A stretch of DNA of 64,000 nucleotides from Rubrivirga sp. SAORIC476 (lineage in GTDB: Bacteria > Bacteroidota > Rhodothermia > Rhodothermales > Rubricoccaceae): contig NZ_MVOI01000003.1 of NCBI RefSeq assembly GCF_002283555.1, positions 918,798 through 982,797 on the forward strand, written 5' to 3'. Both the position numbers and the translations under genes were made by a program. The notes under the pieces are model-generated. The model did no database searches and was not told where the DNA came from. It worked only from the letters and a program-made list of their open reading frames with translations. Positions 1 through 64,000 of the stretch are shown piece after piece; positions within the stretch are counted from its first letter, which is position 1; each line of letters opens with the position of its first letter.

Positions 1-1
1 G

Positions 2-136
2 GCCTCGCTGCCCCTCTACCACGCCTTCGCGCCGCTCCAGCGCACCTCCCTGCGTCGCGCCGACTCGACCGACGCGGCCGTGATGGACGACAACGGCACC
101 GGCTCGGCCTTCAAGCGTCCGGGCGGGCTGAGCTGA
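2..136 (+). CDS. C-terminal end of an unidentified protein (cut by window edge)
   Basis: An open frame runs in from the window edge and ends at a TGA at 134-136, giving 44 residues that end in FKRPGGLS. The tail has no recognisable domain and does not look like a T9SS sorting domain. The next gene is convergent and ends only 6 bases away, so this gene borders the mannan locus on the opposite strand. Its function cannot be told from this fragment. Confidence 0.5.
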   Translation, partial: ASLPLYHAFAPLQRTSLRRADSTDAAVMDDNGTGSAFKRPGGLS

Positions 137-142
137 GCGCCG

Positions 143-1258
143 CTACCAGCCAGTCAGCGCGCGGACCGTCGGCTCCAGTTCGTCGGCCATGGCCGCGTGG
201 TCGCCGAGGCCGGGGTGACCGTCGCAGCCGGAGACGTAGCGGCCCGCGTAGGTGAACGTGGATACGGCCGTGTCGCCCTCGGCCGCTCGCCGGGCCATGA
301 CCCGGTCGAGGTAGCCCGCCAGACGGGCCTTCTGCTCGCCCTCGAAGACGGGGCTGTTCACGAGCAGCATCGGGGCATCGGGGTACCGGTCGCGGACGTG
401 GGCGAGGAACCGGGCGTAGGCGTCCACGAACACGTCGCCGTTGAGGGCTTCGCGGGGCATCTCGCCGTCGCCGTCGGAGAAGTCGTTGGTGCCCAGGGCG
501 ACGACCACGAGGTCCGGCCGGTAGCGGTCGAAGTCCCACGGCGTGAGGTCGGCCGAGGTCTCCATGAACACGCCGTCGTACACGTCCGGCATGACCGGAG
601 ACAGCGTGTTCCAGTTGCGGTGCATCCCCATGCCCGACACCGAGCTGAGCATCCACTGGGCGTCCAGGCGACGGGCGAGGCGGGGTCCGTAGGCGACCCA
701 GGCGTGCGTCGGGTCGTACCACGTCCCGTCGCCGCAGGCGACCGGCTCGGGGTCGGCGCCGTAGCCGCTCGTGATGGAGTCGCCGATGTACTCGATGCGG
801 CGCTCGGGCAGCGGCGGCGCGGGCAGAATCGCGTCGGCGGTGACCGAGACGAGGCGGTTGTGGCCATTCTGCCCCTCGGTCGCCTTGCTCAGCACGACGG
901 TGTGCTCGCCGGGCGCGAGCCCCTCGGCCAGCACGTAGATGTCCTGTTCCGCGCGCGTTCGAACGCGGACCGGCGGTCCCCCATCGACGACCACCGTAAA
1001 CCAGTTGTGCTCGGTCCCCCCGCGGAGTTCGTCGTCCAGCCGGGCCGTCAGCCGGGTCCCCTCGAACCGGACCGTGAACGTGACGCCGGACGCTGCGAAC
1101 GCGACGGCGCCGTCCACCTCGGCGACGTGGCGGCCCATGATCTGGATGCGCGGGTCGGCGGCGGCGACGGTCTCCGGCGAGTCGGTTCGGTTCATCCCCG
1201 AGGCGCACCCGGTGGCGGTCAGAAAAGACACGGCGAGGAGGGCGAGGACTCGGGGCAT
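143..1258 (-). CDS. Secreted CE2-like SGNH acetylesterase
   Basis: This is predicted to remove acetyl groups from hemicellulose outside the cytoplasm. The 371-residue protein has an N-terminal signal sequence ending near GCAS (a weak lipobox), a beta-sandwich region of about residues 35-145 as in carbohydrate esterase family 2, and a C-terminal SGNH hydrolase. Visible SGNH blocks are GDSITSGYG (Ser161), GTND near 266 and DGHPG (His near 348). The start MPRVLALLAV was chosen because it begins the signal peptide and avoids overlap with the upstream gene; an upstream in-frame ATG at 1294 would add 12 charged residues. It is the last gene of the operon with the epimerase, GH26 and GH5. Acetyl-mannan is the likely substrate by context; CE2 enzymes also act on xylan. 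Confidence 0.85.
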   Translation of the reverse strand: MPRVLALLAVSFLTATGCASGMNRTDSPETVAAADPRIQIMGRHVAEVDGAVAFAASGVTFTVRFEGTRLTARLDDELRGGTEHNWFTVVVDGGPPVRVRTRAEQDIYVLAEGLAPGEHTVVLSKATEGQNGHNRLVSVTADAILPAPPLPERRIEYIGDSITSGYGADPEPVACGDGTWYDPTHAWVAYGPRLARRLDAQWMLSSVSGMGMHRNWNTLSPVMPDVYDGVFMETSADLTPWDFDRYRPDLVVVALGTNDFSDGDGEMPREALNGDVFVDAYARFLAHVRDRYPDAPMLLVNSPVFEGEQKARLAGYLDRVMARRAAEGDTAVSTFTYAGRYVSGCDGHPGLGDHAAMADELEPTVRALTGW

Positions 1259-1277
1259 GAGGCGACAGGGTGCGAGT

Positions 1278-2621
1278 CTACTCCCCTTCGCCACGCAGGC
1301 GACGGGCGACGTTCATCAGAGCGCGGACGTTGTGGTACGGGCCTTTCCAGATGGAGCCCTTGTCGGCCTCGCGGAGGTGGGGCTGGCGGTCGAGCGTGCC
1401 CGCGTACCAGCCGCCGCGCCCGTGGTCGACGAGGTAGCCCTGGATCAGGCCCCACATCTGCACGAAGCGGTCGTGATAGCGCGCCCGCTCCGCCGGGACG
1501 ATGTCGCCGAAGAGGAGCAGCGTGTTGAGGCCCTCGGCCTGCGCCCACCAGTTCTTGGTCGCGTCGACCACCACCAGCGGGTCGCCGTCGGCGTAGATGT
1601 AGCCCGCCTCCACGAAGCCCGCGTTCGCCGGGTCCCATCCGGTGGCGAGGCTGTGGTCGAGCATCCGCTGCCCGGCCGCGAGGGTGGGGGCCGCGTCGAG
1701 CCCGATGGCGTGGGCGGCCTCCAGCATCAGGTAGGCCGTCTCCACGTCGTGTCCGAACGAGACGTGGTCGTAGTACCAGTTCGCCTCGCGGACGGCTGCG
1801 GCCGAGTCGCGGTACGAGACGGGTGTCCAGTCCTCGGTCGAGAACAGCGTCAGCGTGCCGGGGTCGACGGTGATGCGGTCGCGGATCAGGACGAGCATCT
1901 CCTCGATCCGGTCGCGCAACGTGGGATCGGGCCAGACGTGGTAGAGCTCGGTGAACGCCTCCAGGATGTGGATCGACGAGTTCTGGTCCTTGGGCGGTGT
2001 GCGCCCCAGCCCGGCACGGAGGGGCTCGCCCTCGCGCGTGAGGTAGTTGAAGTAGCCGCCGTGCACCGGGTCGTAGGCGTGCGCATCGAGCCACCCAAAC
2101 GCTTCCTGGGCCAGCGCCAGCGCGTCGTCGTCGTCGGTCGCCGCATGCGCCGCGGCCAGCCCGTAGATGCCGAATGCATTGCCGTAGGCCTGTTTGACGA
2201 TCGGCCCGTCGCCCTCCGGGATCGGCGTGCCGTCGCGCGTGACGAGCCAGTAGAAGCCGCCGTACTCGGCGTCCCACATCGCGTCGCGCAGGAAGGCGAC
2301 GCCGTGCAGGCTCATCTCGGCGTAGGCCGGGTCGCCGGTCCACATCGCCGCCTGGGCCGTCGTCCACGTGTGACGGGCCTGGGTGACGACCATCTTCTGC
2401 TGGTCGCCGACCGGCTGCCACTCGGCGTCGAAGCGGCTCAGGAAGCCGCCGGCCTCGCGGTCGACGGCGCGCGGGTACCACGCGGCGAGCACCTGATGGA
2501 GCCCCACCTCCACCTCCTCTGCCAGCGCGGCGCGGACGTCGGGTGTGAGCGGCCCCGCCTCGGGCTGGGCGTGGACGGTGCCGACGAGCAGGACGGCGAG
2601 GAGCAGAGAGCGCATGAGCAT
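1278..2621 (-). CDS. AGE-family cellobiose/mannobiose 2-epimerase with signal peptide
   Basis: A member of the N-acylglucosamine 2-epimerase superfamily, an alpha/alpha barrel that interconverts reducing-end glucose and mannose in beta-1,4 disaccharides. Family features seen are ARHTWT near residue 80, repeated HxxxAYL-type helices, and the histidine motif DHVSFGHDVETAYL near residue 290. Length (447 aa) fits the family with an added leader. The first 20 residues (MRSLLLAVLLVGTVHA) form a clear Sec signal peptide, which is unusual because known family members are cytoplasmic. The ATG overlaps the stop of the GH26 gene as TGATG, so translation is probably coupled; ATG at 2615 is an alternative start. 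Its position next to a GH26 mannanase favours mannobiose over cellobiose. Confidence 0.85.
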   Translation of the reverse strand: MLMRSLLLAVLLVGTVHAQPEAGPLTPDVRAALAEEVEVGLHQVLAAWYPRAVDREAGGFLSRFDAEWQPVGDQQKMVVTQARHTWTTAQAAMWTGDPAYAEMSLHGVAFLRDAMWDAEYGGFYWLVTRDGTPIPEGDGPIVKQAYGNAFGIYGLAAAHAATDDDDALALAQEAFGWLDAHAYDPVHGGYFNYLTREGEPLRAGLGRTPPKDQNSSIHILEAFTELYHVWPDPTLRDRIEEMLVLIRDRITVDPGTLTLFSTEDWTPVSYRDSAAAVREANWYYDHVSFGHDVETAYLMLEAAHAIGLDAAPTLAAGQRMLDHSLATGWDPANAGFVEAGYIYADGDPLVVVDATKNWWAQAEGLNTLLLFGDIVPAERARYHDRFVQMWGLIQGYLVDHGRGGWYAGTLDRQPHLREADKGSIWKGPYHNVRALMNVARRLRGEGE

Positions 2622-4330
2622 CAGCGGACGACGACGAACCGGCCCCGCACCACGCGGTCGCCGGCCGTCACGCGGACGAGGTAGGTGCCGCTCGAATCGA
2701 CGTGGAGCGGAACGGCGAGCGGCCCGGCGGGCTGGGTGCCGAGGGACTGGCGGAGGACCGAGCGGCCGGTCACGTCGAACACGTCGACGGTCACCTCGGC
2801 GGACGCGCCGAGGTCGAGGCGGAGTGTCGGGCGGCCCGCGCTCGGGTTGGGCGCCAGCGTCAACCGGTCGAGGTCGGCCGTGGGCGTGGCGTCGGCCGCC
2901 GTGGCGAGCACGTAGCTGCGCCAGTCGGGCAGTTCGTCGCGCGTGAGGACGGCCTCGCTCGTGTAGATGTCCGTCAGCCGGTCCGGGTCGAGGTCACGGA
3001 TGAAGTCCCCCTCCCAGATCGCGAACCAGCTCCACGTCACGCCGAAGTCGACCGAGCGCGACATGTCGGGCAGCGTGCCGGACTCGGTCAGGGCGACCAG
3101 CTTGTTGGCCCCGAACTGCTCCTGGAGCTTCGCCCAGGTGCTCTGGAAGACCGCCTCCGGGTTATCCTCGTACTTGTCCACGCCGACCACGTCGACCACG
3201 TCGTCGCCGGGGTACCACGCCGCCTGGTCGCCGTCCTCGGGACGGTGCGTGTGGACCCAGATCAGGTTGTGGAGCCCGTGGTGGTCCACCAGTCGCTCGT
3301 ACATCAGCCGCCACAGCGCGACGTACGGCGCAGGCCCCTTGGCCCCCCACCAGAACCAGCGGCCGTACGCCTCGTGGAGCGGGCGCCAGAGCACCGGCAC
3401 ATCGGCATCCTCGAACTTCTGGAGTTCGACCGCGATCGCGTCGATGTCGCGGAGCAGCAGGTCGTAGTTCTCCCCACCGGGCCCCTCGGCCAGCGCCGCC
3501 TCCACGTCGAAGGTGGTGGCCTCGGTGTAGAAGCCGCGCCACCACGGCTGGTCGCTCGTGTTGAGCAGGTCCGTCGGCGCGTTCCAGTGCCACATCAGCG
3601 TGACGATGCCGTCGGTCCCGGCCCAGTCGATCCAGTGCTCGGCCCAGCCGGTCGGGTTCGCCCCGTACTGGCGCCGCGAGGGCGAGTAGTTGATCAGGTC
3701 GAAGGCCCCGACCGCGGGCTCCTTGCCGGTCTGCGCCGTAACGTAGTCGATCTCGCGCGTCGACGGGCCGCCGTTCTGGTAGCCGTCCTGCTGGCCCGCA
3801 AGCACGTGCTCGCCGTAGATGTCGAGCAGGAAGGCGAACAGGGCCTCCGTGGCGGGCGTCGCGTCGGGGTCCGAGAGCACCGGCGGTGGGAGGGCCGGCC
3901 CCTCGTAGGCCGTCGGCGTGAGCACGAGGTAGTCCACGTCGAACGTGCCGTGGATGGTGAGGGTGTGCGGCCCTGCGCTCAGGCGCCGCTCGTCGATCAC
4001 CAGCTCGCGGAAGCTGCCGCCCGTGGTCACGTTGCCGCCTCCGACGACCTCACCGTCGAGGCGCGCCTCGTACGCCCCGAACCGGCTGTCCCCGGCGACG
4101 GCGAGGCGAAGCTGGACGAAGTCACCCGTGCCCTCGAAGGAGATCGCGAGGCTGTCGCCGGGCTGGTCGAGGCCGGTGACGTAGCCTGCCCCGGAGTAGC
4201 CCGCGCGCGTCGTGGCGACGGCGGCGGCGCCCGTGAGCGTGCCCCCCTCCGCCTCGATGGGCACGTCGGACTGGGCGCGGCCGGGCGCGGCGAACAGGAG
4301 GACGGCGAGCAGAAGCAGAGGGATTCTCAT
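2621..4330 (-). CDS. CBM35-GH26 beta-mannanase with T9SS sorting domain
   Basis: An endo-beta-1,4-mannanase predicted to be secreted by the type IX system. After a signal peptide (MRIPLLLLAVLLFAAPGRA), residues about 22-140 form a CBM35-like beta-sandwich starting IEAEGG. Residues 160-480 are a GH26 barrel with WRPLHE (acid/base Glu320) and LTESG (nucleophile Glu416). Residues about 490-569 are a T9SS type A domain beginning APNPSAG and ending in a YLVRV-like strand. The start was set at the signal peptide; an open frame continues 85 residues upstream without protein-like character. It is cotranscribed with the 2-epimerase (TGATG overlap) and with a GH5 gene 41 bases upstream. Confidence 0.93.
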   Translation of the reverse strand: MRIPLLLLAVLLFAAPGRAQSDVPIEAEGGTLTGAAAVATTRAGYSGAGYVTGLDQPGDSLAISFEGTGDFVQLRLAVAGDSRFGAYEARLDGEVVGGGNVTTGGSFRELVIDERRLSAGPHTLTIHGTFDVDYLVLTPTAYEGPALPPPVLSDPDATPATEALFAFLLDIYGEHVLAGQQDGYQNGGPSTREIDYVTAQTGKEPAVGAFDLINYSPSRRQYGANPTGWAEHWIDWAGTDGIVTLMWHWNAPTDLLNTSDQPWWRGFYTEATTFDVEAALAEGPGGENYDLLLRDIDAIAVELQKFEDADVPVLWRPLHEAYGRWFWWGAKGPAPYVALWRLMYERLVDHHGLHNLIWVHTHRPEDGDQAAWYPGDDVVDVVGVDKYEDNPEAVFQSTWAKLQEQFGANKLVALTESGTLPDMSRSVDFGVTWSWFAIWEGDFIRDLDPDRLTDIYTSEAVLTRDELPDWRSYVLATAADATPTADLDRLTLAPNPSAGRPTLRLDLGASAEVTVDVFDVTGRSVLRQSLGTQPAGPLAVPLHVDSSGTYLVRVTAGDRVVRGRFVVVR

Positions 4331-4371
4331 GTCGAACGGTGGCGGGATGCAGTCGGGAAACGGGAGCGGCG

Positions 4372-5556
4372 TCAGCTGGCGAGCAGGAGGTCGGCCATGG
4401 CGCGGTCGAGCTGGTGTCCGCGGAAGTCCTCGTAGGCCACGTCCTCGCGACCGCTGTCGAGGATGCCGAAGGAGCCCCGGAAATTCCACATCGCCCAGCC
4501 CCAGCCCATCTCGCGCCAGACGCTCGTCACGTCCTCCATCCACCCGAGGCAGGCCGCGTGGGGCGTTTTGTTGTAGCAGCCCCACTCACCGACGTGGACC
4601 GGCACGCCCTGCGCCACGAGCGGCCGCCAGACGTCGACCAGCTTCTCGCGCAGCAGGTCACGGTCCCAGCGGACCCCGTCGGCGTCGGTCATCGGCCAGA
4701 CGGGCATCTCAAAGCTCTCGAACTCGTTCTCGGGCACCCAGGTCGCCGTGTAGTGCGAGATCATCTTGGGCAGGTAGCCGCGTGTGCTCTGCACGAGGCC
4801 CAGCGGCACGATGCCCGGCACCGGCGTCTGCCCGATGTCAGCGCCGTCGGCCACGATCAGGCGGTCCGGGTCGATGTCGCGGATGGCCGTCACGAGGCGC
4901 GTGGCGACCTCGACGTAGCGGCTCTGGTCCTGGTAGCTCCACGGCGGCTCGTTGAACAGGTCGTAGCTCACCCGCTGGTTCGAGGTGTGGGCGTAGCGCT
5001 CGGCGAGCGTCTGCCAGTGGAGCGTCGCGGCGTCCATCGCCAGTTCCATCTCGGCGCGCGGGCTGTCGAACAGCAGGTGCGGCTCCAGCTCGCGCCGGTT
5101 GACGCAGTAGCCGGGGATGCGGTGCAGGTTGAGGTTGACGTGGAGCCCGTACTTCTCGCCCCACTCGACGGCCTGGTCGACCGTCGTCAGCGCCTCCTCG
5201 TCGATCGTCATCCAGTCGTCCGGCGAGGACCACGCCCAGTAGGACATGGGGATGCGGACGAAGTCGAAGCCCAGTTCGGCGATCCACGCGAAGTCGGTCT
5301 CCACGAAGCGCGCCTCGCGGTCGCCGCCGGTCAGCTCGGTCAGGTTGAAGCCGCGCCAGCGTGGAATGCGCGGCTGGGTGTGCGTACCGGGCAGCGCGCC
5401 GGGCCGGCTGACGATCACCTCGCCGTCGGTCGAGCGCGCGGCCAGGTCCCCCGCCTCGGTCATCGACCGGGCCGACGCCGCGCCCGAGGCGCAGCCGGTC
5501 AGGGAGGCCGCGACGGCGGCTGTGGAGGCGGTTCCGAGAAAGGCGCGGCGGTCCAT
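4372..5556 (-). CDS. GH5 glycoside hydrolase, Tat-exported lipoprotein
   Basis: A GH5 endo-hydrolase of beta-1,4 glucan or mannan. The N-terminus has a twin-arginine motif (DRRAFLG) and a lipobox SLTGC at residues 19-22, so it is predicted to be exported folded and lipid-anchored. GH5 signatures are RIPMSYW near 101, DLFNEPP with acid/base Glu203, and HVGEWG with nucleophile Glu324. No sorting domain is present. The ATG at 5556 is preferred to a TTG at 5571 because it puts the RR motif at the very N-terminus. It is the first gene of the minus-strand mannan operon, so mannanase activity is a plausible inference, but the subfamily cannot be assigned by eye. Confidence 0.9.
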   Translation of the reverse strand: MDRRAFLGTASTAAVAASLTGCASGAASARSMTEAGDLAARSTDGEVIVSRPGALPGTHTQPRIPRWRGFNLTELTGGDREARFVETDFAWIAELGFDFVRIPMSYWAWSSPDDWMTIDEEALTTVDQAVEWGEKYGLHVNLNLHRIPGYCVNRRELEPHLLFDSPRAEMELAMDAATLHWQTLAERYAHTSNQRVSYDLFNEPPWSYQDQSRYVEVATRLVTAIRDIDPDRLIVADGADIGQTPVPGIVPLGLVQSTRGYLPKMISHYTATWVPENEFESFEMPVWPMTDADGVRWDRDLLREKLVDVWRPLVAQGVPVHVGEWGCYNKTPHAACLGWMEDVTSVWREMGWGWAMWNFRGSFGILDSGREDVAYEDFRGHQLDRAMADLLLAS

Positions 5557-5564
5557 GGCGGGTT

Positions 5565-5591
5565 TTGTCAATCGAGTGGACGAAATAGAAT
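5565..5591 (+). promoter_or_regulatory. Possible plus-strand promoter of the GH9 operon
   Basis: TTGTCA at 5565-5570 and TAGAAT at 5586-5591 are separated by 15 bases, a short but tolerable spacer. The AAGCGCTT palindrome lies 12 bases downstream, near the expected start of transcription. This is an inference from sequence alone. Confidence 0.35.
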
Positions 5592-5615
5592 ACCTTCAAC
5601 CGCAAGCGCTTCCAA
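5587..5615 (-). promoter_or_regulatory. Predicted promoter of the mannan operon
   Basis: On the minus strand TTGGAA (5615-5610) and TATTCT (5592-5587) are separated by 17 bases, a good sigma70-type arrangement. The -35 hexamer overlaps the AAGCGCTT palindrome, so a bound regulator should block polymerase. Transcription would run into the GH5, GH26, epimerase and CE2 genes. Confidence 0.55.
5602..5613. promoter_or_regulatory. AAGCGCTT-type operator between divergent operons
   Basis: GCAAGCGCTTCC has a perfect 8-base palindromic core with a central CG, the form typical of LacI-family operators. It overlaps the -35 of the leftward mannan operon and lies 14 bases before the ATG of the rightward operon, so one protein could control both. 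Related copies occur at 27395-27406 and 27474-27485. Confidence 0.6.
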
Positions 5616-5627
5616 CCCCCGCCGCCC

Positions 5628-7127
5628 ATGATCCGCCGTTTCGCCCTCCCGCTGGGTTTCCTGCTGGCTGCGGCGGCCTCCGCCCAGACCCCGATGACCG
5701 GAGCCTTCGACCACGCCGGCGACATCGGCCAGCCCGCGCTCCCGGGCGCGACGGCCTACGACGCTGCCACCCAGACCTACACGATCACCGGCGCCGGCGT
5801 CAACATGTGGGCCCGCCGCGACGAGTTCCAGTTCGCCTGGACGCGCTTGTCGGGCGACTTCATCCTGACCGCCGAGGCGGCGTTCGAGGGCGAGGGCGTC
5901 GACCCGCATCGCAAGCTGGGCTGGATCGTCCGCAGCGGGCTCGAAGCCGACGCGCCCTATGTCGACGTCGCGGTCCACGGCGACGGGCTGACCTCGATGC
6001 AGTATCGCCGCGCCGTCGCCGACACGACTGCCGAGGTGGTCTCGTCGCTCACGGCACCCGACGTGATCCGGCTGGAGCGGAAGGCGGGCGTCTACACGAT
6101 GTCCGTCGCGCGGCGCGGCGAGTCGTTCGTGAGCGAGACGCTGGAGGGCGTCCACCTCGGCGACGACGTGCTCGCGGGCCTGTTCGTGTGCTCGCACAAC
6201 CCCGACGTGCGCGAGACGGCCGTCTTCCGCAACGTCCGCGTCACGATCCCGGCACCGGACGGCTTCCGCCCGTACCAGGACTACATCGGCAGCCGCCTCG
6301 AAACGGTCGACGTGGCGACCGGCCACCGAACGCTGCGCTACCAGTCGCCCGAAGCGATCCAGGCGCCCAACTGGACCGCCGATGGCGAGGCCCTGATCTA
6401 CAACCAGGACGGCCGCCTCTACCGCTACGACCTCGCCCGCCACACGCCCGAGGCGATCGACACCGGCTTCGCGACGGCCAACAACAACGACCACGCCCTC
6501 TCCTTCGACGGGACCACGCTCGCCATCAGCCACCACGCGGCTGACCGCGACGGTCAGTCGCTGATCTACACGGTCCCGGTCGAAGGCGGCACGCCGACGC
6601 TCGTCACCGAGAACGGCCCGTCGTACCTCCATGGCTGGTCGCCCGACGGGCAGACCCTGACCTACACCGCCGAGCGGGGCGACGGCAACTACGACATCTA
6701 CCGCATCCCGTCGGCCGGTGGCGCCGAGGAGCGGCTGACGACGGCCCCCGGCCTGGACGACGGCTCGGAGTACACGCCTGACGGCCGGTCCATCGTGTTC
6801 AACTCGGTCCGCTCCGGGCGCATGCAGCTCTGGCAGATGGACGCCGACGGGGCCAATCAGCGGCCGCTCACCGACGACGGCTTCAACAACTGGTTTCCCC
6901 ACGTCTCGCCCGACGGCCAGTGGATCGTGTTCCTGTCGTTCCCGCCCGAGGTGGACCCGTCCGACCACCCGTTCTACGAGCGCGTGATGTTGCGCATCAT
7001 GCCCGCCTCGGGCGGCGAGCCGCGGGTGCTGGCGACCCTGTATGGCGGCCAGGGGACGATCAACGTGCCGTCGTGGTCGCCCGACAGCCGGCACGTCGCC
7101 TTCGTCAGCAACACCGTCGTTCGATGA
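5628..7127 (+). CDS. Secreted lectin-like/TolB-like beta-propeller protein
   Basis: A 499-residue exported protein of unproved activity. After a signal peptide (ending ASAQ at residue 20) comes a concanavalin-like jelly roll of about residues 25-205, of the DUF1349 type (FILTAEAAFEGEG, KLGWIVRSG). Residues about 215-499 contain TolB/PD40 propeller repeats, with recurrent SPDGQ and PDGRSIVFNS motifs. Such proteins are common beside glycoside hydrolases and may bind sugar or assist a surface complex, but no catalytic site is visible. Its stop overlaps the ATG of the GH9 gene as ATGA, so the two are probably translationally coupled. It is the first gene of the plus-strand operon. Confidence 0.8.
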   Translation: MIRRFALPLGFLLAAAASAQTPMTGAFDHAGDIGQPALPGATAYDAATQTYTITGAGVNMWARRDEFQFAWTRLSGDFILTAEAAFEGEGVDPHRKLGWIVRSGLEADAPYVDVAVHGDGLTSMQYRRAVADTTAEVVSSLTAPDVIRLERKAGVYTMSVARRGESFVSETLEGVHLGDDVLAGLFVCSHNPDVRETAVFRNVRVTIPAPDGFRPYQDYIGSRLETVDVATGHRTLRYQSPEAIQAPNWTADGEALIYNQDGRLYRYDLARHTPEAIDTGFATANNNDHALSFDGTTLAISHHAADRDGQSLIYTVPVEGGTPTLVTENGPSYLHGWSPDGQTLTYTAERGDGNYDIYRIPSAGGAEERLTTAPGLDDGSEYTPDGRSIVFNSVRSGRMQLWQMDADGANQRPLTDDGFNNWFPHVSPDGQWIVFLSFPPEVDPSDHPFYERVMLRIMPASGGEPRVLATLYGGQGTINVPSWSPDSRHVAFVSNTVVR

Positions 7128-9568
7128 CCCTCCGCTCCCTCGCCCCGGCCCTCGCCTTGCTCGCGCTCGCCGCCCACGCGCAGACGCCGGGCTTCCAGCT
7201 CACCGACGCCGGCTATTTCGAGCGCGGCGGCGTGAGCGTGATGGCGTTCCAGGACTTCTACCCCGACGGCCACCAGGGCGGCATCACGCTCGTCCAGCAC
7301 GGCATCCGGATCGCGGCCAACGGCGACCTCCGCCTGAACGCGACGCCCGGCCAGTGGGACCCGGTGCCCAAGCAGGACAGCCGTGAGGTCGTCGGCGGCG
7401 AGATCGTGACGCGGCTCTCGTACCCGGACCCCGGCAAGAACCGGACGGGCTTCAACCCGATCGTGTACCCGGACCTCGAGATGAGCTACACCGTCCGCGC
7501 CCGCGCCCAAGGCGACGCGGTCGTGGTGACGGTGGATCTGGATGAGCCGCTGCCGGCCGCCTACGTCGGTGTCGTCGGGTTCAACCTGGAGCTGTACCCC
7601 GTCGACCTGTTCGGCGCCGGCTGGATCATGGGCGACGTCGCGGGCCAGTTCCCCCGCCAGCCGAACGGGCCGATGGAGGTCGACGCGGCGGGCGTCGCGC
7701 AGGCGCTCCCGTTCGCGACCGGCCCGGCCCTGACGATCGCCCCCGAGGACGACGCGCTCCGCATGACCATCACCAGCCAGACGGGCTCGATGGCGTTGCT
7801 CGACGGGCGGAATCAGCACAACAACGGCTGGTTCGTCGTCCGCGAGCTGGTCCCCGCCCGCGCCACCACGGGCGCGATCGAGTGGACGTTCCGCCCGCAC
7901 GTGATCGACGGATGGCAGTACGCGCCGGTCGTGCAGGTCTCGCAGGTCGGCTACCACCCGGCGCAGCGCAAGGTGGCCGTGATCGAGCACGACGCACGCG
8001 ACACCGAGACGACTACGGCCCGGCTGGTCCGCCTCGGGGCCGACGGGGCCGAGGTCGTGACGGAGGCCGAGCCCGCGATGTGGGACGGCGACTTCTTGCG
8101 CTACCAGTACCGCCTGTTCGACTTCTCGGACGTGACCGAACCCGGCCTCTACGCCGTCGAGTACCGCGGCGAGCGGACGCACGCCTTCGAGATCGACGCG
8201 ACCGTCTACGGCCGCGACGTGTGGCAGCCGACGGTCGACACCTTCCTGCCGGTCCAGATGTGCCACATGCGCGTCGAGGACCCCTACCGCGTGTGGCACG
8301 GCGTCTGCCACCTCGACGACGCCCGCATGGCGCCGGCCGACATCAACCACTTCGACGGCTACGTCCAGGGCCCGGACCTGCTGGCGCCGTTCGAGCCCGG
8401 CCAGCGCGTCCCGAACCTCGACGTGGGCGGCTGGCACGACGCGGGCGACGACGACTTGCGCATCGAGTCGCAGGCCGACGAGGTGTGGGTGCTCGCGGCG
8501 TCCTACGAGGCCTTCGCCGCGCTCCGCGACTACGACAACACGACCATCCGCCAGGACGAGCGGATCGCCCGGATCCACCAGCCCGACGGCGTGCCGGACG
8601 TGCTCCAGCAGATCGAGCACGGGACGCTGAACATCGTGGGGGGCGTCCGCTCGCTGGGCCGCTTCTACCGCGGCGTCATCGTGCCGACGCTGCCGCAGTA
8701 CCGGATGATCGGCGACTTCGCCAACAGCACCGACAACCTCCCCTACGACGCCGAGGCGGGGACCCCGGCCGACGACCGCTGGGTGTTCACGGAGCAGCAC
8801 GCCGGGCACGAGTTCAAGGGCATCGCGGCGCTCGCCATCGCCGGGCGCGTGCTGCGGGACCACAACCCAGCGCTTGCCGCCGAGGCCGAGGCCGCCGCCG
8901 TGGCGCTGTGGGCCGTCGAGCGCGACGCCGCGCGCGCGTTCGCCGAGCAGACCGCCGCCGCCGTCGAGCTGCTGCTGACGACCGGCGACGACACGTACCG
9001 CGACTGGCTCCTCGCCCACCAGGCCGAGATCGTCGACCAGGTCGGGCGGACCGGGTGGACGGTCGGCCGCGCCCTCCCCCACCTCGGGGATGCCTTCGGC
9101 CAGGCCGTCGGCGCCGCGGTCGCCGCGCACCAGGCGACCGTGATCGAGCAGCAGCAGAGCACGCCGTACGGCGTCCCGTACGAGCCCTACATCTGGGGCG
9201 CGGGCTGGGGCGTCCAGGCGTTCGGCGTCCAGCAGGCGTTCCTGCACCGCGCCTTCCCCGAGGCCGTCTCGGCGGACTACGCGCTCAACGCGCTCAACTT
9301 CATCCTGGGCGTCCACCCAGGCATCAACACGGCGTCGTTCGCGAGCGGCGTCGGCGCGACCTCGGTGGAGCGCGGGTACGGCCTCAACCGGGCCGACTAC
9401 GCCTACATCCCGGGCGGCGTCGCCTCCGGCACGGCGCTCATCCGGCCCGACTTCCCGGAGCTCAAGGACTACCCCTACCTCTGGCAGCAGGCCGAGTACG
9501 TGATGGGCGGCGGCGCGACCCACTTCATGCTGCTCGCCCTCGCGGCCGACCAGATCCTCAACGACTGA
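7124..9568 (+). CDS. GH9 family endoglucanase-like hydrolase with N-terminal Ig-like domain
   Basis: A secreted glycoside hydrolase of 814 residues. The signal peptide MTLRSLAPALALLALAAHA starts at the ATG that overlaps the upstream stop; the open frame continues further 5' but only antisense to good coding sequence. Residues 20-260 are an unassigned beta-rich region. Residues about 265-360 form the Ig-like cellulase N-terminal domain (VSQVGYHP). The GH9 (alpha/alpha)6 barrel follows, with GGWHDAGDDD (catalytic base Asp region, normally GGWYDAGD) near 435 and the C-terminal acid in QQAEYVMGGG near 790. No sorting domain is seen. GH9 enzymes act on beta-1,4 glucans, which fits cellulose, glucomannan or xyloglucan. 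Confidence 0.88.
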   Translation: MTLRSLAPALALLALAAHAQTPGFQLTDAGYFERGGVSVMAFQDFYPDGHQGGITLVQHGIRIAANGDLRLNATPGQWDPVPKQDSREVVGGEIVTRLSYPDPGKNRTGFNPIVYPDLEMSYTVRARAQGDAVVVTVDLDEPLPAAYVGVVGFNLELYPVDLFGAGWIMGDVAGQFPRQPNGPMEVDAAGVAQALPFATGPALTIAPEDDALRMTITSQTGSMALLDGRNQHNNGWFVVRELVPARATTGAIEWTFRPHVIDGWQYAPVVQVSQVGYHPAQRKVAVIEHDARDTETTTARLVRLGADGAEVVTEAEPAMWDGDFLRYQYRLFDFSDVTEPGLYAVEYRGERTHAFEIDATVYGRDVWQPTVDTFLPVQMCHMRVEDPYRVWHGVCHLDDARMAPADINHFDGYVQGPDLLAPFEPGQRVPNLDVGGWHDAGDDDLRIESQADEVWVLAASYEAFAALRDYDNTTIRQDERIARIHQPDGVPDVLQQIEHGTLNIVGGVRSLGRFYRGVIVPTLPQYRMIGDFANSTDNLPYDAEAGTPADDRWVFTEQHAGHEFKGIAALAIAGRVLRDHNPALAAEAEAAAVALWAVERDAARAFAEQTAAAVELLLTTGDDTYRDWLLAHQAEIVDQVGRTGWTVGRALPHLGDAFGQAVGAAVAAHQATVIEQQQSTPYGVPYEPYIWGAGWGVQAFGVQQAFLHRAFPEAVSADYALNALNFILGVHPGINTASFASGVGATSVERGYGLNRADYAYIPGGVASGTALIRPDFPELKDYPYLWQQAEYVMGGGATHFMLLALAADQILND

Positions 9569-9606
9569 CCCCGCCTCCACTGCCCCTCACGCTCCTGCCT
9601 CTCGTG

Positions 9607-10500
9607 ATGTCGCGCCTCCCCGTTTCCCTCGCGCTCGCGGTGCTCTTGGCCGCCTCCGTCCCGGTCGCCGCTCAGGACACCGGTTGGACATCGCTCCTCG
9701 ACGCCGAGCTCTCCGCGTGGCGGACCTACCTCAGCTTCCGTCACCAACCCGGCTACGACGGCCAGCCCCCCGTCGGCCCGGACGGCGAACCGCTCTCCCC
9801 CGTCGGGTACGACACCGACCCGGACGGCGTGTTCTCGGTCGTGATGGAAGACGGCGAGCCGGTCCTCCGCGTCAGCGGCGAGGTCTACGGGGCCGTGTTC
9901 ACGCGGCGCGCGTTCGCCGACTACCACCTCCGGCTGAAGGTACGCTGGGGCGAGGCCGTCTGGCCGCCTCGGGAGACGCTGCTCCGCGACTCCGGCGTCC
10001 TCTACCACTCGACGGGCGAGGCCGGCGTCGACTGGTGGCGGTCGTGGATGCTCGCGCAGGAGTTCCAGATCATGGAGGGCCACACGGGGGACTATTGGAA
10101 CATCGCGAACGCAGCCGCCGACATCCGCGCGTTCCCTCCGGAGGGCGACATCGACCCCATCGCGAGCGTCCGCCAGCCGTTCCGGCCGTTCGGGGCCGGG
10201 TCGCCGCTCGGGGGGTTCTGCCTCCGGAGCGCCGACCACGAGAGCCCGGCCGGCGAGTGGACGCTGCTCGAACTGGTGACCGTCGGCGACCGCGCCGTCC
10301 ACATCGTGAACGGACACGTGGTGATGGTGCTCGATGCCCTCCGCGAGGTGGGCGATGACGGGGCCGAGCGGCCGATGACGGGTGGCCGGATCCAGCTCCA
10401 GAGCGAGGCGGCCGAGGTCTTCTTCAAGGACGTCGAGATCCGCCCGCTCGACCGGATGCCACGCGAGTACGCGGCCTACTTCGACGCTCCCTCCGACTGA
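9607..10500 (+). CDS. DUF1080 (3-keto-disaccharide hydrolase-like) secreted protein
   Basis: A 297-residue protein with a signal peptide (MSRLPVSLALAVLLAASVPVAA) followed by a single concanavalin-like jelly roll of the DUF1080/3-keto-disaccharide hydrolase type. Family-like elements are the FADYHLRLKVRWGE strand, the SGVLYHS segment, QEFQIMEG and a C-terminal GRIQLQSE...VFFKDVEIRPL. Members are associated with hydrolysis of 3-keto sugars or with carbohydrate binding; which applies here is unknown. The GH9 stop lies 38 bases upstream and the GH5 start 35 bases downstream, so it is in the same operon. A GTG immediately before the chosen ATG is an alternative start. Confidence 0.8.
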   Translation: MSRLPVSLALAVLLAASVPVAAQDTGWTSLLDAELSAWRTYLSFRHQPGYDGQPPVGPDGEPLSPVGYDTDPDGVFSVVMEDGEPVLRVSGEVYGAVFTRRAFADYHLRLKVRWGEAVWPPRETLLRDSGVLYHSTGEAGVDWWRSWMLAQEFQIMEGHTGDYWNIANAAADIRAFPPEGDIDPIASVRQPFRPFGAGSPLGGFCLRSADHESPAGEWTLLELVTVGDRAVHIVNGHVVMVLDALREVGDDGAERPMTGGRIQLQSEAAEVFFKDVEIRPLDRMPREYAAYFDAPSD

Positions 10501-10535
10501 CTCGCCCCCCTACCGCTCCGACAGCCCCCATCTCC

Positions 10536-11537
10536 ATGCGCGTCCTCCTCCCCACCCTTTTGCTCGCCCTCGCGCTGCCCACCGTGGCGCAAGACGCCCT
10601 GCCCGCCGTCCACGTCGAGGGCAACCGCTTCGTCGACGACGCCGGCGAGACGGTCGTCTTCCGCGGCGTCTCCATCGCCGACCCCGACAAGCTGGAGGCC
10701 GAGGGCCAGTGGAGCCCCGCCCTGTTCGACGAACTGGCCGACTGGGGCGCCAACGTGGTCCGCCTGCCGGTCCACCCCCGCGCGTGGCGGTCGCGCGGCG
10801 AGGCGGGCTACCTCGAATTGCTCGACGAGGCCGTCGCGTGGGCCGAGGCCGCCGGGCTCTACGTCGTGATCGACTGGCACTCGATCGGCAACCTGCGGAC
10901 GGAGGTCTTCCAGCACCCGATGTACGAGACCTCGAAGGGCGAGACGGCGCGCTTCTGGCGGACCGTCTCCCAGCGCTACGCCGGCACCTCGACCGTCGCC
11001 TTCTACGAGCTGTTCAACGAGCCGACGAGCTGGAGCAGCACGATGGGGCGGCTGGCATGGCACGAGCACCGCGAGCTGATGGAGGACCTGATCGCGCTCG
11101 TCCGCGCCAACGACCCGGCGACGATCCCGCTGGTCGGCGGCCTGGACTGGGCCTACGACTTGTCGGCGGTGCGGCATGACCCCGTCCGCGCCGAGGGCAT
11201 CGCCTACGTGACCCACCCCTACCCGCAGAAGCGCGACCAGCCGTGGGAGCCGCAGTGGCAGGAGACCTGGGGCTATGTGGCCGACCGCTACCCCGTCTTC
11301 GCCACCGAGTTCGGCTTCATGAGCGCCGACGGCCCGGGCGCCCACATCCCGGTCATCTCCGACGAGACCTACGGCCGCGCCATCGTGGACTTCTTCGAGG
11401 ACCGCGGCATCTCGTGGGCCGCGTGGGTCTTCGACCCGCAGTGGTCGCCCCAGATGATCCAGTCCTGGGACTTCGAGCCGACGGTCCAGGGCGCGCTCTT
11501 CCGCGACGCCATGCGCCGCCTCAACGCTGCCGACTGA
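10536..11537 (+). CDS. Secreted GH5 endo-glycanase
   Basis: A compact single-domain GH5 of 333 residues with a Sec signal peptide (MRVLLPTLLLALALPTVAQ). Signatures are VVIDWHSIG near 110, YELFNEP with acid/base Glu162, THPYP near 226 and FATEFGF with nucleophile Glu258. It is closer in layout to GH5 cellulases than is the Tat-exported GH5 on the other strand, but substrate cannot be fixed by eye. There is no sorting domain or carbohydrate-binding module. It follows GH9 and DUF1080 in the same operon and is followed by a hairpin at 11544-11563. Confidence 0.9.
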   Translation: MRVLLPTLLLALALPTVAQDALPAVHVEGNRFVDDAGETVVFRGVSIADPDKLEAEGQWSPALFDELADWGANVVRLPVHPRAWRSRGEAGYLELLDEAVAWAEAAGLYVVIDWHSIGNLRTEVFQHPMYETSKGETARFWRTVSQRYAGTSTVAFYELFNEPTSWSSTMGRLAWHEHRELMEDLIALVRANDPATIPLVGGLDWAYDLSAVRHDPVRAEGIAYVTHPYPQKRDQPWEPQWQETWGYVADRYPVFATEFGFMSADGPGAHIPVISDETYGRAIVDFFEDRGISWAAWVFDPQWSPQMIQSWDFEPTVQGALFRDAMRRLNAAD

Positions 11538-11543
11538 CCCCTC

Positions 11544-11563
11544 CCGCCTCGGCCCCGAGGCGG
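11544..11563. terminator. GC-rich hairpin between GH5 and acetylesterase genes
   Basis: CCGCCTCGG and CCGAGGCGG form a perfect 9-base stem with a 2-base centre. There is no T-run, so it may be an attenuator or an RNA-stability element rather than a full terminator. It lies between two genes that otherwise look cotranscribed. The same stem sequence recurs at 16577-16596 and 53398-53423. Confidence 0.45.
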
Positions 11564-11580
11564 ACCGCCCCCGCTGCTCC

Positions 11581-14500
11581 ATGACCCGACTCCTCCTGCT
11601 CGCCGTCCTCGCGCTGGCCGCCCTGCCCGCCTCGGCACAGCTCCAGCTCTTCCCCACGCTCGCCAGCGGGGCGGTGCTCCAGCGCGACCGGCCCATTCCG
11701 GTCTGGGGCCAGGCCGCGGCCGACGCCGAGGTGGCCGTCACCTTCCTCGGCACCACCACCACGACGACCGCCGACGCCGCGGGCCGCTGGCGGGTGGACC
11801 TGCCCGCTCGCTCCGCAGGCGGACCGTTCGTGATGACCGTCGTCTCGGGCACCCAGACGCGGACGCTGGGGAGCGTCTACGTCGGCGACGTGTTCCTGGC
11901 GTCGGGCCAGTCGAACATGGAGTGGCCGCTCAGCCAGACCGACGGCGGCGCGGCCGAGGCGGCGGCGGCCGACGACCCGATGCTGCGCCAGTTCAAGGTG
12001 CCGAAGGGGCTGTCGAACGAGCCGTCCGATACGCTGCCGAGCGGGGCCGCGTGGGCAGGCGCGACCTCGGCGTCGGCGACAGGCGCATTCTCGGCAGTGG
12101 CCTACTACGCCGGGCGCGACCTCCGCGCGGAACTGGGCATCCCGATCGGCATCCTGAACGTGTCGTACGGCGGGAGCCGGATCGAGACCTGGATGTCGGA
12201 GGCCATGCTCGGCTACGACGAGCAGGACGTGGTGCTCGCAGGCGGCGAACCCGAGCGCCAGCCGACCGTCGCCTGGAACAAGATGATGGTCCCGTTGCTC
12301 GACATCCCCGTCGCGGGCGTCCTGTGGTACCAGGGCGAGTCCAACGCCGACAACCTGGACGACGCGGCGGCCTACGGCGACCTCTTCCGGACGATGATCA
12401 CGGGCTGGCGCGACGCGCTCGGCCAGGGCGAGGTCCCGTTCATCTGGGTCCAGTTGCCCAACTTCGGGGACCCGCAGACGGTGAACGAGGGCGGCCCGCC
12501 GACGTTCGACGCGTGGCCCATCCTCCGGGCCGAGCAGAGCGAGGCGCTGGCCCTGCCCGCCACGGGCGAGGTGGTCGCCATCGACACCGGCCTGCCCGAC
12601 GCGACCGGGGCCGTGGACATCCACCCGAGAAACAAGAAGCCCGTCGGCGAGCGGCTGGCGCTCGTGGTCCGCGAGGTCGTCTACAGCGAGGACCTCGTCG
12701 CGGGCGGCCCGCGCTACGCGGCCAACGCGTTGCTGGAGGAGGGGACCGTCGCCGTCACGTTCACCGGGGCCACGGACGGGCTGACGACCGCCGACGGCAC
12801 CCTCGACGGCTTCACGCTCGCCGGGGCCGACGGCGTCTTCGTCTGGGCCGACGCCGTGATCGACGGCGACCGCGTGCTCGTGTCGAGCCCATCGGTGACC
12901 ACGCCCGCGACGGTCCGCTACGCATGGCAGTTCAACCCGGGCAACCCCGGCGTCCCGGGGACGGCCGACCTGACCAACACAGCCGGCTTCCCGGCAGCGC
13001 CCTTCGAGGCCGTCGTCAATCCCGGCTTCTCGATCGCCTCGTTCGGGTCGGCCCGCGCGACCATCGAGGCGGGGCAGAGCACGGTCCTCTCGTGGCAGGT
13101 GTTCGAGGCCGCCTCGGTCACGCTCGACGGCGCCCCGGTCGCGCTGGAAGGCTCCCAGTCCGTCTCCCCCACCGCCACCGCGACCTACACGCTCACGGCC
13201 ACCAACGCCGACGCCGAGACGCTCACGGAGACGGTCACAGTCGAGGTCCTGGACCCGACGCTCATCAACCGCGCTCGCGACCAGCCCGCGACGGCCTCCA
13301 CCGCGGAGGCGTGCTGTGGCGAGACCCGCGTGGCGGCGTTCGCCGTGGACGGCGACCTGACGACGCGCTGGGCGAGCGCGTGGAGCGACGGCCAGGACGG
13401 CCGCCCGGACGACCCGAACTACGACGGCACGCCGGACGACGAGTGGCTGGACGTGGACCTGGGCAACGTAATCGACCTGGACCGCGTGATCCTGACCTGG
13501 GAGGCCGCTCACGCGACGAAGTACGCCCTCCAGGCCTCGTTCGACGGGGTCAACTGGACGACGGTCTACACTGAGGACGAGGGCGATGGCGAGGTGGACG
13601 ACATCGTGCTCGACACGTCGCCCCCTGCGCGCTACCTGCGCATGCAGGGCATCGAGCGGCGCGACTTCGACGGCCAGCAGTTCGGCTACTCGCTGTTCGA
13701 CGTGGCCGTCTACGGCGAGGTCTCGGCCGTCGTGCCCCCCACCGCCTCGGTGACGCCTCGGACGGGGAACGTGGTGACGGCAGGCCAGGCGACCACGCTC
13801 GTCGCGGATGTGTCGGGGAGCGTCCAGACCGCGACGTTCTTCGCCGACGGCACGGAGATCGGGACGGACGACGCAGCGCCGTTCGAGCTGTCGTGGACCC
13901 CGAGCGCCGCGGGCCGTGTCGAAGTCGCCGTCGAGGTGGTCGACGCCGAGGGCCTGACGGTCCGCTCTCCGCTCGCGACGGTGTTCGTCGACGATGGCTC
14001 GCTGGTGCGGTTCGAGGCGGAGGATGCGACGCTGGAGGGCGGCAGCGACGAGTTCGGCCATACGCCGCTCACGTCGAGCGCGGCCGCCAGCGGGGGCGCC
14101 TACCTCGACCTCCGCCAGCAGTGGACGGTCACGCTCCCGCCGGTGACCGTCGAGGCCGCCGGGTCCTACCTCGTCAGCGTCGGGTACGTGATGACGTACG
14201 AGTCGCCCAAGACGCAGGTCCTGATCGTCAATGGGGTGCGGACGCCGATCGTGTTCACAGCTCCCGACAACGCGACGTGGATGCAGCACGGGCTGGAGGT
14301 GCCGCTCCAGGCGGGCGCCAACCAGATCGCGCTCGAAGGCTCGTGGAACTACATGAGCGTCGACTTCCTGGCCGTCGAGGACGCCCAGGCAGCGACGGCC
14401 GGCGAGGGCGTGATCGAGACGGGCTCCCTCAGGCTGGACGCGCCGTTCCCCAACCCGACGCGCGGCGGAGCGACGATCCGCTACTCGCTTCCCGCCCCGG

Positions 14501-14685
14501 ATCACGCCCGCCTCGACGTGCTGGACCTGTCCGGCCGCCGCATCGCCGTCCTGGCCGACTCGATGCACAGCGCGGGCACCCACACCGTCCCGATCGTGGC
14601 CGACACCCTCGCAGCTGGCGTGTACGTCGTCCACCTCACCTCCGGGTCGGCGTCGCTGAGCCGCTCACTGAGCGTCGGCCGCTGA
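11581..14685 (+). CDS. Multidomain SASA/CE20-like acetylesterase with CBM32- and CBM35-like domains and T9SS tail
   Basis: A 1034-residue secreted esterase predicted to deacetylate plant polysaccharide. Order seen: signal peptide 1-19; SGNH esterase of the sialate O-acetylesterase (SASA) type with LASGQSNMEW (Ser111), WYQGESN near 252 and the Asp346-x-His348 pair in VDIHPRNK; Ig-like domain about 480-560; F5/8 type C (CBM32-like) domain about 562-715; another Ig-like domain about 720-805; CBM35/6-like domain starting VRFEAED about 810-935; T9SS sorting domain from PFPNPTRG to the end. The gene is the last of the plus-strand operon. It ends 46 bases from the convergent pectin locus. Confidence 0.9.
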   Translation: MTRLLLLAVLALAALPASAQLQLFPTLASGAVLQRDRPIPVWGQAAADAEVAVTFLGTTTTTTADAAGRWRVDLPARSAGGPFVMTVVSGTQTRTLGSVYVGDVFLASGQSNMEWPLSQTDGGAAEAAAADDPMLRQFKVPKGLSNEPSDTLPSGAAWAGATSASATGAFSAVAYYAGRDLRAELGIPIGILNVSYGGSRIETWMSEAMLGYDEQDVVLAGGEPERQPTVAWNKMMVPLLDIPVAGVLWYQGESNADNLDDAAAYGDLFRTMITGWRDALGQGEVPFIWVQLPNFGDPQTVNEGGPPTFDAWPILRAEQSEALALPATGEVVAIDTGLPDATGAVDIHPRNKKPVGERLALVVREVVYSEDLVAGGPRYAANALLEEGTVAVTFTGATDGLTTADGTLDGFTLAGADGVFVWADAVIDGDRVLVSSPSVTTPATVRYAWQFNPGNPGVPGTADLTNTAGFPAAPFEAVVNPGFSIASFGSARATIEAGQSTVLSWQVFEAASVTLDGAPVALEGSQSVSPTATATYTLTATNADAETLTETVTVEVLDPTLINRARDQPATASTAEACCGETRVAAFAVDGDLTTRWASAWSDGQDGRPDDPNYDGTPDDEWLDVDLGNVIDLDRVILTWEAAHATKYALQASFDGVNWTTVYTEDEGDGEVDDIVLDTSPPARYLRMQGIERRDFDGQQFGYSLFDVAVYGEVSAVVPPTASVTPRTGNVVTAGQATTLVADVSGSVQTATFFADGTEIGTDDAAPFELSWTPSAAGRVEVAVEVVDAEGLTVRSPLATVFVDDGSLVRFEAEDATLEGGSDEFGHTPLTSSAAASGGAYLDLRQQWTVTLPPVTVEAAGSYLVSVGYVMTYESPKTQVLIVNGVRTPIVFTAPDNATWMQHGLEVPLQAGANQIALEGSWNYMSVDFLAVEDAQAATAGEGVIETGSLRLDAPFPNPTRGGATIRYSLPAPDHARLDVLDLSGRRIAVLADSMHSAGTHTVPIVADTLAAGVYVVHLTSGSASLSRSLSVGR

Positions 14686-14731
14686 CCCCGCCGCGGCATC
14701 GTCGCGATGTGGGCTGCCGCCCCTCCCCGAC

Positions 14732-16555
14732 TCAGTCCTCGACTCCTGAGCCCTCCCTCGTCGGCGAGCCGTAGAGGGACCGCGCCGGGCGCCAGCCGCC
14801 GAGGACGCGGTCCGGCGTGTACGCGGCCGCCGCCTCGGGCAGCAACTGCGGGCGTCGGGGACCGACGTGCGCGCCGGGACCGGTGGTCTCCGTCTCGAAG
14901 AAGCGCGAGGTGGGCTCCAGGTCGTACCAGATCCGCTCGCCGTCTGGACTCCGGCCCGAGATCGGTGCGTAGCCGTCCTCCCCGACGTGGTCGTCCATGA
15001 AGGAGCGGACGAACACGGCGCTGCCGTTGGCCGTCGGGTCATTGCCAGGGTGCCACGGACGACCGAGGCGGACCGACCCGGCGAGGACGCCGGGCTCCTT
15101 CTCGAAGCGGGCGTCGACGAACAGAAAGCCGAACGGAAGGCTCGCGCGGGTGCTCGGCGCGGTGACGTAGCCGGTCGGGTTCTTGTCGGCGCGGTCGCGC
15201 GACACGATCACGCACTCGTCGAACACCACCTGCCCGCCGCCGAAGATGAAGTCGACGTGCCCCGCGATGCGTGAGCGCCACACGTACGTCCGGCCCGTGT
15301 CGGGGAAGAACGTGTCCTGGTAGCCGATGAGGGCGACCTCCGAGAGGACGGTCCGGTCGCTCCCGGCGTCGAGGGTGAGCGCGACGCCCTGGGGGCTGCC
15401 GAGCTTGGTCGGGTCCCCATCAGGCTTGGCCTCGTTGGCGGGGTAGTCGAAGGCGTTCTCGATGGTGAGCGTCTCGGCACGGAAGCCAGGGGCCGACACG
15501 CGGACGGTCGCGCTCCTCAATGTCCCCACCGCCTGCCCGTCCGCCCCGAGCGTACCGCCAGCGTCGTCGAACGTCAGCACCGTCCCATCGCGGCTCTCGC
15601 CGACGAGGTGGACGTCTGGCGCAGTGACGACCAGCTTCTCGTGGTAGCGCCCGTCGCGGATCCAGATCCGGTACGGACCGTCGCGCTCGACGGGGGCCGA
15701 GGCCAGGGCGGCGGTCACGGACGCGAACCGTGGGACCCCATCGATCTCGGCCCCGTCGCCGGCCGAGTGGGAGGCGTCGACGACGGCGTCGAACGCGGGC
15801 GGCTCGGGGAGCAGCAGGTGCTCGGCGACGCGGAGCCCGGCGTCGCGGAGGCCCTCCGCCGCGAGCCGCGCTATGACCGACGCGCCGAGCGGCGAGACGT
15901 GCGTGTTGTCGTCCAGGCCGTCCGGGTAGTTGGGTGACTCGCCGGGGGCGAGGATGAGAAAGAGATCCTTGGACCCCTCCGCCCCCCACGCCCGGAGCGT
16001 CGCCTCACTCGCCCGGTGCATGTCGACCAGCGGCGCGCCCGTCTCGTCGGCGACGGCCCGCGTCAGGTCCGGATACGGGCCGTGCACGTCGTAGAACTGG
16101 CCCGCCTCGTCGAAGCGGCGGCGGACGATGGGCGTCAGCAGCACCGGCGTCGCGTCGAGGTGCCGCACGTCGGCGACGAAGCGGCGGAGGTTGCCCTGAA
16201 ACGCGACGGGCGGCGTGTAACGGTCCAGCTTGCTCTCCGACTGGTCGTTGTGGCCGAACTGGATGAGCACGACGTCGCCGGGCCGGACCTCCTCCAGCAG
16301 CGCGTCCCAGCGCCCCTCCTCGATGAAGGTCCGCGTGCTGCGCCCGTTGCGTGCGAGGTTGACGACGCGCACGTCATCGGTGTCGAAGTACGACTGGAGA
16401 TGTTCGGCCCACCCGGTCTCTGGTCGGCGATCGGCGCGCTTCTCGGCCGCCGTCGAGTCGCCCGCGACGAAGACGTGGACCGGTCGGGGCGCGAGCACGA
16501 AGCCCGCCAGCAGGACGATCAGCGCGAGGCCGGAGAAACGGGAGAGCACGGGCAT
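14732..16555 (-). CDS. Fused rhamnogalacturonan acetylesterase (CE12) and pectin methylesterase (CE8)
   Basis: Two pectin de-esterifying activities appear on one 607-residue chain. Residues about 25-255 are a CE12 SGNH esterase: VAGDSTAAE (Ser34), FGHNDQ and NTHVSPLGA carry the catalytic groups. Residues about 270-600 are a CE8 beta-helix: GYQDTFF (Asp414), HVDFIFGG (Asp435) and LGRPW are the pectinesterase signatures, and the 21-residue Asp-Asp spacing fits. A hydrophobic leader (MPVLSRFSGLALIVLLAGFV) supports the chosen ATG; the frame upstream is Arg-rich and non-protein-like. The product could make acetylated and methylated pectin accessible to the lyases of this locus. No sorting domain is present. 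It is the distal gene of the minus-strand pectin cluster. Confidence 0.92.
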   Translation of the reverse strand: MPVLSRFSGLALIVLLAGFVLAPRPVHVFVAGDSTAAEKRADRRPETGWAEHLQSYFDTDDVRVVNLARNGRSTRTFIEEGRWDALLEEVRPGDVVLIQFGHNDQSESKLDRYTPPVAFQGNLRRFVADVRHLDATPVLLTPIVRRRFDEAGQFYDVHGPYPDLTRAVADETGAPLVDMHRASEATLRAWGAEGSKDLFLILAPGESPNYPDGLDDNTHVSPLGASVIARLAAEGLRDAGLRVAEHLLLPEPPAFDAVVDASHSAGDGAEIDGVPRFASVTAALASAPVERDGPYRIWIRDGRYHEKLVVTAPDVHLVGESRDGTVLTFDDAGGTLGADGQAVGTLRSATVRVSAPGFRAETLTIENAFDYPANEAKPDGDPTKLGSPQGVALTLDAGSDRTVLSEVALIGYQDTFFPDTGRTYVWRSRIAGHVDFIFGGGQVVFDECVIVSRDRADKNPTGYVTAPSTRASLPFGFLFVDARFEKEPGVLAGSVRLGRPWHPGNDPTANGSAVFVRSFMDDHVGEDGYAPISGRSPDGERIWYDLEPTSRFFETETTGPGAHVGPRRPQLLPEAAAAYTPDRVLGGWRPARSLYGSPTREGSGVED

Positions 16556-16576
16556 GGGCGAACGGATCGGAGGGGC

Positions 16577-16596
16577 CCGCCTCGGCGGCGAGGCGG
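16577..16596. terminator. Hairpin downstream of the DUF4861 gene
   Basis: CCGCCTCG and CGAGGCGG form a perfect 8-base stem around GCGG, placed 6 bases beyond the stop of the DUF4861 gene on the minus strand. It has no T-tract. It belongs to the recurring CCGCCTCGG hairpin family of this window. Confidence 0.4.
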
Positions 16597-16602
16597 ACGG
16601 GG

Positions 16603-17763
16603 CTACTCGCCGACGGTCACGACGATGGGCGCGCCGAGGCGGGCGGCCTCGGCGTCGAGGAGCGCCCACCAGTCGCCGACGGCGTCCACATCGCCGCTGG
16701 CGGTCCACCCGGCGCCGACGTACGAGACGACCGGCACGCCGGGCGTGGCGTCGACGGTGGCGAGGTAATGCCGTCCCTCACGGGCGATGCGGCCGAGCGC
16801 GGCTGAGGGGACCATCACGGCCGTCCCCAGCTCGCCGTGGCCGCCGTTCTTGCGCTCGACCGGCCCCCACAGTGCGAGCCACGTCCAGTCGGCCCCGTCG
16901 CGCGTGGAGGCGACGACGCCCTCGGGGCGGTCCACGAGCCCGACCACGGCCGGGACCGGGCCGTCGGCGGTGTAGGTGCTCTCCTGGCGGTAGAGGTGCC
17001 GCCCGGCGTCGATGGTGATGCGCTTCCGCTCCGCGACCCGCTGGCCGCCCGCATCGAACGGCTGGTAGTCCATCTCGAAGACGGCGCGGATGGGGCCGTC
17101 GGCCAGGATGCGCCAATCGTCGAAGTTCTCCGGGCGGACGAGGTCGCCGTCGGCCCAGACGCCGGTGCCGCCCGCGCCCAGCGTCGTGCCGACCGAGTAG
17201 AAGTCGGCGCCCTCGCCCGAGTCGACGTGGTAGGCGTCGTGGCCCTTTTCGTACCAGCGCTCCGTGATCAGGTCGCGCGTGCGCTTCGGCCACACGTCGA
17301 TGCCGGACGAGACGAGCGGCTGGAACTCGTCGGCCTCCCAGAGCCCCTTGCCGTAGGTCCGCCACGCGATCCGGTCGCTCTCCCAGGCCATGTCGTCGCG
17401 GTAGTCGTCGTGCATGGCGTGGACGCGGGGCGCGTACGCGGAGTCCGGCGCGACGGCCTCGACCCGGAACGCGCGCGTCTCGTTCGGCCACAGGCCGGTC
17501 AGGATGAGCAGGTGCTCCGGCGTCCCGTCGGCGTCCAGGTCGAGCGGCTGGCTGACCACCTCGGCCTCGGTGGCCGGATCGACCACCCGGACCGCGTCGG
17601 GGCCGAGGCCGGGGAGCGCGGCGGCGAGAGTGGCCCACGGCACCTCGGCGACGGCGTCCGGGCGGGCCAGGTCGAGCGGGTTGGCGACCGTCACGGTGAC
17701 GGCGGACTGGGCGAGCGCGCCGGGCGCGGCGAGCGCCAGCAGGGCGAGAAGGAGCGTGCGCAT
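16603..17763 (-). CDS. Secreted DUF4861 protein
   Basis: A 386-residue exported protein (signal peptide MRTLLLALLALAAPGALAQ) that matches the DUF4861 type: an N-terminal VTVTVANPLDLARPDAVAEVPW strand region, a central block rich in Trp/His (TYGKGLWEADEF, WYEKGHDAYH) and a C-terminal beta-sandwich. DUF4861 proteins often sit beside GH105 and pectin-lyase genes; no reaction is established from what is visible here. The start ATG lies 4 bases past the stop of the GH105 gene, so the two are almost certainly cotranscribed and may act on the same oligosaccharide. An ATG 33 bases upstream is less likely because it precedes the signal peptide. Confidence 0.78.
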   Translation of the reverse strand: MRTLLLALLALAAPGALAQSAVTVTVANPLDLARPDAVAEVPWATLAAALPGLGPDAVRVVDPATEAEVVSQPLDLDADGTPEHLLILTGLWPNETRAFRVEAVAPDSAYAPRVHAMHDDYRDDMAWESDRIAWRTYGKGLWEADEFQPLVSSGIDVWPKRTRDLITERWYEKGHDAYHVDSGEGADFYSVGTTLGAGGTGVWADGDLVRPENFDDWRILADGPIRAVFEMDYQPFDAGGQRVAERKRITIDAGRHLYRQESTYTADGPVPAVVGLVDRPEGVVASTRDGADWTWLALWGPVERKNGGHGELGTAVMVPSAALGRIAREGRHYLATVDATPGVPVVSYVGAGWTASGDVDAVGDWWALLDAEAARLGAPIVVTVGE

Positions 17764-17767
17764 CGGG

Positions 17768-18982
17768 CTAGCGGAGCGGGAGGCCGAGCATCTCAAACTC
17801 GATGCTCGCCAGAATGAATGGGCCGACGACCTTGGGGTCGTCCGCGACGACGGGCTCGGAGAGGTAGTACTCGACCGTTCCGTCGCGGTCGTTGTCGCCG
17901 CCGAGCCCGGCCACGCTGACCACCTGGGTCACGCTCGGCAGCCCGTCGTCGCCCATCCGGACGAACTCGTGGACGAGGCCGCGGTAGGCGCGCACGCCCG
18001 GGGCGAGGAACGTCGAGCGCGGCAGCCAACCCTTCCGCACGCCCTTCAGCAGCGCGTAGGTGAACATGGCCGAGGCCGAGGACTCCAGGTAGTTGCCCTC
18101 CCGCGTCGGCAGGTCGAGGACCTGGTACCAGACGCCCGTCACCGGGTCCTGCACGCCGACGACCGCCTCGGCGTACTGCTGGAAGAGGCGGACGAGCGCC
18201 TCGTGGTCTCGGTGATCCTCCGGGAAGTAGTCGAGTACGTCCACGAGCGCCATGGCGTACCAGCCCATCGCGCGGCCCCAGAAGTTTTGGGAGAGGCCCG
18301 AGACGGGGTCGGCCCAGACCTGCTCCTTCGCCTCGTCCCAGCCGTGGTAGTACAGGCCCGTCGCGGGGTCCCGCATGTAGCGCGCCGCGAGGAGGTACTG
18401 CCGCGCGATGTGGTCGAGCGCCTCCTCCCGGTCCGCCTCGTCGCCCCACTCGATCGCGTAGCGCGCCGCGAAAGGCTCGGCCATGTAGAGGCCGTCCAGC
18501 CACATCTGGTACGGGTAGCGCTGCTTGTGCCAGTAGCCGCCCTCGCTGGTCGTCGGCTGGTCCTGGAGCTGGCTCCAGAGCAGGTCGGCGGCGGCGCGGT
18601 AGCGCGGGTCGTCCGTCTCCGCGTCGGCGAGGAAGAGCAACTTACCCGTGTTGATGTTGTCCAGGTTGTAGTCCTCCAGCGGGTAGGTCCGGATGGAGCC
18701 GTCGGGCTGGATGTACTCGTTGAGGTTGCGCCGGATGTAGTCGAAGTAGCGATCGTTGCCGCTCTCCGCCCACAGCTCCTCGATGCCGCGCAAGACCGTC
18801 CCGGTCTCGTAGTCCCACCGCTCGCGGACGATGGGGCGGCGCTGCATCACGGCATCGGCCATGCGGACCGACCACGGCCGGCCGGTCTGCGGCGGCGGGC
18901 CGTCCTGGGGCACCTGGGCCTCTGGGACGGCGGAGCACCCTGCGAGGACGAGGACGAGGACGAGAGAGCGGAGGGGACGCAT
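17768..18982 (-). CDS. GH105 unsaturated rhamnogalacturonyl hydrolase, lipoprotein
   Basis: This is predicted to remove the 4,5-unsaturated galacturonyl group left at the non-reducing end by pectate or rhamnogalacturonan lyases. The 404-residue (alpha/alpha)6-barrel protein carries YPYQMWLDGLYMAEPF with the catalytic Asp163 and family motifs such as FWGRAMGWYAMAL near 255. A lipobox VLAGC at residues 12-16 predicts membrane anchoring. The product, 4-deoxy-L-threo-5-hexosulose uronate, would enter the KduI/KduD branch encoded 9-10 kb upstream in the same cluster. It is 7 bases from the PL1 gene and 4 bases from DUF4861. Confidence 0.9.
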   Translation of the reverse strand: MRPLRSLVLVLVLAGCSAVPEAQVPQDGPPPQTGRPWSVRMADAVMQRRPIVRERWDYETGTVLRGIEELWAESGNDRYFDYIRRNLNEYIQPDGSIRTYPLEDYNLDNINTGKLLFLADAETDDPRYRAAADLLWSQLQDQPTTSEGGYWHKQRYPYQMWLDGLYMAEPFAARYAIEWGDEADREEALDHIARQYLLAARYMRDPATGLYYHGWDEAKEQVWADPVSGLSQNFWGRAMGWYAMALVDVLDYFPEDHRDHEALVRLFQQYAEAVVGVQDPVTGVWYQVLDLPTREGNYLESSASAMFTYALLKGVRKGWLPRSTFLAPGVRAYRGLVHEFVRMGDDGLPSVTQVVSVAGLGGDNDRDGTVEYYLSEPVVADDPKVVGPFILASIEFEMLGLPLR

Positions 18983-18989
18983 GGCGGGG

Positions 18990-21041
18990 TCAGTCGTGGG
19001 TGAGTCGGTGTGCGGGCAGGGGCTCGCGCTCGAAGCCGGGGCCGGCCCAGGTCAGCGAGGGGTCGCGCTCGGGGTGCTCGTGCAGGCTGCGGACGCCGAT
19101 CCGGTGGAGACCCGCCCGGAGCGCGAGCCGCGCCGGGCGCTCGCCGGACGGCATCCCGGGCGAGACCGGCACGCCGTCGATGAGCAAGCGTGACCGGGGG
19201 TGGTCGGAAAACCAGAACGTGTAGAGGCCGTCGGCAGGGACCTCCAGCCAGCCGTCGAGCAGGACGGCGTGCCCGGCGTCCGGCCGGGCCAGCACGGCCT
19301 GCACGTCCGACTCGATGCCGCGCCCGGCGGGGTCGAGGTCCTCTGGCTGGACGCCCTCGTCCCAGTCCTCGGCGAGGTAGACAGTCGCCGCCAGCCCGGC
19401 CCGACGCTCGCTCGAGGCGGACGCCGCCGGCTGCCAGTCGAGACGCGGGTAGAGGGCGACGGCGGAGGTCGTCTCGATCCCGTCGCCCACGATGCGGGCG
19501 CGGAGGTGGGTCGTGGCCGTCAGCGTGATCGAGCCGTCGGCGAGCGGAGAAGCGGCCGTCGGCTCCGTCCCGTCGGTGGTGACGCGGACCGGGTGGCCTC
19601 CGCCGTCGAGAGAGACGACGAGCGAGTCGGTGAACGGCGTGCCGGGGGCGACGGAGACCGTCGGCGGGGCGACCCAGGGGAACGGCGCGCGCGGATCGGT
19701 CTCGTTGAGCCACTCCTCCAGGTTGGTGTAGCCGTCGCCGTCGAGGTCGGCGCGGTGGTCGGAGCCGTCGGCCGGGTCGAGGCCGTGGGCGGTCTCCCAG
19801 GCGTCCGGCATCCCGTCCGCGTCGGCGTCGGCCGGCGGCTCGGCCGGGGCGTAGACGGGGTACCCGCCGACGTCGTCCTGGGAGTCGATGAGCGCCCCCT
19901 CTCCCCTCTCGATCAGCCCGAGCACGCGCCGGTCCACGGCGTCGCGCACCGGCCGCATCGCGCCGACGTCTGCGATCAGCGCTGCCTTGAGGTCGGCGGC
20001 GGGCGTCGGCGTCACGGCCGGGGCGGGGAACGGCACGGCCACGCGGACCGTGCGCGCGATGTCGTCCTGGTTCACCCCGCGCGAGCCACACAGCCCGTCG
20101 GCCGGGCCCGCCTCGGCGCCGAGGTGGAGGAAGTCAGCCGAGTAGATCCGCGCATTCGTGCCGCCCACGTTGAAGGCGCATGTCGGCGTGTTCGAGTAGA
20201 CCAGCGGCTGGGTCACCACGCCGACGTGGTTCATCTCAAGGAAGTCGGCGTAGGTGTAGCCCGGCTGGTCGCCCCACCCCGTGACGAGGTTGTGGCGGAA
20301 GTCGAGGCGGACGTCCTTCGGGCGCGGATTGCGGCTCTCGTGGAAGGCGTAGACCGAGTGGTGGATGGTCGCCTCGCCGGTCGCCGTGATCAGCGTGCCG
20401 TAGCCATGCGCGCCCTTGTGGTGGACCGACCGGTTGAGGCTCTCGGCGATCAGGCAGTGCTGCACCGTCACGGCCGTCGCGCGGCCGACGATGCTCAACG
20501 TCTCGTCCGTCGCCCAGCTCACCGAGCAGTGGTCGATGATGGCCGGCCCGTTCCGCACGTTGATGGCGTCCTGCTCCTCGTTCGCGGTGTCGCCCGGCCG
20601 CACGCGGAGGTGGCGCAGGATCACCTCGGGCGCGTTCACCTCGATCCCGTGGCCCGTGAGCACGACGCCGTCGCCGGGAGCCGACTGCCCGGCGACGGTC
20701 AGAAACCCGTTCCGGATGTCCAGCGAGCGGACCAGCTCGATGGCGCCCGCGACCCGGAAGACGACCGTCCGCGGCCCCTCCGCCTCGACGGCCGCACGGA
20801 ACGACCCCGCGATGGGCTCCTCCCCCTCGCCGTAGTCGGCCAGCGTGGTGACGAGCGCCACCTCCCCCCCGCGTCCGCCGACCGTCCACATCCCGTAGCC
20901 CTCCGCGCCGGGGAACGCGGGAATCGGCTGCGCGGCGGCGGTCGACGCCCACGCGGCGAGCAGGAGCGAGCCCAGCAGAACCACTGTCCACCCAAGCCCT
21001 TCGAGGACCGTCCGCGGCGAGTCGAGGGGGGAGGACTTCAT
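18990..21041 (-). CDS. PL1-like pectate lyase with PA14 domain
   Basis: A secreted pectate lyase of 683 residues. The hydrophobic leader ends near ASTAAAQ. Residues about 38-380 form a right-handed beta-helix of the Bacteroidota PL1 type (FPGAEGYGMWTVGGRGG, FRVAGAIEL, DHCSVSWATDET). Next comes a calcium-binding EF/thrombospondin-3-like segment (DADADGMPDAWE, DLDGDGYTNLEEW) near 410-450, a beta-hexosaminidase C-terminal-like/FN3 strand region, and a PA14-like domain of about 540-675 (WLEVPADGLYTFWFSDHPRSRLLIDG). The ATG shares bases with the uxaC stop (TGATG); a GTG 3 bases earlier is possible. PA14 domains bind glycans in other proteins. Confidence 0.85.
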   Translation of the reverse strand: MKSSPLDSPRTVLEGLGWTVVLLGSLLLAAWASTAAAQPIPAFPGAEGYGMWTVGGRGGEVALVTTLADYGEGEEPIAGSFRAAVEAEGPRTVVFRVAGAIELVRSLDIRNGFLTVAGQSAPGDGVVLTGHGIEVNAPEVILRHLRVRPGDTANEEQDAINVRNGPAIIDHCSVSWATDETLSIVGRATAVTVQHCLIAESLNRSVHHKGAHGYGTLITATGEATIHHSVYAFHESRNPRPKDVRLDFRHNLVTGWGDQPGYTYADFLEMNHVGVVTQPLVYSNTPTCAFNVGGTNARIYSADFLHLGAEAGPADGLCGSRGVNQDDIARTVRVAVPFPAPAVTPTPAADLKAALIADVGAMRPVRDAVDRRVLGLIERGEGALIDSQDDVGGYPVYAPAEPPADADADGMPDAWETAHGLDPADGSDHRADLDGDGYTNLEEWLNETDPRAPFPWVAPPTVSVAPGTPFTDSLVVSLDGGGHPVRVTTDGTEPTAASPLADGSITLTATTHLRARIVGDGIETTSAVALYPRLDWQPAASASSERRAGLAATVYLAEDWDEGVQPEDLDPAGRGIESDVQAVLARPDAGHAVLLDGWLEVPADGLYTFWFSDHPRSRLLIDGVPVSPGMPSGERPARLALRAGLHRIGVRSLHEHPERDPSLTWAGPGFEREPLPAHRLTHD

Positions 21042-22519
21042 CACTCGCCGGCCCGTCCGTTGACCGCGACGCCATCCCCGACGACCGCCGAGGCGTCGTC
21101 CCCCAGGTTGTAGGTGTCGCGGACCAGGCCGACGGCCAGCGCGTGGATCATGCGGTGCGCGTCCGCCTCATCGACGCGGTGCTCCGCGACCAGTCCGGCC
21201 AGGAAGTCAGCGTCGACGCGGCGCGAGAGGTCGTGGCGGGCGGGGATCGACAGGAAGGCCCGCGTGTCGTCGTTGAAGCCGACCGTGTTGTAGATCCCCG
21301 CCGTCTCGGTGGTCTGGGTGCGGTAGCGCCGCATCCCCTCGATGGAGTCGTGGAACCACCACGCGGGGCCGAGGCGCATCGCGGGGTAGTGCCCCGCCAG
21401 CGGCGCCAGTTCGCGGGCGTACGCCGTCTCGTCGAGCGTGAACACGACGAGTGTCAGCCGGGGGTCGCTGCCGTAGGCGTTGAGCAGTTCCCGCAGGTTG
21501 TGCGTGTACTCGGTCGCCACCGGGATGTCGCCGCCCATGTCCCGCCCGAAGCGCTCGAACACCTCGGCGTTGTGGTCGCGGAGCGCGCCCGGGTGGAGTT
21601 GCATCACGAGGCCGTCCTCGGTGCTCATCCGGGCCATCTCCATCAGCATGTGCGCCTCGAAGGCCCCCTGGTCCTCCTCGGTCGCTGTGCCCGCGAGGGC
21701 GCGCTGGAGCAGGTGGTTCGCCTCGACGTCCGGGAGGCGGTGCGTGTACGGCACCACGACGGCGTGGTCCGTCGAGGTCGCGCCCATCGACTGGAAGAAC
21801 GCCCGCCGCTCCTCCAGCACGCGGATCAGGGTCGCGTAGGACCCGATCTCGGTCCCAGTAGCGTCGGCCAGCCGGTCGAGCTCGCCTCGCCACTCGGGAG
21901 ACGCGATGCGGAAGACCGCGTCGGGACGGAAGCAGGGGATCACCCGCCCGCCCCAGCCCGACTCCCGGATGCGTCGGTGCTCGTCGAGTGAGTCCGCCGC
22001 CCCGTCGGTCGTCGTCAGCACGTCGATGTTGAACCGGTCGAACAGGGCGCGCGGCCGGAACTCGGGGCGCCCGAGTTGCGCGGAGAGGTGGTCGTAGATC
22101 TCGGAGGCCGAGTCGCCCGTGAGCTTCTGGTCCACGCCGAACACCTCGGCGAAGGTCTGGTCCAGCCACGCCCGGGTGGGCGTGCCCAGGAAGAGGTGGT
22201 AGTGGTCCGCGAACCGCTGCCAGACCACGCGGGGGTCGGCCTCGACGGCGGCCCCGTCGCGGGTCGGGATGCCCATGTCCTCCATGCGGACGCCCTGCGA
22301 CCGCAGCATCCGGAAGATGTAGTGATCCGGCGTGATGAGCAGCGCCGTGGGCTCCGGGAACGACTCGTCGTCCGCCAGCAGCGCGGGCGGTACGTGACCG
22401 TGCGGACACACCAGGGGCAGGTCGGCGACGGCGGCGTACAGCTCGCGAGCGATCTCGCGGACGGCTGGGATGGGCGAGAAGAACCGGTCGGGGTGGAGAG
22501 CGAGGGGCTCCGAAGTCAT
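21041..22519 (-). CDS. uxaC: Uronate isomerase
   Basis: This isomerises D-galacturonate to D-tagaturonate and D-glucuronate to D-fructuronate, the first cytoplasmic step of the saturated-uronate branch. The 492-residue protein fits the amidohydrolase-related UxaC family: PLVCPHGHVPP near residue 38 carries the metal-binding HGH, and FDRFNIDVLTTTD, VMQLHPGALRDHN and LGPAWWFHDS are characteristic. The start MTSEPLALHPDRFF matches the family N-terminus; there is no signal peptide. It is translationally coupled to PL1 by a TGATG overlap, which links a cytoplasmic enzyme and an exported lyase in one transcript. Confidence 0.95.
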   Translation of the reverse strand: MTSEPLALHPDRFFSPIPAVREIARELYAAVADLPLVCPHGHVPPALLADDESFPEPTALLITPDHYIFRMLRSQGVRMEDMGIPTRDGAAVEADPRVVWQRFADHYHLFLGTPTRAWLDQTFAEVFGVDQKLTGDSASEIYDHLSAQLGRPEFRPRALFDRFNIDVLTTTDGAADSLDEHRRIRESGWGGRVIPCFRPDAVFRIASPEWRGELDRLADATGTEIGSYATLIRVLEERRAFFQSMGATSTDHAVVVPYTHRLPDVEANHLLQRALAGTATEEDQGAFEAHMLMEMARMSTEDGLVMQLHPGALRDHNAEVFERFGRDMGGDIPVATEYTHNLRELLNAYGSDPRLTLVVFTLDETAYARELAPLAGHYPAMRLGPAWWFHDSIEGMRRYRTQTTETAGIYNTVGFNDDTRAFLSIPARHDLSRRVDADFLAGLVAEHRVDEADAHRMIHALAVGLVRDTYNLGDDASAVVGDGVAVNGRAGE

Positions 22520-22544
22520 TGCGCGGGTGAGGCCAGAAGAAGAA

Positions 22545-22576
22545 GCGGGCCCCGCCCCGAGTGGAGCGGGGCCCGC
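22545..22576 (-). terminator. Intrinsic terminator of the beta-helix gene
   Basis: GCGGGCCCCGC and GCGGGGCCCGC form a perfect 11-base stem with a 10-base loop (22556-22565). On the minus strand the stem is followed by TTCTTCTTCT, a usable T-rich tail. It ends the transcript of the receptor and beta-helix genes before uxaC, suggesting uxaC and genes beyond it rely on read-through or their own promoter. Confidence 0.75.
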
Positions 22577-22608
22577 AAACAGACGGCCAGCGAAGGCTGG
22601 CGCCGAAC

Positions 22609-24312
22609 CTAGCGGACGACGAGCATCCGGTGGGTGCCCACCTGGTCCCCCGCCTGCAGGCGGACGACGTAGAGGCCCGGCGCGGCGGCCGCGGCGGACC
22701 ACTCGACGGTGTGCTCCCCGGCCGCCTCGGTGGCGTCGACGAGGGTGGCGACCTGGCGCCCCAGGGCGTCATAGACGGTCATCGTCACGTCCGCGGCGCG
22801 GTCGAGCGTGTAGCGGAGCGTCGTGCCCGTGCGGAACGGGTTCGGCGCGTTCGAGATGGCCAGCAGGTTGGCCTCCGGGCCGCGCTCGTCCGCCGAGGCG
22901 AGGCACGCCGCCTGGTCGACGCCCGGGAACCACGTCAGGTCACCCACCGGGCAGCCGTTCGTGCCCGCCGTGTACGCCGGCGAGGTGGTCGGGTAGGACG
23001 GGTCGAAGTCGGTCAGGAAGTAGGCCGTCGTCCGGCGGTCGTAGTCGTCCGTGGCCACGTCGAACGTGGCCGTGTCCTTGGTGCGGCCCGTCTCCGTCCG
23101 GTACCACGTCACCATGTCGACGGGGGCGTCCGGGGCGTTCGTCAGGTCGAGCGACATCTGAGTGAAGGCCGTCGTCGGGTTCGAGATCCGGCTCGCGATG
23201 TGGTCTGTGAGCGGGGGGCCGACGCCGATGATGTCGTTGTCGCCGTCGGTGCCGTTGTCCGGGTTGCCGTCATCGCCGCCGCCGTCGCTGAAGGCGTCGT
23301 AGAACGCCTGGACCTCCGGGGACACCACGTAGACGTTGTTGGAGATCGTCCAGTCGGTGGTCTCGTTCGGCTCGGAGAGGATCCAGGTCATCTTGGCCTT
23401 GCCGTTGGCGTAGACCTCCCCGGACTCGTCGAACTCCGACTGGCGGACGATGTCGCTCGTGTCGGCCCCGGCCACGAACGAGTCGTAGAACAGGTTGTTG
23501 GTGATCTTGATCGAGTTGCCGACCTGGCCGAGCGCGAGCGTGCCGTGGTAGGACACCGCGTTCAGGATCGTGTTGTGGTCGAACACCATGTTCTGGACCG
23601 GCCCGGTGCTGGACCGGTGCCGGATGATCCGGTCGGTGTAGTTGATGAACGTGTTGTTCCGGAAGATCAGCGAGTCGATCGAGCCGTCCCGCAGGTCGAC
23701 GCCCTTGCCGGCGCCGAAGTTGGTGCCGTCGGTGCCGAGCCAGCCCGAGTTGGCCCAGATCGTGTTCGTCACGATCATCTTGCGGAGCGCCGACTGGGCA
23801 CGCACGATCTGCGCCTCCAGGTTGACCACGACGAGCCCGTCCATGATCAGGTCGAAGCCGGAGGCCGCGGTGCGTACGAACGTGGTCGACATGTTCGGGA
23901 GTTCACCCCCGAAGTCCTCCGGCAGGACGCCCGAGAACGAGAAGTTGCGGAAGGTGATGTCCCCCTCCTGGAAGAACGCGTCGCCGACGCGGTTGCCGCT
24001 CGTCCCGTTGAGCGAGGTGTAGATCTGCGGCAGCGCGCCGCTGCCGTCGGCCCCGACGATCTGGAGGTGGTAGCCCGTGTTGCGGACGTTGGAGTCCATC
24101 AGGTAGACCACATCGCGCTGGAGCTGGTAGATCCGGTCCGGGTTGGCCCGGGCGCCGGTCGCCGTGGTGTCGCCGTTGATGACGACGTTGATCGGGTCGG
24201 CGTTCTGGAGCACGCAGAGGTCCGGGGTGGCCGGACAGGTCTGCTGGGCCGCGGCGGAGCCGGCCACGAGGAAGGCGGCCGCGAGGGCCAGGGAGCGTAG
24301 CATCGGGGTCAT
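22609..24312 (-). CDS. Secreted right-handed beta-helix protein with T9SS tail
   Basis: A 567-residue exported protein with a signal peptide (MLRSLALAAAFLVAGSAAAQ), a beta-helix of about residues 40-330 with many Asn-ladder turns (FRNNTFINYTDR, FDHNTILN, ITNNLFYDS, TISNNVYV), an Asp/Gly-rich calcium-like loop (GGGDDGNPDNGTDGDND), and a T9SS sorting domain from NAPNPFRTG to the end. Beta-helix proteins at this position next to TonB receptors are frequent in pectin loci (DUF4957/DUF5123-type), but a lyase active site cannot be pointed out, so it may be a binding protein. ATG at 24303 is an equally good start. It lies 51 bases after the receptor gene and is probably cotranscribed with it. Confidence 0.75.
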   Translation of the reverse strand: MTPMLRSLALAAAFLVAGSAAAQQTCPATPDLCVLQNADPINVVINGDTTATGARANPDRIYQLQRDVVYLMDSNVRNTGYHLQIVGADGSGALPQIYTSLNGTSGNRVGDAFFQEGDITFRNFSFSGVLPEDFGGELPNMSTTFVRTAASGFDLIMDGLVVVNLEAQIVRAQSALRKMIVTNTIWANSGWLGTDGTNFGAGKGVDLRDGSIDSLIFRNNTFINYTDRIIRHRSSTGPVQNMVFDHNTILNAVSYHGTLALGQVGNSIKITNNLFYDSFVAGADTSDIVRQSEFDESGEVYANGKAKMTWILSEPNETTDWTISNNVYVVSPEVQAFYDAFSDGGGDDGNPDNGTDGDNDIIGVGPPLTDHIASRISNPTTAFTQMSLDLTNAPDAPVDMVTWYRTETGRTKDTATFDVATDDYDRRTTAYFLTDFDPSYPTTSPAYTAGTNGCPVGDLTWFPGVDQAACLASADERGPEANLLAISNAPNPFRTGTTLRYTLDRAADVTMTVYDALGRQVATLVDATEAAGEHTVEWSAAAAAPGLYVVRLQAGDQVGTHRMLVVR

Positions 24313-24363
24313 GGGGTGGAGGGAAAGCAGTGAGAGAGAACCCGGCGGCCGGGCAGAAACCGT

Positions 24364-27300
24364 CTAGAGCGCGAGGCGCAGGCCGAAGTCGACCGTCGTC
24401 CCATAGATCTCGCTGTTGTTGACCAGCGTCCGGTCGAGGAACGGCCGGTACTGGAGCGAGCTCTCCTCGACGCCGCTCAGGTTGTTGACGTTGAGGAGGA
24501 GTCGGAGGCGGTCGCCGATGGCCTGCGTGAAGGCGAGGTCGACGCGGGTGTAGCCCCCCCGGAGGTTGTCCGCCCCGGTCCGGGTGAAGCCGGCGAAGGA
24601 CGTGTTGTAGGCGGCCTGGTGGAACACCGAGGCCCGCGCCGAGAACGAGCGGAAGTCGTAGCCCAGCGACACGTTGGCGAAGAAGTCCGGCTGTTCCTGC
24701 AGCTTCTGCTCCTCCTCGTACGGGATGTAGGCCACCTGCGCGATCGGCGGGAACGGGGGGCGCTCGATGTAGGTGGTCTCGATGCGCACGCGCGGGATGA
24801 ACGTGCTGGAGCGGACGACCGAGAAGTTGTACCCCAGCACGAACCCGGACAGCGGGCCGGGCAGGAACCCGAGGCTCGTCTGGTGCTCCACCTCGACGCC
24901 GTACACCGTCGTCGGCTGGGCCGAGTTGAACGGCACCCGGAGCTGGAATCGGCTGTTGCCGTAGGGGCTCTGGTAGTCGATGCCCAGCGAGTCGAACACC
25001 GCGTTGCCGGTGTACGAGAGCCCGTTGATCACCTGGAAGTAGTCGCCGATCCGCTTGTAGAAGGCGGAGACGCCGAAGAGCCCGAGGCGAGGCCCGTAGA
25101 AGGACGTGTTGATCTCGTAGTTCCAGGCCGTCGCGCTCCGGAGGTTCGGGTTGCCCAGCGTGATGCTGTTGCCGGGGAAGAAGAAGCCGTTGTTCCGGGC
25201 CACCACGTTCGCCAGGCGGTTGTTGAAGTCCGGCCGCGCCAGCGCGCGGTAGGCCGCCAGGCGGACCGTCAGGAAGTCGGTCGGCCGGAGGCTGAGGTGG
25301 GTGTTCGGGAGCCAGATCGTCTGGTCGTAGGTCGCCGAGGTGTCGCGGATGGCGCCCGACGGCACGGGGAAGCCCTGGAGGCCGGTCGGGGCGAACTTGC
25401 TCGCGTAGTCGTTGTCCTCGCGCTCGACGCGCAGACCGGCGATCCACGTCACGCGCCGCCCGAGGTCGACGGTGCTCATCAGGTAGCCCGCGCCGACCCG
25501 CTCGGTGATGTCGTAGAAGTCCGCCTCGGGCTCGCGGTTGAGCTCGTACTCGGGGTTGGTCCCGGCCTGATCGGTGAAGCCGGTCAGGTTGTACTCGTAC
25601 CACTCCCGGAGCAGGTCCCGGTCGAAGACGGGCGCCAGCGTGAACCGCCCGAACAGGTCCCGGTTGAGGTCGCTCGACGCGACGAAGTTGCTCGCCAGGA
25701 TCAGCCGGTTGTTGAACAGCTCCAGGTCCTCGAAGGACGAACCCGAGAAGTCCTTCGGCACGATCGTCCCGTCGGGCTGCTGGACGAAGCGCGGGAAGGG
25801 CTCGTTGTAGTAGGGCGAGAACAGCTGACTGCGGTCCCGGCTGCGGCTCTTGCTGCGGTACTTGCCGCCCACCTTCAGCGCCCAGCTCGCGCCGGTGCCG
25901 AGGGAGAACGTCCGCTCCAGGTCGAGGAACGCGCCGAGATCGCTGTCCGAGCTCTGCTCGTCGCTCGCGAACGCCGAGTACAGGTACGACTTGTCGAGGT
26001 TGTTGAGCGCGTACGGGATGATCCCCTCCAGCTCGCCCCGGCGGACGTCGGTGGGCACCGGCGCGATGCCCGACTCCGGGTTGCCGTCGGCGTCCGTCGT
26101 GGAGGGCTCGGTGAACGAGAGCTGGTAGTCGAACGGGAAGTCCGATCCCGACCGCGAGTACGAGGTGCCCCAGTTGGCCTTCAGGCCCAGCAGGTTGTTC
26201 TCACCCGCCAAGGCCCCTGTGAACACCCGGATTGTCTGATCCCGGTCGCGGACCGTGTAGAGCAGCAGGTCCCCGGTCGTCGGGTAGTTCCGGCCGTAGG
26301 TGATGAAGTTGCGCGAGGTCTGGTTGTAGAGCCCGCTCAGCTTGAGGAAGCCGCCATCCGGGGTGTTGAGGTCCAGAATGAGGCCGGCGCCCTGCCGCTC
26401 CCGCGTTTCCGCGGTGTAGTCGAGCTGGAGGTCGTCGATCTGGCAGACCGTGAAGTCGTTGAAGCTGCAGTCGTAGCTGGGGTCATACTCCTCGCGGCTC
26501 CGATTGCGGCGCTCGAGGTTGCCCGACAGCTGGACGCCGAGCAGGCCGCCGATGAACCGCTCGCCGTAGCGGAAGTCAGCGTCGTACTGGGAGGCGTCGG
26601 CGGCGAGTTCGTTGTAGCTGCCGAGCACGTCGACCCGCACCTCGCGCGAGCGGGGTGCCCGGCGCGTGACGAGGTTGACGCTGCCCGCGATGGCGTCGCC
26701 GTCGCGGTCGGGCGTGAGGGCCTTGTAGAGTTCGATGCCCGCCAGCGAGCCCTGCGAGATCGTGCTCAGGTCCACGCTCCGGCTGGCCGCGTCGGTGGGC
26801 GACAGCTTGACGCCGTCGACGGTCACGTTCGTGAACGCGCCGCTCAGGCCGCGCAGGGTGATCTGGCTGGCCTCGCCGCCGGAGCGCTGCACGGAGACGC
26901 CCGGAAGCCGTCCGATGGACTCGGCCGCGTTGGCGTCCGGCAGCTCTTGGATTTTCGCCTCCGACACCACGTTGACGATCGTGTTGGACGAGAGCTGCTG
27001 GTTGATCGCGGCCCGCTGCCCTTCCAGCTGACCCGACACCACCACTTCGCCGAGGACTCCGCTCGGCGACAGTTCGATGTCCAGCGTGACTGTCTGGCCG
27101 TCGACGATGGAGATCGGGATCTCTCGGTTCTCGTAGCCGACGTATGAGGCCCGCAGGACGTAGTCGCCGGCCGGAATGCTCCGGACCTGGTACTCACCCT
27201 CGACTCCCGTCGCGGCCCCCAGGGACGTTCCCTGGATGAACACGTTCGCGCCCGGCAGCGTGGTCCCTTCGGCCGCATCCGTCACGACGCCTCGGAGTGT

Positions 27301-27387
27301 GCCTTGAGCCACCGCCACGGAGGCCATTCCCAGCAGCAGCGCGAGAGCGAGAACCGCGCGGAGGGAGGAAGACGTTGCGAGACACAT
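24364..27387 (-). CDS. TonB-dependent outer-membrane receptor
   Basis: This is predicted to import pectin oligosaccharides across the outer membrane with energy from TonB. The 1007-residue protein has a signal peptide (MCLATSSSLRAVLALALLLG), a carboxypeptidase-regulatory-like domain of about 28-105 (GVVTDAAEGTTLPGANVFI), a plug of about 130-260 with LRGLSGAFTNVTVDGV, and a long beta-barrel ending in the aromatic/hydrophobic C-terminus DFGLRLAL. No SusD-like gene accompanies it, unlike classical Sus pairs; it resembles the TonB receptors of Xanthomonas and Caulobacter carbohydrate loci. The start was chosen at the signal peptide; the frame upstream runs through the operator region. Its promoter region carries two operator types. 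Confidence 0.92.
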   Translation of the reverse strand: MCLATSSSLRAVLALALLLGMASVAVAQGTLRGVVTDAAEGTTLPGANVFIQGTSLGAATGVEGEYQVRSIPAGDYVLRASYVGYENREIPISIVDGQTVTLDIELSPSGVLGEVVVSGQLEGQRAAINQQLSSNTIVNVVSEAKIQELPDANAAESIGRLPGVSVQRSGGEASQITLRGLSGAFTNVTVDGVKLSPTDAASRSVDLSTISQGSLAGIELYKALTPDRDGDAIAGSVNLVTRRAPRSREVRVDVLGSYNELAADASQYDADFRYGERFIGGLLGVQLSGNLERRNRSREEYDPSYDCSFNDFTVCQIDDLQLDYTAETRERQGAGLILDLNTPDGGFLKLSGLYNQTSRNFITYGRNYPTTGDLLLYTVRDRDQTIRVFTGALAGENNLLGLKANWGTSYSRSGSDFPFDYQLSFTEPSTTDADGNPESGIAPVPTDVRRGELEGIIPYALNNLDKSYLYSAFASDEQSSDSDLGAFLDLERTFSLGTGASWALKVGGKYRSKSRSRDRSQLFSPYYNEPFPRFVQQPDGTIVPKDFSGSSFEDLELFNNRLILASNFVASSDLNRDLFGRFTLAPVFDRDLLREWYEYNLTGFTDQAGTNPEYELNREPEADFYDITERVGAGYLMSTVDLGRRVTWIAGLRVEREDNDYASKFAPTGLQGFPVPSGAIRDTSATYDQTIWLPNTHLSLRPTDFLTVRLAAYRALARPDFNNRLANVVARNNGFFFPGNSITLGNPNLRSATAWNYEINTSFYGPRLGLFGVSAFYKRIGDYFQVINGLSYTGNAVFDSLGIDYQSPYGNSRFQLRVPFNSAQPTTVYGVEVEHQTSLGFLPGPLSGFVLGYNFSVVRSSTFIPRVRIETTYIERPPFPPIAQVAYIPYEEEQKLQEQPDFFANVSLGYDFRSFSARASVFHQAAYNTSFAGFTRTGADNLRGGYTRVDLAFTQAIGDRLRLLLNVNNLSGVEESSLQYRPFLDRTLVNNSEIYGTTVDFGLRLAL

Positions 27388-27394
27388 GAGCAAG

Positions 27395-27406
27395 GGAAGC
27401 GCTTCC
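27395..27406. promoter_or_regulatory. Perfect AAGCGCTT-type palindrome before the TonB receptor start
   Basis: GGAAGCGCTTCC is a perfect 12-base palindrome with a central CG. It lies only 7 bases upstream of the receptor ATG (minus strand), downstream of the predicted promoter, where a bound LacI-type protein would act as a roadblock. A second, partial copy sits in the promoter spacer at 27474-27485. Confidence 0.6.
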
Positions 27407-27450
27407 GGCGAGGATCGGCAGAATGCCCCGGGAGGGTCCCCGGGGCTGGA

Positions 27451-27490
27451 GTTACCGGTTAAGCTATAGGGGCGGAAGCGCTTTGTCAAG
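27451..27490 (-). promoter_or_regulatory. Receptor promoter with two operator types
   Basis: On the minus strand TTGACA (27489-27484) and TATAGC (27468-27463) are separated by 15 bases. The spacer contains AAGCGCTT exactly (27483-27476). The -10 is followed at once by CTTAACCGGTAAC (27463-27451), the operator type also seen before uxaB and uxaA. The promoter would therefore read signals from two regulators, one shared with the mannan locus and one specific to uronates. Confidence 0.6.
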
Positions 27491-27516
27491 GATTCCCGAA
27501 GCCAAATCCGACGCCC

Positions 27517-28347
27517 CTACCGGAGGTCGGTCATCGCGACGAACTGCATGTCGCCGAAGTCCTGGTTCTCGCCGCCCATCGCCCAGCAGAACGTGTATGC
27601 CCCGGTTCCGGCCCCGGCGTGGATGGACCAGCCCGGCGAGAGCACCGCCTCCCCGTCGCGGGTCAGCAGCGTCCGCACCTCCTGCGGCTCGCCCATCATG
27701 TGGAAGACCACGTCCTCGGGGTCGACGTCGAAGTAGAGGTAGACCTCCGTCCGTCGCGCGTGGGTGTGGGCGGGCATCGTGTTCCAGACGCTGCCGTCCC
27801 GGATCTCGGTGATGCCCATGACCAGCTGGCCGCTCTCGACGCCGCCCGGCCGGACGTACTTGAACAGGTCGCGGCGGTTCGCCTTGGCCTGGCTGCCCAG
27901 CTCCTCCAGCTCCGCCTCGGCCTTGCGGATGAGCGTGGTCGGATGCTCGGCGTGACACGGGTAGCTGACGAGGTAGTAGCGCGCCGGGGTCGCGGCGTCG
28001 TCGCTGGCGAACGAGACCGCCTCGCTGCCGCGCCCGACGTAGAGCAGGTCGCGGTTGCCGAGGGCGTACGTCTCCTCCCCCACCATCACCGTCCCGGCCC
28101 CGCCGATGTTGAGGATGCCGACCTCCCGACGCTCGGTGAACGACCCCGCTGCCAGTTCCTCCGGCACGCCGAGGTCGAGCGGACCGTCGGTCGGCACGGC
28201 GCCGCCCAGGACGACGCGGTCCAGGTCGACGAAGCGGAACGTGACCTGGCCGTCCTGGAAGAGGTCCTGGACGAGGAAGCGGTCTCGCAGTTCGGCGGTC
28301 GTGAGGCGCTTCGTGCGTTCGGCGTCGGGAAGGGTATGGAGAGACAT
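27517..28347 (-). CDS. kduI: 5-dehydro-4-deoxy-D-glucuronate isomerase
   Basis: This converts 5-keto-4-deoxyuronate (from unsaturated galacturonides) to 2,5-diketo-3-deoxygluconate in the cytoplasm. At 276 residues it has the normal length of the KduI cupin family. The zinc site is visible as PAHTHARRTEVYLYFD near 195-210 (HxH and Glu) with a later His in PGWSIHAG. The conserved segment GAGTVMVGEETYALGNRDLLYVG is present. It lies downstream of kduD (56-base gap) and upstream of the receptor promoter, so it is the end of the PL9-kduD-kduI unit. Confidence 0.95.
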   Translation of the reverse strand: MSLHTLPDAERTKRLTTAELRDRFLVQDLFQDGQVTFRFVDLDRVVLGGAVPTDGPLDLGVPEELAAGSFTERREVGILNIGGAGTVMVGEETYALGNRDLLYVGRGSEAVSFASDDAATPARYYLVSYPCHAEHPTTLIRKAEAELEELGSQAKANRRDLFKYVRPGGVESGQLVMGITEIRDGSVWNTMPAHTHARRTEVYLYFDVDPEDVVFHMMGEPQEVRTLLTRDGEAVLSPGWSIHAGAGTGAYTFCWAMGGENQDFGDMQFVAMTDLR

Positions 28348-28403
28348 GGGGAGGGAGTTCGGAAAAGAGGAAGTGGAGAGTCGTCCGGCCCGGAGCGGCT
28401 TCG

Positions 28404-29165
28404 CTACCGCGCCATCCAGCCGCCGTCGACCGTGACGACGGTGCCGGTGACGTAGTCGGAGGCGCGCGAGGCGAGGAAAACGGCCGCGCCGCCGAGGTCG
28501 GAGGCCTCGCCCCAGCGGCCCGCCGGGATGCGCTCCAGGATCTGGCGGTTGCGCGTCTCATTCTCCTGCAGCGCGGCCGTGTTGTCGGTGCGGATGTAGC
28601 CCGGCGCGATCGCGTTGACCGTCACGCCCTGCCCGGCCCACTCGTTGGCGAGCGCCTTCGTGAGCCCGGCCACGCCGTGCTTGCTGGCCGTGTACGCCGG
28701 GACCGTCACGCCGCCCTGGAAACTCAGCAGCGACGCCACGTTGACGATCTTGCCCGCGCCGCGCGCCAGCATCGGCGCGCCGATGTGCTGGCAGAGCTGG
28801 AAGACGGCCGTGAGGTTCGTCTGGACGACGTGCTGCCAGTCTTCCAGCGGGAACGCGACGGCCGGGTGGCGGCGGATCGTGCCCGCGTTGTTGACCAGGA
28901 TGTGGATCTCGCCCGCGGCCTCGAACGCCGCGTCGGCCAGAGCGTGCGGGCCGTCGAGATCCGACAGGTCGGCCTCGACCTGCCACGCCCGACGCCCGAT
29001 CCCGCGGACGGCGGTCGCCGTCTCGTCGGTGCCGCGGCGCCGGGTGGACGCACAGACGACGTCCGCGCCCGCCTCGGCGAGGGCGACGGCGAGGGCCTGC
29101 CCGATGCCGCGGCTGGCGCCGGTGACCAGGGCGGTCTTGCCAGAAAGGGAAAACAGGTCGCTCAT
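28404..29165 (-). CDS. kduD: 2-dehydro-3-deoxy-D-gluconate 5-dehydrogenase
   Basis: A short-chain dehydrogenase of 253 residues that reduces 2,5-diketo-3-deoxygluconate to KDG. Motifs are TGASRGIG (nucleotide binding, near residue 15), NNAG (near 92), a catalytic Ser in VASLLSFQGG and YTASK (Tyr/Lys near 155-159), and a C-terminal VTVDGGWMAR that is typical of KduD. The ATG overlaps the stop of the PL9 gene by 4 bases (ATGA). Together with kduI directly downstream, this assigns the reaction with good confidence over other SDR activities. Confidence 0.93.
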   Translation of the reverse strand: MSDLFSLSGKTALVTGASRGIGQALAVALAEAGADVVCASTRRRGTDETATAVRGIGRRAWQVEADLSDLDGPHALADAAFEAAGEIHILVNNAGTIRRHPAVAFPLEDWQHVVQTNLTAVFQLCQHIGAPMLARGAGKIVNVASLLSFQGGVTVPAYTASKHGVAGLTKALANEWAGQGVTVNAIAPGYIRTDNTAALQENETRNRQILERIPAGRWGEASDLGGAAVFLASRASDYVTGTVVTVDGGWMAR

Positions 29166-30676
29166 CGGGAGACGGTGATCGGAAGGGAGAACTGCGAGAC
29201 GGCCGTCCGCAGCCGGACGACGTACAGGCCGCCGGCGAGGTCGGCGGCGTCGAGGGCCAGCAGCGACCGGCCGCCGGGGAGCGGACCGTCGGCCAGCACG
29301 GCCACCTCGCGGCCGAGCACATCGTGGACGGACACCCTGGCGACGCGGCTCGCGTCCAGCGTGACGGCCACCCGCGTGCCGGTACGGATCGGGTTGGGGC
29401 CGGCAAGGGCCAGCGCCTGCGACGCCTCGGCGCCTGGCTCCCCGGCCGTGCCTCCCCCGTCGAACTCGTAGGCGCCCAGGTCCGGCGCGGCGCCTGCGTA
29501 GGGGAGCCCCACGTCCTCGCCGAGGTCGACCAAGTCGCTGCCTGCGACGAGGTGCAGGAAGCCGTTGAGGTCCGGCAGGCTCCCGTCCGCCTGGCGGGGG
29601 CCGTCGGCGCCGGTGCCGTCGAGGCTGACGAAGTCAGCCGCGGAGGCGCGGTCCACCGACGAGTTCCACGAGTTCGCGGCCTCGTCGGTCACCGAGCCGT
29701 CCATGCGGACGCTCGCCGCCAGCGAGACGTTGTTGCGCAGCACGTGCGGCGCCTGCTCGTCGATGGCCGGGTCGTCGTCGAAGTTGAAGTTGACGCCCCG
29801 GTTCAGGTAGGCCGTGTTGTGGTAGACGGTCACCCCGCTCGCGTTGCCGTTCACGTCGAAGCCGTGCGCCAAGTGGTCCCAGGCCACGTTCCGGATCAGC
29901 ACGTGCGCGCCGTTCCCCTTGCCCAGCTTGAAGCCGTTCGAGTCGCCCCGGTAGGCCGGGTCGCCCCAGATGTTGAAGCCGTTGTGGAAGGCCCAGTTGC
30001 CCTCGATCCGGACGCCCTGCTGGGCGGGATCGTCGAGGCTCCAGAAGTCGTAGCCGTCGTCGGAGTTGGCCCAGGCGCGGTTGCCGCGGAGCACGTTGCC
30101 CGGCCCGACGCCGAACTTGATCGCGAAGCCGTCCGCGTTCTCGCCGTTGTTGCCCGGGTCGTAGTTCTCGTACGAGTCGTTGTTGAGCAGCAGGTTGTAC
30201 GCCGACCCGTCCTCCATCTGGATGCCCGAGTCGCCGTTGTAGCGCGACACCATCTGCTCGACGATGGTGTAGGACGCCTGCTTGACGTAGACGCCGTTGT
30301 CGTTCGACCGCTCGGCGACGAGCCCCTTGAGGTGGACGTAGTCGCCCCGGAGGTCGAACCCGCGCCCGGCACCGGTGAAGTCGAACACGGCCGGCTCGGT
30401 GTCCTCGGGGTAGGCCCAGATGTGGAGGTACGCCCCGTCCGTCCCGCTCTTGTCGATGCGGATGGAGGACGTGGACGTGTAGGTCCCGCCGCGGACGTAG
30501 ATCGTGTCGCCCGCCGCGGCCCGCGAGAGCGCGTTGGCGAAGGTGATCGGCGACGTGATGGTGCCGGAGCCGATCACGCTCCCGTTCGGCGCGACGAAGT
30601 AGGAGCGCTGGGCGGAGGCGGTCAGGCCGACCGAGCCCAGCACCAGCAGGGCGAGAAGAGAGAGAAAGCGGGTCAT
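29162..30676 (-). CDS. PL9 pectate lyase with T9SS tail
   Basis: A secreted pectate lyase of 504 residues: signal peptide MTRFLSLLALLVLGSVGLTASA, a PL9 right-handed beta-helix of about 25-390 and a T9SS sorting domain of about 425-504 (GPNPIRTG, LAGGLYVVRL). Family PL9 features are visible: ENADGFAIKFG and NSDDGYDFW supply the calcium-ligand aspartates, and SNGFKLGKG (Lys250) carries the lysine used as the catalytic base in characterised PL9 enzymes. Many Asn-rich turns support the helix fold. It is translationally coupled to kduD by an ATGA overlap. Confidence 0.92.
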   Translation of the reverse strand: MTRFLSLLALLVLGSVGLTASAQRSYFVAPNGSVIGSGTITSPITFANALSRAAAGDTIYVRGGTYTSTSSIRIDKSGTDGAYLHIWAYPEDTEPAVFDFTGAGRGFDLRGDYVHLKGLVAERSNDNGVYVKQASYTIVEQMVSRYNGDSGIQMEDGSAYNLLLNNDSYENYDPGNNGENADGFAIKFGVGPGNVLRGNRAWANSDDGYDFWSLDDPAQQGVRIEGNWAFHNGFNIWGDPAYRGDSNGFKLGKGNGAHVLIRNVAWDHLAHGFDVNGNASGVTVYHNTAYLNRGVNFNFDDDPAIDEQAPHVLRNNVSLAASVRMDGSVTDEAANSWNSSVDRASAADFVSLDGTGADGPRQADGSLPDLNGFLHLVAGSDLVDLGEDVGLPYAGAAPDLGAYEFDGGGTAGEPGAEASQALALAGPNPIRTGTRVAVTLDASRVARVSVHDVLGREVAVLADGPLPGGRSLLALDAADLAGGLYVVRLRTAVSQFSLPITVSR

Positions 30677-30694
30677 GGTGGGAGGGCGCGCCGG

Positions 30695-32146
30695 TTAGGA
30701 GACGCGCGTGCCGTTGACGGTCACGTCGTCGAAGGTCAGCCCCTCGACGTGTTCGATGACGCTCCCCTGCTCGACGCCGGCGAACCGGCAGTCGGCGAGG
30801 TGGACGTCGCGGATGGGGGCGTGGGGGTAGCCGATCAGGTAGAGGGCGTACTCGCTCCGCTGGCTCGTCACGCGCCGCACGTCGATGTCGCGGACGGTCG
30901 GCGGGAAGTCGCCGGCGTCGCCCTCCTCGTAGAGGAAGTTGATCCGGACGATGGCGTCGGCGACCTGGCCGGCGGTCACGTCGCGCATGTAGACGCCCTC
31001 GACGACGCCGCCCCGGATGGAGTTGGTCTTGATGCGCAGGACGCGCTCCAGGTTGGGCGAGTCCATCTGGCAGCGCTCGGCGAACACGTCGCGCGCGCCG
31101 CCCGACATCTCGCTCCCGATGACCACGCCGCCATGCCCGTCGCGCATCGTACAGTCGCGGACGACCACGTTCTGGATGGGCGCCGCCAGCCGCCGCCCAT
31201 CGGCGTTGCGGCCGGACTTGAGCGCGATGCAGTCGTCGCCGGTGTCGAAGGTGCAGCCCTCGATCAGCACGTCGGTGCAGGACTCGGGGTTGCATCCGTC
31301 GTTGTTGGGGCCGTGCGAGTTGGCCGTCACCCCGCGCACCGTCACGTTCGTGCACAGCGTCGGGTGGAGCAGCCACATCGGCGAGCGGACGACCGTCACG
31401 CCCTCGATGAGGACGTTCCGGCAGCGTAGGAACTCGACGAAGCTGGGCCGCAGGTAGTCGCCGGTCCCGTAGACGCGCTCCTCGACGGGCACGCCCGCCT
31501 CGGCCTGGGCGAAGAGGCGATCGCGGGCCTCGCGCTGCTGGGGCATCCCCTCCGTCCAGCCGTGGCGGTTGTCCTTCCAGGGTCCCTTCCAGGTCCACCA
31601 CGCCTCGCCTTCCGCCTGCCCGTCCAGCGTCCCGCCGCCGGTCACGGCCACGTTCTCCTGGTCGACGGCGTAGATCAGCGGCGAGTAGTTCATCAGTTCG
31701 ACCCCCTCCCACCGCGTGTAGACGGCGGGCAGGTACGCCTCCGGGTCCGTCACGAAGCGCAGCGTCGCGCCCTCCGAGACGTGGAGTTCGACGTTCGAGA
31801 GCAGGTGGATCGGCCCGGTAAGCCAGATGCCCGGCGGCACCACGACGCGCCCGCCGCCAGCGGCGTGGACGGCCTCGACGGCGCCGCGGAAGGCGTCGGT
31901 GGCGACGACCTCTCCCCCCTCGACCGCCCCATGGGCCGTCACCGGCTCGTCGCGGTCGGGGAACCGGGGCGCCTGGATGCGGGCCAGGATGCCGGGCACG
32001 CGGTCCCACGCGGCGGCGTCCCGGCCTGCGGCCACGGCCTCCGCCGACGTGCCGAGGCGGGCGCAGCCGGGGAGGACGGCCAGGGCGCCCGCGCCGAGCG
32101 CGAGCGTACGGGCGAACTGACGGCGGGAGAGGGTCGGGTCGGTCAC
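30695..32146 (-). CDS. GH28 polygalacturonase, Tat-exported
   Basis: This hydrolyses alpha-1,4 galacturonan, yielding saturated galacturonate for the UxaC branch. The 483-residue GH28 beta-helix has the catalytic aspartates in NNDGCNPES and TGDDCIALKSG (near residues 225 and 247), the GHGG motif (near 285) and RIKTN (near 315). NNDG in place of NTDG is common in exo-type and bacterial members. The N-terminus has a Tat motif (SRRQFARTL) and an LPGC lipobox-like site at 25-28. The start codon is GTG. It lies 18 bases downstream of... the next operon member on the minus strand is PL9, and the triple-repeat protein ends 4 bases before its start. Confidence 0.92.
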   Translation of the reverse strand: MTDPTLSRRQFARTLALGAGALAVLPGCARLGTSAEAVAAGRDAAAWDRVPGILARIQAPRFPDRDEPVTAHGAVEGGEVVATDAFRGAVEAVHAAGGGRVVVPPGIWLTGPIHLLSNVELHVSEGATLRFVTDPEAYLPAVYTRWEGVELMNYSPLIYAVDQENVAVTGGGTLDGQAEGEAWWTWKGPWKDNRHGWTEGMPQQREARDRLFAQAEAGVPVEERVYGTGDYLRPSFVEFLRCRNVLIEGVTVVRSPMWLLHPTLCTNVTVRGVTANSHGPNNDGCNPESCTDVLIEGCTFDTGDDCIALKSGRNADGRRLAAPIQNVVVRDCTMRDGHGGVVIGSEMSGGARDVFAERCQMDSPNLERVLRIKTNSIRGGVVEGVYMRDVTAGQVADAIVRINFLYEEGDAGDFPPTVRDIDVRRVTSQRSEYALYLIGYPHAPIRDVHLADCRFAGVEQGSVIEHVEGLTFDDVTVNGTRVS

Positions 32147-32150
32147 AGGA

Positions 32151-34208
32151 TCAGCGGACGACGGTGAGGGTGCGGGTCTGCGACGTGCCGCCCGCCGTCA
32201 GGCGAACGACGTAGACGCCAGCGGCCAGCCCGTCGGCGCGGACCGTGACGTCGTGGGTGCCAACGCCCCGGGGGCCGGTGGCGAGCACGGCGACGCGCTG
32301 TCCCAGCGTGTTGAACAGCGCAATCTCGACATCCCCCGCCTGGGCGAGGTCGTAGCGCAGCGTGGCCGAGGACCGGGTCGGGTTCGGGGCGCTCGGGTGG
32401 AGCACCACGCCCCCCGCGGCGGGGGCCTCGTCCCGGGCGACGATCGCCGGGTCGATGGCCGTGCCGTGGACCGTCATCGCCTGGAGCAGCAGGTAGCGCG
32501 TCGCGCTCGCGTTGCCGCCGGCCAGGTAGGGGTACACGCGGACATAGATCGAGTCGCCCTCCAGGACGTCGGTCTGGATCGGGTACGTGCGGAGCGTCGG
32601 GCCGCCGAAGTCGCCGTCGCCTGCCGGGAAGTCCTCCTCCAGCGCGACCGCGTCGGAGAAGTCGGCGTTGAGCGAGTAGAACACGCTCGCGGCCATCTCA
32701 CTCGTGCCGTCGCCGTGGACGTAGACCGAGACGGAGTCGACGCGGAACGCGAACTCGGGGTCCGGGCCTGCGGCGAACTCGACGTAGCGGGTCGGGTCGA
32801 TGGCCGTCTCGACCTGCCACTGGATGCCCTCACCCAGCCACCAGCGCTGGAACGGGCCGTACGGGCCGACGGCGTCGCCGGCATCCCGGAGGTCGCCGTC
32901 GTAGTCGCGGACTTCCAGGTGCGAGGCGCGGACCGTCGCGCCGCCGAGGTCAGGACCGGTCGCGCTCACCGCCGTCGTGTCGGACGCGCTCAAGGTCCAG
33001 AGCACGCCCTCGACCGAGAGCGGGGCCTCGGTCGTGCCCGAGATGGTCACGTCCTGGAGCAGGAGGTACCGCCCGACGCTCGGGTCGCCGCTGCTGAGGT
33101 ACGGATACACGCGGACGTAGATCGAGTCGCCCGCCGCGACCGCGAGATCGAGGGGGTACTCCCGGAGCGTCGGGCCGCCGAAGTCGCCGTCGCCCGCCGG
33201 GAAGTCCTCCTCCAGCGCGACCGCGTCCGAGAAGTCGGGCGTGGTGGCGTAGAACACACTCGCGGCCATCGCGCTCGTGCTGCCGCCGTGGACGTAGAGC
33301 GACACGCCGTCCACGTAGAACGTCTCGCCGGCGTCGGCGCCCGCGGCGAACTCGACGTAGCGGGTCGGGTCGATGGCCGACTCGACAGGCCACTGGATGC
33401 CGTCGCCGCGCCACCAGCGCTGGAACGGGCCGAGCGGGCCCGGCGCGTCGTCCGCGTCGCGGAGCACACCAGTGTAGTCGCGCACGACGACGTCCGAGCT
33501 GCGCACCGGGGCGCCGCCCAGGCCGTCTGCGGTGGACGAGACCGCCGTCGTGTCAGTCTCCGTGAGCGACCAGTTGACGCCACGGGCCGGCTCGGGCTCA
33601 GGAATCGACCCGTCGCCCGCGATCACCATGTTCTGGAGAAACAGGTAGCGCCCCGAGCTGGGGTTGCCGCCGCCGAGCCACGGGTACACGCGGAGGTACA
33701 GGGTCTCGCCGTCCATCAGCGTCTCGCTGATGTCGTAGCTGAACGTCCCGACAGCCTCGCGCGAGATCTGGATGTCCACCTCCAGCGGCGACGGGCTGCC
33801 GAACGCCGCATCGGTGTCGATGAACACGCTGGCATCCATCTCGCCCGTCCCCCCCGCGTTCATCACGAAGTCGATGTCGGTGAGCGTGAGCGAGCCGCCC
33901 GCCGGGGCGGAGACCGCGAACTGGACGTAGCGCGTCGCATCCGGGCCGCTCTCGACCGGCCATTCAGCGCCGTCGAGGTACCACCGCTGGAAGGTCCCGA
34001 GCGGGCCGCCGGACCCGTCCTGCAGCGTGCCGTTGTAATCGCGGGCGACGAGCACGCCCGACGTGACCGGGCTGCCGACGGCGGCTCCGGTCTGCTCGGA
34101 GACCCCGAGGCCGTCGGCCTCGGTGAGCGCCCAGGTAACGCTGGACGCGTCCTGAGCGGAGACGGGGAGAACCGCCAGCACGGCGGCGAGGAGGAGCAAG
34201 AGTCTCAT
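32151..34208 (-). CDS. Secreted protein of three tandem unnamed domains plus T9SS tail
   Basis: No catalytic domain is recognised in this 685-residue protein. A signal peptide (1-19) is followed by three homologous units at about residues 24-198, 211-391 and 402-582, then a T9SS sorting domain (605-685, SAPNPTRS to the C-terminus). Each unit has the order W-x-L..., VxRDYxGxLxD, GxFQRWW, WPVES, RYVxFA, ASVFY, DxxYVRVYPYL and GRYLLLQ. Two further copies form the N-terminus of the neighbouring pectin methylesterase, so a pectin-binding beta-sandwich is a reasonable inference. Units 2 and 3 are almost identical over part of their DNA (see repeat entry). It sits between CE8 and GH28 and is probably displayed on the cell surface. 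Confidence 0.85.
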   Translation of the reverse strand: MRLLLLLAAVLAVLPVSAQDASSVTWALTEADGLGVSEQTGAAVGSPVTSGVLVARDYNGTLQDGSGGPLGTFQRWYLDGAEWPVESGPDATRYVQFAVSAPAGGSLTLTDIDFVMNAGGTGEMDASVFIDTDAAFGSPSPLEVDIQISREAVGTFSYDISETLMDGETLYLRVYPWLGGGNPSSGRYLFLQNMVIAGDGSIPEPEPARGVNWSLTETDTTAVSSTADGLGGAPVRSSDVVVRDYTGVLRDADDAPGPLGPFQRWWRGDGIQWPVESAIDPTRYVEFAAGADAGETFYVDGVSLYVHGGSTSAMAASVFYATTPDFSDAVALEEDFPAGDGDFGGPTLREYPLDLAVAAGDSIYVRVYPYLSSGDPSVGRYLLLQDVTISGTTEAPLSVEGVLWTLSASDTTAVSATGPDLGGATVRASHLEVRDYDGDLRDAGDAVGPYGPFQRWWLGEGIQWQVETAIDPTRYVEFAAGPDPEFAFRVDSVSVYVHGDGTSEMAASVFYSLNADFSDAVALEEDFPAGDGDFGGPTLRTYPIQTDVLEGDSIYVRVYPYLAGGNASATRYLLLQAMTVHGTAIDPAIVARDEAPAAGGVVLHPSAPNPTRSSATLRYDLAQAGDVEIALFNTLGQRVAVLATGPRGVGTHDVTVRADGLAAGVYVVRLTAGGTSQTRTLTVVR
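32591..32665. repeat. Direct DNA repeat, copy in unit 3 of the triple-domain gene
   Basis: About 75 bases here match 33164-33238 with only about two differences in the first 73, at an offset of 573 bases (191 codons). Other parts of the two units are much more diverged. This points to recent duplication or gene conversion between domain units 2 and 3. Confidence 0.75.
33164..33238. repeat. Direct DNA repeat, copy in unit 2 of the triple-domain gene
   Basis: Partner of the repeat at 32591-32665. It encodes the DFSDAVALEEDFPAGDGD segment and following residues, which are identical in both units. Confidence 0.75.
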
Positions 34209-34273
34209 GGGACTGTGGGGAATGTGGAACAGGATGTCCGGGGCCAGCGCGGTTCGGCACGCCTCCCGAACGG

Positions 34274-37231
34274 CTAGCGGACGACGACGAGCGACTGGGT
34301 ATGCGCCGCGGTCGCGGTCGTCAGGCGGACCAGGTAGACCCCTGCCGGAAGCGGCGACGCGTCGAGTGAGGCCTCGTGGGCACCGGCTGCGAGCAGCCCA
34401 TCGGCCAGCGTGAGCACGTGGCGGCCGACGGCATCGTAGACGCGGACCGACGCGGGCCCGGACTCGGCGAGGTCGTAGCGGAGCGTCGCCGTGCCACGCG
34501 TGGGGTTCGGAAACACGGTGTGGAGCGCCGAGGCGAGCGGGGCCGACGGCCCGGCCTCCGATGGCGTGCTGGCACGCACCTCGGGCAGCCAGTCGGCCGC
34601 GTAGGGCGTCGCGGCGGAGGTGCGGGCAAAGATGGCCTCCAGCGTCAGCGCGTCCACCTCGGCGGGCGTGAGGACCGAGGCCCACGGGACGCGTGCGCTC
34701 GTGTCGGCGCCGGGGCCGGTGTTGCCGCCCTCGGCGTACATCGCCGTCAGGTGGTTCTGCGTGCCCGCCCACTCCAACCACCCGGCCGGGCGGATGTGGG
34801 CGCCAATCTCGGAGTCCACGAACACGGTCTGGCCGTACGGCCCCCACGGGCGGCCGAGCGTGCCGCCGTCGACGCCCGCGTCGGCCGTGAGCGTGGCGTT
34901 GCGGAAGACGTAGCCGTAGGCAAAACCCAGCTCCGTGTTGGCCGCCGTGATGGGCGCGCCGTCGCGCTTGCTCCGGATCTCGCAGTCGTCGAAGACGGCG
35001 ATGGAGCGGCCGAAAATGAAGTCGACCGTGCCTTCGATGGTACAGTTCTGGTGGTAGATGCGGCCGTAGCTGTGCGTGTAGTACGTGTCCTGGAAGCCCA
35101 GCATCTGGACGTCGTAGAACGCCATCCGGTCGCCGCGCACGCGGAGGGCCACGGCCTGCGAGCCGTTGTAGGTGTTCTGGAACGTGATGTCCTCCGCGAC
35201 GAAGTCGTCCGCGTCGATGGCGGCGGTGTAGGAGGTGTAGGTGCCCAGCGTGACGCCGTCGACCACCTTGCCCGAGTAGTCGTCCCAGGTGATGACGGTG
35301 CTCTCGGCGCCGTCGCCGACCAGGTGGACGTTGATCTTGCCCGCCTCCAAGATCACCTTCTCGGCGTAAGTCCCCGCCTTGACGCGGACCGTGACCGGCC
35401 CGGTGTAGAGCGAGGGCACGGCGTCGAAGGCAGCCTGGACCGTCGTGTAGTCCCCACTCCCGTCCTGGGCAACGACGATCTCGATGGGCGGCGCGGGCGC
35501 CTCGGTCGTAAACGTGACCTCGGCACCGTAGGCCGTGCCCTGGTCGTTGGTGGCGTAGGCGCGGGCGGTGTAGGCCGTCTCCTGCGTCAGCCCTGCGATC
35601 TCGGCCGAAAACGAGCCCAGCCCCTCGCCTGCCTCGGCACACAGGTCGGCCGTCGTGGGCGTGCCGGTGGCCGAGACACAGACGCCGCGCGCGGTCACCG
35701 GCAGGCCGCCGTCGAACGTGACCGCGCCCCCGAGCACCGCCGTCGTGACCAGCACGTTCGACGCCTCGGCCGACGTGACGGTCGGGACGGAGAGCGCGCC
35801 GAGCGTCGTGAACGTCTGTTCGTCTCCGTAGGCCGTGCCCGCGCTGTTGGTGGCGTAGGTGCGGACGTAGTAGGTCACGTCCGGCGCCAGCCCGCCGAGC
35901 GTGCTCACGAACGCGCCGACGCCGTCGCCGTCGACCGTCGCGCCGTCGGCCACCGTCGGGTTTGGCGCGGTGCCATAGGCGACGCCGCGCGCCGTCACGG
36001 CTCCCCCCCCGTCCGAGGCGACGGTGCCGCCGCTCACTGCCGAGGTCGTCGAGATCGACGTGACCGCGTCGGTGCTGACCGTCGCGAGGGTGACGATGGG
36101 GGTGCCGGTCGTCTCACCCGTCACGACGACCCCCGCGATGTTGAAGTACTTGCCGCTGTCGCGCCCGCCGATGAGCCAGGGGTAAACCCGGACCGTGAGC
36201 GAGTCGCCGTCGGCGACGGCCTCGGAGAGCGGGTATGCCACGTCCGCCAGCGCGGAACTGGGCAGCATGGCCGCTTCGTCCAGGACGGTCTCGGTGGCGA
36301 AGCCGTCCGCCGAAACGCGGACGCTGGCGCGGAGGTCATTCGAGCCGCCGCTGTTGCCCAGGCGGAGCGCGAGACCGGTGGCCGTGAGCGTCGTCCCCTC
36401 CTGCGGCTTGACCACGAACTGAGCGTAGCGGGCGAGGTTGACCTCGGTCTCGTCGGGCCAGTAGCCGAGCCCATTGCCCGGCCCACCCGGCGCGTACACG
36501 CGCTGGCTCCCCTCCGACCCGGCGTAGTCGCGGATGACGTACTCGCTGGTGACGGTCTCGTCCAGAGCGACGATGGCGCCCGCCGTGGTGGCCGTCGTCG
36601 TCGTCGCGCCGTCGAGGAGCCACGTCGCCGTCGCGGGTGTCGCCGCACTGGCGGCCGTGCCCGAGACCGACACGTCGCGCAGGAAGAGGTACTTGCCCGA
36701 CGACGTGGAGCCGCCCGGCAGGTAGGGGTACACGCGGACGTAGAGCGAGTCGCCGTCCGGCACCGTCACGTCCACGGGATAGTCGAACGGCCCGATCACG
36801 TCGCGCGAGGCCGCGACGTCCTCCAGGACCGTCGCCGTCGCGAAGGACGGGTCGGTGTCGTAGGCCAGCGTCGCGCGCAGGTTGCCCGTCCCGCCGCCGT
36901 TGACGGTGAGCGCGATGGCCGTGACGGTCAGCGCCGCGCCCCCGGTGCCCGCCGCCGCGAACTGGACGTAGCGGTCCGGATCGGGCGCGTCCTCGTCGGG
37001 CCAGTTGTCGCCCGTGTACCAGCGCGCCAGTCCAGCGGTGCCGTCGCCGAGCGAGCCGGTGAAGTCGCGGAAGGTCAGGTTGGACTGCTGGGTGCCCGAG
37101 CCGGCCGCCGCCCCGGAGGTCGCGGTCACGGCGAGGTCAGAGGTCAGCGACCAGCTCACCGAGGCGGGCGACTGGGCGGCACTAGCGGAGACCACCAAAG
37201 CGGCCACCAAGATCGCAGAGAGAAGCTTCAC
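34274..37231 (-). CDS. CE8 pectin methylesterase with two unnamed N-terminal domains and T9SS tail
   Basis: A 985-residue secreted enzyme that removes methyl esters from homogalacturonan. Order: signal peptide 1-19; two copies of the unnamed domain found in the adjacent triple-repeat protein (about 24-192 and 201-373); two FN3-like modules ending YATNSAGTAYGDEQ and YATNDQGTAYGAEV (377-575); CE8 beta-helix (about 585-885) with GFQDTYY, VDFIFG and LGRPWG carrying the catalytic Asp pair and Arg; T9SS domain (about 905-985, FPNPTRG). The start is a GTG inside an ACCGGT-type operator, which is unusual; no better ATG-linked signal peptide is visible. Confidence 0.9.
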   Translation of the reverse strand: MKLLSAILVAALVVSASAAQSPASVSWSLTSDLAVTATSGAAAGSGTQQSNLTFRDFTGSLGDGTAGLARWYTGDNWPDEDAPDPDRYVQFAAAGTGGAALTVTAIALTVNGGGTGNLRATLAYDTDPSFATATVLEDVAASRDVIGPFDYPVDVTVPDGDSLYVRVYPYLPGGSTSSGKYLFLRDVSVSGTAASAATPATATWLLDGATTTTATTAGAIVALDETVTSEYVIRDYAGSEGSQRVYAPGGPGNGLGYWPDETEVNLARYAQFVVKPQEGTTLTATGLALRLGNSGGSNDLRASVRVSADGFATETVLDEAAMLPSSALADVAYPLSEAVADGDSLTVRVYPWLIGGRDSGKYFNIAGVVVTGETTGTPIVTLATVSTDAVTSISTTSAVSGGTVASDGGGAVTARGVAYGTAPNPTVADGATVDGDGVGAFVSTLGGLAPDVTYYVRTYATNSAGTAYGDEQTFTTLGALSVPTVTSAEASNVLVTTAVLGGAVTFDGGLPVTARGVCVSATGTPTTADLCAEAGEGLGSFSAEIAGLTQETAYTARAYATNDQGTAYGAEVTFTTEAPAPPIEIVVAQDGSGDYTTVQAAFDAVPSLYTGPVTVRVKAGTYAEKVILEAGKINVHLVGDGAESTVITWDDYSGKVVDGVTLGTYTSYTAAIDADDFVAEDITFQNTYNGSQAVALRVRGDRMAFYDVQMLGFQDTYYTHSYGRIYHQNCTIEGTVDFIFGRSIAVFDDCEIRSKRDGAPITAANTELGFAYGYVFRNATLTADAGVDGGTLGRPWGPYGQTVFVDSEIGAHIRPAGWLEWAGTQNHLTAMYAEGGNTGPGADTSARVPWASVLTPAEVDALTLEAIFARTSAATPYAADWLPEVRASTPSEAGPSAPLASALHTVFPNPTRGTATLRYDLAESGPASVRVYDAVGRHVLTLADGLLAAGAHEASLDASPLPAGVYLVRLTTATAAHTQSLVVVR

Positions 37232-37239
37232 CGGTAAAG
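37226..37239 (-). promoter_or_regulatory. ACCGGT-type operator overlapping the CE8 start codon
   Basis: On the minus strand CTTTACCGGTGAAG matches the pattern C-TTnACCGGTnAA-G of the operators before uxaB and uxaA. The GTG start codon of the CE8 gene is inside it, so binding could block both elongation and ribosome access at the DNA and RNA level respectively. A separate promoter here is not obvious. Confidence 0.5.
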
Positions 37240-37281
37240 AAGTCTGGAGAACGGAAAGATGAGAGCGCCCGAGCAGAAGGA

Positions 37282-38310
37282 CTAGCGCTGGACGCGGCCC
37301 GAGCCGTCGCCCGCGGCGAGGGCGTCCACCTCAGCGCGCGTGACCAGGTTGAAGTCGCCCGGGATGGTCTGCTTGAGGCACGACGCCGCCACGGCGAACT
37401 CGAGCGCGTCGCGCGTGTCGTCCTTCTGGAGCAAGCCCGCGATCAGGCCCGAGGCGAACGAGTCGCCCCCGCCGACACGGTCGACGATCTGGATGTCGTA
37501 GCGGGTCGAGCGGACCGGCGTGGCGCAGTCCTTATCGTCGTGGAGGATGGCGCTCCAGCCGTTGTGGCTGGCCGAGAACGACTCCCGAAGCGTGATCGCG
37601 ACCGCCTCGAAGTCGAACTCGCGCTTCAGCTTCTTGGCTAGCTCGACGTAGCCCGCCTCGTCCAGCTCGGCGCCGTGCACGTCGGTCGCGCCCGCGGTCA
37701 TCCCGAGGCACTTGTCGGCGTCCTCCTCGTTCGCGATGCACACGTCGACGTGCTCCATGAGCGGCCGCATGGTGGCCTGCGCCTCGTCCGTCGTCCACAG
37801 CTTCTTGCGGAAGTTGAGGTCGCACGAGACGGTCGCGCCCGCGGCCTTCGCGGCCCGGGCCGCCTCGGTGACCGTCCGGCGGGCCGTCGCGCCGAGCGCG
37901 GGCGTGATGCCGGTGAAGTGGAACCAGCGGGCCCCCTCCATCGCGGCCTCGAGGTCGACTTCGTCGGGCGTCAGCGTCGTCACGGCGGCGTCGGCGCGGT
38001 CGTAGATGACCTTGCTCGGCCGCTGGCTGGCGCCCGTCTCCAGGAAGTAGATGCCCACGCGGTCGCCGCCGCGCACGATGAACCGGTCCGAGACGCCGTA
38101 GCGCCGCAGGTGGTTGACGGCCGACTGGCCGATCTCGTGGGTCGGCAGCTTGGAGACGAAGTAGCTCTCCAGCCCGTAGCCCGCCAGCGCGACGGCCACG
38201 TTGGCCTCGCCGCCGCCGTAGGTCACGTCGAAGGACTGGGACTGGACGAAGCGCGTGAAGCCCGGCGTCGAGAGCCGGAGCATGATCTCGCCGAGGGTGA
38301 CGACTTTCAT
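37282..38310 (-). CDS. kdgK: 2-dehydro-3-deoxygluconate kinase
   Basis: This phosphorylates KDG to KDPG with ATP, joining the saturated and unsaturated uronate branches. The 342-residue PfkB-family protein has the N-terminal GEIMLRLSTPG, the substrate-region YGGGEANVAVALAGYG, and the C-terminal PfkB signature DRVGGGDSFASG with the catalytic Asp (near 288). Length and the absence of a signal peptide fit a cytoplasmic KdgK. It lies 21 bases downstream of kdgA in the uxaB-kdgA-kdgK unit. Other PfkB sugar kinases are excluded mainly by context. Confidence 0.93.
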   Translation of the reverse strand: MKVVTLGEIMLRLSTPGFTRFVQSQSFDVTYGGGEANVAVALAGYGLESYFVSKLPTHEIGQSAVNHLRRYGVSDRFIVRGGDRVGIYFLETGASQRPSKVIYDRADAAVTTLTPDEVDLEAAMEGARWFHFTGITPALGATARRTVTEAARAAKAAGATVSCDLNFRKKLWTTDEAQATMRPLMEHVDVCIANEEDADKCLGMTAGATDVHGAELDEAGYVELAKKLKREFDFEAVAITLRESFSASHNGWSAILHDDKDCATPVRSTRYDIQIVDRVGGGDSFASGLIAGLLQKDDTRDALEFAVAASCLKQTIPGDFNLVTRAEVDALAAGDGSGRVQR

Positions 38311-38331
38311 TCGAGGTACGGAGTCGATGGG

Positions 38332-38982
38332 TTAGAGCGACGCGCGGCCGTCCTCCACCGACTGGCGGAGGGTGCGCGCGTGCGCGGTGAGGGTGGCCCA
38401 GTCGCCGTCGGCGATGGCCTGCTTGTCGAGCAACGCCGAGCCCACGCCGACGGCGACGGCACCGGCGCGGACCCAGTCGCCCGCGTTCGTCAGCGAGACG
38501 CCGCCGGTCGGCATCAGCTTCAGATGCGGCATCGGGGCGAGGACGCCCTTGAAGAAGGCCATCCCGAGCACGTCGGCCGGGAACACCTTGACGGTGTCGG
38601 CGCCCGCCTCGGTGGCAGCGAGGATCTCGGTCGGCGTGAAGCAACCCGTCATGGCCGGGACGCCGAGGCGGTGGGACTCGTCGATGATCTCGGTCTTGAA
38701 CACCGGGCTGACGACATAGCGCGCGCCGGCGTCGACAGCCCGGCGCGTCGTCTCGGCGTCGAGCACGGAGCCCACGCCCACGGTCACGGCGTCACCCAGT
38801 TCGCGGCTCACCGCGCCGATCACCGCGAGCGCGTCGGGCGTGGTCATGGTGACCTCGATGGCCGTCACACCGCCCTCGGCGAGGGCCTCGGCCAGCCGCA
38901 CCAGGCGGCTCGAATCGGCCATGCGGACGACGGCGACGGCGCCGCTGTCGAGCACGGCATCGAGGATCTGGTGACGGGTCAT
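38332..38982 (-). CDS. kdgA: KDPG/KHG aldolase
   Basis: This cleaves 2-keto-3-deoxy-6-phosphogluconate to pyruvate and glyceraldehyde 3-phosphate. The 216-residue Eda-type TIM barrel shows IEVTMTTPDAL with the catalytic Glu (near 43), GVGSVLDAE, and the Schiff-base lysine in DTVKVFPAD (near 133), then MPTGGVSL for phosphate binding. It lacks a leader. It is between uxaB and kdgK and completes the pathway from galacturonate to central metabolism. The name eda is the usual alternative symbol. Confidence 0.94.
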   Translation of the reverse strand: MTRHQILDAVLDSGAVAVVRMADSSRLVRLAEALAEGGVTAIEVTMTTPDALAVIGAVSRELGDAVTVGVGSVLDAETTRRAVDAGARYVVSPVFKTEIIDESHRLGVPAMTGCFTPTEILAATEAGADTVKVFPADVLGMAFFKGVLAPMPHLKLMPTGGVSLTNAGDWVRAGAVAVGVGSALLDKQAIADGDWATLTAHARTLRQSVEDGRASL

Positions 38983-39034
38983 GGACGGGCGCCCTCACGG
39001 GCGGAAACAGAGAGTGACAAGAGAGCGATCCGGC

Positions 39035-40468
39035 TCATGCGTCGAAGCAGCTCGCCACGACCGCACGGCACCCGTCGCGCTCGATGGCGACCAGCGCATC
39101 CGCGACCGGCTCCGCGACGACCTCCAGGTCCCACATGCGAAGCGCGGCAGCGGCGAACGCGCGCAGCGCCGCCTCGTCGGTCGGGTCGACGCCCTCCCAC
39201 CGCGCGCGCCAGTCGTCGGCCGCAGCGTCGGCCGCGAGTCCGTGGATCTCGCCCGGACGGGTCGCAGACAGAAATGCGGCCACGCCCACGCAGAGCAGCG
39301 GAGGGGCCTCCTCCATCTTCTCCCAGTAGCGCCGAACCGACGGGGCCACGCGGACACCCAGCTTGGCGGTCTGCTGGAAGGTGATGTCGCGCAGGGCGTG
39401 GTCCACGAACGGGTTGGCGAACCGCTCGATCACGTCGTCGGCGAACGCCGCAGCCATCGCCAGGTCGATGTCGAGGCTGGGCACGACCTCGTCCCGGATC
39501 AGACGCCGGATGAAAGGCCCCACCACCTCGTCGTCCATCGCCGCGCCGACCGTCGACAACCCGCAGAGGAGCGCCGTCGGGACGGTGGCTGTGTGCCCTC
39601 CGTTCAGGATGCGGACTTTCCGCTCGCGGTACGGCGTCAGGTCGTCCGTGACGACGATTCCATCGAGGCCGGTCAGCGGGAGGCGCGTGGCGAGGTCGGC
39701 GCCGCCCTCGATGGCCCAGAGGCGGTACGGCTCGGCGACGGTAAGTAAGTCGTCGGTGTAGCCCACCCGGTCGTACAGCGCGGGCAGATCGTCGGGGGTG
39801 CCCGGCACGATCCGGTCGACGAGCGTGTTGCAGAACGTGACCGAGCGGTCGAGCCACTCGGCAAAGCGGCGGTCCAGATGCCAGCGCTCGGCGTGCGCGA
39901 GGACGATCTCCCGGAGGCGGTCTCCGTTGCCGTCGATCAGCTCGCACGGAAGGATGACCACGTCTCCCCCACGGTAGCCGACCGACTCGGCCCGGGTGGA
40001 CAGCACGGCGGCCAGTTTGCCGGGGAACGACCGTGGCGGATCGAGATCGGGTCGATCCTCGGGGTCGTCGGCGATGCCCACCTCGGTCGTGTTGGAGACG
40101 ATCAGGGCGAGGTCGGGGCTGCGCGCCAGGTCGAGGACCGCGGGCCAGTCGTCGGACGCGGCGACCGCACGGGAGACCGACCCGATCACGCGGGTCTCGT
40201 CGACCCGCTCCCCCTCGCGGAGGCCTCGGATGCAGAGCGTGTAGAGGCCATCCTGGTCCCCGAGCACCTGAGTCCGGCCGCTGCCGGTCGAGCCGACCAT
40301 CACCACCCGCCCGGCGTCGAATCCGGCGCGGTTGGCGTCGTCGATGAACGCGTCCGGGAGGCCGCGAAGCAGCGCTCCCGTGCCGAATTGGAGGACTCGC
40401 TCCGGGAGCGCTTCCAACGGAGGTGAAACGGAACGCCCCAGGCGGGGCAGATGGACGTCAGTGGGCAT
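39035..40468 (-). CDS. uxaB: Tagaturonate reductase
   Basis: This reduces D-tagaturonate to D-altronate with NADH. The 477-residue protein belongs to the polyol-specific long-chain dehydrogenase (mannitol dehydrogenase) family: an N-terminal Rossmann segment RVLQFGTGALLRGLPDAFID, a middle ILPCELIDGNGDRLREIV, and the catalytic-lysine segment with KVRILNGGHTATVPTALL, where KxxxxNxxH is characteristic. UxaB is preferred over UxuB because UxaC, UxaA and pectinases surround it and no mannonate dehydratase is present. It has its own promoter with an ACCGGT-type operator and is followed by kdgA and kdgK. Confidence 0.93.
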   Translation of the reverse strand: MPTDVHLPRLGRSVSPPLEALPERVLQFGTGALLRGLPDAFIDDANRAGFDAGRVVMVGSTGSGRTQVLGDQDGLYTLCIRGLREGERVDETRVIGSVSRAVAASDDWPAVLDLARSPDLALIVSNTTEVGIADDPEDRPDLDPPRSFPGKLAAVLSTRAESVGYRGGDVVILPCELIDGNGDRLREIVLAHAERWHLDRRFAEWLDRSVTFCNTLVDRIVPGTPDDLPALYDRVGYTDDLLTVAEPYRLWAIEGGADLATRLPLTGLDGIVVTDDLTPYRERKVRILNGGHTATVPTALLCGLSTVGAAMDDEVVGPFIRRLIRDEVVPSLDIDLAMAAAFADDVIERFANPFVDHALRDITFQQTAKLGVRVAPSVRRYWEKMEEAPPLLCVGVAAFLSATRPGEIHGLAADAAADDWRARWEGVDPTDEAALRAFAAAALRMWDLEVVAEPVADALVAIERDGCRAVVASCFDA

Positions 40469-40472
40469 GCGA

Positions 40473-40518
40473 CTTTACCGGTTAAGTCAATGATAGTACC
40501 CGCTGCGCGTCGGCGCAA
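40473..40518 (-). promoter_or_regulatory. uxaB promoter with ACCGGT-type operator
   Basis: On the minus strand TTGCGC (40518-40513) and TATCAT (40495-40490) are separated by 17 bases. CTTAACCGGTAAAG (40486-40473) starts 3 bases after the -10 and ends 4 bases before the uxaB ATG. The same 14-base sequence occurs before uxaA. A bound repressor would sit on the transcription start. Confidence 0.7.
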
Positions 40519-40598
40519 GGGGCCCGGCTTCCATCTCGACCGCCCTCCAGACCGGGCACACCTCTCCTGCCGGAGGTCCGAACGGGGACGCTGCAGGC

Positions 40599-41618
40599 CT
40601 ACAGCGTAGGCACGGTATGGTCCGTCACGAAGTCGACATCCAGAACGACATGGGCCTCCTCGCCGCGCTTCGGCCGCCCCTCGCCCTCGATCTCGCGGAG
40701 CAGCAGTTCGACCGCCCGCAGCCCCATCTCGCGCGTCGGCTGCCGGAGATAGGCGTCCGAGAGCGGGGCGAACACGCTGATCGCGTCGTCGCCGAACGAG
40801 ACGAGGTAGACGTCGTCGGCCAGGCCCACCTCGGCGAGCGCGCCGTGGACCCCGATGCCGACCGGCTGCGAGACCGCGAAGACGGCCTTCGGCTCGGCAC
40901 CTGCCGCGAGCAAGTCCCGCATGGCGCGGTACCCGAACCACTCGTCGAACCCGCCCGACACGATCCGGTCCTCGCGGACGGGCAGGCCGTGGGCGCGCAG
41001 GGCGTCCTCGTAGCCCGCCCGGCGCTCCCGGCCGATGCCCACCTCCCCGGTGCCGGCGATGTGGTAGATGTCGTCGTAGCCCAGCCCGATCGTGTGCTCG
41101 ACGGCGCGACGGGCCGCCGCGCGGTCGTCCACGGTGACGCTGCCGAAGCCGAGGCCGTCGATCTGGCGGTCGAAGAACACCAGCGGGACCCCCTGCTGGC
41201 GGACGCGCTCGTAGATGCCGAGGTCGGGCGCCTCGCGCGACACCGACACCAGCAGGCCGTCCACGCGCATCGACAGGAGCCGCTCGATGTGGGTGCGCTC
41301 CAGCGCCGCCGACTCGCTCGAGACCGCCAGCAGGATGCCGTAGCCGCGCCGGGTCGCCTCCTCCTGGACCGCCTCGATCACGGACGAGAAGAACGTGTGG
41401 GCGATCTTCGGCACCACCACCCCGAGCGTGTGCGACCGGTTCGAGGAGAGCGAGCGCGCCACCAGGTTGGGCGTGTAGCCCATCTCGGCAGCTGTCTTCT
41501 TGACCAGCGCCCGCGTGTCCTCCGAGATGTCGCTGTGGTCGCGGAGGGCCTTCGAAACGCTCACCTTCGTCAGCCCGAGGCGGTCGGCGATGTCGACGAG
41601 GCGGACTTTTTTGACCAT
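40599..41618 (-). CDS. LacI-family transcriptional regulator of the pectin/uronate locus
   Basis: A 339-residue LacI/GalR-type regulator. The N-terminal helix-turn-helix is VRLVDIADRLGLTKVSVSKAL (residues about 5-26), followed by the hinge helix NLVARSLSSNRSHT and a periplasmic-binding-protein-like sensor domain (GVVVPKIAHTFFSSVIEAV, DGLLVSVSREAPD, VTVDDRAAARRAVEHTI). Its position between uxaB and the TRAP genes, and the central-CG palindromes in the locus, make the TTnACCGGTnAA sites its probable operators; this is inference. The effector is probably a KDG-type intermediate or galacturonate. No matching operator is seen just before its own gene, 132 bases downstream of dctM. Confidence 0.9.
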   Translation of the reverse strand: MVKKVRLVDIADRLGLTKVSVSKALRDHSDISEDTRALVKKTAAEMGYTPNLVARSLSSNRSHTLGVVVPKIAHTFFSSVIEAVQEEATRRGYGILLAVSSESAALERTHIERLLSMRVDGLLVSVSREAPDLGIYERVRQQGVPLVFFDRQIDGLGFGSVTVDDRAAARRAVEHTIGLGYDDIYHIAGTGEVGIGRERRAGYEDALRAHGLPVREDRIVSGGFDEWFGYRAMRDLLAAGAEPKAVFAVSQPVGIGVHGALAEVGLADDVYLVSFGDDAISVFAPLSDAYLRQPTREMGLRAVELLLREIEGEGRPKRGEEAHVVLDVDFVTDHTVPTL

Positions 41619-41750
41619 GTCTGGAGGCGTGAGCAGTGCGTCGGAGGCGAGTCGCCGCCCCCTCCCCTCAGGGGACGGAGAGACAATCGATCGAGCCGAC
41701 CGTCACGTGGTTCGGACGTGTCAGCGATCGCCTAAGGTCCGACACGACGC

Positions 41751-43046
41751 TCAATACCCCAACAACCGCGGCAGCCACAGGCTCAGGGCCGGCACGAAGG
41801 TCACCACCAGGAGCGCCACCACCATCGCCAGGAAGAGCGGCACCAGCGGGCGCAAGACCTTCGTGATGGTCGTGTTCGCCACCCCCACGCCGACGAACAG
41901 CACCGCCCCGACGGGCGGCGTGCACAGCCCGATGCACAGGTTCAGCACCATGATGATGCCGAAGTGGATCGGGTCGATGCCCAGGCCGACCGCGATCGGC
42001 AGGAAGATGGGCGTGAAGATGAGCACCGCCGGCGTCATGTCCATGAACGTGCCGACCACCAGCAGCACCAGGTTGATCATCAGCATGATCGCGATCGGGC
42101 TGTCGGTCAGCGCCAGCAGCGAGGCCGTCACGTTCTGCGGGATGTTGGCGTAGGCCATGATCCACGACATGGCCAGGCTCGTCGCGATCAGCAGCATCAC
42201 CACGGCCGTCGTCGTGGCCGAGTCGAGCAGGATGCGGGGCAGGTCGGAGACGGAGATCTCGCGGTAGACGAACGCGAGCACGAACGCGTAGAGCACCGCG
42301 ACCGCCGCCGCCTCGGTGGCCGTGAACACGCCCCCCACGATGCCGCCCATCACCACGACCAGCAGAAACAGGCTCGGGATGGCCGAGACGAACCGGTGGG
42401 CCACCTCCCCGAACGAGGACCGCGCCTCGCGCGGGTAGCCGCGCCGGAGCGCGATCACGCTCGCGACCGCCATCAGCAACCCGCCGACGACCAGCCCGGG
42501 GACGTAGCCCGCCAGGAACAGCGACGCGATCGACACGCCGCCCGAGGCGAGCGAGTAGATGATCAGCACGTTCGAGGGCGGGATGATCAGCCCCGTCGTC
42601 GACGCCGTGATGTTGACCGCGGCGCCGAACTCGCGGTCGTAGCCCTCGCGCTCCATGACCGGCGCCATCACGCCGCCGATGGCGCTGGCGGCCGCCACGG
42701 CCGAGCCCGAGATGGCCCCGAACAGCATCGACGCCAGGATGTTGACGTGGGCCAGTCCGCCCGGCAGCGTCCCCAGGATGGACTTCGCCAGGTCGATCAG
42801 CCGTCGCGCGATGCCGCCGCGGTTCATCAGCTGACCGGCCAGGATGAAGAACGGGATCGCGAGCAGCGTGAAGCTGTCGAGCCCCGTCGCCATGCGCTGG
42901 GCGACCGTCGTGACGGCCGGGGCGGGCAGGATGCTGAGCATCATCGCCAGCACCGTCGAGATGCCGATGCTGTAGGCGACGGGCACCCCCAGGGCGAGGA
43001 GCGAGAGAAACGAGCCGGCGAGGACGGCGATGTCGAGCCACTCCAT
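41751..43046 (-). CDS. dctM: TRAP transporter large permease
   Basis: The DctM subunit, an inner-membrane protein with about 12 hydrophobic segments that couples solute uptake to a sodium gradient. The 431-residue sequence has hallmark blocks GVPVAYSIGIS, IPFFILAGQLMNRGGIARRLIDLA, GAISGSAVAAASAIGGVMAP, TTGLIIPPSNVLIIYS and CIGLCTPPVGAVLFVG. The ATG overlaps the dctQ stop as TGATG. With the binding protein and small subunit it forms a complete tripartite importer, probably for galacturonate or unsaturated oligogalacturonate released in the periplasm; the substrate is inferred from context only. Confidence 0.95.
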   Translation of the reverse strand: MEWLDIAVLAGSFLSLLALGVPVAYSIGISTVLAMMLSILPAPAVTTVAQRMATGLDSFTLLAIPFFILAGQLMNRGGIARRLIDLAKSILGTLPGGLAHVNILASMLFGAISGSAVAAASAIGGVMAPVMEREGYDREFGAAVNITASTTGLIIPPSNVLIIYSLASGGVSIASLFLAGYVPGLVVGGLLMAVASVIALRRGYPREARSSFGEVAHRFVSAIPSLFLLVVVMGGIVGGVFTATEAAAVAVLYAFVLAFVYREISVSDLPRILLDSATTTAVVMLLIATSLAMSWIMAYANIPQNVTASLLALTDSPIAIMLMINLVLLVVGTFMDMTPAVLIFTPIFLPIAVGLGIDPIHFGIIMVLNLCIGLCTPPVGAVLFVGVGVANTTITKVLRPLVPLFLAMVVALLVVTFVPALSLWLPRLLGY

Positions 43047-43684
43047 CAGGCGTCGGGGATCGGGGAGAAGGAAGCGGCGTCGGCGTCGCGGTTCACGTCG
43101 GCGGACTCGGCGAACGCCTCGGCGGTGGTCTCCAGCAGCACGGGGAGCGTCGGCGGGAGGCCGCGGAGCAGGCGCAGGCGCTCCAGGATGAACAGCGTCA
43201 GGTAGACCACGATCAGCACGCCGCTGACGGGCAACGCCAGGTACACCACGCCGAGCGGGACCTGCAGCGCGGCCGAGGTCTGCCCGAGCAGGAACGAGAG
43301 CGACACCAGGCGCGCCCCGCCGATCACCATCACGAACAGCGCGAACAGCGCCACGATGACGCCGACCACGATCCCGTGCCAGTGGAGCGCGCGCCCCGTC
43401 AGCGTCGTCCGCAGCAGGTCGATGGCGAGGTGCGCCCGCTTGCCGGTCGCGTAGGCCGCGCCGAAGAGGCCGACCCAGATCAGGAGGTAGCGCGCCAACT
43501 CGTCGGTGAACGAGCTCGGGCTGCTGAGCACGAAGCGCGTGAACACCTGCCACAGCACGTTCAGCACGGCGAGCGCCATCATGACCACGAGCGCCCACCC
43601 GAGGGCCGTGTCGAGGGCCGCCTTGATGCGGTACAGCGGATGCCGCTGCATCTCGGGGAGCAGCACGGAGGGGTCGCTACGCAT
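43046..43684 (-). CDS. dctQ: TRAP transporter small permease
   Basis: The DctQ subunit of 212 residues with four membrane segments starting near residue 25 (ALDTALGWALVVMMALAVLNVLWQVFTRF), the typical FTDELARYLLIWVGLFGAAYATGKRAHLAIDLL block, and a long acidic cytoplasmic tail (ETTAEAFAESADVNRDAD). The chosen ATG overlaps the dctP end by 8 bases; an internal ATG at 43651 is an alternative start. It is translationally linked to dctM. Confidence 0.9.
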   Translation of the reverse strand: MRSDPSVLLPEMQRHPLYRIKAALDTALGWALVVMMALAVLNVLWQVFTRFVLSSPSSFTDELARYLLIWVGLFGAAYATGKRAHLAIDLLRTTLTGRALHWHGIVVGVIVALFALFVMVIGGARLVSLSFLLGQTSAALQVPLGVVYLALPVSGVLIVVYLTLFILERLRLLRGLPPTLPVLLETTAEAFAESADVNRDADAASFSPIPDA

Positions 43685-44753
43685 CGGCGTCGGGGGTCGC
43701 AGGGGACGCCCCCTCGGTCGAGTCGGCCGGGGCCGTCCCCGAGGCAGAGGGGGTGGGGGTGGCACGGATGGCGTCCAGCACGCGCGCCAGCTCGGGGTCG
43801 GCGGCGTAGGCGGCCGTCATCTCGCGGACGTCGGCCTCGAACGGCGTCTTGTCGGCCGAGAGGACCTCCACGCCCGCCGCGCGGATGGCCGCGAGCGCCT
43901 CCTCGGTCGACTCCCGCCAGTACTCCTTCTGGACGACCGCCGAGGCGGCGGCGGCGGCCTGGAGCCACTCGCGCTGCTGCGGCGTGAGCCGGTCCCAGAT
44001 CGTCGTGCTGACGATCAGCACGTCCGGGACGGCGGTGTGCTCGTCGAGGACGTAGTACTTCGCGACCTCGTAGTGGCGCGACGTGTAGAAGCTCGGCGGG
44101 TTGTTCTCGGCCCCGTCCACCACGCCCTGCTGCAGGGCCGTGTAGAGCTCGCCGAACGAGATCGGGGTCGGGCTGCCGCCCAGGGCGCGGACCATGTCCA
44201 TCGCCGTCTGGCTCTCCTGGACGCGGATCTTCATGCCCGCGAGGTCGCCCGGCGTGCGGACGGGCCGGTCGACGGTGTAGAAGCTCCGGCTGCCCGCGTC
44301 GTAGAAGGCCAGCCCGCGCAGGCGGTACGGCTCGGGCGCGGCCAGCAGCTCCTCCCCGATCGGCCCTTCCAGGACGGCGAACCGGTGGGCATCCTCGCGG
44401 AAGACGAACGGCAGGCTCAGCACCTGGTACTCGGGCGAGAAGTTCTCCAGCACGCTCGACGACACCTTGGTCATCCCCAGCGAGCCGATCTGGAGCAGCT
44501 CCAGCATCTCGCGTTCCGACCCGAGTTGCTGGCTCGGGTAGATGTCGATCCGCATCGTCCCGCCGGATTCCTCGGCCAGCCGCTCGGCCATGAACTCCAT
44601 CGCGCGGTGGACCGGGTGGTCGGTCGCGAGCGCGTGGCCCAGCTTGATGACGGTCACGTCCTGCTCGGCACCACACGCGGAGACCGCCAGCAGGGCGGTG
44701 AGCACCGCGAAGCGCTTCCAGAATGGGACGTGAGGGACGGGGGCGTGGGGCAT
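43677..44753 (-). CDS. dctP: TRAP transporter substrate-binding lipoprotein
   Basis: The DctP solute receptor of 358 residues. The N-terminus has a lipobox AVSAC (residues about 23-27), so it is a membrane-anchored lipoprotein and not a free periplasmic protein. Family motifs are KLGHALATDHPVHRAMEFMAE, the KIRVQES block whose Arg binds the substrate carboxylate, and GELYTALQQGVVDGAENNPPSF. The carboxylate-binding Arg fits a uronate ligand. The C-terminus ends in an Ala/Pro/Ser-rich low-complexity tail. It starts 3 bases after the uxaA stop, so receptor and catabolic enzyme share a transcript. Confidence 0.95.
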   Translation of the reverse strand: MPHAPVPHVPFWKRFAVLTALLAVSACGAEQDVTVIKLGHALATDHPVHRAMEFMAERLAEESGGTMRIDIYPSQQLGSEREMLELLQIGSLGMTKVSSSVLENFSPEYQVLSLPFVFREDAHRFAVLEGPIGEELLAAPEPYRLRGLAFYDAGSRSFYTVDRPVRTPGDLAGMKIRVQESQTAMDMVRALGGSPTPISFGELYTALQQGVVDGAENNPPSFYTSRHYEVAKYYVLDEHTAVPDVLIVSTTIWDRLTPQQREWLQAAAAASAVVQKEYWRESTEEALAAIRAAGVEVLSADKTPFEADVREMTAAYAADPELARVLDAIRATPTPSASGTAPADSTEGASPATPDADA

Positions 44754-44756
44754 GGG

Positions 44757-46253
44757 CTAGAGGGTGACGCCGTCCTTCCAGATGGCGATCTCACGATAGT
44801 CGTTGTCCTCGTTGCGGGCGCGGCGCTCGCCGCTGGCCGTCGCGCGGATCGTCTCGAACAAGTCGTCCGCCAGGCCGTCCATCGTGGTGGAGCCACTCAG
44901 GAGCACGCCCGCGTCGAAGTCGATCCAGTGAGGCTTGCGGGCGGCGATGTCCGAGTTGGTCGCGATCTTGAGCGTCGGCACCGGGAAGCCGAGCGGCGTG
45001 CCGCGGCCGGTCGTGAACACGACGACGGTGGCGCCCGCGACGACCTCGGCGGTGACCGAGACGCCGTCGTTGCCCGGCGCGTAGATGAGGTTGAGGCCCG
45101 CCTCGGTGGTGGGCTCGCCGTAGTCGAGGACCGCCGTGACCGTCGCCGTGCCGCCCTTCTGCGTGGCCCCGAGCGACTTCTCCTCGAGCGTCGTCAGGCC
45201 GCCGTCCTTGTTGCCGGGCGAGGGGTTCTCGTAGATCGGCTGGTCGTGGTCGATGAAGTACTGCTTGAAGCGGTTGATCATGCCGACAGTCGCCTCGAAC
45301 ACCTCGGGCGTGGCGGCGCGGTTCATGATCTGCTGCTCGGCCCCGAACATCTCGGGCACCTCGGTCTGCAAGACGGTCCCGCCCATCCCCGTCAGCCGGT
45401 CGGAGACGCGGCCCACGAGCGGGTTGGCGGTGATGCCCGAGAACGCGTCCGAGCCGCCGCACTTGACGCCCAGCACCAGGTCCGAGACCGGGCACGCCGT
45501 CCGCTCGTCGTGCTCCGCGATGGCGACCAGTTCCTCGACCATCTCCAGCCCCTCCTCGATCTCGTCGCCGACGAGTTGGGAGGTGAAGTAGCGGATCCGG
45601 CTCCGGTCCACGTCGCCGGCCCGCTCCAGGAGCGTCTCCAGGCGGTTGTTCTCGCAGCCCAGCCCGATCACGAGCACACCGCCCGCGTTGGGGTGGCGGA
45701 TGAGGCCCGCCAGCACGCGCTGCGTGTAGCCCAGGTCGTCGCCGAGTTGGCTGCACCCGTAGGGGTGGGAGAACGAGTGGACGCCGTCGACGCGGTCGCC
45801 GAAGCGGTCGTTCGCCATCCGCGCGATGCGCTCGGCGGCGCGGTTCACGCAGGCGACCGTGTTGATGACCCAGATCTCGTTGCGCGTGCCGACGCGGCCG
45901 TTCGCGCGGCGGTAGCCCTGGAACGTCGGCACCTCGCCCTCAATGGGCGCGGGCGGAGCGACCGGGTGGTAGGCGTAGTCGTGGAGCTCGCCCAGCCCCG
46001 TCGCGAGGTTGTGCGAGTGGACCCACGCCCCGGCCCCGACCGCCTCGGTGGTGTGCCCGAGGTGGGCGCCGTACTTGACGATGTCGGCCCCGGCGTCGAG
46101 GTCGCGGAGGGCGATCTTGTGGCCCTTGGGCACGTCGTCGCGGAGCGTCACCTCCCCCTCCCCGACCGGCACGGTCGTCCCCGCCGCCAGCGGCTCGATG
46201 GCGACCGCGACATTGTCGTCCGGGTGGACCTGAAGCGCGAGGGGGGTCTGCAT
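44757..46253 (-). CDS. uxaA: Altronate dehydratase
   Basis: This dehydrates D-altronate to KDG in the cytoplasm. The 498-residue protein has the fused layout usual for UxaA: an N-terminal SAF domain (about 1-95, VPKGHKIALRDLDAGADIVKYG) and a C-terminal GarD-like dehydratase domain with RRANGRVGTRNEIWVINTVACVN, SHPYGCSQLGDD, GLGCENN and KCGGSDAFSGITANP, where cysteines probably hold the metal. It is first in the uxaA-dctP-dctQ-dctM operon and is preceded by a promoter with an ACCGGT-type operator. Confidence 0.95.
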   Translation of the reverse strand: MQTPLALQVHPDDNVAVAIEPLAAGTTVPVGEGEVTLRDDVPKGHKIALRDLDAGADIVKYGAHLGHTTEAVGAGAWVHSHNLATGLGELHDYAYHPVAPPAPIEGEVPTFQGYRRANGRVGTRNEIWVINTVACVNRAAERIARMANDRFGDRVDGVHSFSHPYGCSQLGDDLGYTQRVLAGLIRHPNAGGVLVIGLGCENNRLETLLERAGDVDRSRIRYFTSQLVGDEIEEGLEMVEELVAIAEHDERTACPVSDLVLGVKCGGSDAFSGITANPLVGRVSDRLTGMGGTVLQTEVPEMFGAEQQIMNRAATPEVFEATVGMINRFKQYFIDHDQPIYENPSPGNKDGGLTTLEEKSLGATQKGGTATVTAVLDYGEPTTEAGLNLIYAPGNDGVSVTAEVVAGATVVVFTTGRGTPLGFPVPTLKIATNSDIAARKPHWIDFDAGVLLSGSTTMDGLADDLFETIRATASGERRARNEDNDYREIAIWKDGVTL

Positions 46254-46260
46254 TCGCCGT

Positions 46261-46310
46261 CTTTACCGGTTAAGCGTTTCGTAAGATAGCGTCCGCCACG
46301 ATTCGCGCAA
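46261..46310 (-). promoter_or_regulatory. uxaA-dctPQM promoter with ACCGGT-type operator
   Basis: On the minus strand TTGCGC (46310-46305) and TATCTT (46288-46283) are separated by 16 bases. CTTAACCGGTAAAG (46274-46261) follows 8 bases after the -10 and ends 7 bases before the ATG. The -35 is identical to that before uxaB, and the 14-base operator is identical too. Confidence 0.7.
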
Positions 46311-46420
46311 GCGGTTCTCCTTCCGGCTGATTCTGCCCGGCGGCCGCCATTCTCCTCGCTGTGTGCGCGCCCTCCTGCCGCTCGCCTCGGCCGTCGCAGG
46401 TCGAGGCCTTCGCCCCCCGC

Positions 46421-47683
46421 ATGTCTGACGCCATCCCGTCCCGCCGCCAGTTCCTCCAGGCCCTCGGGCTGGGCGCGGTCGCCGTCCACGCCAATCCGGC
46501 CGCAGCGCTGACCCCGCCCGCCGCTCTGCCGAGGCTGGGGCTCGCGTCGGACGGGGGCTCGATGCTCGGCGCCTACGGCGACTGGGCGGCCAGGCTGGCC
46601 CTCGACCCGCCGACGTTCTCGCTCCGCCGCGATGGCTGGCCGAGCCTCGACGACTGGCGGGCGCAAGCGCGCGACCGGCTGCTCGCACGGATCGCCCCGC
46701 CCGAACGCGGCGCCATCCTGACCCCGGAGGTCGTCCGCACCGTCGAGCATGACGGCTTGCACATCGAAGAACTGCGCTGGCGGATGCCGGTCGGGCCGCC
46801 CGTGGAGGCCGTCTTCCTGAAGCCCGCGGGGGCCACGGCGCCGCTGCCGGGCGTGCTCGCGCTCCACGACCACGGCGGCGACAAGGTCCACGGCTGGCGG
46901 AAGGTGGCCGAGACCGATGCGCCGCGCTCGCCGATGATCCAGCGCCACCTCGACTGGCTCTACAGCGGGCGTCCGTGGGCCAACGACCTCGCGAAGCGCG
47001 GATACGCCGTGCTCGCCGCCGACGGCCTGGCGTTCGGCAGCCGCCGGGTCCGCCTGGCTGACGTGCCGGAGCGCATCCGGGACGATCTTCCCACTGCCCC
47101 GCCAGTCTCCGAGGACGAGATCCGCGCCTACAACCGCTGGGCGAGCGGCTACGAGAGCACCTTCGCCCGGTCGCTGTTTTCGGCTGGCACCACGTGGCCC
47201 GGCGTCACCCTCGCCGACGACCGGACCGCGCTCGACGTGTTGTGCAACCGGCCCGACGTGGACGCCGGCCGTGTCGCCTGCGGTGGCCTCTCGGGTGGCG
47301 GCCTCCGGACGGTCTACCTCGGCGGCGTCGACCCGCGCGTGAAGGCGGCCTTCTGCGTCAGCATGATGACGACGTGGACCGACTTCGTGCTGAACAAGAG
47401 CCACACCCACACCTGGATGGTCTACGCGCCGCTCCTCCCGAATGAACTCGACTACCCGGAGATCCTGGGCCTGCGCGCGCCCCTGCCCACGCTCGTTCAG
47501 ATGAACCGCCAGGACCGGCTGTTCACGTTCGCCGAGACCGAGCGGGCCGACGCCATCCTGCGCGACGTGTTCGAACGCGCGGACGCGGCCGACGCCTACA
47601 CGGGGGCGGTCTACGACGGCGACCATGCCTTCCCGCTGCCCCTCCAGATCGACGCCTTCGACTGGCTCGACCGGACGCTCTGA
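46421..47683 (+). CDS. Tat-exported alpha/beta hydrolase
   Basis: A 420-residue alpha/beta hydrolase of the acetylxylan-esterase/dienelactone hydrolase kind. The N-terminus has a Tat motif (SRRQFLQALGLG), indicating export in folded form; no lipobox is seen. The nucleophile elbow is GGLSGGGL (Ser near 291), with an oxyanion-type HDHGG (near 154), a possible acid in NRQDRLF and the catalytic His in GDHAFP near 405. Its substrate is unknown; the divergent position next to uxaA suggests a plant cell wall ester. An ATG 60 bases upstream would add an unrelated N-terminus before the RR motif and was not used. A hairpin follows at 47745-47769. Confidence 0.8.
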   Translation: MSDAIPSRRQFLQALGLGAVAVHANPAAALTPPAALPRLGLASDGGSMLGAYGDWAARLALDPPTFSLRRDGWPSLDDWRAQARDRLLARIAPPERGAILTPEVVRTVEHDGLHIEELRWRMPVGPPVEAVFLKPAGATAPLPGVLALHDHGGDKVHGWRKVAETDAPRSPMIQRHLDWLYSGRPWANDLAKRGYAVLAADGLAFGSRRVRLADVPERIRDDLPTAPPVSEDEIRAYNRWASGYESTFARSLFSAGTTWPGVTLADDRTALDVLCNRPDVDAGRVACGGLSGGGLRTVYLGGVDPRVKAAFCVSMMTTWTDFVLNKSHTHTWMVYAPLLPNELDYPEILGLRAPLPTLVQMNRQDRLFTFAETERADAILRDVFERADAADAYTGAVYDGDHAFPLPLQIDAFDWLDRTL

Positions 47684-47744
47684 CTCCCTGCGTCTCTGAT
47701 CTCGGCTTCGAGGCAGGCGGAGTCCGGTGTCGAGCCCCAGTCCT

Positions 47745-47769
47745 GACGCCCCTGCCCGCGCGGGGCGTC
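47745..47769 (+). terminator. Hairpin after the alpha/beta hydrolase gene
   Basis: GACGCCCC and GGGGCGTC form an 8-base perfect stem around a 9-base loop, 61 bases past the stop. A second hairpin, GGGAACG-AAGC-CGTTCCC, follows at 47796-47813. Neither has a strong T-tract, so termination efficiency is uncertain. Confidence 0.45.
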
Positions 47770-47898
47770 TCGGATGCGTAAACACATCGGGGGACGGGAA
47801 CGAAGCCGTTCCCATCGCGCACCCTGTGAGGTCGTACCGTTCCACGGGGACCGTGCTTGTCTGGCCGATGGCCCCGACTGTCCCCTTCCCCCTCGATC

Positions 47899-48252
47899 AT
47901 GCGCCTCGTTGCTCTCGGGCTTCTCGCCCTTGCCTTCGCCCTCCCGACCCAGGCCCAGACGCTCACCCGTCAGCAAGTCAACCGGCCCAGCCTGCGGTCG
48001 ACGTTCGTCGTCCCGGCGCACAACGGCGAGGCCCGACGCGTGACGACGTACGCCCGGCGTCCGGCACAGCAGGGACGTCTCTCGCGTCGCTACCGCGGCC
48101 TGCGCGCCAACCGCACGGTCCGGTCCACCGAGGTCGGCTTCGTTCGGATGCCGGTCCGCGCCGCGCGCCCGATCCAGCGCACGGTCCGGACGCCGCGCCA
48201 CGCGTTCGTTCGGCAGGGCGGCTCGTACTACCAGGTGCTCCCGCGTCGCTAG
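47899..48252 (+). CDS. Small secreted arginine-rich protein
   Basis: A 117-residue protein of unknown function. A clear signal peptide (MRLVALGLLALAFALPTQAQ) is followed by about 97 residues with some 23 arginines, no lysine and only two acidic residues, giving a strongly basic extended chain (ARRPAQQGRLSRRYRG, RTVRTPRHAFVR). No cysteine is present and no domain is recognised. The bias towards Arg over Lys is extreme even for a GC-rich genome. It could bind nucleic acid, acidic polysaccharide or the cell envelope. It is a single gene between hairpins. Confidence 0.65.
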   Translation: MRLVALGLLALAFALPTQAQTLTRQQVNRPSLRSTFVVPAHNGEARRVTTYARRPAQQGRLSRRYRGLRANRTVRSTEVGFVRMPVRAARPIQRTVRTPRHAFVRQGGSYYQVLPRR

Positions 48253-48279
48253 CGGCGCCCCTCCCCTTCCCCACGACGC

Positions 48280-48321
48280 GGGGGCCGAGGCACGGGTTCA
48301 CCCCACCGTACCTCGGCCCCC
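48280..48321. terminator. Bidirectional terminator between convergent genes
   Basis: GGGGGCCGAGG (48280-48290) and CCTCGGCCCCC (48311-48321) form a perfect 11-base stem, with an inner ACGG/CCGT extension in the loop. It lies between the convergent ends of the Arg-rich protein gene and the redoxin gene, so it can serve both strands. Confidence 0.65.
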
Positions 48322-48337
48322 GGGGTCGGTTCAGCAG

Positions 48338-49000
48338 CTACGCTTCGTCGGCGTACTTGACCGAGCAGCCGTAGGGCTGCGTGGTCGCCGGGTCGACGGA
48401 CTGGCCCGCCAGGGCCGCGACGATGGCGGGCGTGACGTAGCCCGTCGCGCCCTCCAGGTCGGCGAGGTCCGAGGTCGGCCGGTCGTCGATGGCGCCGTTG
48501 TAGACCACGGTGCCGACGGCGTCGATCACGAACATGTGGGGCGTCGTCTTGGCCTCGTAGGCGCGGCCGACGGTGCCGTCCGGGTCGAGGAGTACCGCGG
48601 CCTGCTGCCCGCCCTCCTGTTCCGTCCGCGCGTTCATCACGTCGGGTTCGAAGTGGCCCTGCTCGCCGGGGGCCGACGAGACGATGGAGAGCCACACGAC
48701 CCCGTCCGCCTCGGCCTGTGCCTGGAGGGCCTGCATGTTGCCGCCGCCGTAGTGCTTGCCGACGTACGGGCAGTCGTAGTTGAGCCACTCCAGCACGACC
48801 GTCTGGCCGCGGAAGTCGGCGAGCGAGTGCTCCGTGCCGTCGGTGTCGACGAGCGTAAAGGCTGGGGCCGTCGCGCCGGGCGTGGGCGCCTCGGCGGTCT
48901 CGACCGGAGCGTCGGGGGCCGCCTCGGGCGCCGGGGCGTCGGCGGGCTCGGAGGCACAGGCGGCCAGGAGGAGGAAGGAGAAGAGAGAGAGGGCGCGCAT
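48338..49000 (-). CDS. Redoxin/AhpC-type lipoprotein
   Basis: A 220-residue envelope protein with a thioredoxin-like fold. A lipobox LAAC (residues about 12-15) predicts lipid anchoring, followed by a Pro/Ala-rich linker. The redox site is NYDCPYVGKHYGGGNMQ: one peroxidatic-type Cys with the CPYVGKHY arrangement seen in a subfamily of redoxins, in place of CxxC. A further Cys sits near the C-terminus (QPYGCSVKY) and could resolve it. The gene lies 11 bases downstream of a DsbD-type reductase, a likely electron donor. The original frame runs further upstream, but the lipoprotein start is convincing. Confidence 0.82.
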   Translation of the reverse strand: MRALSLFSFLLLAACASEPADAPAPEAAPDAPVETAEAPTPGATAPAFTLVDTDGTEHSLADFRGQTVVLEWLNYDCPYVGKHYGGGNMQALQAQAEADGVVWLSIVSSAPGEQGHFEPDVMNARTEQEGGQQAAVLLDPDGTVGRAYEAKTTPHMFVIDAVGTVVYNGAIDDRPTSDLADLEGATGYVTPAIVAALAGQSVDPATTQPYGCSVKYADEA

Positions 49001-49011
49001 GGCGGTCGGGG

Positions 49012-51048
49012 TCAGAGGGAAGCGGTCTGGGGCGCGTGGGCGGCGATCGCGTCGAGGACGATGCCGGGCGTCAGCACCTCGGGGAGGAGAACCGGGTCGG
49101 CGTCGCCGCCGGGAAAGAACACGTAGAGCGGCACGCCGTTGCGCCCGAACCGATCGAGGAACGCCGTGATGGCCGGGTCCTGGTCCGTCCAGTCTGCGCG
49201 GACCGTGGTTACGCCCGCGTCCGCGAACGCCTGACGGACGGCGTCGGCGGTGAGCGTGGTCTGCTTGTTGACCTGGCACGAGAGGCACCACGTCGCTGTC
49301 ACGTCGACGAAGACGGGCTCGCCGTCGGCCACCATCGCGTCGACGGCGGCGGCGTCAAACGGCACCCACGCCTCCTGGGGCGGTGCCATGGCGGTCGCCA
49401 CCAGCGCGACCGCGCCCCCGACCGCCCCGAGGCCGAGGGTTCGGCCCAGCACCTTCGCGCGGACCGAGACGCCGTGGCGCGCGCTCCGCCCCCACGCCCA
49501 GGCGGCCATGCCGACCGTCACCAGGGCCAGCAGCAGAAGCGCCGCCGCGTTGAGGCCGAGCAGCCCGCCGAACACCCACACGAGCCATACGGCCGTCGCC
49601 AGCAGCGGGAAGGCGAGGCCGTGCTTCAACGTCTCCATCCACGGGCCCGGCTTCGGGAGGCGCGCGATCCAGGAGGGGCGGAACGACAGCAGCACGTAGG
49701 GCAGCGCCATCCCCACGCCGAGCGCTGCGAACACGGCCAGCGCCACCGCCGCAGGCTGGACGACCGCGAATCCGAGCGCGCCCCCCATGAACGGCGCCGT
49801 GCACGGCGACGCCACCACGACGGCCAGCACGCCCGACAGGAACGCGCCCCCGAGCCCCTCGTGCCGGTCCAGGTTGCCACCCGCCGACGCGAGCCGCTGT
49901 CCCATCTCGAATACGCCCAGCAGGTTGAGCGCCAGCCCCGTCATCAGCACCGCCAGCCCGGCGACGACGGGCGGGTAGCGAAGCTGGAAGCCCCAGCCCG
50001 CCCCACCGCCGGTGGCCTTGAGCGCGAGCAACAGGCCGGCCAGCGCCAGGAACGACACGACCACGCCCGCCCCGAATGCCAGCCCGTGCGCCCGGAGCGC
50101 CGCCGGGCTCTGCTCGCGGCCTCGCACGAACCCGAGGATCTTGATGCTCAGGATCGGGAAGACGCACGGCATCAGGTTGAGGATGAGGCCGCCCACGAAC
50201 GCGAGGCCCAGCGCCGCCCACACCGTCAGCGACTGCCCCGGCCTCGGGGGCGTCGCGGCCGCCACTGCGCCGCTCACCGGCACGGCCAGTTCGATCGCCG
50301 TGTCACCGGCCACCAGGACGCCGGAGAGCTCAGCGGCCGGCTCGGTCGCGTAGTCGGACGCTGCCAGCCGAACCGCCCAGGCGCCGCCCTCGGCCGCGAA
50401 CGCCTGCTCGGCGGCGTGATCCAGCACGCCCGACTGATCGACGAAGAACGTCGCGCCGTCGAGCGAGACGCCGTCGGGCGGGTTGAGCGTGAGCGCGTAG
50501 CTGCCGTCCACCCACGCTGCCGAAGCCGTCCAGTCGGCCGCCGAGGTGGGAAGGGCCGCGCGGGCCGCGTCGAGGGCGCCCGTCCGCTCGGTCACGCCGA
50601 CGGGCAGCATGAGGGCGACGTCCGCGGAAGCGGGCAGGCAGACGTCGGCGCAGATGAGCCACGTGGCGGCGCCCGTCAGCGCCAGGTCGCCGGAGGCGCC
50701 ATCCGGGACGACGATCTCCGTCAGGAACGCGGGCGTGCCGCCGTGGGCGTAGGAGACGAGCCCCGCGACCTCGTACCGGCTCGGGGGCGGAAAGCGGAGC
50801 GAGCCCGCCTCGGCACCCGTGGGGAGGGTCCAGTCGACCGCGACCGGCTGGCCGCTGTCGCCGGGGTTGATCCAGTAGATGTGCCAGCCCTCCTCGACCG
50901 TGATCTCCAGTGCCACGCCGAGCGTATCGCCCGGCGCGATCCGCGTGGCGTCGGCGACGAGGCGAGCGTCCGAATGGGGGCTGGGGTCCGGCTGGGCGAC
51001 CGCGGCGGCGGCCACCAGCGCGAGGATCGGGAGAAGGAAGACGCGCAT
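49012..51048 (-). CDS. DsbD/ScsB-type thiol:disulfide interchange protein
   Basis: A 678-residue membrane protein that passes reducing power from cytoplasmic thioredoxin to the envelope. It has a signal peptide, an N-terminal DsbD alpha-like domain with Cys residues in ICADVCLP (near 133), a core of about eight membrane segments with the paired cysteines in NLMPCVFPILSIK and ASPCTAPFMGG, and a C-terminal thioredoxin-like domain with CLSC (near 590). Length and order fit the DsbD/ScsB class. It is upstream of the redoxin lipoprotein in the same transcript, which is probably its partner. Confidence 0.92.
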   Translation of the reverse strand: MRVFLLPILALVAAAAVAQPDPSPHSDARLVADATRIAPGDTLGVALEITVEEGWHIYWINPGDSGQPVAVDWTLPTGAEAGSLRFPPPSRYEVAGLVSYAHGGTPAFLTEIVVPDGASGDLALTGAATWLICADVCLPASADVALMLPVGVTERTGALDAARAALPTSAADWTASAAWVDGSYALTLNPPDGVSLDGATFFVDQSGVLDHAAEQAFAAEGGAWAVRLAASDYATEPAAELSGVLVAGDTAIELAVPVSGAVAAATPPRPGQSLTVWAALGLAFVGGLILNLMPCVFPILSIKILGFVRGREQSPAALRAHGLAFGAGVVVSFLALAGLLLALKATGGGAGWGFQLRYPPVVAGLAVLMTGLALNLLGVFEMGQRLASAGGNLDRHEGLGGAFLSGVLAVVVASPCTAPFMGGALGFAVVQPAAVALAVFAALGVGMALPYVLLSFRPSWIARLPKPGPWMETLKHGLAFPLLATAVWLVWVFGGLLGLNAAALLLLALVTVGMAAWAWGRSARHGVSVRAKVLGRTLGLGAVGGAVALVATAMAPPQEAWVPFDAAAVDAMVADGEPVFVDVTATWCLSCQVNKQTTLTADAVRQAFADAGVTTVRADWTDQDPAITAFLDRFGRNGVPLYVFFPGGDADPVLLPEVLTPGIVLDAIAAHAPQTASL

Positions 51049-51175
51049 AGGGGCAAGAAACGACGGAAGGCAGCCCGGGGTCTCCCGACGCGCAGGATTC
51101 GCAGGGCCTTACGGACCCGTCCCCGATGCGTCGGGTACGACTGACTCCATTCTTGCTCGTCTCCCCTCTCCCCGC

Positions 51176-53389
51176 ATGGCCGACCGCCGCGACGTCGACG
51201 CCCTCGCCCCTTCGATCCTCTCTTACCTGGAGAAGCATCCCGACCGCGCCTACCGCGCCAAGGAGATCTCCCGTGCGCTCGGGATCACGAACCAGGGTCG
51301 GTACCAGGCGCTTCTGGAGGCGTTCGACCGGCTCCGCGACACCAACCAGGTCGCGGTCCAGAAGGGCGGACGCGTGCAGCACCGCGGCAAGCAGAACGAG
51401 GCCGTCGGGCGCCTGTCCGTCACGACCCAGGGCTTCGGCTTCGTGACCATGGACGACGGCACCGAGTTCTTCGTCCGCCCCCGCCGCATGTCGACGGCGC
51501 TCCACGGCGACCGCGTCCGCGTGGCGCTGGCGGCCGAGAAGCGCAACAAGCCGTCCGACCAGAAGCGCGAGGCCGAGGTGATCGAGGTCATCGAGCGCGG
51601 CCGCAGCAAGACCGTCGGCACGTTTTCCACGACCGGCCGCTCCGGATGGGTGGTGCCGGACGACCAGCGCATCGCGCATGACGTGTTCGTGCTGCGCGAC
51701 AACTGGAACGGCGCCAAGACCGGCGACAAGGTGGTCGTCACCATCGACGCCTTCGACGATCCGAAGGCCGCCCCCGAGGGCACCATCGTGCAGGTCCTCG
51801 GGCAGGCCGATGCGCCCGGCGTGGACGTGCTGGCACTCGCGATGGCGCTCGGCGCCCCCTCCGACTTCCCCGACGAGGTGGAGGCCGAGGCGCAGGCCAT
51901 CGTGCCGGGCATCACCAAGAAGGAAGTCGCCCGGCGGCTCGACCTCCGCGACGAGCTGGTGTTCACCATCGACCCGGCCGACGCGAAGGACTTCGACGAC
52001 GCCATCCACACCAAAGACCTCGGCAGCGGCATGACCGAGGTGGGCGTCCACATCGCCGACGTGAGCCACTACGTCCACGAGGGCGGCATCATCGACCGCG
52101 AGGCGTACGACCGAGCCACGAGCACCTACCTCGTCGACCGCGTCATCCCGATGCTACCGGAGGCGCTCTCCAACGGCGTCTGCTCGCTGCGTCCGCACGA
52201 GGACAAGCTGGCCTACTCCTGCATCATGACCGTCGACGGCGGCGGCCACGTCCACTCGTGGGAGATCCGCGAGACGGTGATCCACTCGAAGCAGCGCTTC
52301 GCCTACGAGGAGGCGCAGGCGGTCATCGACGGCGCCGACCACCCGATGAAGGAGGAGGTCCTGCGCGCGGCCGAGCTGGCCCGCACACTCACCCAGAAGC
52401 GAATGTCGGAGGGCGCCATCGACTTCGACGTGCCCGAGGTCCGCATCCGACTCGACGAGAGCGGCCAGCCGGTGGACGTGTACGAGAAAGCGCGCCAGGA
52501 GGCCAACCGGCTCATCGAGGAGTTCATGCTGCTCGCCAACCGGTCGGTGGCCATGGAGGCCTCCAGCCGCGAGGTGCCGTTCGTGTACCGCATCCACGAC
52601 AAGCCGGACCGCGAGCGCATCAAGGCCCTCGCCGACTACGTGAAGACGTTCGGCCACAAGCTGCCGCACTCCGAGGGCGACGTGCAGCGGTCGAAGCTGA
52701 ACGACCTGCTGCGGTCGGTCAAGGGCTCGCCCGAGGCGCCGGTCATCGAGCAGGCCGCCATCCGGTCCATGTCGAAGGCGGTCTACTCGCCCGACAACAT
52801 CGGCCACTACGGCCTCGGCTTCGAGTACTACGGGCACTTCACGAGCCCCATCCGTCGCTACCCGGACCTCATCGCGCACCGCATCCTGAAGCGGATGCAG
52901 GACCAGCAGGACGGGAAGATCCCGACCGAGGAGACCCTGGCCGCGCAGTCGGAGCACTGCTCGGCGCGCGAGCGCGAGGCGACCGAGGCCGAGCGCGAGT
53001 CGATCAAGCTGAAGCAGGTCGAGTACGCCGCTGCCCACCTCGGCGACGAGTTCGACGGCATCGTGGTCGGCGTGACCAAGTTCGGCGTGTTCGTCCAGAT
53101 GACGAAGCTACTGGTCGAGGGTCTCTGCCACGTCCGCGAGATGGACGGCTACTGGGAGTACGACGAGCGCCGCTACACGCTGGTCTCGAAGAGCCACGGG
53201 CGGCGGATCCGCGTCGGCGACGCGTGCCGCGTCCGCATTGCAGCGGCCGAGCCCTCGACGCGCCGCGTGGACCTCGCCTTCGTCGAGATGCCCGGCCGGC
53301 CGGAGGAGGGAGCGCCGAAGCGCAGCAGCAAGGCCAGCCAGCGGACGGACAAGCGCAAGACGCGTGGTGCGCGGCGCAAGAAGCGGTAG
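51176..53389 (+). CDS. rnr: Ribonuclease R
   Basis: A 3'-5' exoribonuclease of the RNB family (737 residues) that degrades structured RNA. The N-terminus (LAPSILSYLEKHPDRAYRAKEISRAL) is a winged-helix domain, followed by cold-shock domains (about 85-220), the RNB domain with active-site aspartates in DPADAKDFDDAIHTKDL (near 265) and GVHIADVSHYV, an S1 domain (about 620-705) and a Lys/Arg-rich C-terminal tail, as usual for RNase R. The ATG before MADRRDVDAL was chosen because the upstream frame overlaps the divergent dsbD gene. A strong hairpin follows the stop. Confidence 0.95.
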   Translation: MADRRDVDALAPSILSYLEKHPDRAYRAKEISRALGITNQGRYQALLEAFDRLRDTNQVAVQKGGRVQHRGKQNEAVGRLSVTTQGFGFVTMDDGTEFFVRPRRMSTALHGDRVRVALAAEKRNKPSDQKREAEVIEVIERGRSKTVGTFSTTGRSGWVVPDDQRIAHDVFVLRDNWNGAKTGDKVVVTIDAFDDPKAAPEGTIVQVLGQADAPGVDVLALAMALGAPSDFPDEVEAEAQAIVPGITKKEVARRLDLRDELVFTIDPADAKDFDDAIHTKDLGSGMTEVGVHIADVSHYVHEGGIIDREAYDRATSTYLVDRVIPMLPEALSNGVCSLRPHEDKLAYSCIMTVDGGGHVHSWEIRETVIHSKQRFAYEEAQAVIDGADHPMKEEVLRAAELARTLTQKRMSEGAIDFDVPEVRIRLDESGQPVDVYEKARQEANRLIEEFMLLANRSVAMEASSREVPFVYRIHDKPDRERIKALADYVKTFGHKLPHSEGDVQRSKLNDLLRSVKGSPEAPVIEQAAIRSMSKAVYSPDNIGHYGLGFEYYGHFTSPIRRYPDLIAHRILKRMQDQQDGKIPTEETLAAQSEHCSAREREATEAERESIKLKQVEYAAAHLGDEFDGIVVGVTKFGVFVQMTKLLVEGLCHVREMDGYWEYDERRYTLVSKSHGRRIRVGDACRVRIAAAEPSTRRVDLAFVEMPGRPEEGAPKRSSKASQRTDKRKTRGARRKKR

Positions 53390-53397
53390 TCCGGCCC

Positions 53398-53423
53398 GGC
53401 CCGCCTCGGTGCCGAGGCGGGCC
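53398..53423 (+). terminator. rnr terminator hairpin
   Basis: GGCCCGCCTCGG and CCGAGGCCGGC-type arms form a perfect 12-base stem (53398-53409 with 53412-53423) around TG, 8 bases past the rnr stop. The following bases are GTCTCAT, without a real T-run. It contains the CCGCCTCGG core shared with hairpins at 11544 and 16577. Confidence 0.6.
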
Positions 53424-53538
53424 GTCTCATGCGACGTGCAGGCCGGCGCTCGCGCGTCGAGCGGGGCCAACTGGTGCGCACAAGGTGCTGTGTTGTATTC
53501 TCTTCACCCACCTTTTCCACGCATCCCCTCCTGCTGTT

Positions 53539-54180
53539 ATGCGCCTGTTCGTCGCGGCCCTCGTTCTTCTGACCCTGCCTGGATGTGTCTCCTTCTCTGA
53601 GACCCAGCGTGCCCAGGTCGAGGATGCGCGCTCGCTCGTGTCGCGTGTTGTCGAGGATCCTCGGTTCGAAGCGGTGCTCCTCGACATGGGAGCGAACGAC
53701 GAGATCGAGTGGGAGGGTCGGCTCGCGTCGGGCCTGACGGAGCGCCCCGCCGACCCAACCCGTTGGCTCGTCGACCGCTACAAAGAGGCAGGCGCACCAC
53801 AGACCGAAAACATCCGGCCCTACGTCCCCTATCTGGGCTTCTGGCCGCTGAGCAAGACTCGGGCAGCCGCGGGGTACGGCTCGGATGAGATCAAGTTGAA
53901 CGTCGTGTACCTCGAACGCCCGACGTCGCGCATCGTCCGTGACCCCATCTCGATCGCCAACACGCTCGTCCACGAGAGCGCCCACACGTTCGGGCAGGTC
54001 CACGGGGACTCTCAGGAGGCGAGCGTCAACGCGTGCGACGCGGCGTACGTGGCCGGCACCCTCGCCGAGGCTCTCCTCCGCTCCGACGCCGCCGGAGGGG
54101 CCATCGGGGAGAAGGAGATCTCGTCGCCGGTCTGCTCGGAACTCTCGGAGCGGCTCCAGGCCCGCGGCGTGCTCCGGTAG
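53539..54180 (+). CDS. Small lipoprotein with a metzincin-type zinc motif
   Basis: A 213-residue envelope protein with a lipobox LPGC (residues about 13-16). Residues 145-155 read HESAHTFGQVH, an exact HExxHxxGxxH zinc-binding motif as in metzincin metallopeptidases, placed in a helix-like context (IANTLVHESAHTFGQVHGD). The usual downstream Met-turn is not visible; no Met follows the motif. Two Cys (near 166 and 199) could form a disulfide. Metallopeptidase activity is therefore inferred from the motif only. It is a single gene between the rnr terminator and the DUF4349 gene. Confidence 0.72.
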   Translation: MRLFVAALVLLTLPGCVSFSETQRAQVEDARSLVSRVVEDPRFEAVLLDMGANDEIEWEGRLASGLTERPADPTRWLVDRYKEAGAPQTENIRPYVPYLGFWPLSKTRAAAGYGSDEIKLNVVYLERPTSRIVRDPISIANTLVHESAHTFGQVHGDSQEASVNACDAAYVAGTLAEALLRSDAAGGAIGEKEISSPVCSELSERLQARGVLR

Positions 54181-54263
54181 AGCGCGCCTTCCTGTGAAGC
54201 AGGCAAGAAGCAGAGGCTGGGATCGTTGACGGGGCTCACCCCCGGGGCCCACCCACCCCTGCC

Positions 54264-55139
54264 ATGCGAACCCTCACTCTGCTTTCGCTGCTCGCCCTCG
54301 CGGCCTGCGCGGACGACCCTGCGTCCTTCGCCGACGCCACCTACGACCCCGTCTCTATGGCGGAGGCCCCGGAGTCCACTGTGGACCTCGCCGGGGCCGA
54401 CCTTGACGAGGCCTCTGCCGAGGCAGACGAAACCGCTGCTCGCGCACCGTCCGCCCCGCCGCTCTCCGACGCCGCCTTCGCCTCGCGGCTGCTCCGACGC
54501 TCGGCAGACCTCCGCGTCTCCACCGAGACGCACGACGAGACGCTCCGCGCCGCCCGCGCCGTCGCCGCCCGCTACGGTGGCATGGTCAGTGGCGAGGACG
54601 GCTCGGCCCACGACGGCGGCAGCGCGATGACCACCCTCACGCTCCGCGTCCCGTCGGACCGCTTCGACGCCGCGCTCGACGCGCTGGCTGCCCTCGGCAC
54701 CGTCGAGTCCCGCGCCGTGACCGTGGACGACGTGACCGCGCAGGTCGTGGACGTGGAGGCCCGCCTCCGGGCCAAGCGCGCCGCCGAGGCGCGCTACATC
54801 GGCTTCGTCGCCCAGGCCAGTTCGGTGTCCGAGATGCTGGAGGTGCAGGCGCGACTGGACGCCGTCCGCGCCGAGATCGAGTCGATGGAGTCGCAGGCGC
54901 GCGCGTTGCGCGGCGGCGTGACGCTGGCCACGATCCGCGCCACCATCGTCGGTCCGGCGACCGTGGCCCCACTGCCCCCGGCGCCGGGCCTGTTCGCCCG
55001 CGCGGCGGACGCCATCGCGGTGGGCTGGCACGGCGTGCTGGCGGTCGTGTTCGGCCTGCTGCCGCTGTGGCCCCTCGCGGTCCTCGGCACGGTCGGCTAC
55101 GCCGTGTGGCGGCGGCTGTCGCCGCGCGTCGCGGTCTAG
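54264..55139 (+). CDS. DUF4349 lipoprotein
   Basis: A 291-residue envelope protein that fits DUF4349: lipobox LAAC (12-15), an Ala/Glu/Ser-rich linker, a ferredoxin-like core of about 75-165 (LLRRSADLRVSTETHDETL, MTTLTLRVPSDRFDAALDAL), a coiled-coil segment of about 165-215 (VDVEARLRAKRAAEARY, LEVQARLDAVRAEIESMESQ), and a C-terminal membrane helix near 260-280 (VFGLLPLWPLAVLGTVGYAV). The biological role of the family is unknown. The TAG stop shares the CTAG at 55136-55139 with the stop of the convergent methyltransferase gene. Confidence 0.85.
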   Translation: MRTLTLLSLLALAACADDPASFADATYDPVSMAEAPESTVDLAGADLDEASAEADETAARAPSAPPLSDAAFASRLLRRSADLRVSTETHDETLRAARAVAARYGGMVSGEDGSAHDGGSAMTTLTLRVPSDRFDAALDALAALGTVESRAVTVDDVTAQVVDVEARLRAKRAAEARYIGFVAQASSVSEMLEVQARLDAVRAEIESMESQARALRGGVTLATIRATIVGPATVAPLPPAPGLFARAADAIAVGWHGVLAVVFGLLPLWPLAVLGTVGYAVWRRLSPRVAV

Positions 55140-55606
55140 CGAACGTCTCCGGGTCGGCGGAAGATGGCGTGCGTGACGCCGTCCTCCTCCGTCGGCTCTT
55201 CGGCCGTCACGAGCTCAGCCGCCTCGGCGAGCGTGTAGAGGTCGTCGGGCCGGGCCGTCTCGACCCAGATCCACCCGCCGGGCTTGAGGACGCGGGCCGC
55301 CTCCACGAGTGCGCCGCCCAGGTCATGATCCGCACGCGCCGCGAGCACCGCCCAGTCCGCCCAGGCGTCCGGGTAGCCGAGCGCGTCGGGAGCCCCGGTG
55401 GTGACGCGGCGCCGGGCCTCGTCGGCGCCGAGCGTCGGCGCGAGGGCCTCGCGGGCCGGGCCGACTTCGGCCTCGGTGCCCCACACGTCGAAGCCGAGAC
55501 GCGCCAGCGGATCCAGGTGTCGCCCCGCCCCACAGGCGAGGTCGATGACGCGAGCGCCCGGCGGCACCGCGGCGAACGTCCGGAGGAGCGCGTTCGAGGG
55601 CGACAC
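55136..55606 (-). CDS. SAM-dependent methyltransferase
   Basis: A small class I methyltransferase of 156 residues. The SAM-binding glycine motif is VIDLACGAGRHLDPLARLG (near 20-38); a second motif, GTEAE, follows and the later block VLKPGGWIWVETARP is typical of the fold. Substrate is unknown. The start is taken as GTG at 55606, shortly after the hemH stop, because upstream sequence belongs to hemH in another frame. The gene is downstream of hemH by 7 bases. Its TAG and the stop of the DUF4349 gene are the two strands of one CTAG. Confidence 0.78.
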   Translation of the reverse strand: MSPSNALLRTFAAVPPGARVIDLACGAGRHLDPLARLGFDVWGTEAEVGPAREALAPTLGADEARRRVTTGAPDALGYPDAWADWAVLAARADHDLGGALVEAARVLKPGGWIWVETARPDDLYTLAEAAELVTAEEPTEEDGVTHAIFRRPGDVR

Positions 55607-55613
55607 GGGAGCG

Positions 55614-56891
55614 CTACGCCGTCGGAGCGCGGCCTGCCTCGCCCTCCTCGGCAGCAGGAATGCCGTCCGGCGGGAAGGCCGGGCCGTCGAGGCGCCAGGT
55701 CCGCGTGGCGACATGGCGGTGGCAGGACGGGCAGGCGGGCACGCGAGCGCGAACGCTCGTCGAGACGAGGTCCGGAGCGTCCCCTCCAGCCAGCCCATCG
55801 CCCCCCGCGAGCACGTCGGGCTCGACGTGCGTGGCAACGCATTCGGCCAGCGCGTCGATCAGAAGCGGGTGGCAGTTGAGGCCACTCGTGACTTCGAAGT
55901 GCGAGATGCCCTCCTTGGCAGCCACGTCGCGCGCCGTCACGTCCAGCACGTACGCCGTGTCGACGCGGTCGGAGAGGAAGGAGATCGGGACCACCAGCAG
56001 CGCCGACGCGCCTTCGTCGCCGAGGTCGGCCACGGCGTCGCCGAGGCGGGTGCCGATCGAGCGGCCGAACCCGACCGGCGGCAGGAACGCCACCGTCGAG
56101 GCCCGGTCGTCGGTGCGCGCGTCGAGGACGGCGCGGACGGTCGCCTGAACGTGGCAGCAGTACGGGTCGTCGAGCGTCTGGAGGTGCCGCTTCAGCGCAC
56201 CGTGCGCGGCGAACAGGATCTGCACCCGGTCGCGGACCTCGCGCGGGAACCGCTGGAGCCCCTCGTCGATCCGCTCGTTGATGGCGCCGATGAGCTTCGG
56301 GTGGGTGGCGTACTCCGAAACGAGCGCCGTCGGCACCGAGGTCGTGCCGTGGGCCTCCCAGTACGACAGCGCCGACCCGGCCATCGAGGCAGAGAAGTGG
56401 GGCTGGAGCGGAAGCAGGATCACTTTCGTGACGCCGTCCTCGGCCATCCGACGGCGCGTCGTCTCCATGGACGGGTCCCCATGGCGCATCGCGACGTACG
56501 TGCGGTAGATCGCGCCCGTGGTGGGACCGAAGCGCTCGTTGAGGTGGCGCTCCAGGACACCCGCCTGCTCAGAAACGTGGCGCCGAAGCGGGCTAAAACC
56601 GCCGATCATCTCGAAGGAGCGCCGGAGGGCCTGCCCCTGACGACGCGCGAGCATCTTGGCGAGGCGGGGCCGCAGCACACGCGGCACGCGGAGGTCCACC
56701 TCGACCGGATCGAGGAGCCGGCTCTCCAGAAACGGCACCACCGCGTCCGGCTGGAGCGGCCCGCCGAGTTCCATCATCACCACCCCCACCACGTCGCCAG
56801 ACGAGACGCGCACCGTGCCCTGATTGTAGGCCTTGCCGGTCAGAACGGCTCGGTCCGGACGATACGAACGCAGATAGGCGAGCGGTGTCAT
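55614..56891 (-). CDS. hemH: Ferrochelatase, divergent
   Basis: A ferrochelatase-family protein of 425 residues, inserting iron into a porphyrin or coproporphyrin in the last steps of haem synthesis. Recognisable motifs are VVMMELGGP, LLPLQPHFSASMAGS (near 159), ILFAAHGALKRH with His230, DDPYCCHVQATV, and FLSDRVDTAYVLD near 305-317. At the position of the usual catalytic Glu in the last motif (SDHxE) this protein has Asp311. An extended C-terminus contains several Cys/His (PSCHR). Identity to the family is good, but the Glu-to-Asp change makes activity or substrate less certain. It is cotranscribed with the methyltransferase. Confidence 0.82.
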   Translation of the reverse strand: MTPLAYLRSYRPDRAVLTGKAYNQGTVRVSSGDVVGVVMMELGGPLQPDAVVPFLESRLLDPVEVDLRVPRVLRPRLAKMLARRQGQALRRSFEMIGGFSPLRRHVSEQAGVLERHLNERFGPTTGAIYRTYVAMRHGDPSMETTRRRMAEDGVTKVILLPLQPHFSASMAGSALSYWEAHGTTSVPTALVSEYATHPKLIGAINERIDEGLQRFPREVRDRVQILFAAHGALKRHLQTLDDPYCCHVQATVRAVLDARTDDRASTVAFLPPVGFGRSIGTRLGDAVADLGDEGASALLVVPISFLSDRVDTAYVLDVTARDVAAKEGISHFEVTSGLNCHPLLIDALAECVATHVEPDVLAGGDGLAGGDAPDLVSTSVRARVPACPSCHRHVATRTWRLDGPAFPPDGIPAAEEGEAGRAPTA

Positions 56892-57077
56892 TCAGAAGCG
56901 GGCGGAGGGGCGATCGATCAGGGCGCCCCTGAGGGCACGGAGGTCAATTAACTGCCCACGACGACACCTCATGTCGGATCTCGTTGAAGACTGCATCGCC
57001 TCCAACCGGATTGACGGCGGCTCCACACCGCCGCACTGCGGCATCCCGGCCCGCCGCACTGGCAGGGCTCTGCGCCG

Positions 57078-59261
57078 TTACACCGTCGCCACGATCCCGG
57101 CGACGCGCTTTTTGAACGGAGGCGAGGTGACCTCCGCCCAGAGGTCAGCGAGGTCGTTCAGGGCGTCGGCGTGGCCACCGGCGTGACGCTGGCGCACCTC
57201 CACGGCGGCCGCCTCGGCCGCTCCGAGCGCCTCCGACAGGTCGCCGACCGCGCGGCCTCCGGACGGCTCCACGAGCGAAAGCACGAACCGCAGCCCGCTC
57301 AGTGCCACCGCGAAGTGTGAGGCGAGAGCCGGGGTCGGCGTCCTGAGGTCGTCCTCGAGGGCCCGGATGGCCTCGAACCGACTCCAGACGGCCGAGCCGA
57401 GCATGTGACGGAGGCGCGTCGGCGAGGGCGCGTCTCCCGGCGCCCCGACGAAGTCGTCGGCCAGCGGCGCGTCGTCGCTGCGGCGTGCCCCATCGGCCGA
57501 CTGGGCAGCGAGGCGCTCGACGAGGCGGTGCGCGCGGCCCCCCCAGGGCTCGCGCCCGCCGCGGAGCCGCTCGGCGGCGGCGTCCAGCGTCGCCGTGGCC
57601 TGCCGCACGAGATCGGACCGCCCGCCCTCCGCGAGCGCGACGCGCGCCGTCTCCAACGCCTGATCGAGGTCGACCGCCAGGGGACGGATGGCCGCGACCA
57701 GCCGGTCGCCCGCCGCCGCTGGCAGCGCGTCGCCGAACGTCTCCACGGTCATCCGCAGCCCGTGCGCGGCGACGAGCAGCCGACGCGCGGCAGACGGCGC
57801 CTGGGTGTCGAGGAAGCGGGCCGCCTGCTCATCGAACACGGCGACGGCGTACGCGAGCATCGCCTCGGCGGCGGCGAGCAGCGGCGTGTCCCCGTCGAGC
57901 TTCGGGCGGACCAGCCCCGGCACCGCCTCCGGGCCTCCTGCCTCTTCAGCAGCAGGAGTCGGACGCGGCGAAGTCGCCGCCTCGGCGCGAGCAGACCGGC
58001 GGAGTCGGCTCAGGTCGACCTCCGAGAACGGGTCTTCTTCTGCCGTCCGCGGAGACCGGGCGGGCGTGACTTGCACCGGCCCCAGCACCACGGGGTACGG
58101 ATTCCGGGGCGGCGACGGCACCGACAGCCGGTCCGTGAGGGGCACGGGCCGGGGCGACTCCGGCGCATCGAGGTCGACCTCTTCGTCGGCCCCGGTGTGG
58201 CCATCGAAAAAGGGGGTGTCCGGGAGCGTGGGGCTGAACAGGTCGAGCAGGTCCGCCATGTCGAGCGCCTGCGTCGGGTCCTCCAGGTCCCGACCCGCGA
58301 GGCCGTCGCCCTCGGACCCACCCGGGCGTGGCGCAGCGGCTTCGGCGGGAGCCTCGACCGGCGGCAGCGGCGCACCGGATGTCACGGATGAAGGGACGGA
58401 GGGCGGCGTGGACGTCGCGAGGGACGCCCGGCGGGGCGGGGCCGGATCGGGGTCGAGCACGCCGAGGCGGACCTCCCGAAAGCGCTCCCGCCAGAACTGG
58501 ACGCGCGCCATGCTCAGGCCCGTCTGCGACGCGATCGTGTCGGGGCGGAATCCGCGGGCGTCGAGCAGAAGGACGTGAGCACGGCGGCGCAGCGACGGGT
58601 CGTCGCCGAACGCCACGACCTCCTCGAGTTGGCGTCTCTCCTCGGGGAGCAGGAGCGCGGGCTCGGCCAGTGTGCGCCGCATGCGCAGGATGCCTCGCTC
58701 GAAGGCCGACTGCTCGACCGCCTCCAGCCCGCGAGCCTCGAACACCGGCCCGACTAGCGCCAGCACGTCCGCCCCGGAGGCCGAGACGATCTCGACCTCG
58801 TTGGACACCTCACGGGCGCCGGGCACCTCGTACACGACCACGTCGAACGAGAGCCGCCCCACCGGGATGGGGCCGTCGAACACCCTCCGCGGCGTCCGGT
58901 ACTGCCGGAGGGTGAGCAGGGGGCGCAGCGCGTCCTCGCCGATGGCGGCACGCACCGTGTCCGCGACGACGCTCGGCGGCAGATCGAGCGGGGCATCGCC
59001 GACCGGCTCCTCCAGGTCCACCTCGGCCGACGCCTCGGCACTCTCGCCGAGCGTCCGCAGTGAGGCACCGACGCGGCCCCCTTCCTCTCTCACCCGGAGC
59101 CCCAACCCGCGCCGCAGCAGCTCGCCGTCGTCGGTGTCGTAGTACCGATCCAGCACCCGGACCGGAGGCTGCGGCTCCAGCCGAAGCCCGCCGATCTCGG
59201 CGGCCTGGACGAGGACCGAGAACGGCCCCGGTCGACGAGCGACGTAGGTGATGGGGGGCAT
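57078..59261 (-). CDS. CYTH-HTH-CHAD fusion protein
   Basis: A 727-residue cytoplasmic protein with an uncommon order. Residues 1-197 look like a CYTH triphosphate-tunnel domain (DRYYDTDDGELLRRGLGLRVREE, later SNEVEIVS and FERGIL), but the N-terminal ExExK motif is absent (ITYVARRPG instead). Residues 204-270 match the helix-turn-helix of IS630-type transposases (LLPEERRQLEEVV, TIASQTGLSMARVQFWRERF). A Pro/Ser/Ala-rich linker follows to about 435, then a C-terminal CHAD domain with repeated His/Arg-bearing helices. CHAD domains bind polyphosphate in studied cases. The start MPPITYVARR was chosen because the frame upstream lacks coding character. Confidence 0.8.
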   Translation of the reverse strand: MPPITYVARRPGPFSVLVQAAEIGGLRLEPQPPVRVLDRYYDTDDGELLRRGLGLRVREEGGRVGASLRTLGESAEASAEVDLEEPVGDAPLDLPPSVVADTVRAAIGEDALRPLLTLRQYRTPRRVFDGPIPVGRLSFDVVVYEVPGAREVSNEVEIVSASGADVLALVGPVFEARGLEAVEQSAFERGILRMRRTLAEPALLLPEERRQLEEVVAFGDDPSLRRRAHVLLLDARGFRPDTIASQTGLSMARVQFWRERFREVRLGVLDPDPAPPRRASLATSTPPSVPSSVTSGAPLPPVEAPAEAAAPRPGGSEGDGLAGRDLEDPTQALDMADLLDLFSPTLPDTPFFDGHTGADEEVDLDAPESPRPVPLTDRLSVPSPPRNPYPVVLGPVQVTPARSPRTAEEDPFSEVDLSRLRRSARAEAATSPRPTPAAEEAGGPEAVPGLVRPKLDGDTPLLAAAEAMLAYAVAVFDEQAARFLDTQAPSAARRLLVAAHGLRMTVETFGDALPAAAGDRLVAAIRPLAVDLDQALETARVALAEGGRSDLVRQATATLDAAAERLRGGREPWGGRAHRLVERLAAQSADGARRSDDAPLADDFVGAPGDAPSPTRLRHMLGSAVWSRFEAIRALEDDLRTPTPALASHFAVALSGLRFVLSLVEPSGGRAVGDLSEALGAAEAAAVEVRQRHAGGHADALNDLADLWAEVTSPPFKKRVAGIVATV

Positions 59262-59428
59262 GGAAGGGGGACGGGCGCCCGTGTCAACATAGCGCCCAAA
59301 CGGCCCATTTTCGGGCACTGTGAATATCTAGGAGCCGCGCGGGCGACCCGACGGAAGGCATGTGAACGGAGCCCGCGGGGTGGACGGCCGCGACGGAGAC
59401 GCCTGTGCGCGGGGTAACGACCCCGTGC

Positions 59429-61216
59429 TCACGCCGCCCCCGCCAGCGCCTCGGCTTCGGCGACCAACACCTCCACGGCGTCGAGGCCGCGGTCCCAGAA
59501 GCCGGGGTCGCGCAGGTCGATGCCGAGGCGGCCGACCAGCACGTGCGGCCAGTCGGAGCCACCCGCGGCCAGCAGGTCGCGGTACTGCCGCGCGAAGCCC
59601 TCCCCTTCAGACTGGTAGCGCGCGTACAGCGCCAGCACCAGCAGCTCGCCGAAGGCGTATGCGTAGACGTAGCCCGGCGTGTGGACGAAGTGGGGGATGT
59701 AGCTCCACCACATCCGGTACCCCTCGGTCAGCGTCACCGAGTCGCCGTAGAGGGCCGCCTGGGTGCTCATCCAGTGGTCCGCGAAGTCGTCCACGGACAG
59801 CTCGCCACGGTCGCGGCGGTGAGCGTGGATGCGCGCCTCGAAGCGGTTCATGGTGACCTGCCGGAAGACGGTCGCCATGGTGTCGTCGATCTTCTCGACG
59901 AGCAGCGCGAGGCGGTCGGCGGGGGCCTCCAGGCCGGCCAGCGTGCGCTGGAACGTCAGCATCTCGCCGAAGACGGAGGCCGTCTCGGCGGTCGTCAGCG
60001 GCGTGTCGGCGTGGTAGACGCCCTGCTCGCGCGCGAGGTACTGGTGGACGCCGTGGCCCAGCTCGTGGGCGAGCGTCTGCACGTCGCGGAGCTGGCCGGT
60101 GTAGTTCATCAGGATGTACGGGTGCGCGCTCGGCACGGCCCCGTGGCTGAACGCGCCGCCCCGCTTGCCCGCCTCCGGTGGCGCGTCGATCCAGCGCTCC
60201 TCGAAGAAGCGGTCCACGATGCTCCCCATCTCGGCGTCGAAGTCGGTGTAGGCCGCGGTGACGGTCGCGCGGGCCTCGTCCCAGGGGACGAACGCAGCCA
60301 CCTCCGCCGTCGGCGCGTAGCGGTCGTAGTCGAACAGCTCGTCCAGCCCGAGGAGGCTCCGCTTGAGGCGGTAGAACCGGGCGACCAGGTCGTAGCGCCC
60401 CGTGACGGCCTCCACGAGCGCGTCGACGGAGGCCGCGTCGATCTCGTTGGCCTCGTTGCGACTCGCGATCCACGAGTCGTACCCGCGCAGCTTGTCGCTC
60501 GACGCCTTGTCGGCCAGGATGGTGTTGAACACGTAGGCCAGGGGGCGCTGGAGGTCGGCCAGCCCCTCGGTCACGCCCGCGTGCACGTCTCGGCGAAGGC
60601 CGCGGTCGGCGTCGTGCAGCTTGGACGTCGCCTGCTGGAGCGGCAGCGCCTCGCCGCGCACGGTGAAGCGCGCCGCGCCGAGCGTCTCGTCGAAGAACCG
60701 GTTCCAGGCGCTCCAGCCGGTCACCGACTTCTCGGAGAGGATGCGCTCCTCGGGCTCCGAGAGGACGTGGTCCCGTGCCTCGGTCTTGAGCTCCAGGTAG
60801 TGGCGGTACGGCGCGAGCACGTCCTCCTCGATGAGCGCGCGGGTGTGCTCAGGGTCCATCCGCGCCCACTCCACGTCCACGAACAGCAGCTCCTGTCCGA
60901 TCCGCGAGTACGCCTCGCGGACGCGCTGCAGCCGTGCCCCCGCCTCGGCCGACTCGGTGTCGGTGCTCCAGGCGAGGTAGGCATAGGTGTAGGCCCGGCC
61001 TGCGCGGTCGTGGACCTCGGCGAGCGCCGCGAAGGCCTCCGCCAGCGTCGCCGCGTCGAGCGTGGCGAGGGTCCCGCGATAGCGCCCGGCCAGCGCGAGC
61101 GCGTCCGCCTCGGCCAGGTCGAGGTCCGCCGCGAGGGCGTCGTCGGAGGGGTAGAGATCGGAGAGGTCCCAGCGGACCTCCTCGGCACCGGTCAGGACGG
61201 CGGGTTCGGCAGACAT
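59429..61216 (-). CDS. M3-family oligoendopeptidase (PepF-like)
   Basis: A zinc metallopeptidase of 595 residues that cleaves short peptides in the cytoplasm. The metal site is TLAHELGHGVHQY (HExxH, near 380) with the third ligand Glu in TTAETASVFGEM about 25 residues later. The C-terminal HTPGYVYAYAFGEL block containing catalytic Tyr/His is typical of the oligoendopeptidase F clade. The start MSAEPAVL was chosen as it begins the family-like region (VRWDLSDLYPSDDAL); the upstream frame is not protein-like. It stands alone, divergent from the bacilliredoxin gene. Confidence 0.92.
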   Translation of the reverse strand: MSAEPAVLTGAEEVRWDLSDLYPSDDALAADLDLAEADALALAGRYRGTLATLDAATLAEAFAALAEVHDRAGRAYTYAYLAWSTDTESAEAGARLQRVREAYSRIGQELLFVDVEWARMDPEHTRALIEEDVLAPYRHYLELKTEARDHVLSEPEERILSEKSVTGWSAWNRFFDETLGAARFTVRGEALPLQQATSKLHDADRGLRRDVHAGVTEGLADLQRPLAYVFNTILADKASSDKLRGYDSWIASRNEANEIDAASVDALVEAVTGRYDLVARFYRLKRSLLGLDELFDYDRYAPTAEVAAFVPWDEARATVTAAYTDFDAEMGSIVDRFFEERWIDAPPEAGKRGGAFSHGAVPSAHPYILMNYTGQLRDVQTLAHELGHGVHQYLAREQGVYHADTPLTTAETASVFGEMLTFQRTLAGLEAPADRLALLVEKIDDTMATVFRQVTMNRFEARIHAHRRDRGELSVDDFADHWMSTQAALYGDSVTLTEGYRMWWSYIPHFVHTPGYVYAYAFGELLVLALYARYQSEGEGFARQYRDLLAAGGSDWPHVLVGRLGIDLRDPGFWDRGLDAVEVLVAEAEALAGAA

Positions 61217-61352
61217 GAAGAGTCGAGATGGGGAATTTCCCCGCAGGGACGGACGGGCCACGGGAGCCGAGCGACGGTACCTTCCAGCGTGGGTCGGCTG
61301 GCGTCGAAGGGCGATGCCAAAGGTACGGCCCCGCACACATGCCAATTCCCCC

Positions 61353-61697
61353 ATGGCCAAGGTCCAGGAACTCACGTCCATCGCCGACGCGGACGCGATG
61401 TTCGCCGCCTCCAACGAGGCCCCCGTCTATCTGTTGAAGCATTCCATCGCGTGCCCCATCTCCGCCCGCGGCCAGATGGAGTTCGTCGGGATGGAGGGCG
61501 ACGACGACCCCGACATGTACGCCGTGGTGGTCCAGTACGCCCGCGACGTGTCGGCCTACATCGCCGAGCAGCTCCACGTCCAGCACGAGACGCCGCAGGC
61601 GATCCTGATCCACAACGGCGAGGCCGTGGACGTGAAGAGTCACGGCTCGATCCGCCTCGGCGCCCTCCGCGAGGCCGCCGCCGCGCTCTCGGCCTAA
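61353..61697 (+). CDS. YtxJ/BrxC-type monothiol bacilliredoxin
   Basis: A 114-residue thioredoxin-fold protein. The active site HSIACPISARGQ holds a single Cys34 in the xCPxS arrangement of the YtxJ (BrxC) family, and TPQAILIHNGE supplies the cis-Pro loop. Known members reduce bacillithiol mixed disulfides, so this suggests a bacillithiol-type redox system in the organism. The ATG was chosen by family length. It is followed by a thioredoxin-like lipoprotein gene only 4 bases later, probably in one operon. Confidence 0.88.
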   Translation: MAKVQELTSIADADAMFAASNEAPVYLLKHSIACPISARGQMEFVGMEGDDDPDMYAVVVQYARDVSAYIAEQLHVQHETPQAILIHNGEAVDVKSHGSIRLGALREAAAALSA

Positions 61698-61701
61698 CCC
61701 G

Positions 61702-62463
61702 GTGACGCGTCTCGCCTTCCTGCTCTCCGCCCTCGTCGCCTTTCCGGCGTGCGGCCCCGCCTCGCCCCCCGAGGCCGACGGTCCCACGCGCGAGGCCGCC
61801 CCGCGGGTGACCCTCCCCACCGCCGACGGACCGGTCGACCTCGCCTCCCTGGTCGGCCGACCGGTCGTGCTCCACTTCGCCACCGCCGACGACGCCGACG
61901 CCTGGGCCTCGCTCGCCGACGCCCTCGGCGACCTCGAAGCCGCCGGGGCCGCCGTCGTCGCGGTGACCGTCGACGGCGCCGAGGACGAGGCCGCACGCGC
62001 GTTCGGCTACGACGGCACCGCGCTGGCGGTCGTGGTGGACGGCGAGGGCACCGTCCGTGGCCGCATGACGCCGCACTCCGGCGACGACCTGTTCGCGCTC
62101 GCGGGGCCTGTGCTCGCCGAGGTGGACCTCGCCTCGACAGTCTCCTGGGAGGGCGCCGACACGCTCGACGGCCTCACCGAGGCGGGCGGCGTGGTGGTGG
62201 ACGTGAGCGAGGCAGGCGACCCGGTCCTCGACGCCGACCTCCACATCGCCGCCGACACCCTCGCCGCGCGCGACCTCCCCGCCGACCTCGGCACGCCGCT
62301 CGCCTTCATCGGCCCCGACGCGGCCGAGGCGGCCGAGCGCGCCACCCGGTGGGGCTACGCGGCCGTCTTCGTCGCCGACGCCGAGGGCGACCTGACGCCG
62401 GTCGAGCCCGAGATCCGACCCGCAACGGACCGGCCGATTCGTACGGGCGGCGTTCGGGGATAG
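61702..62463 (+). CDS. Lipoprotein with degenerate thioredoxin-like and rhodanese-like domains
   Basis: A 253-residue envelope protein starting with GTG. The leader MTRLAFLLSALVAFPAC ends in a PAC lipobox-like site. Residues about 35-135 resemble a redoxin fold (VDLASLVGRPVVLHFAT, AVVAVTVDG, DGTALAVVVDGEGTVRG) but lack Cys. Residues about 150-235 resemble a rhodanese fold (GGVVVDVSEAGD, LGTPLAFIGPDAAEAAERATRWGY) but have no catalytic Cys either. The only Cys is the lipid-attachment residue. Enzyme activity is unlikely; a binding or scaffold role is possible. It follows ytxJ by 4 bases. The fold assignments are by eye. Confidence 0.65.
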   Translation: MTRLAFLLSALVAFPACGPASPPEADGPTREAAPRVTLPTADGPVDLASLVGRPVVLHFATADDADAWASLADALGDLEAAGAAVVAVTVDGAEDEAARAFGYDGTALAVVVDGEGTVRGRMTPHSGDDLFALAGPVLAEVDLASTVSWEGADTLDGLTEAGGVVVDVSEAGDPVLDADLHIAADTLAARDLPADLGTPLAFIGPDAAEAAERATRWGYAAVFVADAEGDLTPVEPEIRPATDRPIRTGGVRG

Positions 62464-62484
62464 GCGGACGCGTCCCCTCATCCC

Positions 62485-62832
62485 ATGGACTCCGTCACCG
62501 AGCGAGCACGTCGGGCGGAGTCGGTCGCTGTCGCGCAGGCCGTCCTCCTCGGAGACCTCGACGCGGTTCGAGGGGCATGGGGGCTCAGCCGTCTTCGACA
62601 CGACTGGGAGGCGGAGGACGACCCGGACTTCCTGTTCATGAGTGGCGTCGCGTCGGAGACCGACGGTTTCCCACTCGGCCCTGAGCGGTCGCACTGGCAT
62701 CCGTCCGCACTCGCCAGGAACGATGCCGAGTTGGCCGAGGTCATCGCGTGGTGGGACGCGAGCGTGCGAGAGGCATGCCGCCGGATCGTGGATCGGTACG
62801 GACCGACGGTACTGGGGCCTGTTGCGCGCTGA
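62485..62832 (+). CDS. Hypothetical protein
   Basis: A 115-residue soluble protein without a leader or recognised domain. It is mostly helical by composition, with a central segment DFLFMSGVASETDGFPLGPERSHW and a C-terminal helix ending ACRRIVDRYGP. The SETD..PLG..R..HW pattern recalls small conserved bacterial hypotheticals, but I cannot name a family. It begins 21 bases after the preceding stop, and codon use is like its neighbours. Confidence 0.6.
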   Translation: MDSVTERARRAESVAVAQAVLLGDLDAVRGAWGLSRLRHDWEAEDDPDFLFMSGVASETDGFPLGPERSHWHPSALARNDAELAEVIAWWDASVREACRRIVDRYGPTVLGPVAR

Positions 62833-62956
62833 GTGCGTCCCCGGGTCGGCTGAGGGTTTCCTGAGGATCGGCCGGATGGCTCGCTGGCGAAGGATCCCCC
62901 CTTCCGGTCTGGCTGCGGACGGGTCGATGTTGAGCCTCCCACCACAGCTCTGGCCC

Positions 62957-63412
62957 ATGACCTCCGACCTCCGCATCGTCGGCCTCTACGAAGACGCCGT
63001 CTCGACCTCTCACGCTGGCGACAGCATCACCTCCATCGTGCTGCGTCTCTCCGCCGCGCCCGACGAGGCCTGGGTCGAGGCCTTCCACCACGAGTGGGCG
63101 CTGACGAGTTACCCGCGCAAGCGCAACGCCCGCATCGGCGCGGTCAAGGTCCCCGGCACCGCCGACGCGCGGCGCGGGCTGGTGCTGTTCGCCTCCCCCG
63201 AGGACTACGTCGCCCACCACAAGCGGTACCTCGAGGACGCCGTGCTCCGCGCCAACGACCGCGTCCGCCAGAAGCTCGACCAGCGGGACGCCACCATCGC
63301 CGAGGCCGCCCGCACCATCCGCGAGATCAACCGGACGTACTACGGCGACGCGCCTCCCAGCCCGACGGTGCGGGCTGCGCCCGGCACGCCGATCGTCCGG
63401 CTGGCGGTGTAG
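62957..63412 (+). CDS. Hypothetical protein
   Basis: A 151-residue protein without a leader. The start MTSDLRIVGLYED and the alternating strand/helix composition (SIVLRLSAAPDEAWVEAFHHEW, ARRGLVLFASPEDYVAHHKRYLEDAV) suggest a small alpha/beta domain followed by a long helix (ANDRVRQKLDQRDATIAEAARTIREI). No family is recognised. It ends shortly before the tRNA on the opposite strand. Confidence 0.6.
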   Translation: MTSDLRIVGLYEDAVSTSHAGDSITSIVLRLSAAPDEAWVEAFHHEWALTSYPRKRNARIGAVKVPGTADARRGLVLFASPEDYVAHHKRYLEDAVLRANDRVRQKLDQRDATIAEAARTIREINRTYYGDAPPSPTVRAAPGTPIVRLAV

Positions 63413-63424
63413 CCGCACCCGAGG

Positions 63425-63507
63425 TGCCGGAGGCGGGACTCGAACCCGCAGGGCTTTCGCCGGCGGATTTTAAGTCCGCTGTGTTTGACCAGTTTCACCA
63501 CTCCGGC
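63425..63507 (-). tRNA. tRNA-Leu(UAA)
   Basis: The minus strand gives an 83-base cloverleaf: acceptor GCCGGAG pairs with CTCCGGC followed by discriminator A, the anticodon stem GCGGA/TCCGC encloses loop CTTAAAA with anticodon UAA (63472-63470), a long variable arm is present as in class II tRNAs, and the T arm has GGTTCGAGTCC. CCA is not encoded. Confidence 0.95.
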
Positions 63508-63566
63508 GGGGAGCCGCATCGGCGGCGGCGGTCCGGGCGTAAGCTACGCGCCCGACAACCGCCCCC

Positions 63567-64000
63567 ATGCCCGACCGTCTCCGCGACCACGCCCACGCCG
63601 TCGCCGCCCGCTCGCACGTCCCGTACGTGGGCCCCGGCGTCGGCGCGGCCGTGCTGCTGGCCGACGGCCGCTGGGTGGACGCCGCACGCATCGAGGTCGC
63701 CTCGTTCCCGCTGTCGATCCCGGCGCTCCAGGGCGCCCTCGCGCTGGCCCTCCTGGCGCGCACGACGGTCGTCGCCGTGGCCCGCAGCACGGCCTTCGCC
63801 CCTGCCGACCTCGGTGTGATCGCGGAAGCAGCGGGCGGCTCGTGGCACCTCGCCGCCCCCGACCTCGCCGTCCGCGACGAGGCCGACCTGCCCGCCGTGG
63901 GCGACCGGGTCGCGTCCGTCACCGAGGTGGGCGCCCTGACGGCCGAGGCGGGCGCCGCGCTCGCTCTCGAAGCCTCGCGTGCCGCCGTCGTCCCGGCCTC
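63567..64000 (+). CDS. Cytidine-deaminase-like protein without catalytic residues (cut by window edge)
   Basis: The first 144 residues of a protein that aligns with cytidine deaminases: AHAVAARSHVPYVGPGVGAAVLLADGRWVDAARIEVASFPLSI corresponds to the usual AYRSYVPYS..VGAAL...G....NVENASYGLTI. Immediately after this, where cytidine deaminases have C-A-E-R (a zinc ligand Cys or His and the catalytic Glu), it has PALQ. No PCxxC is seen in the visible part. It is likely a non-enzymatic or altered-function relative. The ATG follows the tRNA gene by 59 bases. The C-terminus is outside the window. Confidence 0.65.
   Translation, partial: MPDRLRDHAHAVAARSHVPYVGPGVGAAVLLADGRWVDAARIEVASFPLSIPALQGALALALLARTTVVAVARSTAFAPADLGVIAEAAGGSWHLAAPDLAVRDEADLPAVGDRVASVTEVGALTAEAGAALALEASRAAVVPA

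Follow-up and report, generated by a model that had tools for sequence, protein, structure and literature searches.

The triple-unit protein and its pectinesterase neighbor

Two adjacent genes in the window (by which we mean the whole 64,000-nucleotide stretch of DNA that was analyzed) encode proteins carrying copies of the same domain, here called the unit. Their features, all on the minus strand, are as follows.

32151..34208 (-), triple-unit secreted protein, 685 aa, without a catalytic domain; orthologues in L084, L085/L034, and L068/L035
34152..34208 (-), signal peptide of the triple protein, aa 1-19, without a lipobox Cys, read from the sequence
33588..34148 (-), unit A1, aa 21-207 of the triple protein
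33021..33587 (-), unit A2, aa 208-396 of the triple protein
32460..33020 (-), unit A3, aa 397-583 of the triple protein
32163..32387 (-), T9SS type A sorting domain, aa 608-682 of the triple protein (PF18962, E 4e-6; TIGR04183, E 4.8e-9)
34274..37231 (-), CE8 pectin methylesterase, 985 aa, with two N-terminal units
36647..37168 (-), unit B1, aa 22-195 of the CE8 protein
36107..36646 (-), unit B2, aa 196-375 of the CE8 protein
35483..36106 (-), two Fn3-like linker domains, aa 376-583 of the CE8 protein (weak fn3, Big_10, and FN3_DSCAM matches, below cut-offs)
34670..35482 (-), CE8 pectinesterase catalytic domain, aa 584-854 (PF01095, E 1.4e-71)
34283..34516 (-), T9SS sorting domain, aa 906-983 of the CE8 protein

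The original prediction had placed five copies of a beta-rich domain here, three of them in a noncatalytic secreted protein, and BLASTP, domain calls, and a genome search all bear this out. The triple gene consists only of a signal peptide (MRLLLLLAAVLAVLPVSAQ), three units of about 185 aa, and the T9SS tail, and the CE8 protein opens with two more units. All ten pairs among the five units are homologous by BLASTP, at 27-70% identity with E values of 1e-9 to 1e-89, which far exceeds chance, and a genome-wide profile search finds exactly five copies, all in these two proteins. While the five homologous units stand as predicted, their size and motifs are more variable than had been claimed: including linkers, they span 174-189 aa rather than 175-181 aa, and B2 carries QRVY and WPDE motifs and lacks RW. 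Divergence among the five is greatest in the CE8 units.

With its signal peptide and C-terminal Por_Secre_tail, the triple protein has the makeup of a T9SS type A cargo; the genome encodes 122 T9SS tails. Judging from the sorting tail, the protein may be retained at the cell surface by this system. An AlphaFold model of the full-length protein, built on three sequences, is of low confidence (pLDDT 57.5, pTM 0.34).

A pectin utilization locus

The genes on either side of the pair, also on the minus strand, include the following.

30695..32146 (-), GH28 family galacturonidase, the next gene of the operon (PF00295, E 5.4e-27; NF049892 alpha-galacturonidase, E 3.6e-106, below cut-off)
29162..30676 (-), PL9-like (PelN-like) secreted pectate lyase (PF22842, E 2.7e-14; NF041899 PelN, E 2.1e-55, below cut-off)
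28404..29165 (-), KduD-like short-chain dehydrogenase (PF13561, E 3.5e-59; the KduD name is taken from context)
27517..28347 (-), KduI isomerase (PF04962, E 8.4e-28)
24364..27489 (-), TonB-dependent receptor of the TonB-Xanth-Caul type (TIGR01782, 329.6 bits)
22609..24312 (-), T9SS-tailed receptor partner (P0003), probably a beta-helix by sequence
37282..47845 (-), galacturonate import and catabolism genes (KdgK-like kinase, KDPG aldolase, UxaB-like dehydrogenase, LacI regulator, DctM/DctQ/DctP TRAP transporter, and UxaA; 46148-47845 unassigned)

A near-complete route from pectin to galacturonate thus surrounds the triple gene, and pectin is therefore the likely substrate. Two open reading frames (27464-28561 and 41668-43041) were rejected as genes, being wrong frames over KduI and DctM, and two others beside the locus (46148-47845 and 21207-22772) have no Pfam match and may be wrong frames as well. 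A second pectinesterase protein in the window (14732-16708) is a GDSL esterase fused to CE8 and carries no units.

Sequence family status and predicted fold of the unit

Pfam, NCBIfam, and PHROG contain no family that covers the units of either window protein. When 18 units were scanned singly against Pfam, there was nothing except one chance match; none matched a Pfam CBM family, or the gingipain cleaved adhesin and MAM families, at E values up to 10, and the window proteins contain no Pfam CBM family. Profile searches of all PDB sequences recovered no homologue of the unit, and the only low E values there, to designed beta-trefoils, were short repeat matches that we took as chance. Also, no relative was found on plasmids, and no prior description of the domain was found in the literature. 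The expectation of an uncharacterized module is thus upheld as far as Pfam, NCBIfam, PHROG, and PDB sequences reach. Weaker matches (L060, L062, L063, L064, and L065) belong to a beta-rich domain of the RYFEFTV...LRIYGY type, which is common in secreted Bacteroidota proteins and for which no Pfam model was seen; these weak hits suggest that the unit may be a branch of that broad domain.

The AlphaFold model of unit A3 (18 sequences; pLDDT 91, pTM 0.89) is all beta and forms a beta-sandwich, a known CBM fold. The solved structures that it matches best include XG-34, which was derived from CBM4-2 (Z 11.6), TmCBM61 and a mannanase CBM (Z 11.4 each), and, at a Z of about 10, CBM22. Close behind are the meprin MAM domain (Z about 11) and the gingipain adhesin domains (Z about 10.5), which together span 10.4-11.2; identity to all of these fold matches is only 5-15%. 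A further match by fold (Foldseek E 5.6e-4) is 8x8h, deposited as the "carbohydrate binding domain of a putative pectate lyase"; it was not recovered by sequence search with the unit, and the literature yielded no paper that names it. The structural check therefore yields a CBM-type beta-sandwich closest to CBM4, CBM61, and CBM22 as well as to MAM and gingipain domains. Because the latter, which bind proteins, score nearly equal Z values, sugar binding does not follow from the fold by itself.

Host proteins and distribution

A profile built from the five units matched in 27 of 296 genomes sampled across the phylum Bacteroidota, and within a single class, a larger unit profile matched in 53 of 391 genomes. 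We defined strong hosts as proteins with a unit scoring at least 140 bits, of which there are 71 across Bacteroidota. A pectin-type catalytic domain is present in 48 of these (CE8 in 28, PL1 in 14, PL9 in 4, and GDSL esterase in 2), in which the unit is a discrete noncatalytic module within a carbohydrate-active enzyme, as CAZy uses the term. Some of the PL1 hosts have no clear Pfam call, and a middle domain common to seven corresponds to a solved pectate lyase (E 2.9e-98). The remaining strong hosts include stand-alone proteins made of a unit and a T9SS tail, and partners of the pectin TonB receptor; 12 of the 71 have no recognized pectin domain, such as the cohesin/Ig proteins L042 and L103. 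Below 110 bits, only 3 of 19 hosts are pectin enzymes.

These counts are to be read with the sampling in mind, as CE8 units went into the starting profile and some of the hosts are nearly identical to one another. Rebuilding the profile from the noncatalytic triple units alone limits the circularity, and it still returned 49 pectin enzymes among the top 70 hosts. Across ten genomes, 9 of 31 unit hosts contain a CE8 domain, whereas among the 1206 other T9SS proteins at most 16 do (Fisher p 1.7e-9); a recount gave 10 and 15, respectively, so that the test is conservative. The association of the unit with pectin enzymes is strong and extends over several unrelated catalytic families.

The main rival explanation draws on the fold comparison above. 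It holds that the unit is a spacer or scaffold beta-sandwich that distances enzymes from the cell or contacts other proteins of the operon, with the triple protein scaffolding enzymes around the receptor. That protein-binding MAM and cleaved adhesin domains match the fold nearly as well as CBMs speaks for it, and there is a precedent in DUF1735, a beta-sandwich domain of polysaccharide loci that has been read as a spacer (PMC11216935). Host architecture argues the other way. The unit is N-terminal in CE8 and PL hosts but C-terminal in GDSL and receptor-partner proteins, and the CE8 hosts already have Fn3-like linkers. Seven proteins of 311-350 aa (L043, L091, L095, L096, L101, L141, and L142) consist of a single unit and a T9SS tail, and several such stand-alone proteins lie among pectin genes; like the triple protein, they have nothing to space. 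The varied position and the stand-alone proteins are easier to reconcile with a binding module than with a spacer, and the link to pectin enzymes of unrelated catalytic families also weighs against a spacer or scaffold, which we consider unlikely.

Several host classes deserve separate mention. In tandem CE8 proteins (L041, L048, L051, L053, L087, L100, and L102), the last unit forms a class of its own, seen only in CE8 proteins, with a GWAKL motif and without the QR motif of other units. Two very large proteins (L088:5115-12083 and L040:5920-11397) carry a central unit followed by a pectate-lyase-type domain; the L040 protein has a second such domain at its N terminus, and the L088 protein has DUF4957/DUF5123 and an internal T9SS-tail match.

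Conservation of the triple protein and the unit tree

The triple protein occurs in four genomes from two families, namely the window genome, G300 and G301 of the same genus, and G219 of another family in the same order. In all four it has three units and is adjoined by GH28 and/or PL9-like genes and KduD, and the locus TonB receptor lies downstream wherever the contig extends far enough. In G300, no CE8 gene separates the triple protein from KdgK. A noncatalytic triple protein is thus a conserved member of the pectin operon in four genomes.

This setting also bears on the idea that the triple protein is a general adhesin or biofilm protein for host or matrix polymers other than pectin. Such a role would suit a noncatalytic, T9SS-secreted protein whose fold resembles the gingipain cleaved adhesin domains, but its fixed place inside the pectin operon of four genomes and the association of the unit with pectin enzymes make it improbable, more so than a spacer.

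A tree of the units places all twelve from the triple proteins in one group with unit B1 of the CE8 protein (SH-aLRT 97), and B2 groups with a CE8 unit of another genome (support 94). As B1 and B2 fall apart, the CE8 units differ in origin, and units are exchanged between enzymes and nonenzyme proteins.

A candidate ligand residue

In the unit alignment, position 176 is Lys or Arg in all 105 pectin-group units (K in 80 and R in 11, with a further 14 K from the last-unit class of CE8 proteins), whereas it is S, T, or Q in all 12 units of one clade found on nonpectin proteins. Position 160 is mostly Tyr in the pectin-group units and S or K in the 12-unit clade. From this alignment, the basic residue at position 176 is a candidate ligand residue that could pair with galacturonate carboxylates; the units without it form a single clade, and the correlation therefore counts as one event. 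The W at position 69 and the aromatic residue at position 166 are further candidates for the proposed site. The clade of distant units without the basic residue (L056, L057, L058, L059, L086, L134, and L143-L146), on SdrD-B, Sortilin/BNR, FG-GAP, and Big_3_5 proteins, has no pectin context.

The TonB receptor and its partner

The receptor scores 329.6 bits against TIGR01782 (TonB-Xanth-Caul; cut-off 310) and only 68.4 against the SusC/RagA model TIGR04056 (cut-off 368), so no SusD is expected at the locus. The SusD families PF07980 and PF14322 have no match in the locus, and their matches in the genome lie far off. The earlier suggestion that the triple protein replaces a missing SusD consequently falls away. 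That it is a functional stand-in, serving as the substrate lid of a SusC-type importer, is very improbable: a SusD gene is absent near the locus and present elsewhere in the genome, but the receptor is not of the SusC/RagA type, lies about 5 kb from the triple protein, and has another T9SS-tailed protein as its neighbor, and the A3 model is all beta where SusD is a helical, TPR-type protein (PMC2954216).

That neighbor, the receptor partner encoded downstream of the receptor, belongs to no Pfam family except for its T9SS tail. Four relatives, 37-39% identical to it (L108:1348-3681, L118:4322-6730, L123:4425-6767, and L128:5773-8094), have the N-terminal domain in common, carry one C-terminal unit before the tail, and adjoin a related TonB receptor.

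Proposed role in pectin capture

Taken together, these results lead us to favor, with a probability of roughly two in three, the reading that the unit represents an undescribed, pectin-specialized family of beta-sandwich CBMs and that the triple protein is a T9SS-displayed pectin-capture protein. The unit probably represents a new type of module for gripping pectin, with homogalacturonan or the side chains as the predicted ligand. The two copies in the CE8 protein would anchor the enzyme to its substrate. The triple protein would be exported, cross the outer membrane via the type IX system, and then be fixed on the cell surface, where its three tandem modules could hold pectin by avidity. Captured pectin may thereby be kept close to the operon's TonB receptor and to its secreted enzymes (GH28, PL9-like, and CE8), which would give the protein a part in uptake.

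A wider version of pectin capture is possible, and we offer it tentatively as less probable than the first. Here, the unit would be a Bacteroidota-wide pectin-binding family that has been exchanged among stand-alone proteins and enzymes of the CE8, PL1, PL9, and esterase types. The triple protein would then be a T9SS surface glycan-binding protein serving a SusD-free TonB receptor. If true, this would amount to a second way of building a surface glycan-uptake system.

To our knowledge, few modules that bind the pectin backbone have been described. Bacteroidota pectin methylesterases and lyases widely carry this unnamed unit, and naming it would annotate many "hypothetical" proteins and would supply a pectin probe. 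Pectin capture of this kind would also explain how T9SS bacteria without Sus lipoproteins keep an anionic polysaccharide at the cell surface.

Comparison with known systems

Among domains of similar fold, DUF1735 is likewise an unnamed beta-sandwich of Bacteroidota polysaccharide loci, but it is an N-terminal lipoprotein domain, and the unit has no Pfam match. MAM domains and the gingipain cleaved adhesin domains (K1-K3) resemble the unit in fold (Z 10-11), and the adhesins too occur in T9SS-exported Bacteroidota proteins; the unit has no Pfam match to them, and hosts and context differ. CBM4, CBM22, and CBM61 are beta-sandwiches of similar size (Z 10-11.6) on polysaccharide-degrading enzymes, often in tandem, but they share only 5-11% identity and no sequence family with the unit. 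CBM61 binds galactan, which is a pectin side chain. CBM77 and other pectin-binding modules are also noncatalytic parts of pectin enzymes in which basic residues are expected for an anionic ligand, yet they have no sequence match to the unit in Pfam.

For the triple protein, the closest parallels are SusE and SusF, which are also noncatalytic, secreted proteins with tandem binding-type modules, encoded in an operon with a TonB receptor and glycan enzymes. SusF has three binding modules, and the triple protein has three predicted CBM-fold units and no catalytic match. SusE and SusF are surface starch-binding proteins that hold starch near the enzyme (PMC11216935; PMC7618045). The triple protein differs from them in its unrelated sequence and fold family, in a T9SS tail and export route in place of a lipid anchor, and in a receptor without SusD rather than a SusC/SusD pair. 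By analogy, it would work like SusF, which offers a better comparison than SusD for its architecture, as a functional parallel rather than as a member of the same family.

Follow-up and report, generated by a model that had tools for sequence, protein, structure and literature searches.

Zincins are sorted into tribes that are defined by the third zinc ligand and by the Met-turn. The aspzincins of family M35 combine HExxH with a third ligand that is an Asp, carried within the motif GTxDxxYG. According to PMC3890501, the M94 mini-zincin lacks a Met-turn, and its Tyr113 is proposed to compensate for the absence. In Listeria, the phage-derived metzincin Mtz cleaves a lipoprotein, the TIMP-like protein Tim (PMC8235301).

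The window, by which we mean the whole 64-kb stretch of DNA that was analysed, encodes a protein (P0001; Table 1) that carries the metzincin zinc motif HExxHxxGxx(H/D). The original prediction had reported an exact HExxHxxGxxH motif with no Met after it, and both statements proved correct: the sequence HESAHTFGQVH occupies residues 145–155, Met occurs only at residues 1 and 50, and 58 residues remain after the motif. When back-translated, the motif has a single occurrence on the two strands of the window, whereas 0.02 occurrences are expected from shuffled sequence (two of 100 shuffles contained one). Because it lacks a Met-turn, P0001 is by definition not a metzincin. We consider it somewhat probable that P0001 acts in the cell envelope as a lipid-anchored zinc endopeptidase with a single domain, with His145, His149, His155 and Glu146 forming its active site, and that it represents a sparse and unnamed zincin family. 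In broader terms, P0001 is likely to be a genuine zinc protease that has yet to be classified.

Table 1. Coordinates of the P0001 gene, its proposed functional residues and its neighbours in the window.
Feature	Position	Strand	Basis or remark
P0001, predicted lipoprotein with zincin motif	53539..54180	+	213 aa plus stop; ORF and in-frame homologue
Signal peptide with lipobox LPGC (L13-P14-G15-C16) and predicted lipid-attached Cys16	53539..53586	+	Sequence; homologue has ITGC
HESAHTFGQVH, proposed zinc ligands His145, His149 and His155 and catalytic Glu146	53971..54003	+	Motif and conservation
Cys166, common to P0001 and Pseudoalteromonas homologue	54034..54036	+	Possible disulphide with Cys199
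DAAY, Asp167 and Tyr170	54037..54048	+	Tyr170 invariant in family; Asp167 an alternative third ligand
Cys199, common to P0001 and Pseudoalteromonas homologue	54133..54135	+	
Context: upstream gene, presumably RNase R-like	51179..53389	+	Start approximate
Context: downstream DUF4349 lipoprotein-like gene	54264..55139	+	Pfam DUF4349, E 1.6e-53

Comparison of P0001 with the curated Pfam, NCBIfam and PHROGs models yielded no family at cut-off or significance, and its best weak match was to Pfam Reprolysin_5 (E 0.03). This match and the exact spacing of the motif would fit a genuine metzincin in which the Met-turn has degenerated or lies at a place where it was not recognised. However, no Met follows the motif, and we regard this explanation as distinctly unlikely. 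Elsewhere in the same genome there are two Pfam Reprolysin_5 matches above cut-off (G000:C13:1903-2454 and G000:C6:5704-6237), and these are apparently ordinary metzincin-like proteins.

P0001 is predicted to be a lipoprotein of bacterial type. The lipobox claimed for it was recovered at residues 13–16, albeit in an atypical form, since Pro at position -2 is unusual relative to common lipobox patterns. Its homologue from Pseudoalteromonas (P0002, described below) has a regular lipobox, and for both proteins the call was judged from sequence. Lipobox-like motifs are present in six of the 13 family members that we aligned, and the N terminus is missing from the data for three of the 13.

The P0001 gene is sparsely distributed. 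When used alone as the query, P0001 identified a single positive among 60 relative genomes, namely its own. A profile made from P0001 and P0002 (A1) likewise recovered only the genome of origin among 114 genomes of the order, and matched two of 296 genomes when applied to the phylum. The second of these was an antisense artefact and was rejected, as the locus (L005) lies opposite a gene that we take to be trpF-like. Among 72,556 plasmid records, exactly one matched P0001, and this is a megaplasmid from Pseudoalteromonas piscicida (NZ_CP074588.1). The encoded protein, P0002, was found by tblastn with an E value of 1e-17 at about 30.6–32% identity over 88% of P0001, and we consider the homology secure. 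Residues retained in P0002 include His145, Glu146, His149, Gly152, His155, Gln159, Asn164, Cys166, Asp167, Tyr170, Gly173 and Cys199. Thus, the description of P0001 as an orphan holds inside its own order but not globally. The original prediction had also looked to orthologues for loss of the Glu or of any of the three His residues, and P0002, the one clear homologue, has lost none of them.

Searches with P0001 found no relative in genome_contigs, viral_contigs or PDB sequences and no match in GenBank phages, and no relative was found in viral contigs with A1, the motif pattern or A2. The motif pattern gave five loci in genome_contigs, none of them a relative; L006 and L009 encode longer metalloproteases, and the remaining three loci do not encode proteins of this kind. 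We also rejected L002 (E 0.28), H4 and H6–H9 (E 3–10), and L025, which is a lipoprotein with the Met-turn SIMNYP.

P0001 was not found in three genomes of the same genus (completeness 93%, 96% and 81%). Because the active site is intact at approximately 32% identity to P0002 and yet the gene was not detected in these congeners, we infer that it is an accessory gene gained by transfer, and horizontal acquisition is probable. The GC and GC3 values are 0.676 and 0.85 for the P0001 gene, 0.691 and 0.958 for the upstream gene, and 0.751 and 0.925 for the downstream gene. In one congener (G003), the interval from the RNase R-like gene to DUF4349 contains a 745-codon ORF in convergent orientation that matches Peptidase_C1 (24.2 bits, cut-off 20.7). 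In another (G002), both the lipoprotein and DUF4349 are missing downstream of the RNase R-like gene, and the ORFs that come next instead resemble those found past DUF4349 in the window, which are presumably methyltransferase-like and ferrochelatase-like. These differing contents (L020 and L021 compared) indicate that positions 53390–54263 constitute a variable slot, into which the P0001 gene would have been inserted.

A wider set of candidate relatives was reached from viral contigs. Scanning these contigs with the pattern HExxHxxGxxH...Y..G returned 70 loci, and most of the real proteins among them resemble matrixins and carry a Met downstream of the motif. By eye, only one of the 70 is family-like: L095, whose protein P0003 reads HEAMHNFGFDH...SVPYQIG and has no Met-turn. 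Whole-protein similarity linked P0003 to a protein of phage MW202898.1, P0004 (E 2e-20). The family member at positions 13134–13775 of that phage (L099) carries the label "bone morphogenetic protein 1", which is a transferred annotation without support from the sequence. Alignment of P0003 and P0004 led to two phage lipoproteins with the zincin motif, L102 and L103. Their genes (L102:2848-3411 and L103:2231-2782) reside between genes that we take to be terminase-like and portal-like, which is an odd site for a lipoprotein.

A four-row profile (A6) then matched one of 385 genomes, yielding P0006 from another member of the window's phylum (E 2.6e-17). Among 367 genomes from a second phylum (the one to which G382 belongs), a seven-row profile (A8) matched eight; on reading, L110, L111, L112, L113, L115 and L116 were kept, and L114 and L117 were dropped as possessing a Met-turn or being leishmanolysin-like. 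A 13-row profile (A10) had matches in eight of the 395 genomes searched from the window's phylum, comprising the genome of origin, those of P0006 and L120, and five that were not accepted. L120 (L120:1453-1956, minus strand) is probably related but has a longer loop, with HESVH followed by GHGDN and TAPYWIG, and it matches residues 121–188 of P0001 at 30% identity. The A10 matches L121–L125 were rejected or not taken as relatives (L121 has no HExxH in the stretch examined), the weak matches L105–L107 (E 0.2–0.7) were not accepted, and H11/H12 and H15–H19 (E 0.1–0.7) were rejected, H11 lacking the motif. The family reached in this way is sparse and unnamed, with members scattered over phages, the window's phylum and one further phylum. 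Among the titles and abstract openings retrieved from the literature, none describes it.

The kinship of P0001 and P0002 with the phage family was assessed against controls drawn from the length-filtered remainder of the 70 scan loci (52 for hhalign, with L095 included, and 58 for profile and BLASTP tests). By hhalign, A1 matched the phage set at 85.9%, and single motif-bearing controls reached 83.6%. Because matrixin-like controls that bear the motif score as high, we rejected this measure as proof of kinship. An eight-member profile from which P0001 and P0002 were excluded, although three of its members had originally been retrieved by a profile that included both, gave 17.5 bits for P0001 and 22.7 bits for P0002, compared with at most 11.8 for the 58 controls and at most 3.2 and 5.2 for shuffles of the two proteins. 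With the motif masked, the corresponding scores were 2.0 and 4.5 bits (controls at most 2.2, shuffles at most 3.3 and 6.0); the register of these matches was unchanged, but they were not significant.

Other profiles gave mixed results. A five-member profile scored P0002 at 18.3 bits and P0001 at 7.1 bits, with a control maximum of 8.9, and separated neither protein when masked; with the motif masked, the same profile gave 48.6, 16.9 and 24.9 bits for L110, L111 and L112, the three proteins by which the eight-member profile extends it. An 11-member profile, which is partly circular because L110–L116 came from a search whose profile included P0001 and P0002, yielded 39.7 bits for P0002 (19.1 masked) and 23.6 bits for P0001 (4.6 masked), with controls at most 17.0 (2.6 masked) and shuffles at most 4.8 (8.6 masked). 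In the reverse test, the profile of P0001 and P0002 did not separate the family (best 11.9) from the controls (best 9.2). By BLASTP, P0002 matched family members at 35.8 and 35.0 bits, above its best control at 27.7, whereas the best match of P0001 was a control at 27.3 bits and its best family member scored 24.3. Taken together, these sequence comparisons make the kinship likely, but they do not prove it.

Four columns are invariant in the 13-row alignment (A10), corresponding to His145, Glu146, His149 and Tyr170. The position six residues after the second His (+6) is His in ten of the 13 members, Asp in two (L113 and L116) and neither in L115. Gly152 is not universal, as it is missing at that place in L102, L103, L112 and L115. 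Note that the motif in P0003 is no evidence of conservation, because this protein was fished with the motif. Five proteins (P0002, P0004, L102, L103 and P0006) were instead identified through profiles or through similarity of the whole protein, and all five keep HExxH and the third His. Hence, retention of the Glu and three His residues is borne out for these five, but not for the more distant members with Asp or neither residue at +6. In L110, a family lipoprotein (L110:1486-2211, minus strand) that reads HEGEGHSQGFRH, one extra residue turns HExxH into HExxxH and the rest of the family pattern is intact. The alignment contains no conserved Met column after the motif, and eight of the 13 members have no Met beyond +6, which further argues against a true metzincin.

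The invariant Glu also bears on the idea that P0001 is a dead, metal-storage or structural lipoprotein, in which the zinc site is kept for folding or binding only. We know of no family member that has been characterised. Another minimal zincin, M95, showed no detectable activity, according to PMC3890501. However, all 13 aligned members retain the catalytic Glu, a residue that would be dispensable in a purely structural site. For this reason, we judge a noncatalytic role to be very unlikely.

Variation at the third ligand raises the further alternative that P0001 is aspzincin-like, employing Asp167 in the DxxY of the following helix, rather than His155, and working like the M35 deuterolysins. 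Asp167 is kept in P0002 and is aligned in L111 and L115, and the latter lacks a +6 His or Asp but has DxxYxxG. In this secreted, family-like protein (L115:1480-1977, minus strand), the sequence GDRIYEMG resembles the aspzincin ligand arrangement. However, most other relatives carry Ser or Thr at the Asp167 position and keep the +6 His. Moreover, P0001 reads NACDAAYVAG around Asp167, such that DxxY is present but the GT and YG of the aspzincin signature are absent, and no member matched the Pfam M35 models. (PF06262 also matched none of the 13 members.) We therefore consider an aspzincin-like mechanism unlikely, even though, as described next, M35 enzymes provide the best fold matches for a modelled relative.

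The single-sequence AlphaFold2 model of P0001 is not interpretable (pLDDT 41.7). Its phage relative P0003, modelled with L102, L103 and P0001 as the alignment, reached a pLDDT of 72.0 and a pTM of 0.71. This model comprises four strands, the HExxH helix (residues 149–162) and then a helix (residues 178–194) that starts near the conserved Tyr. Foldseek returned GfMEP (M35) as the best PDB match (E 4.3e-4). VIA-align 2 placed AsaP1 (2x3a), presumably also of family M35, at the top (Z 9.1, 3.6 Å over 136), with GfMEP (1g12; Z 9.0, 3.8 Å over 134) and deuterolysin (1eb6; Z 8.8, 3.8 Å over 137) close to it. After M35 came YbeY (7.4), Wss1 (7.2), M1 aminopeptidases (approximately 6) and metzincins (5.3–5.8). 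The M35 match is only modestly above background, because best Z scores of 7–8 are common without kinship, as the tool itself warns. The comparison with metzincins that had been proposed for P0001 thus gave matches to them on the P0003 model, but the M35 structures matched better. In profile searches of PDB sequences with the 13-row alignment, astacins, snake venom metalloproteinases and Wss1 matched with E values from 0.003 upward, chiefly across the motif, which speaks for the metzincin alternative, and the M94 structure 3e11 appeared at E 1.3 only.

Returning to the reading of P0001 as a three-His zinc endopeptidase, Zn2+ would be held by His145, His149 and His155, and Glu146 would activate water for peptide-bond hydrolysis, acting as both general base and general acid. 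Tyr170, located where the following helix begins, may sit beneath or beside the metal; there it could seal the zinc site from below or lend stability to the transition state, perhaps in place of a Met-turn and in the manner of Tyr113 in M94. A disulphide may also link Cys166 and Cys199. A protein or peptide of the envelope, near the membrane, is the most likely substrate. The Mtz precedent makes an envelope substrate plausible but carries no information on that of P0001.

What appears new is an unnamed, sparse and often lipid-anchored family that joins the metzincin ligand set and an invariant Tyr to a scaffold predicted to be M35-like. We also entertain, as a doubtful proposal, that the family bridges two zincin tribes, combining an aspzincin-like scaffold without a Met-turn with the three-His motif of metzincins. 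The third ligand would then have shifted among the +6 His, a +6 Asp and the helix-borne Asp of DxxY while the invariant Tyr held the site, and P0001, with both His155 and Asp167, would stand at the switch point. Metzincin ligands, an absent Met-turn, an M35-like predicted fold and a varying ligand position would together make the order in which these features originated testable. The family also marks an unannotated class of putative envelope proteases encoded on phages and chromosomes.

With metzincins (subclan MA(M)), P0001 shares the exact HExxHxxGxxH spacing, but it differs from them in the absence of a Met-turn from its 58 remaining residues and in the weaker fold match of its relative. 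With the M35 aspzincins AsaP1, GfMEP and deuterolysin, the family shares HExxH and the lack of a Met-turn, and P0001 has DxxY; however, the third ligand of M35 is Asp, whereas here a +6 His predominates and Pfam M35 is not matched. Mtz is similar in being a phage-linked zinc protease that acts at the envelope, but PMC8235301 describes a secreted enzyme with the Met-turn AIMLD, for which the lipoprotein (Tim) is the target and not the protease. Finally, the M94 mini-zincin (DUF1025, PF06262, Acel_2062, 3e11) resembles P0001 in being small, in lacking a Met-turn and in having a Tyr suggested to substitute for Met. The original prediction of a minimal envelope metallopeptidase with a new arrangement stands insofar as P0001 is predicted to be a small lipoprotein of the envelope whose metallopeptidase site is conserved, but a zincin without a Met-turn was already known in M94. 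As described in PMC3890501, M94 has HExxHxxGxxD, approximately 110 residues and no signal peptide, whereas P0001 has a His as third ligand, 213 residues and the features of a lipoprotein.
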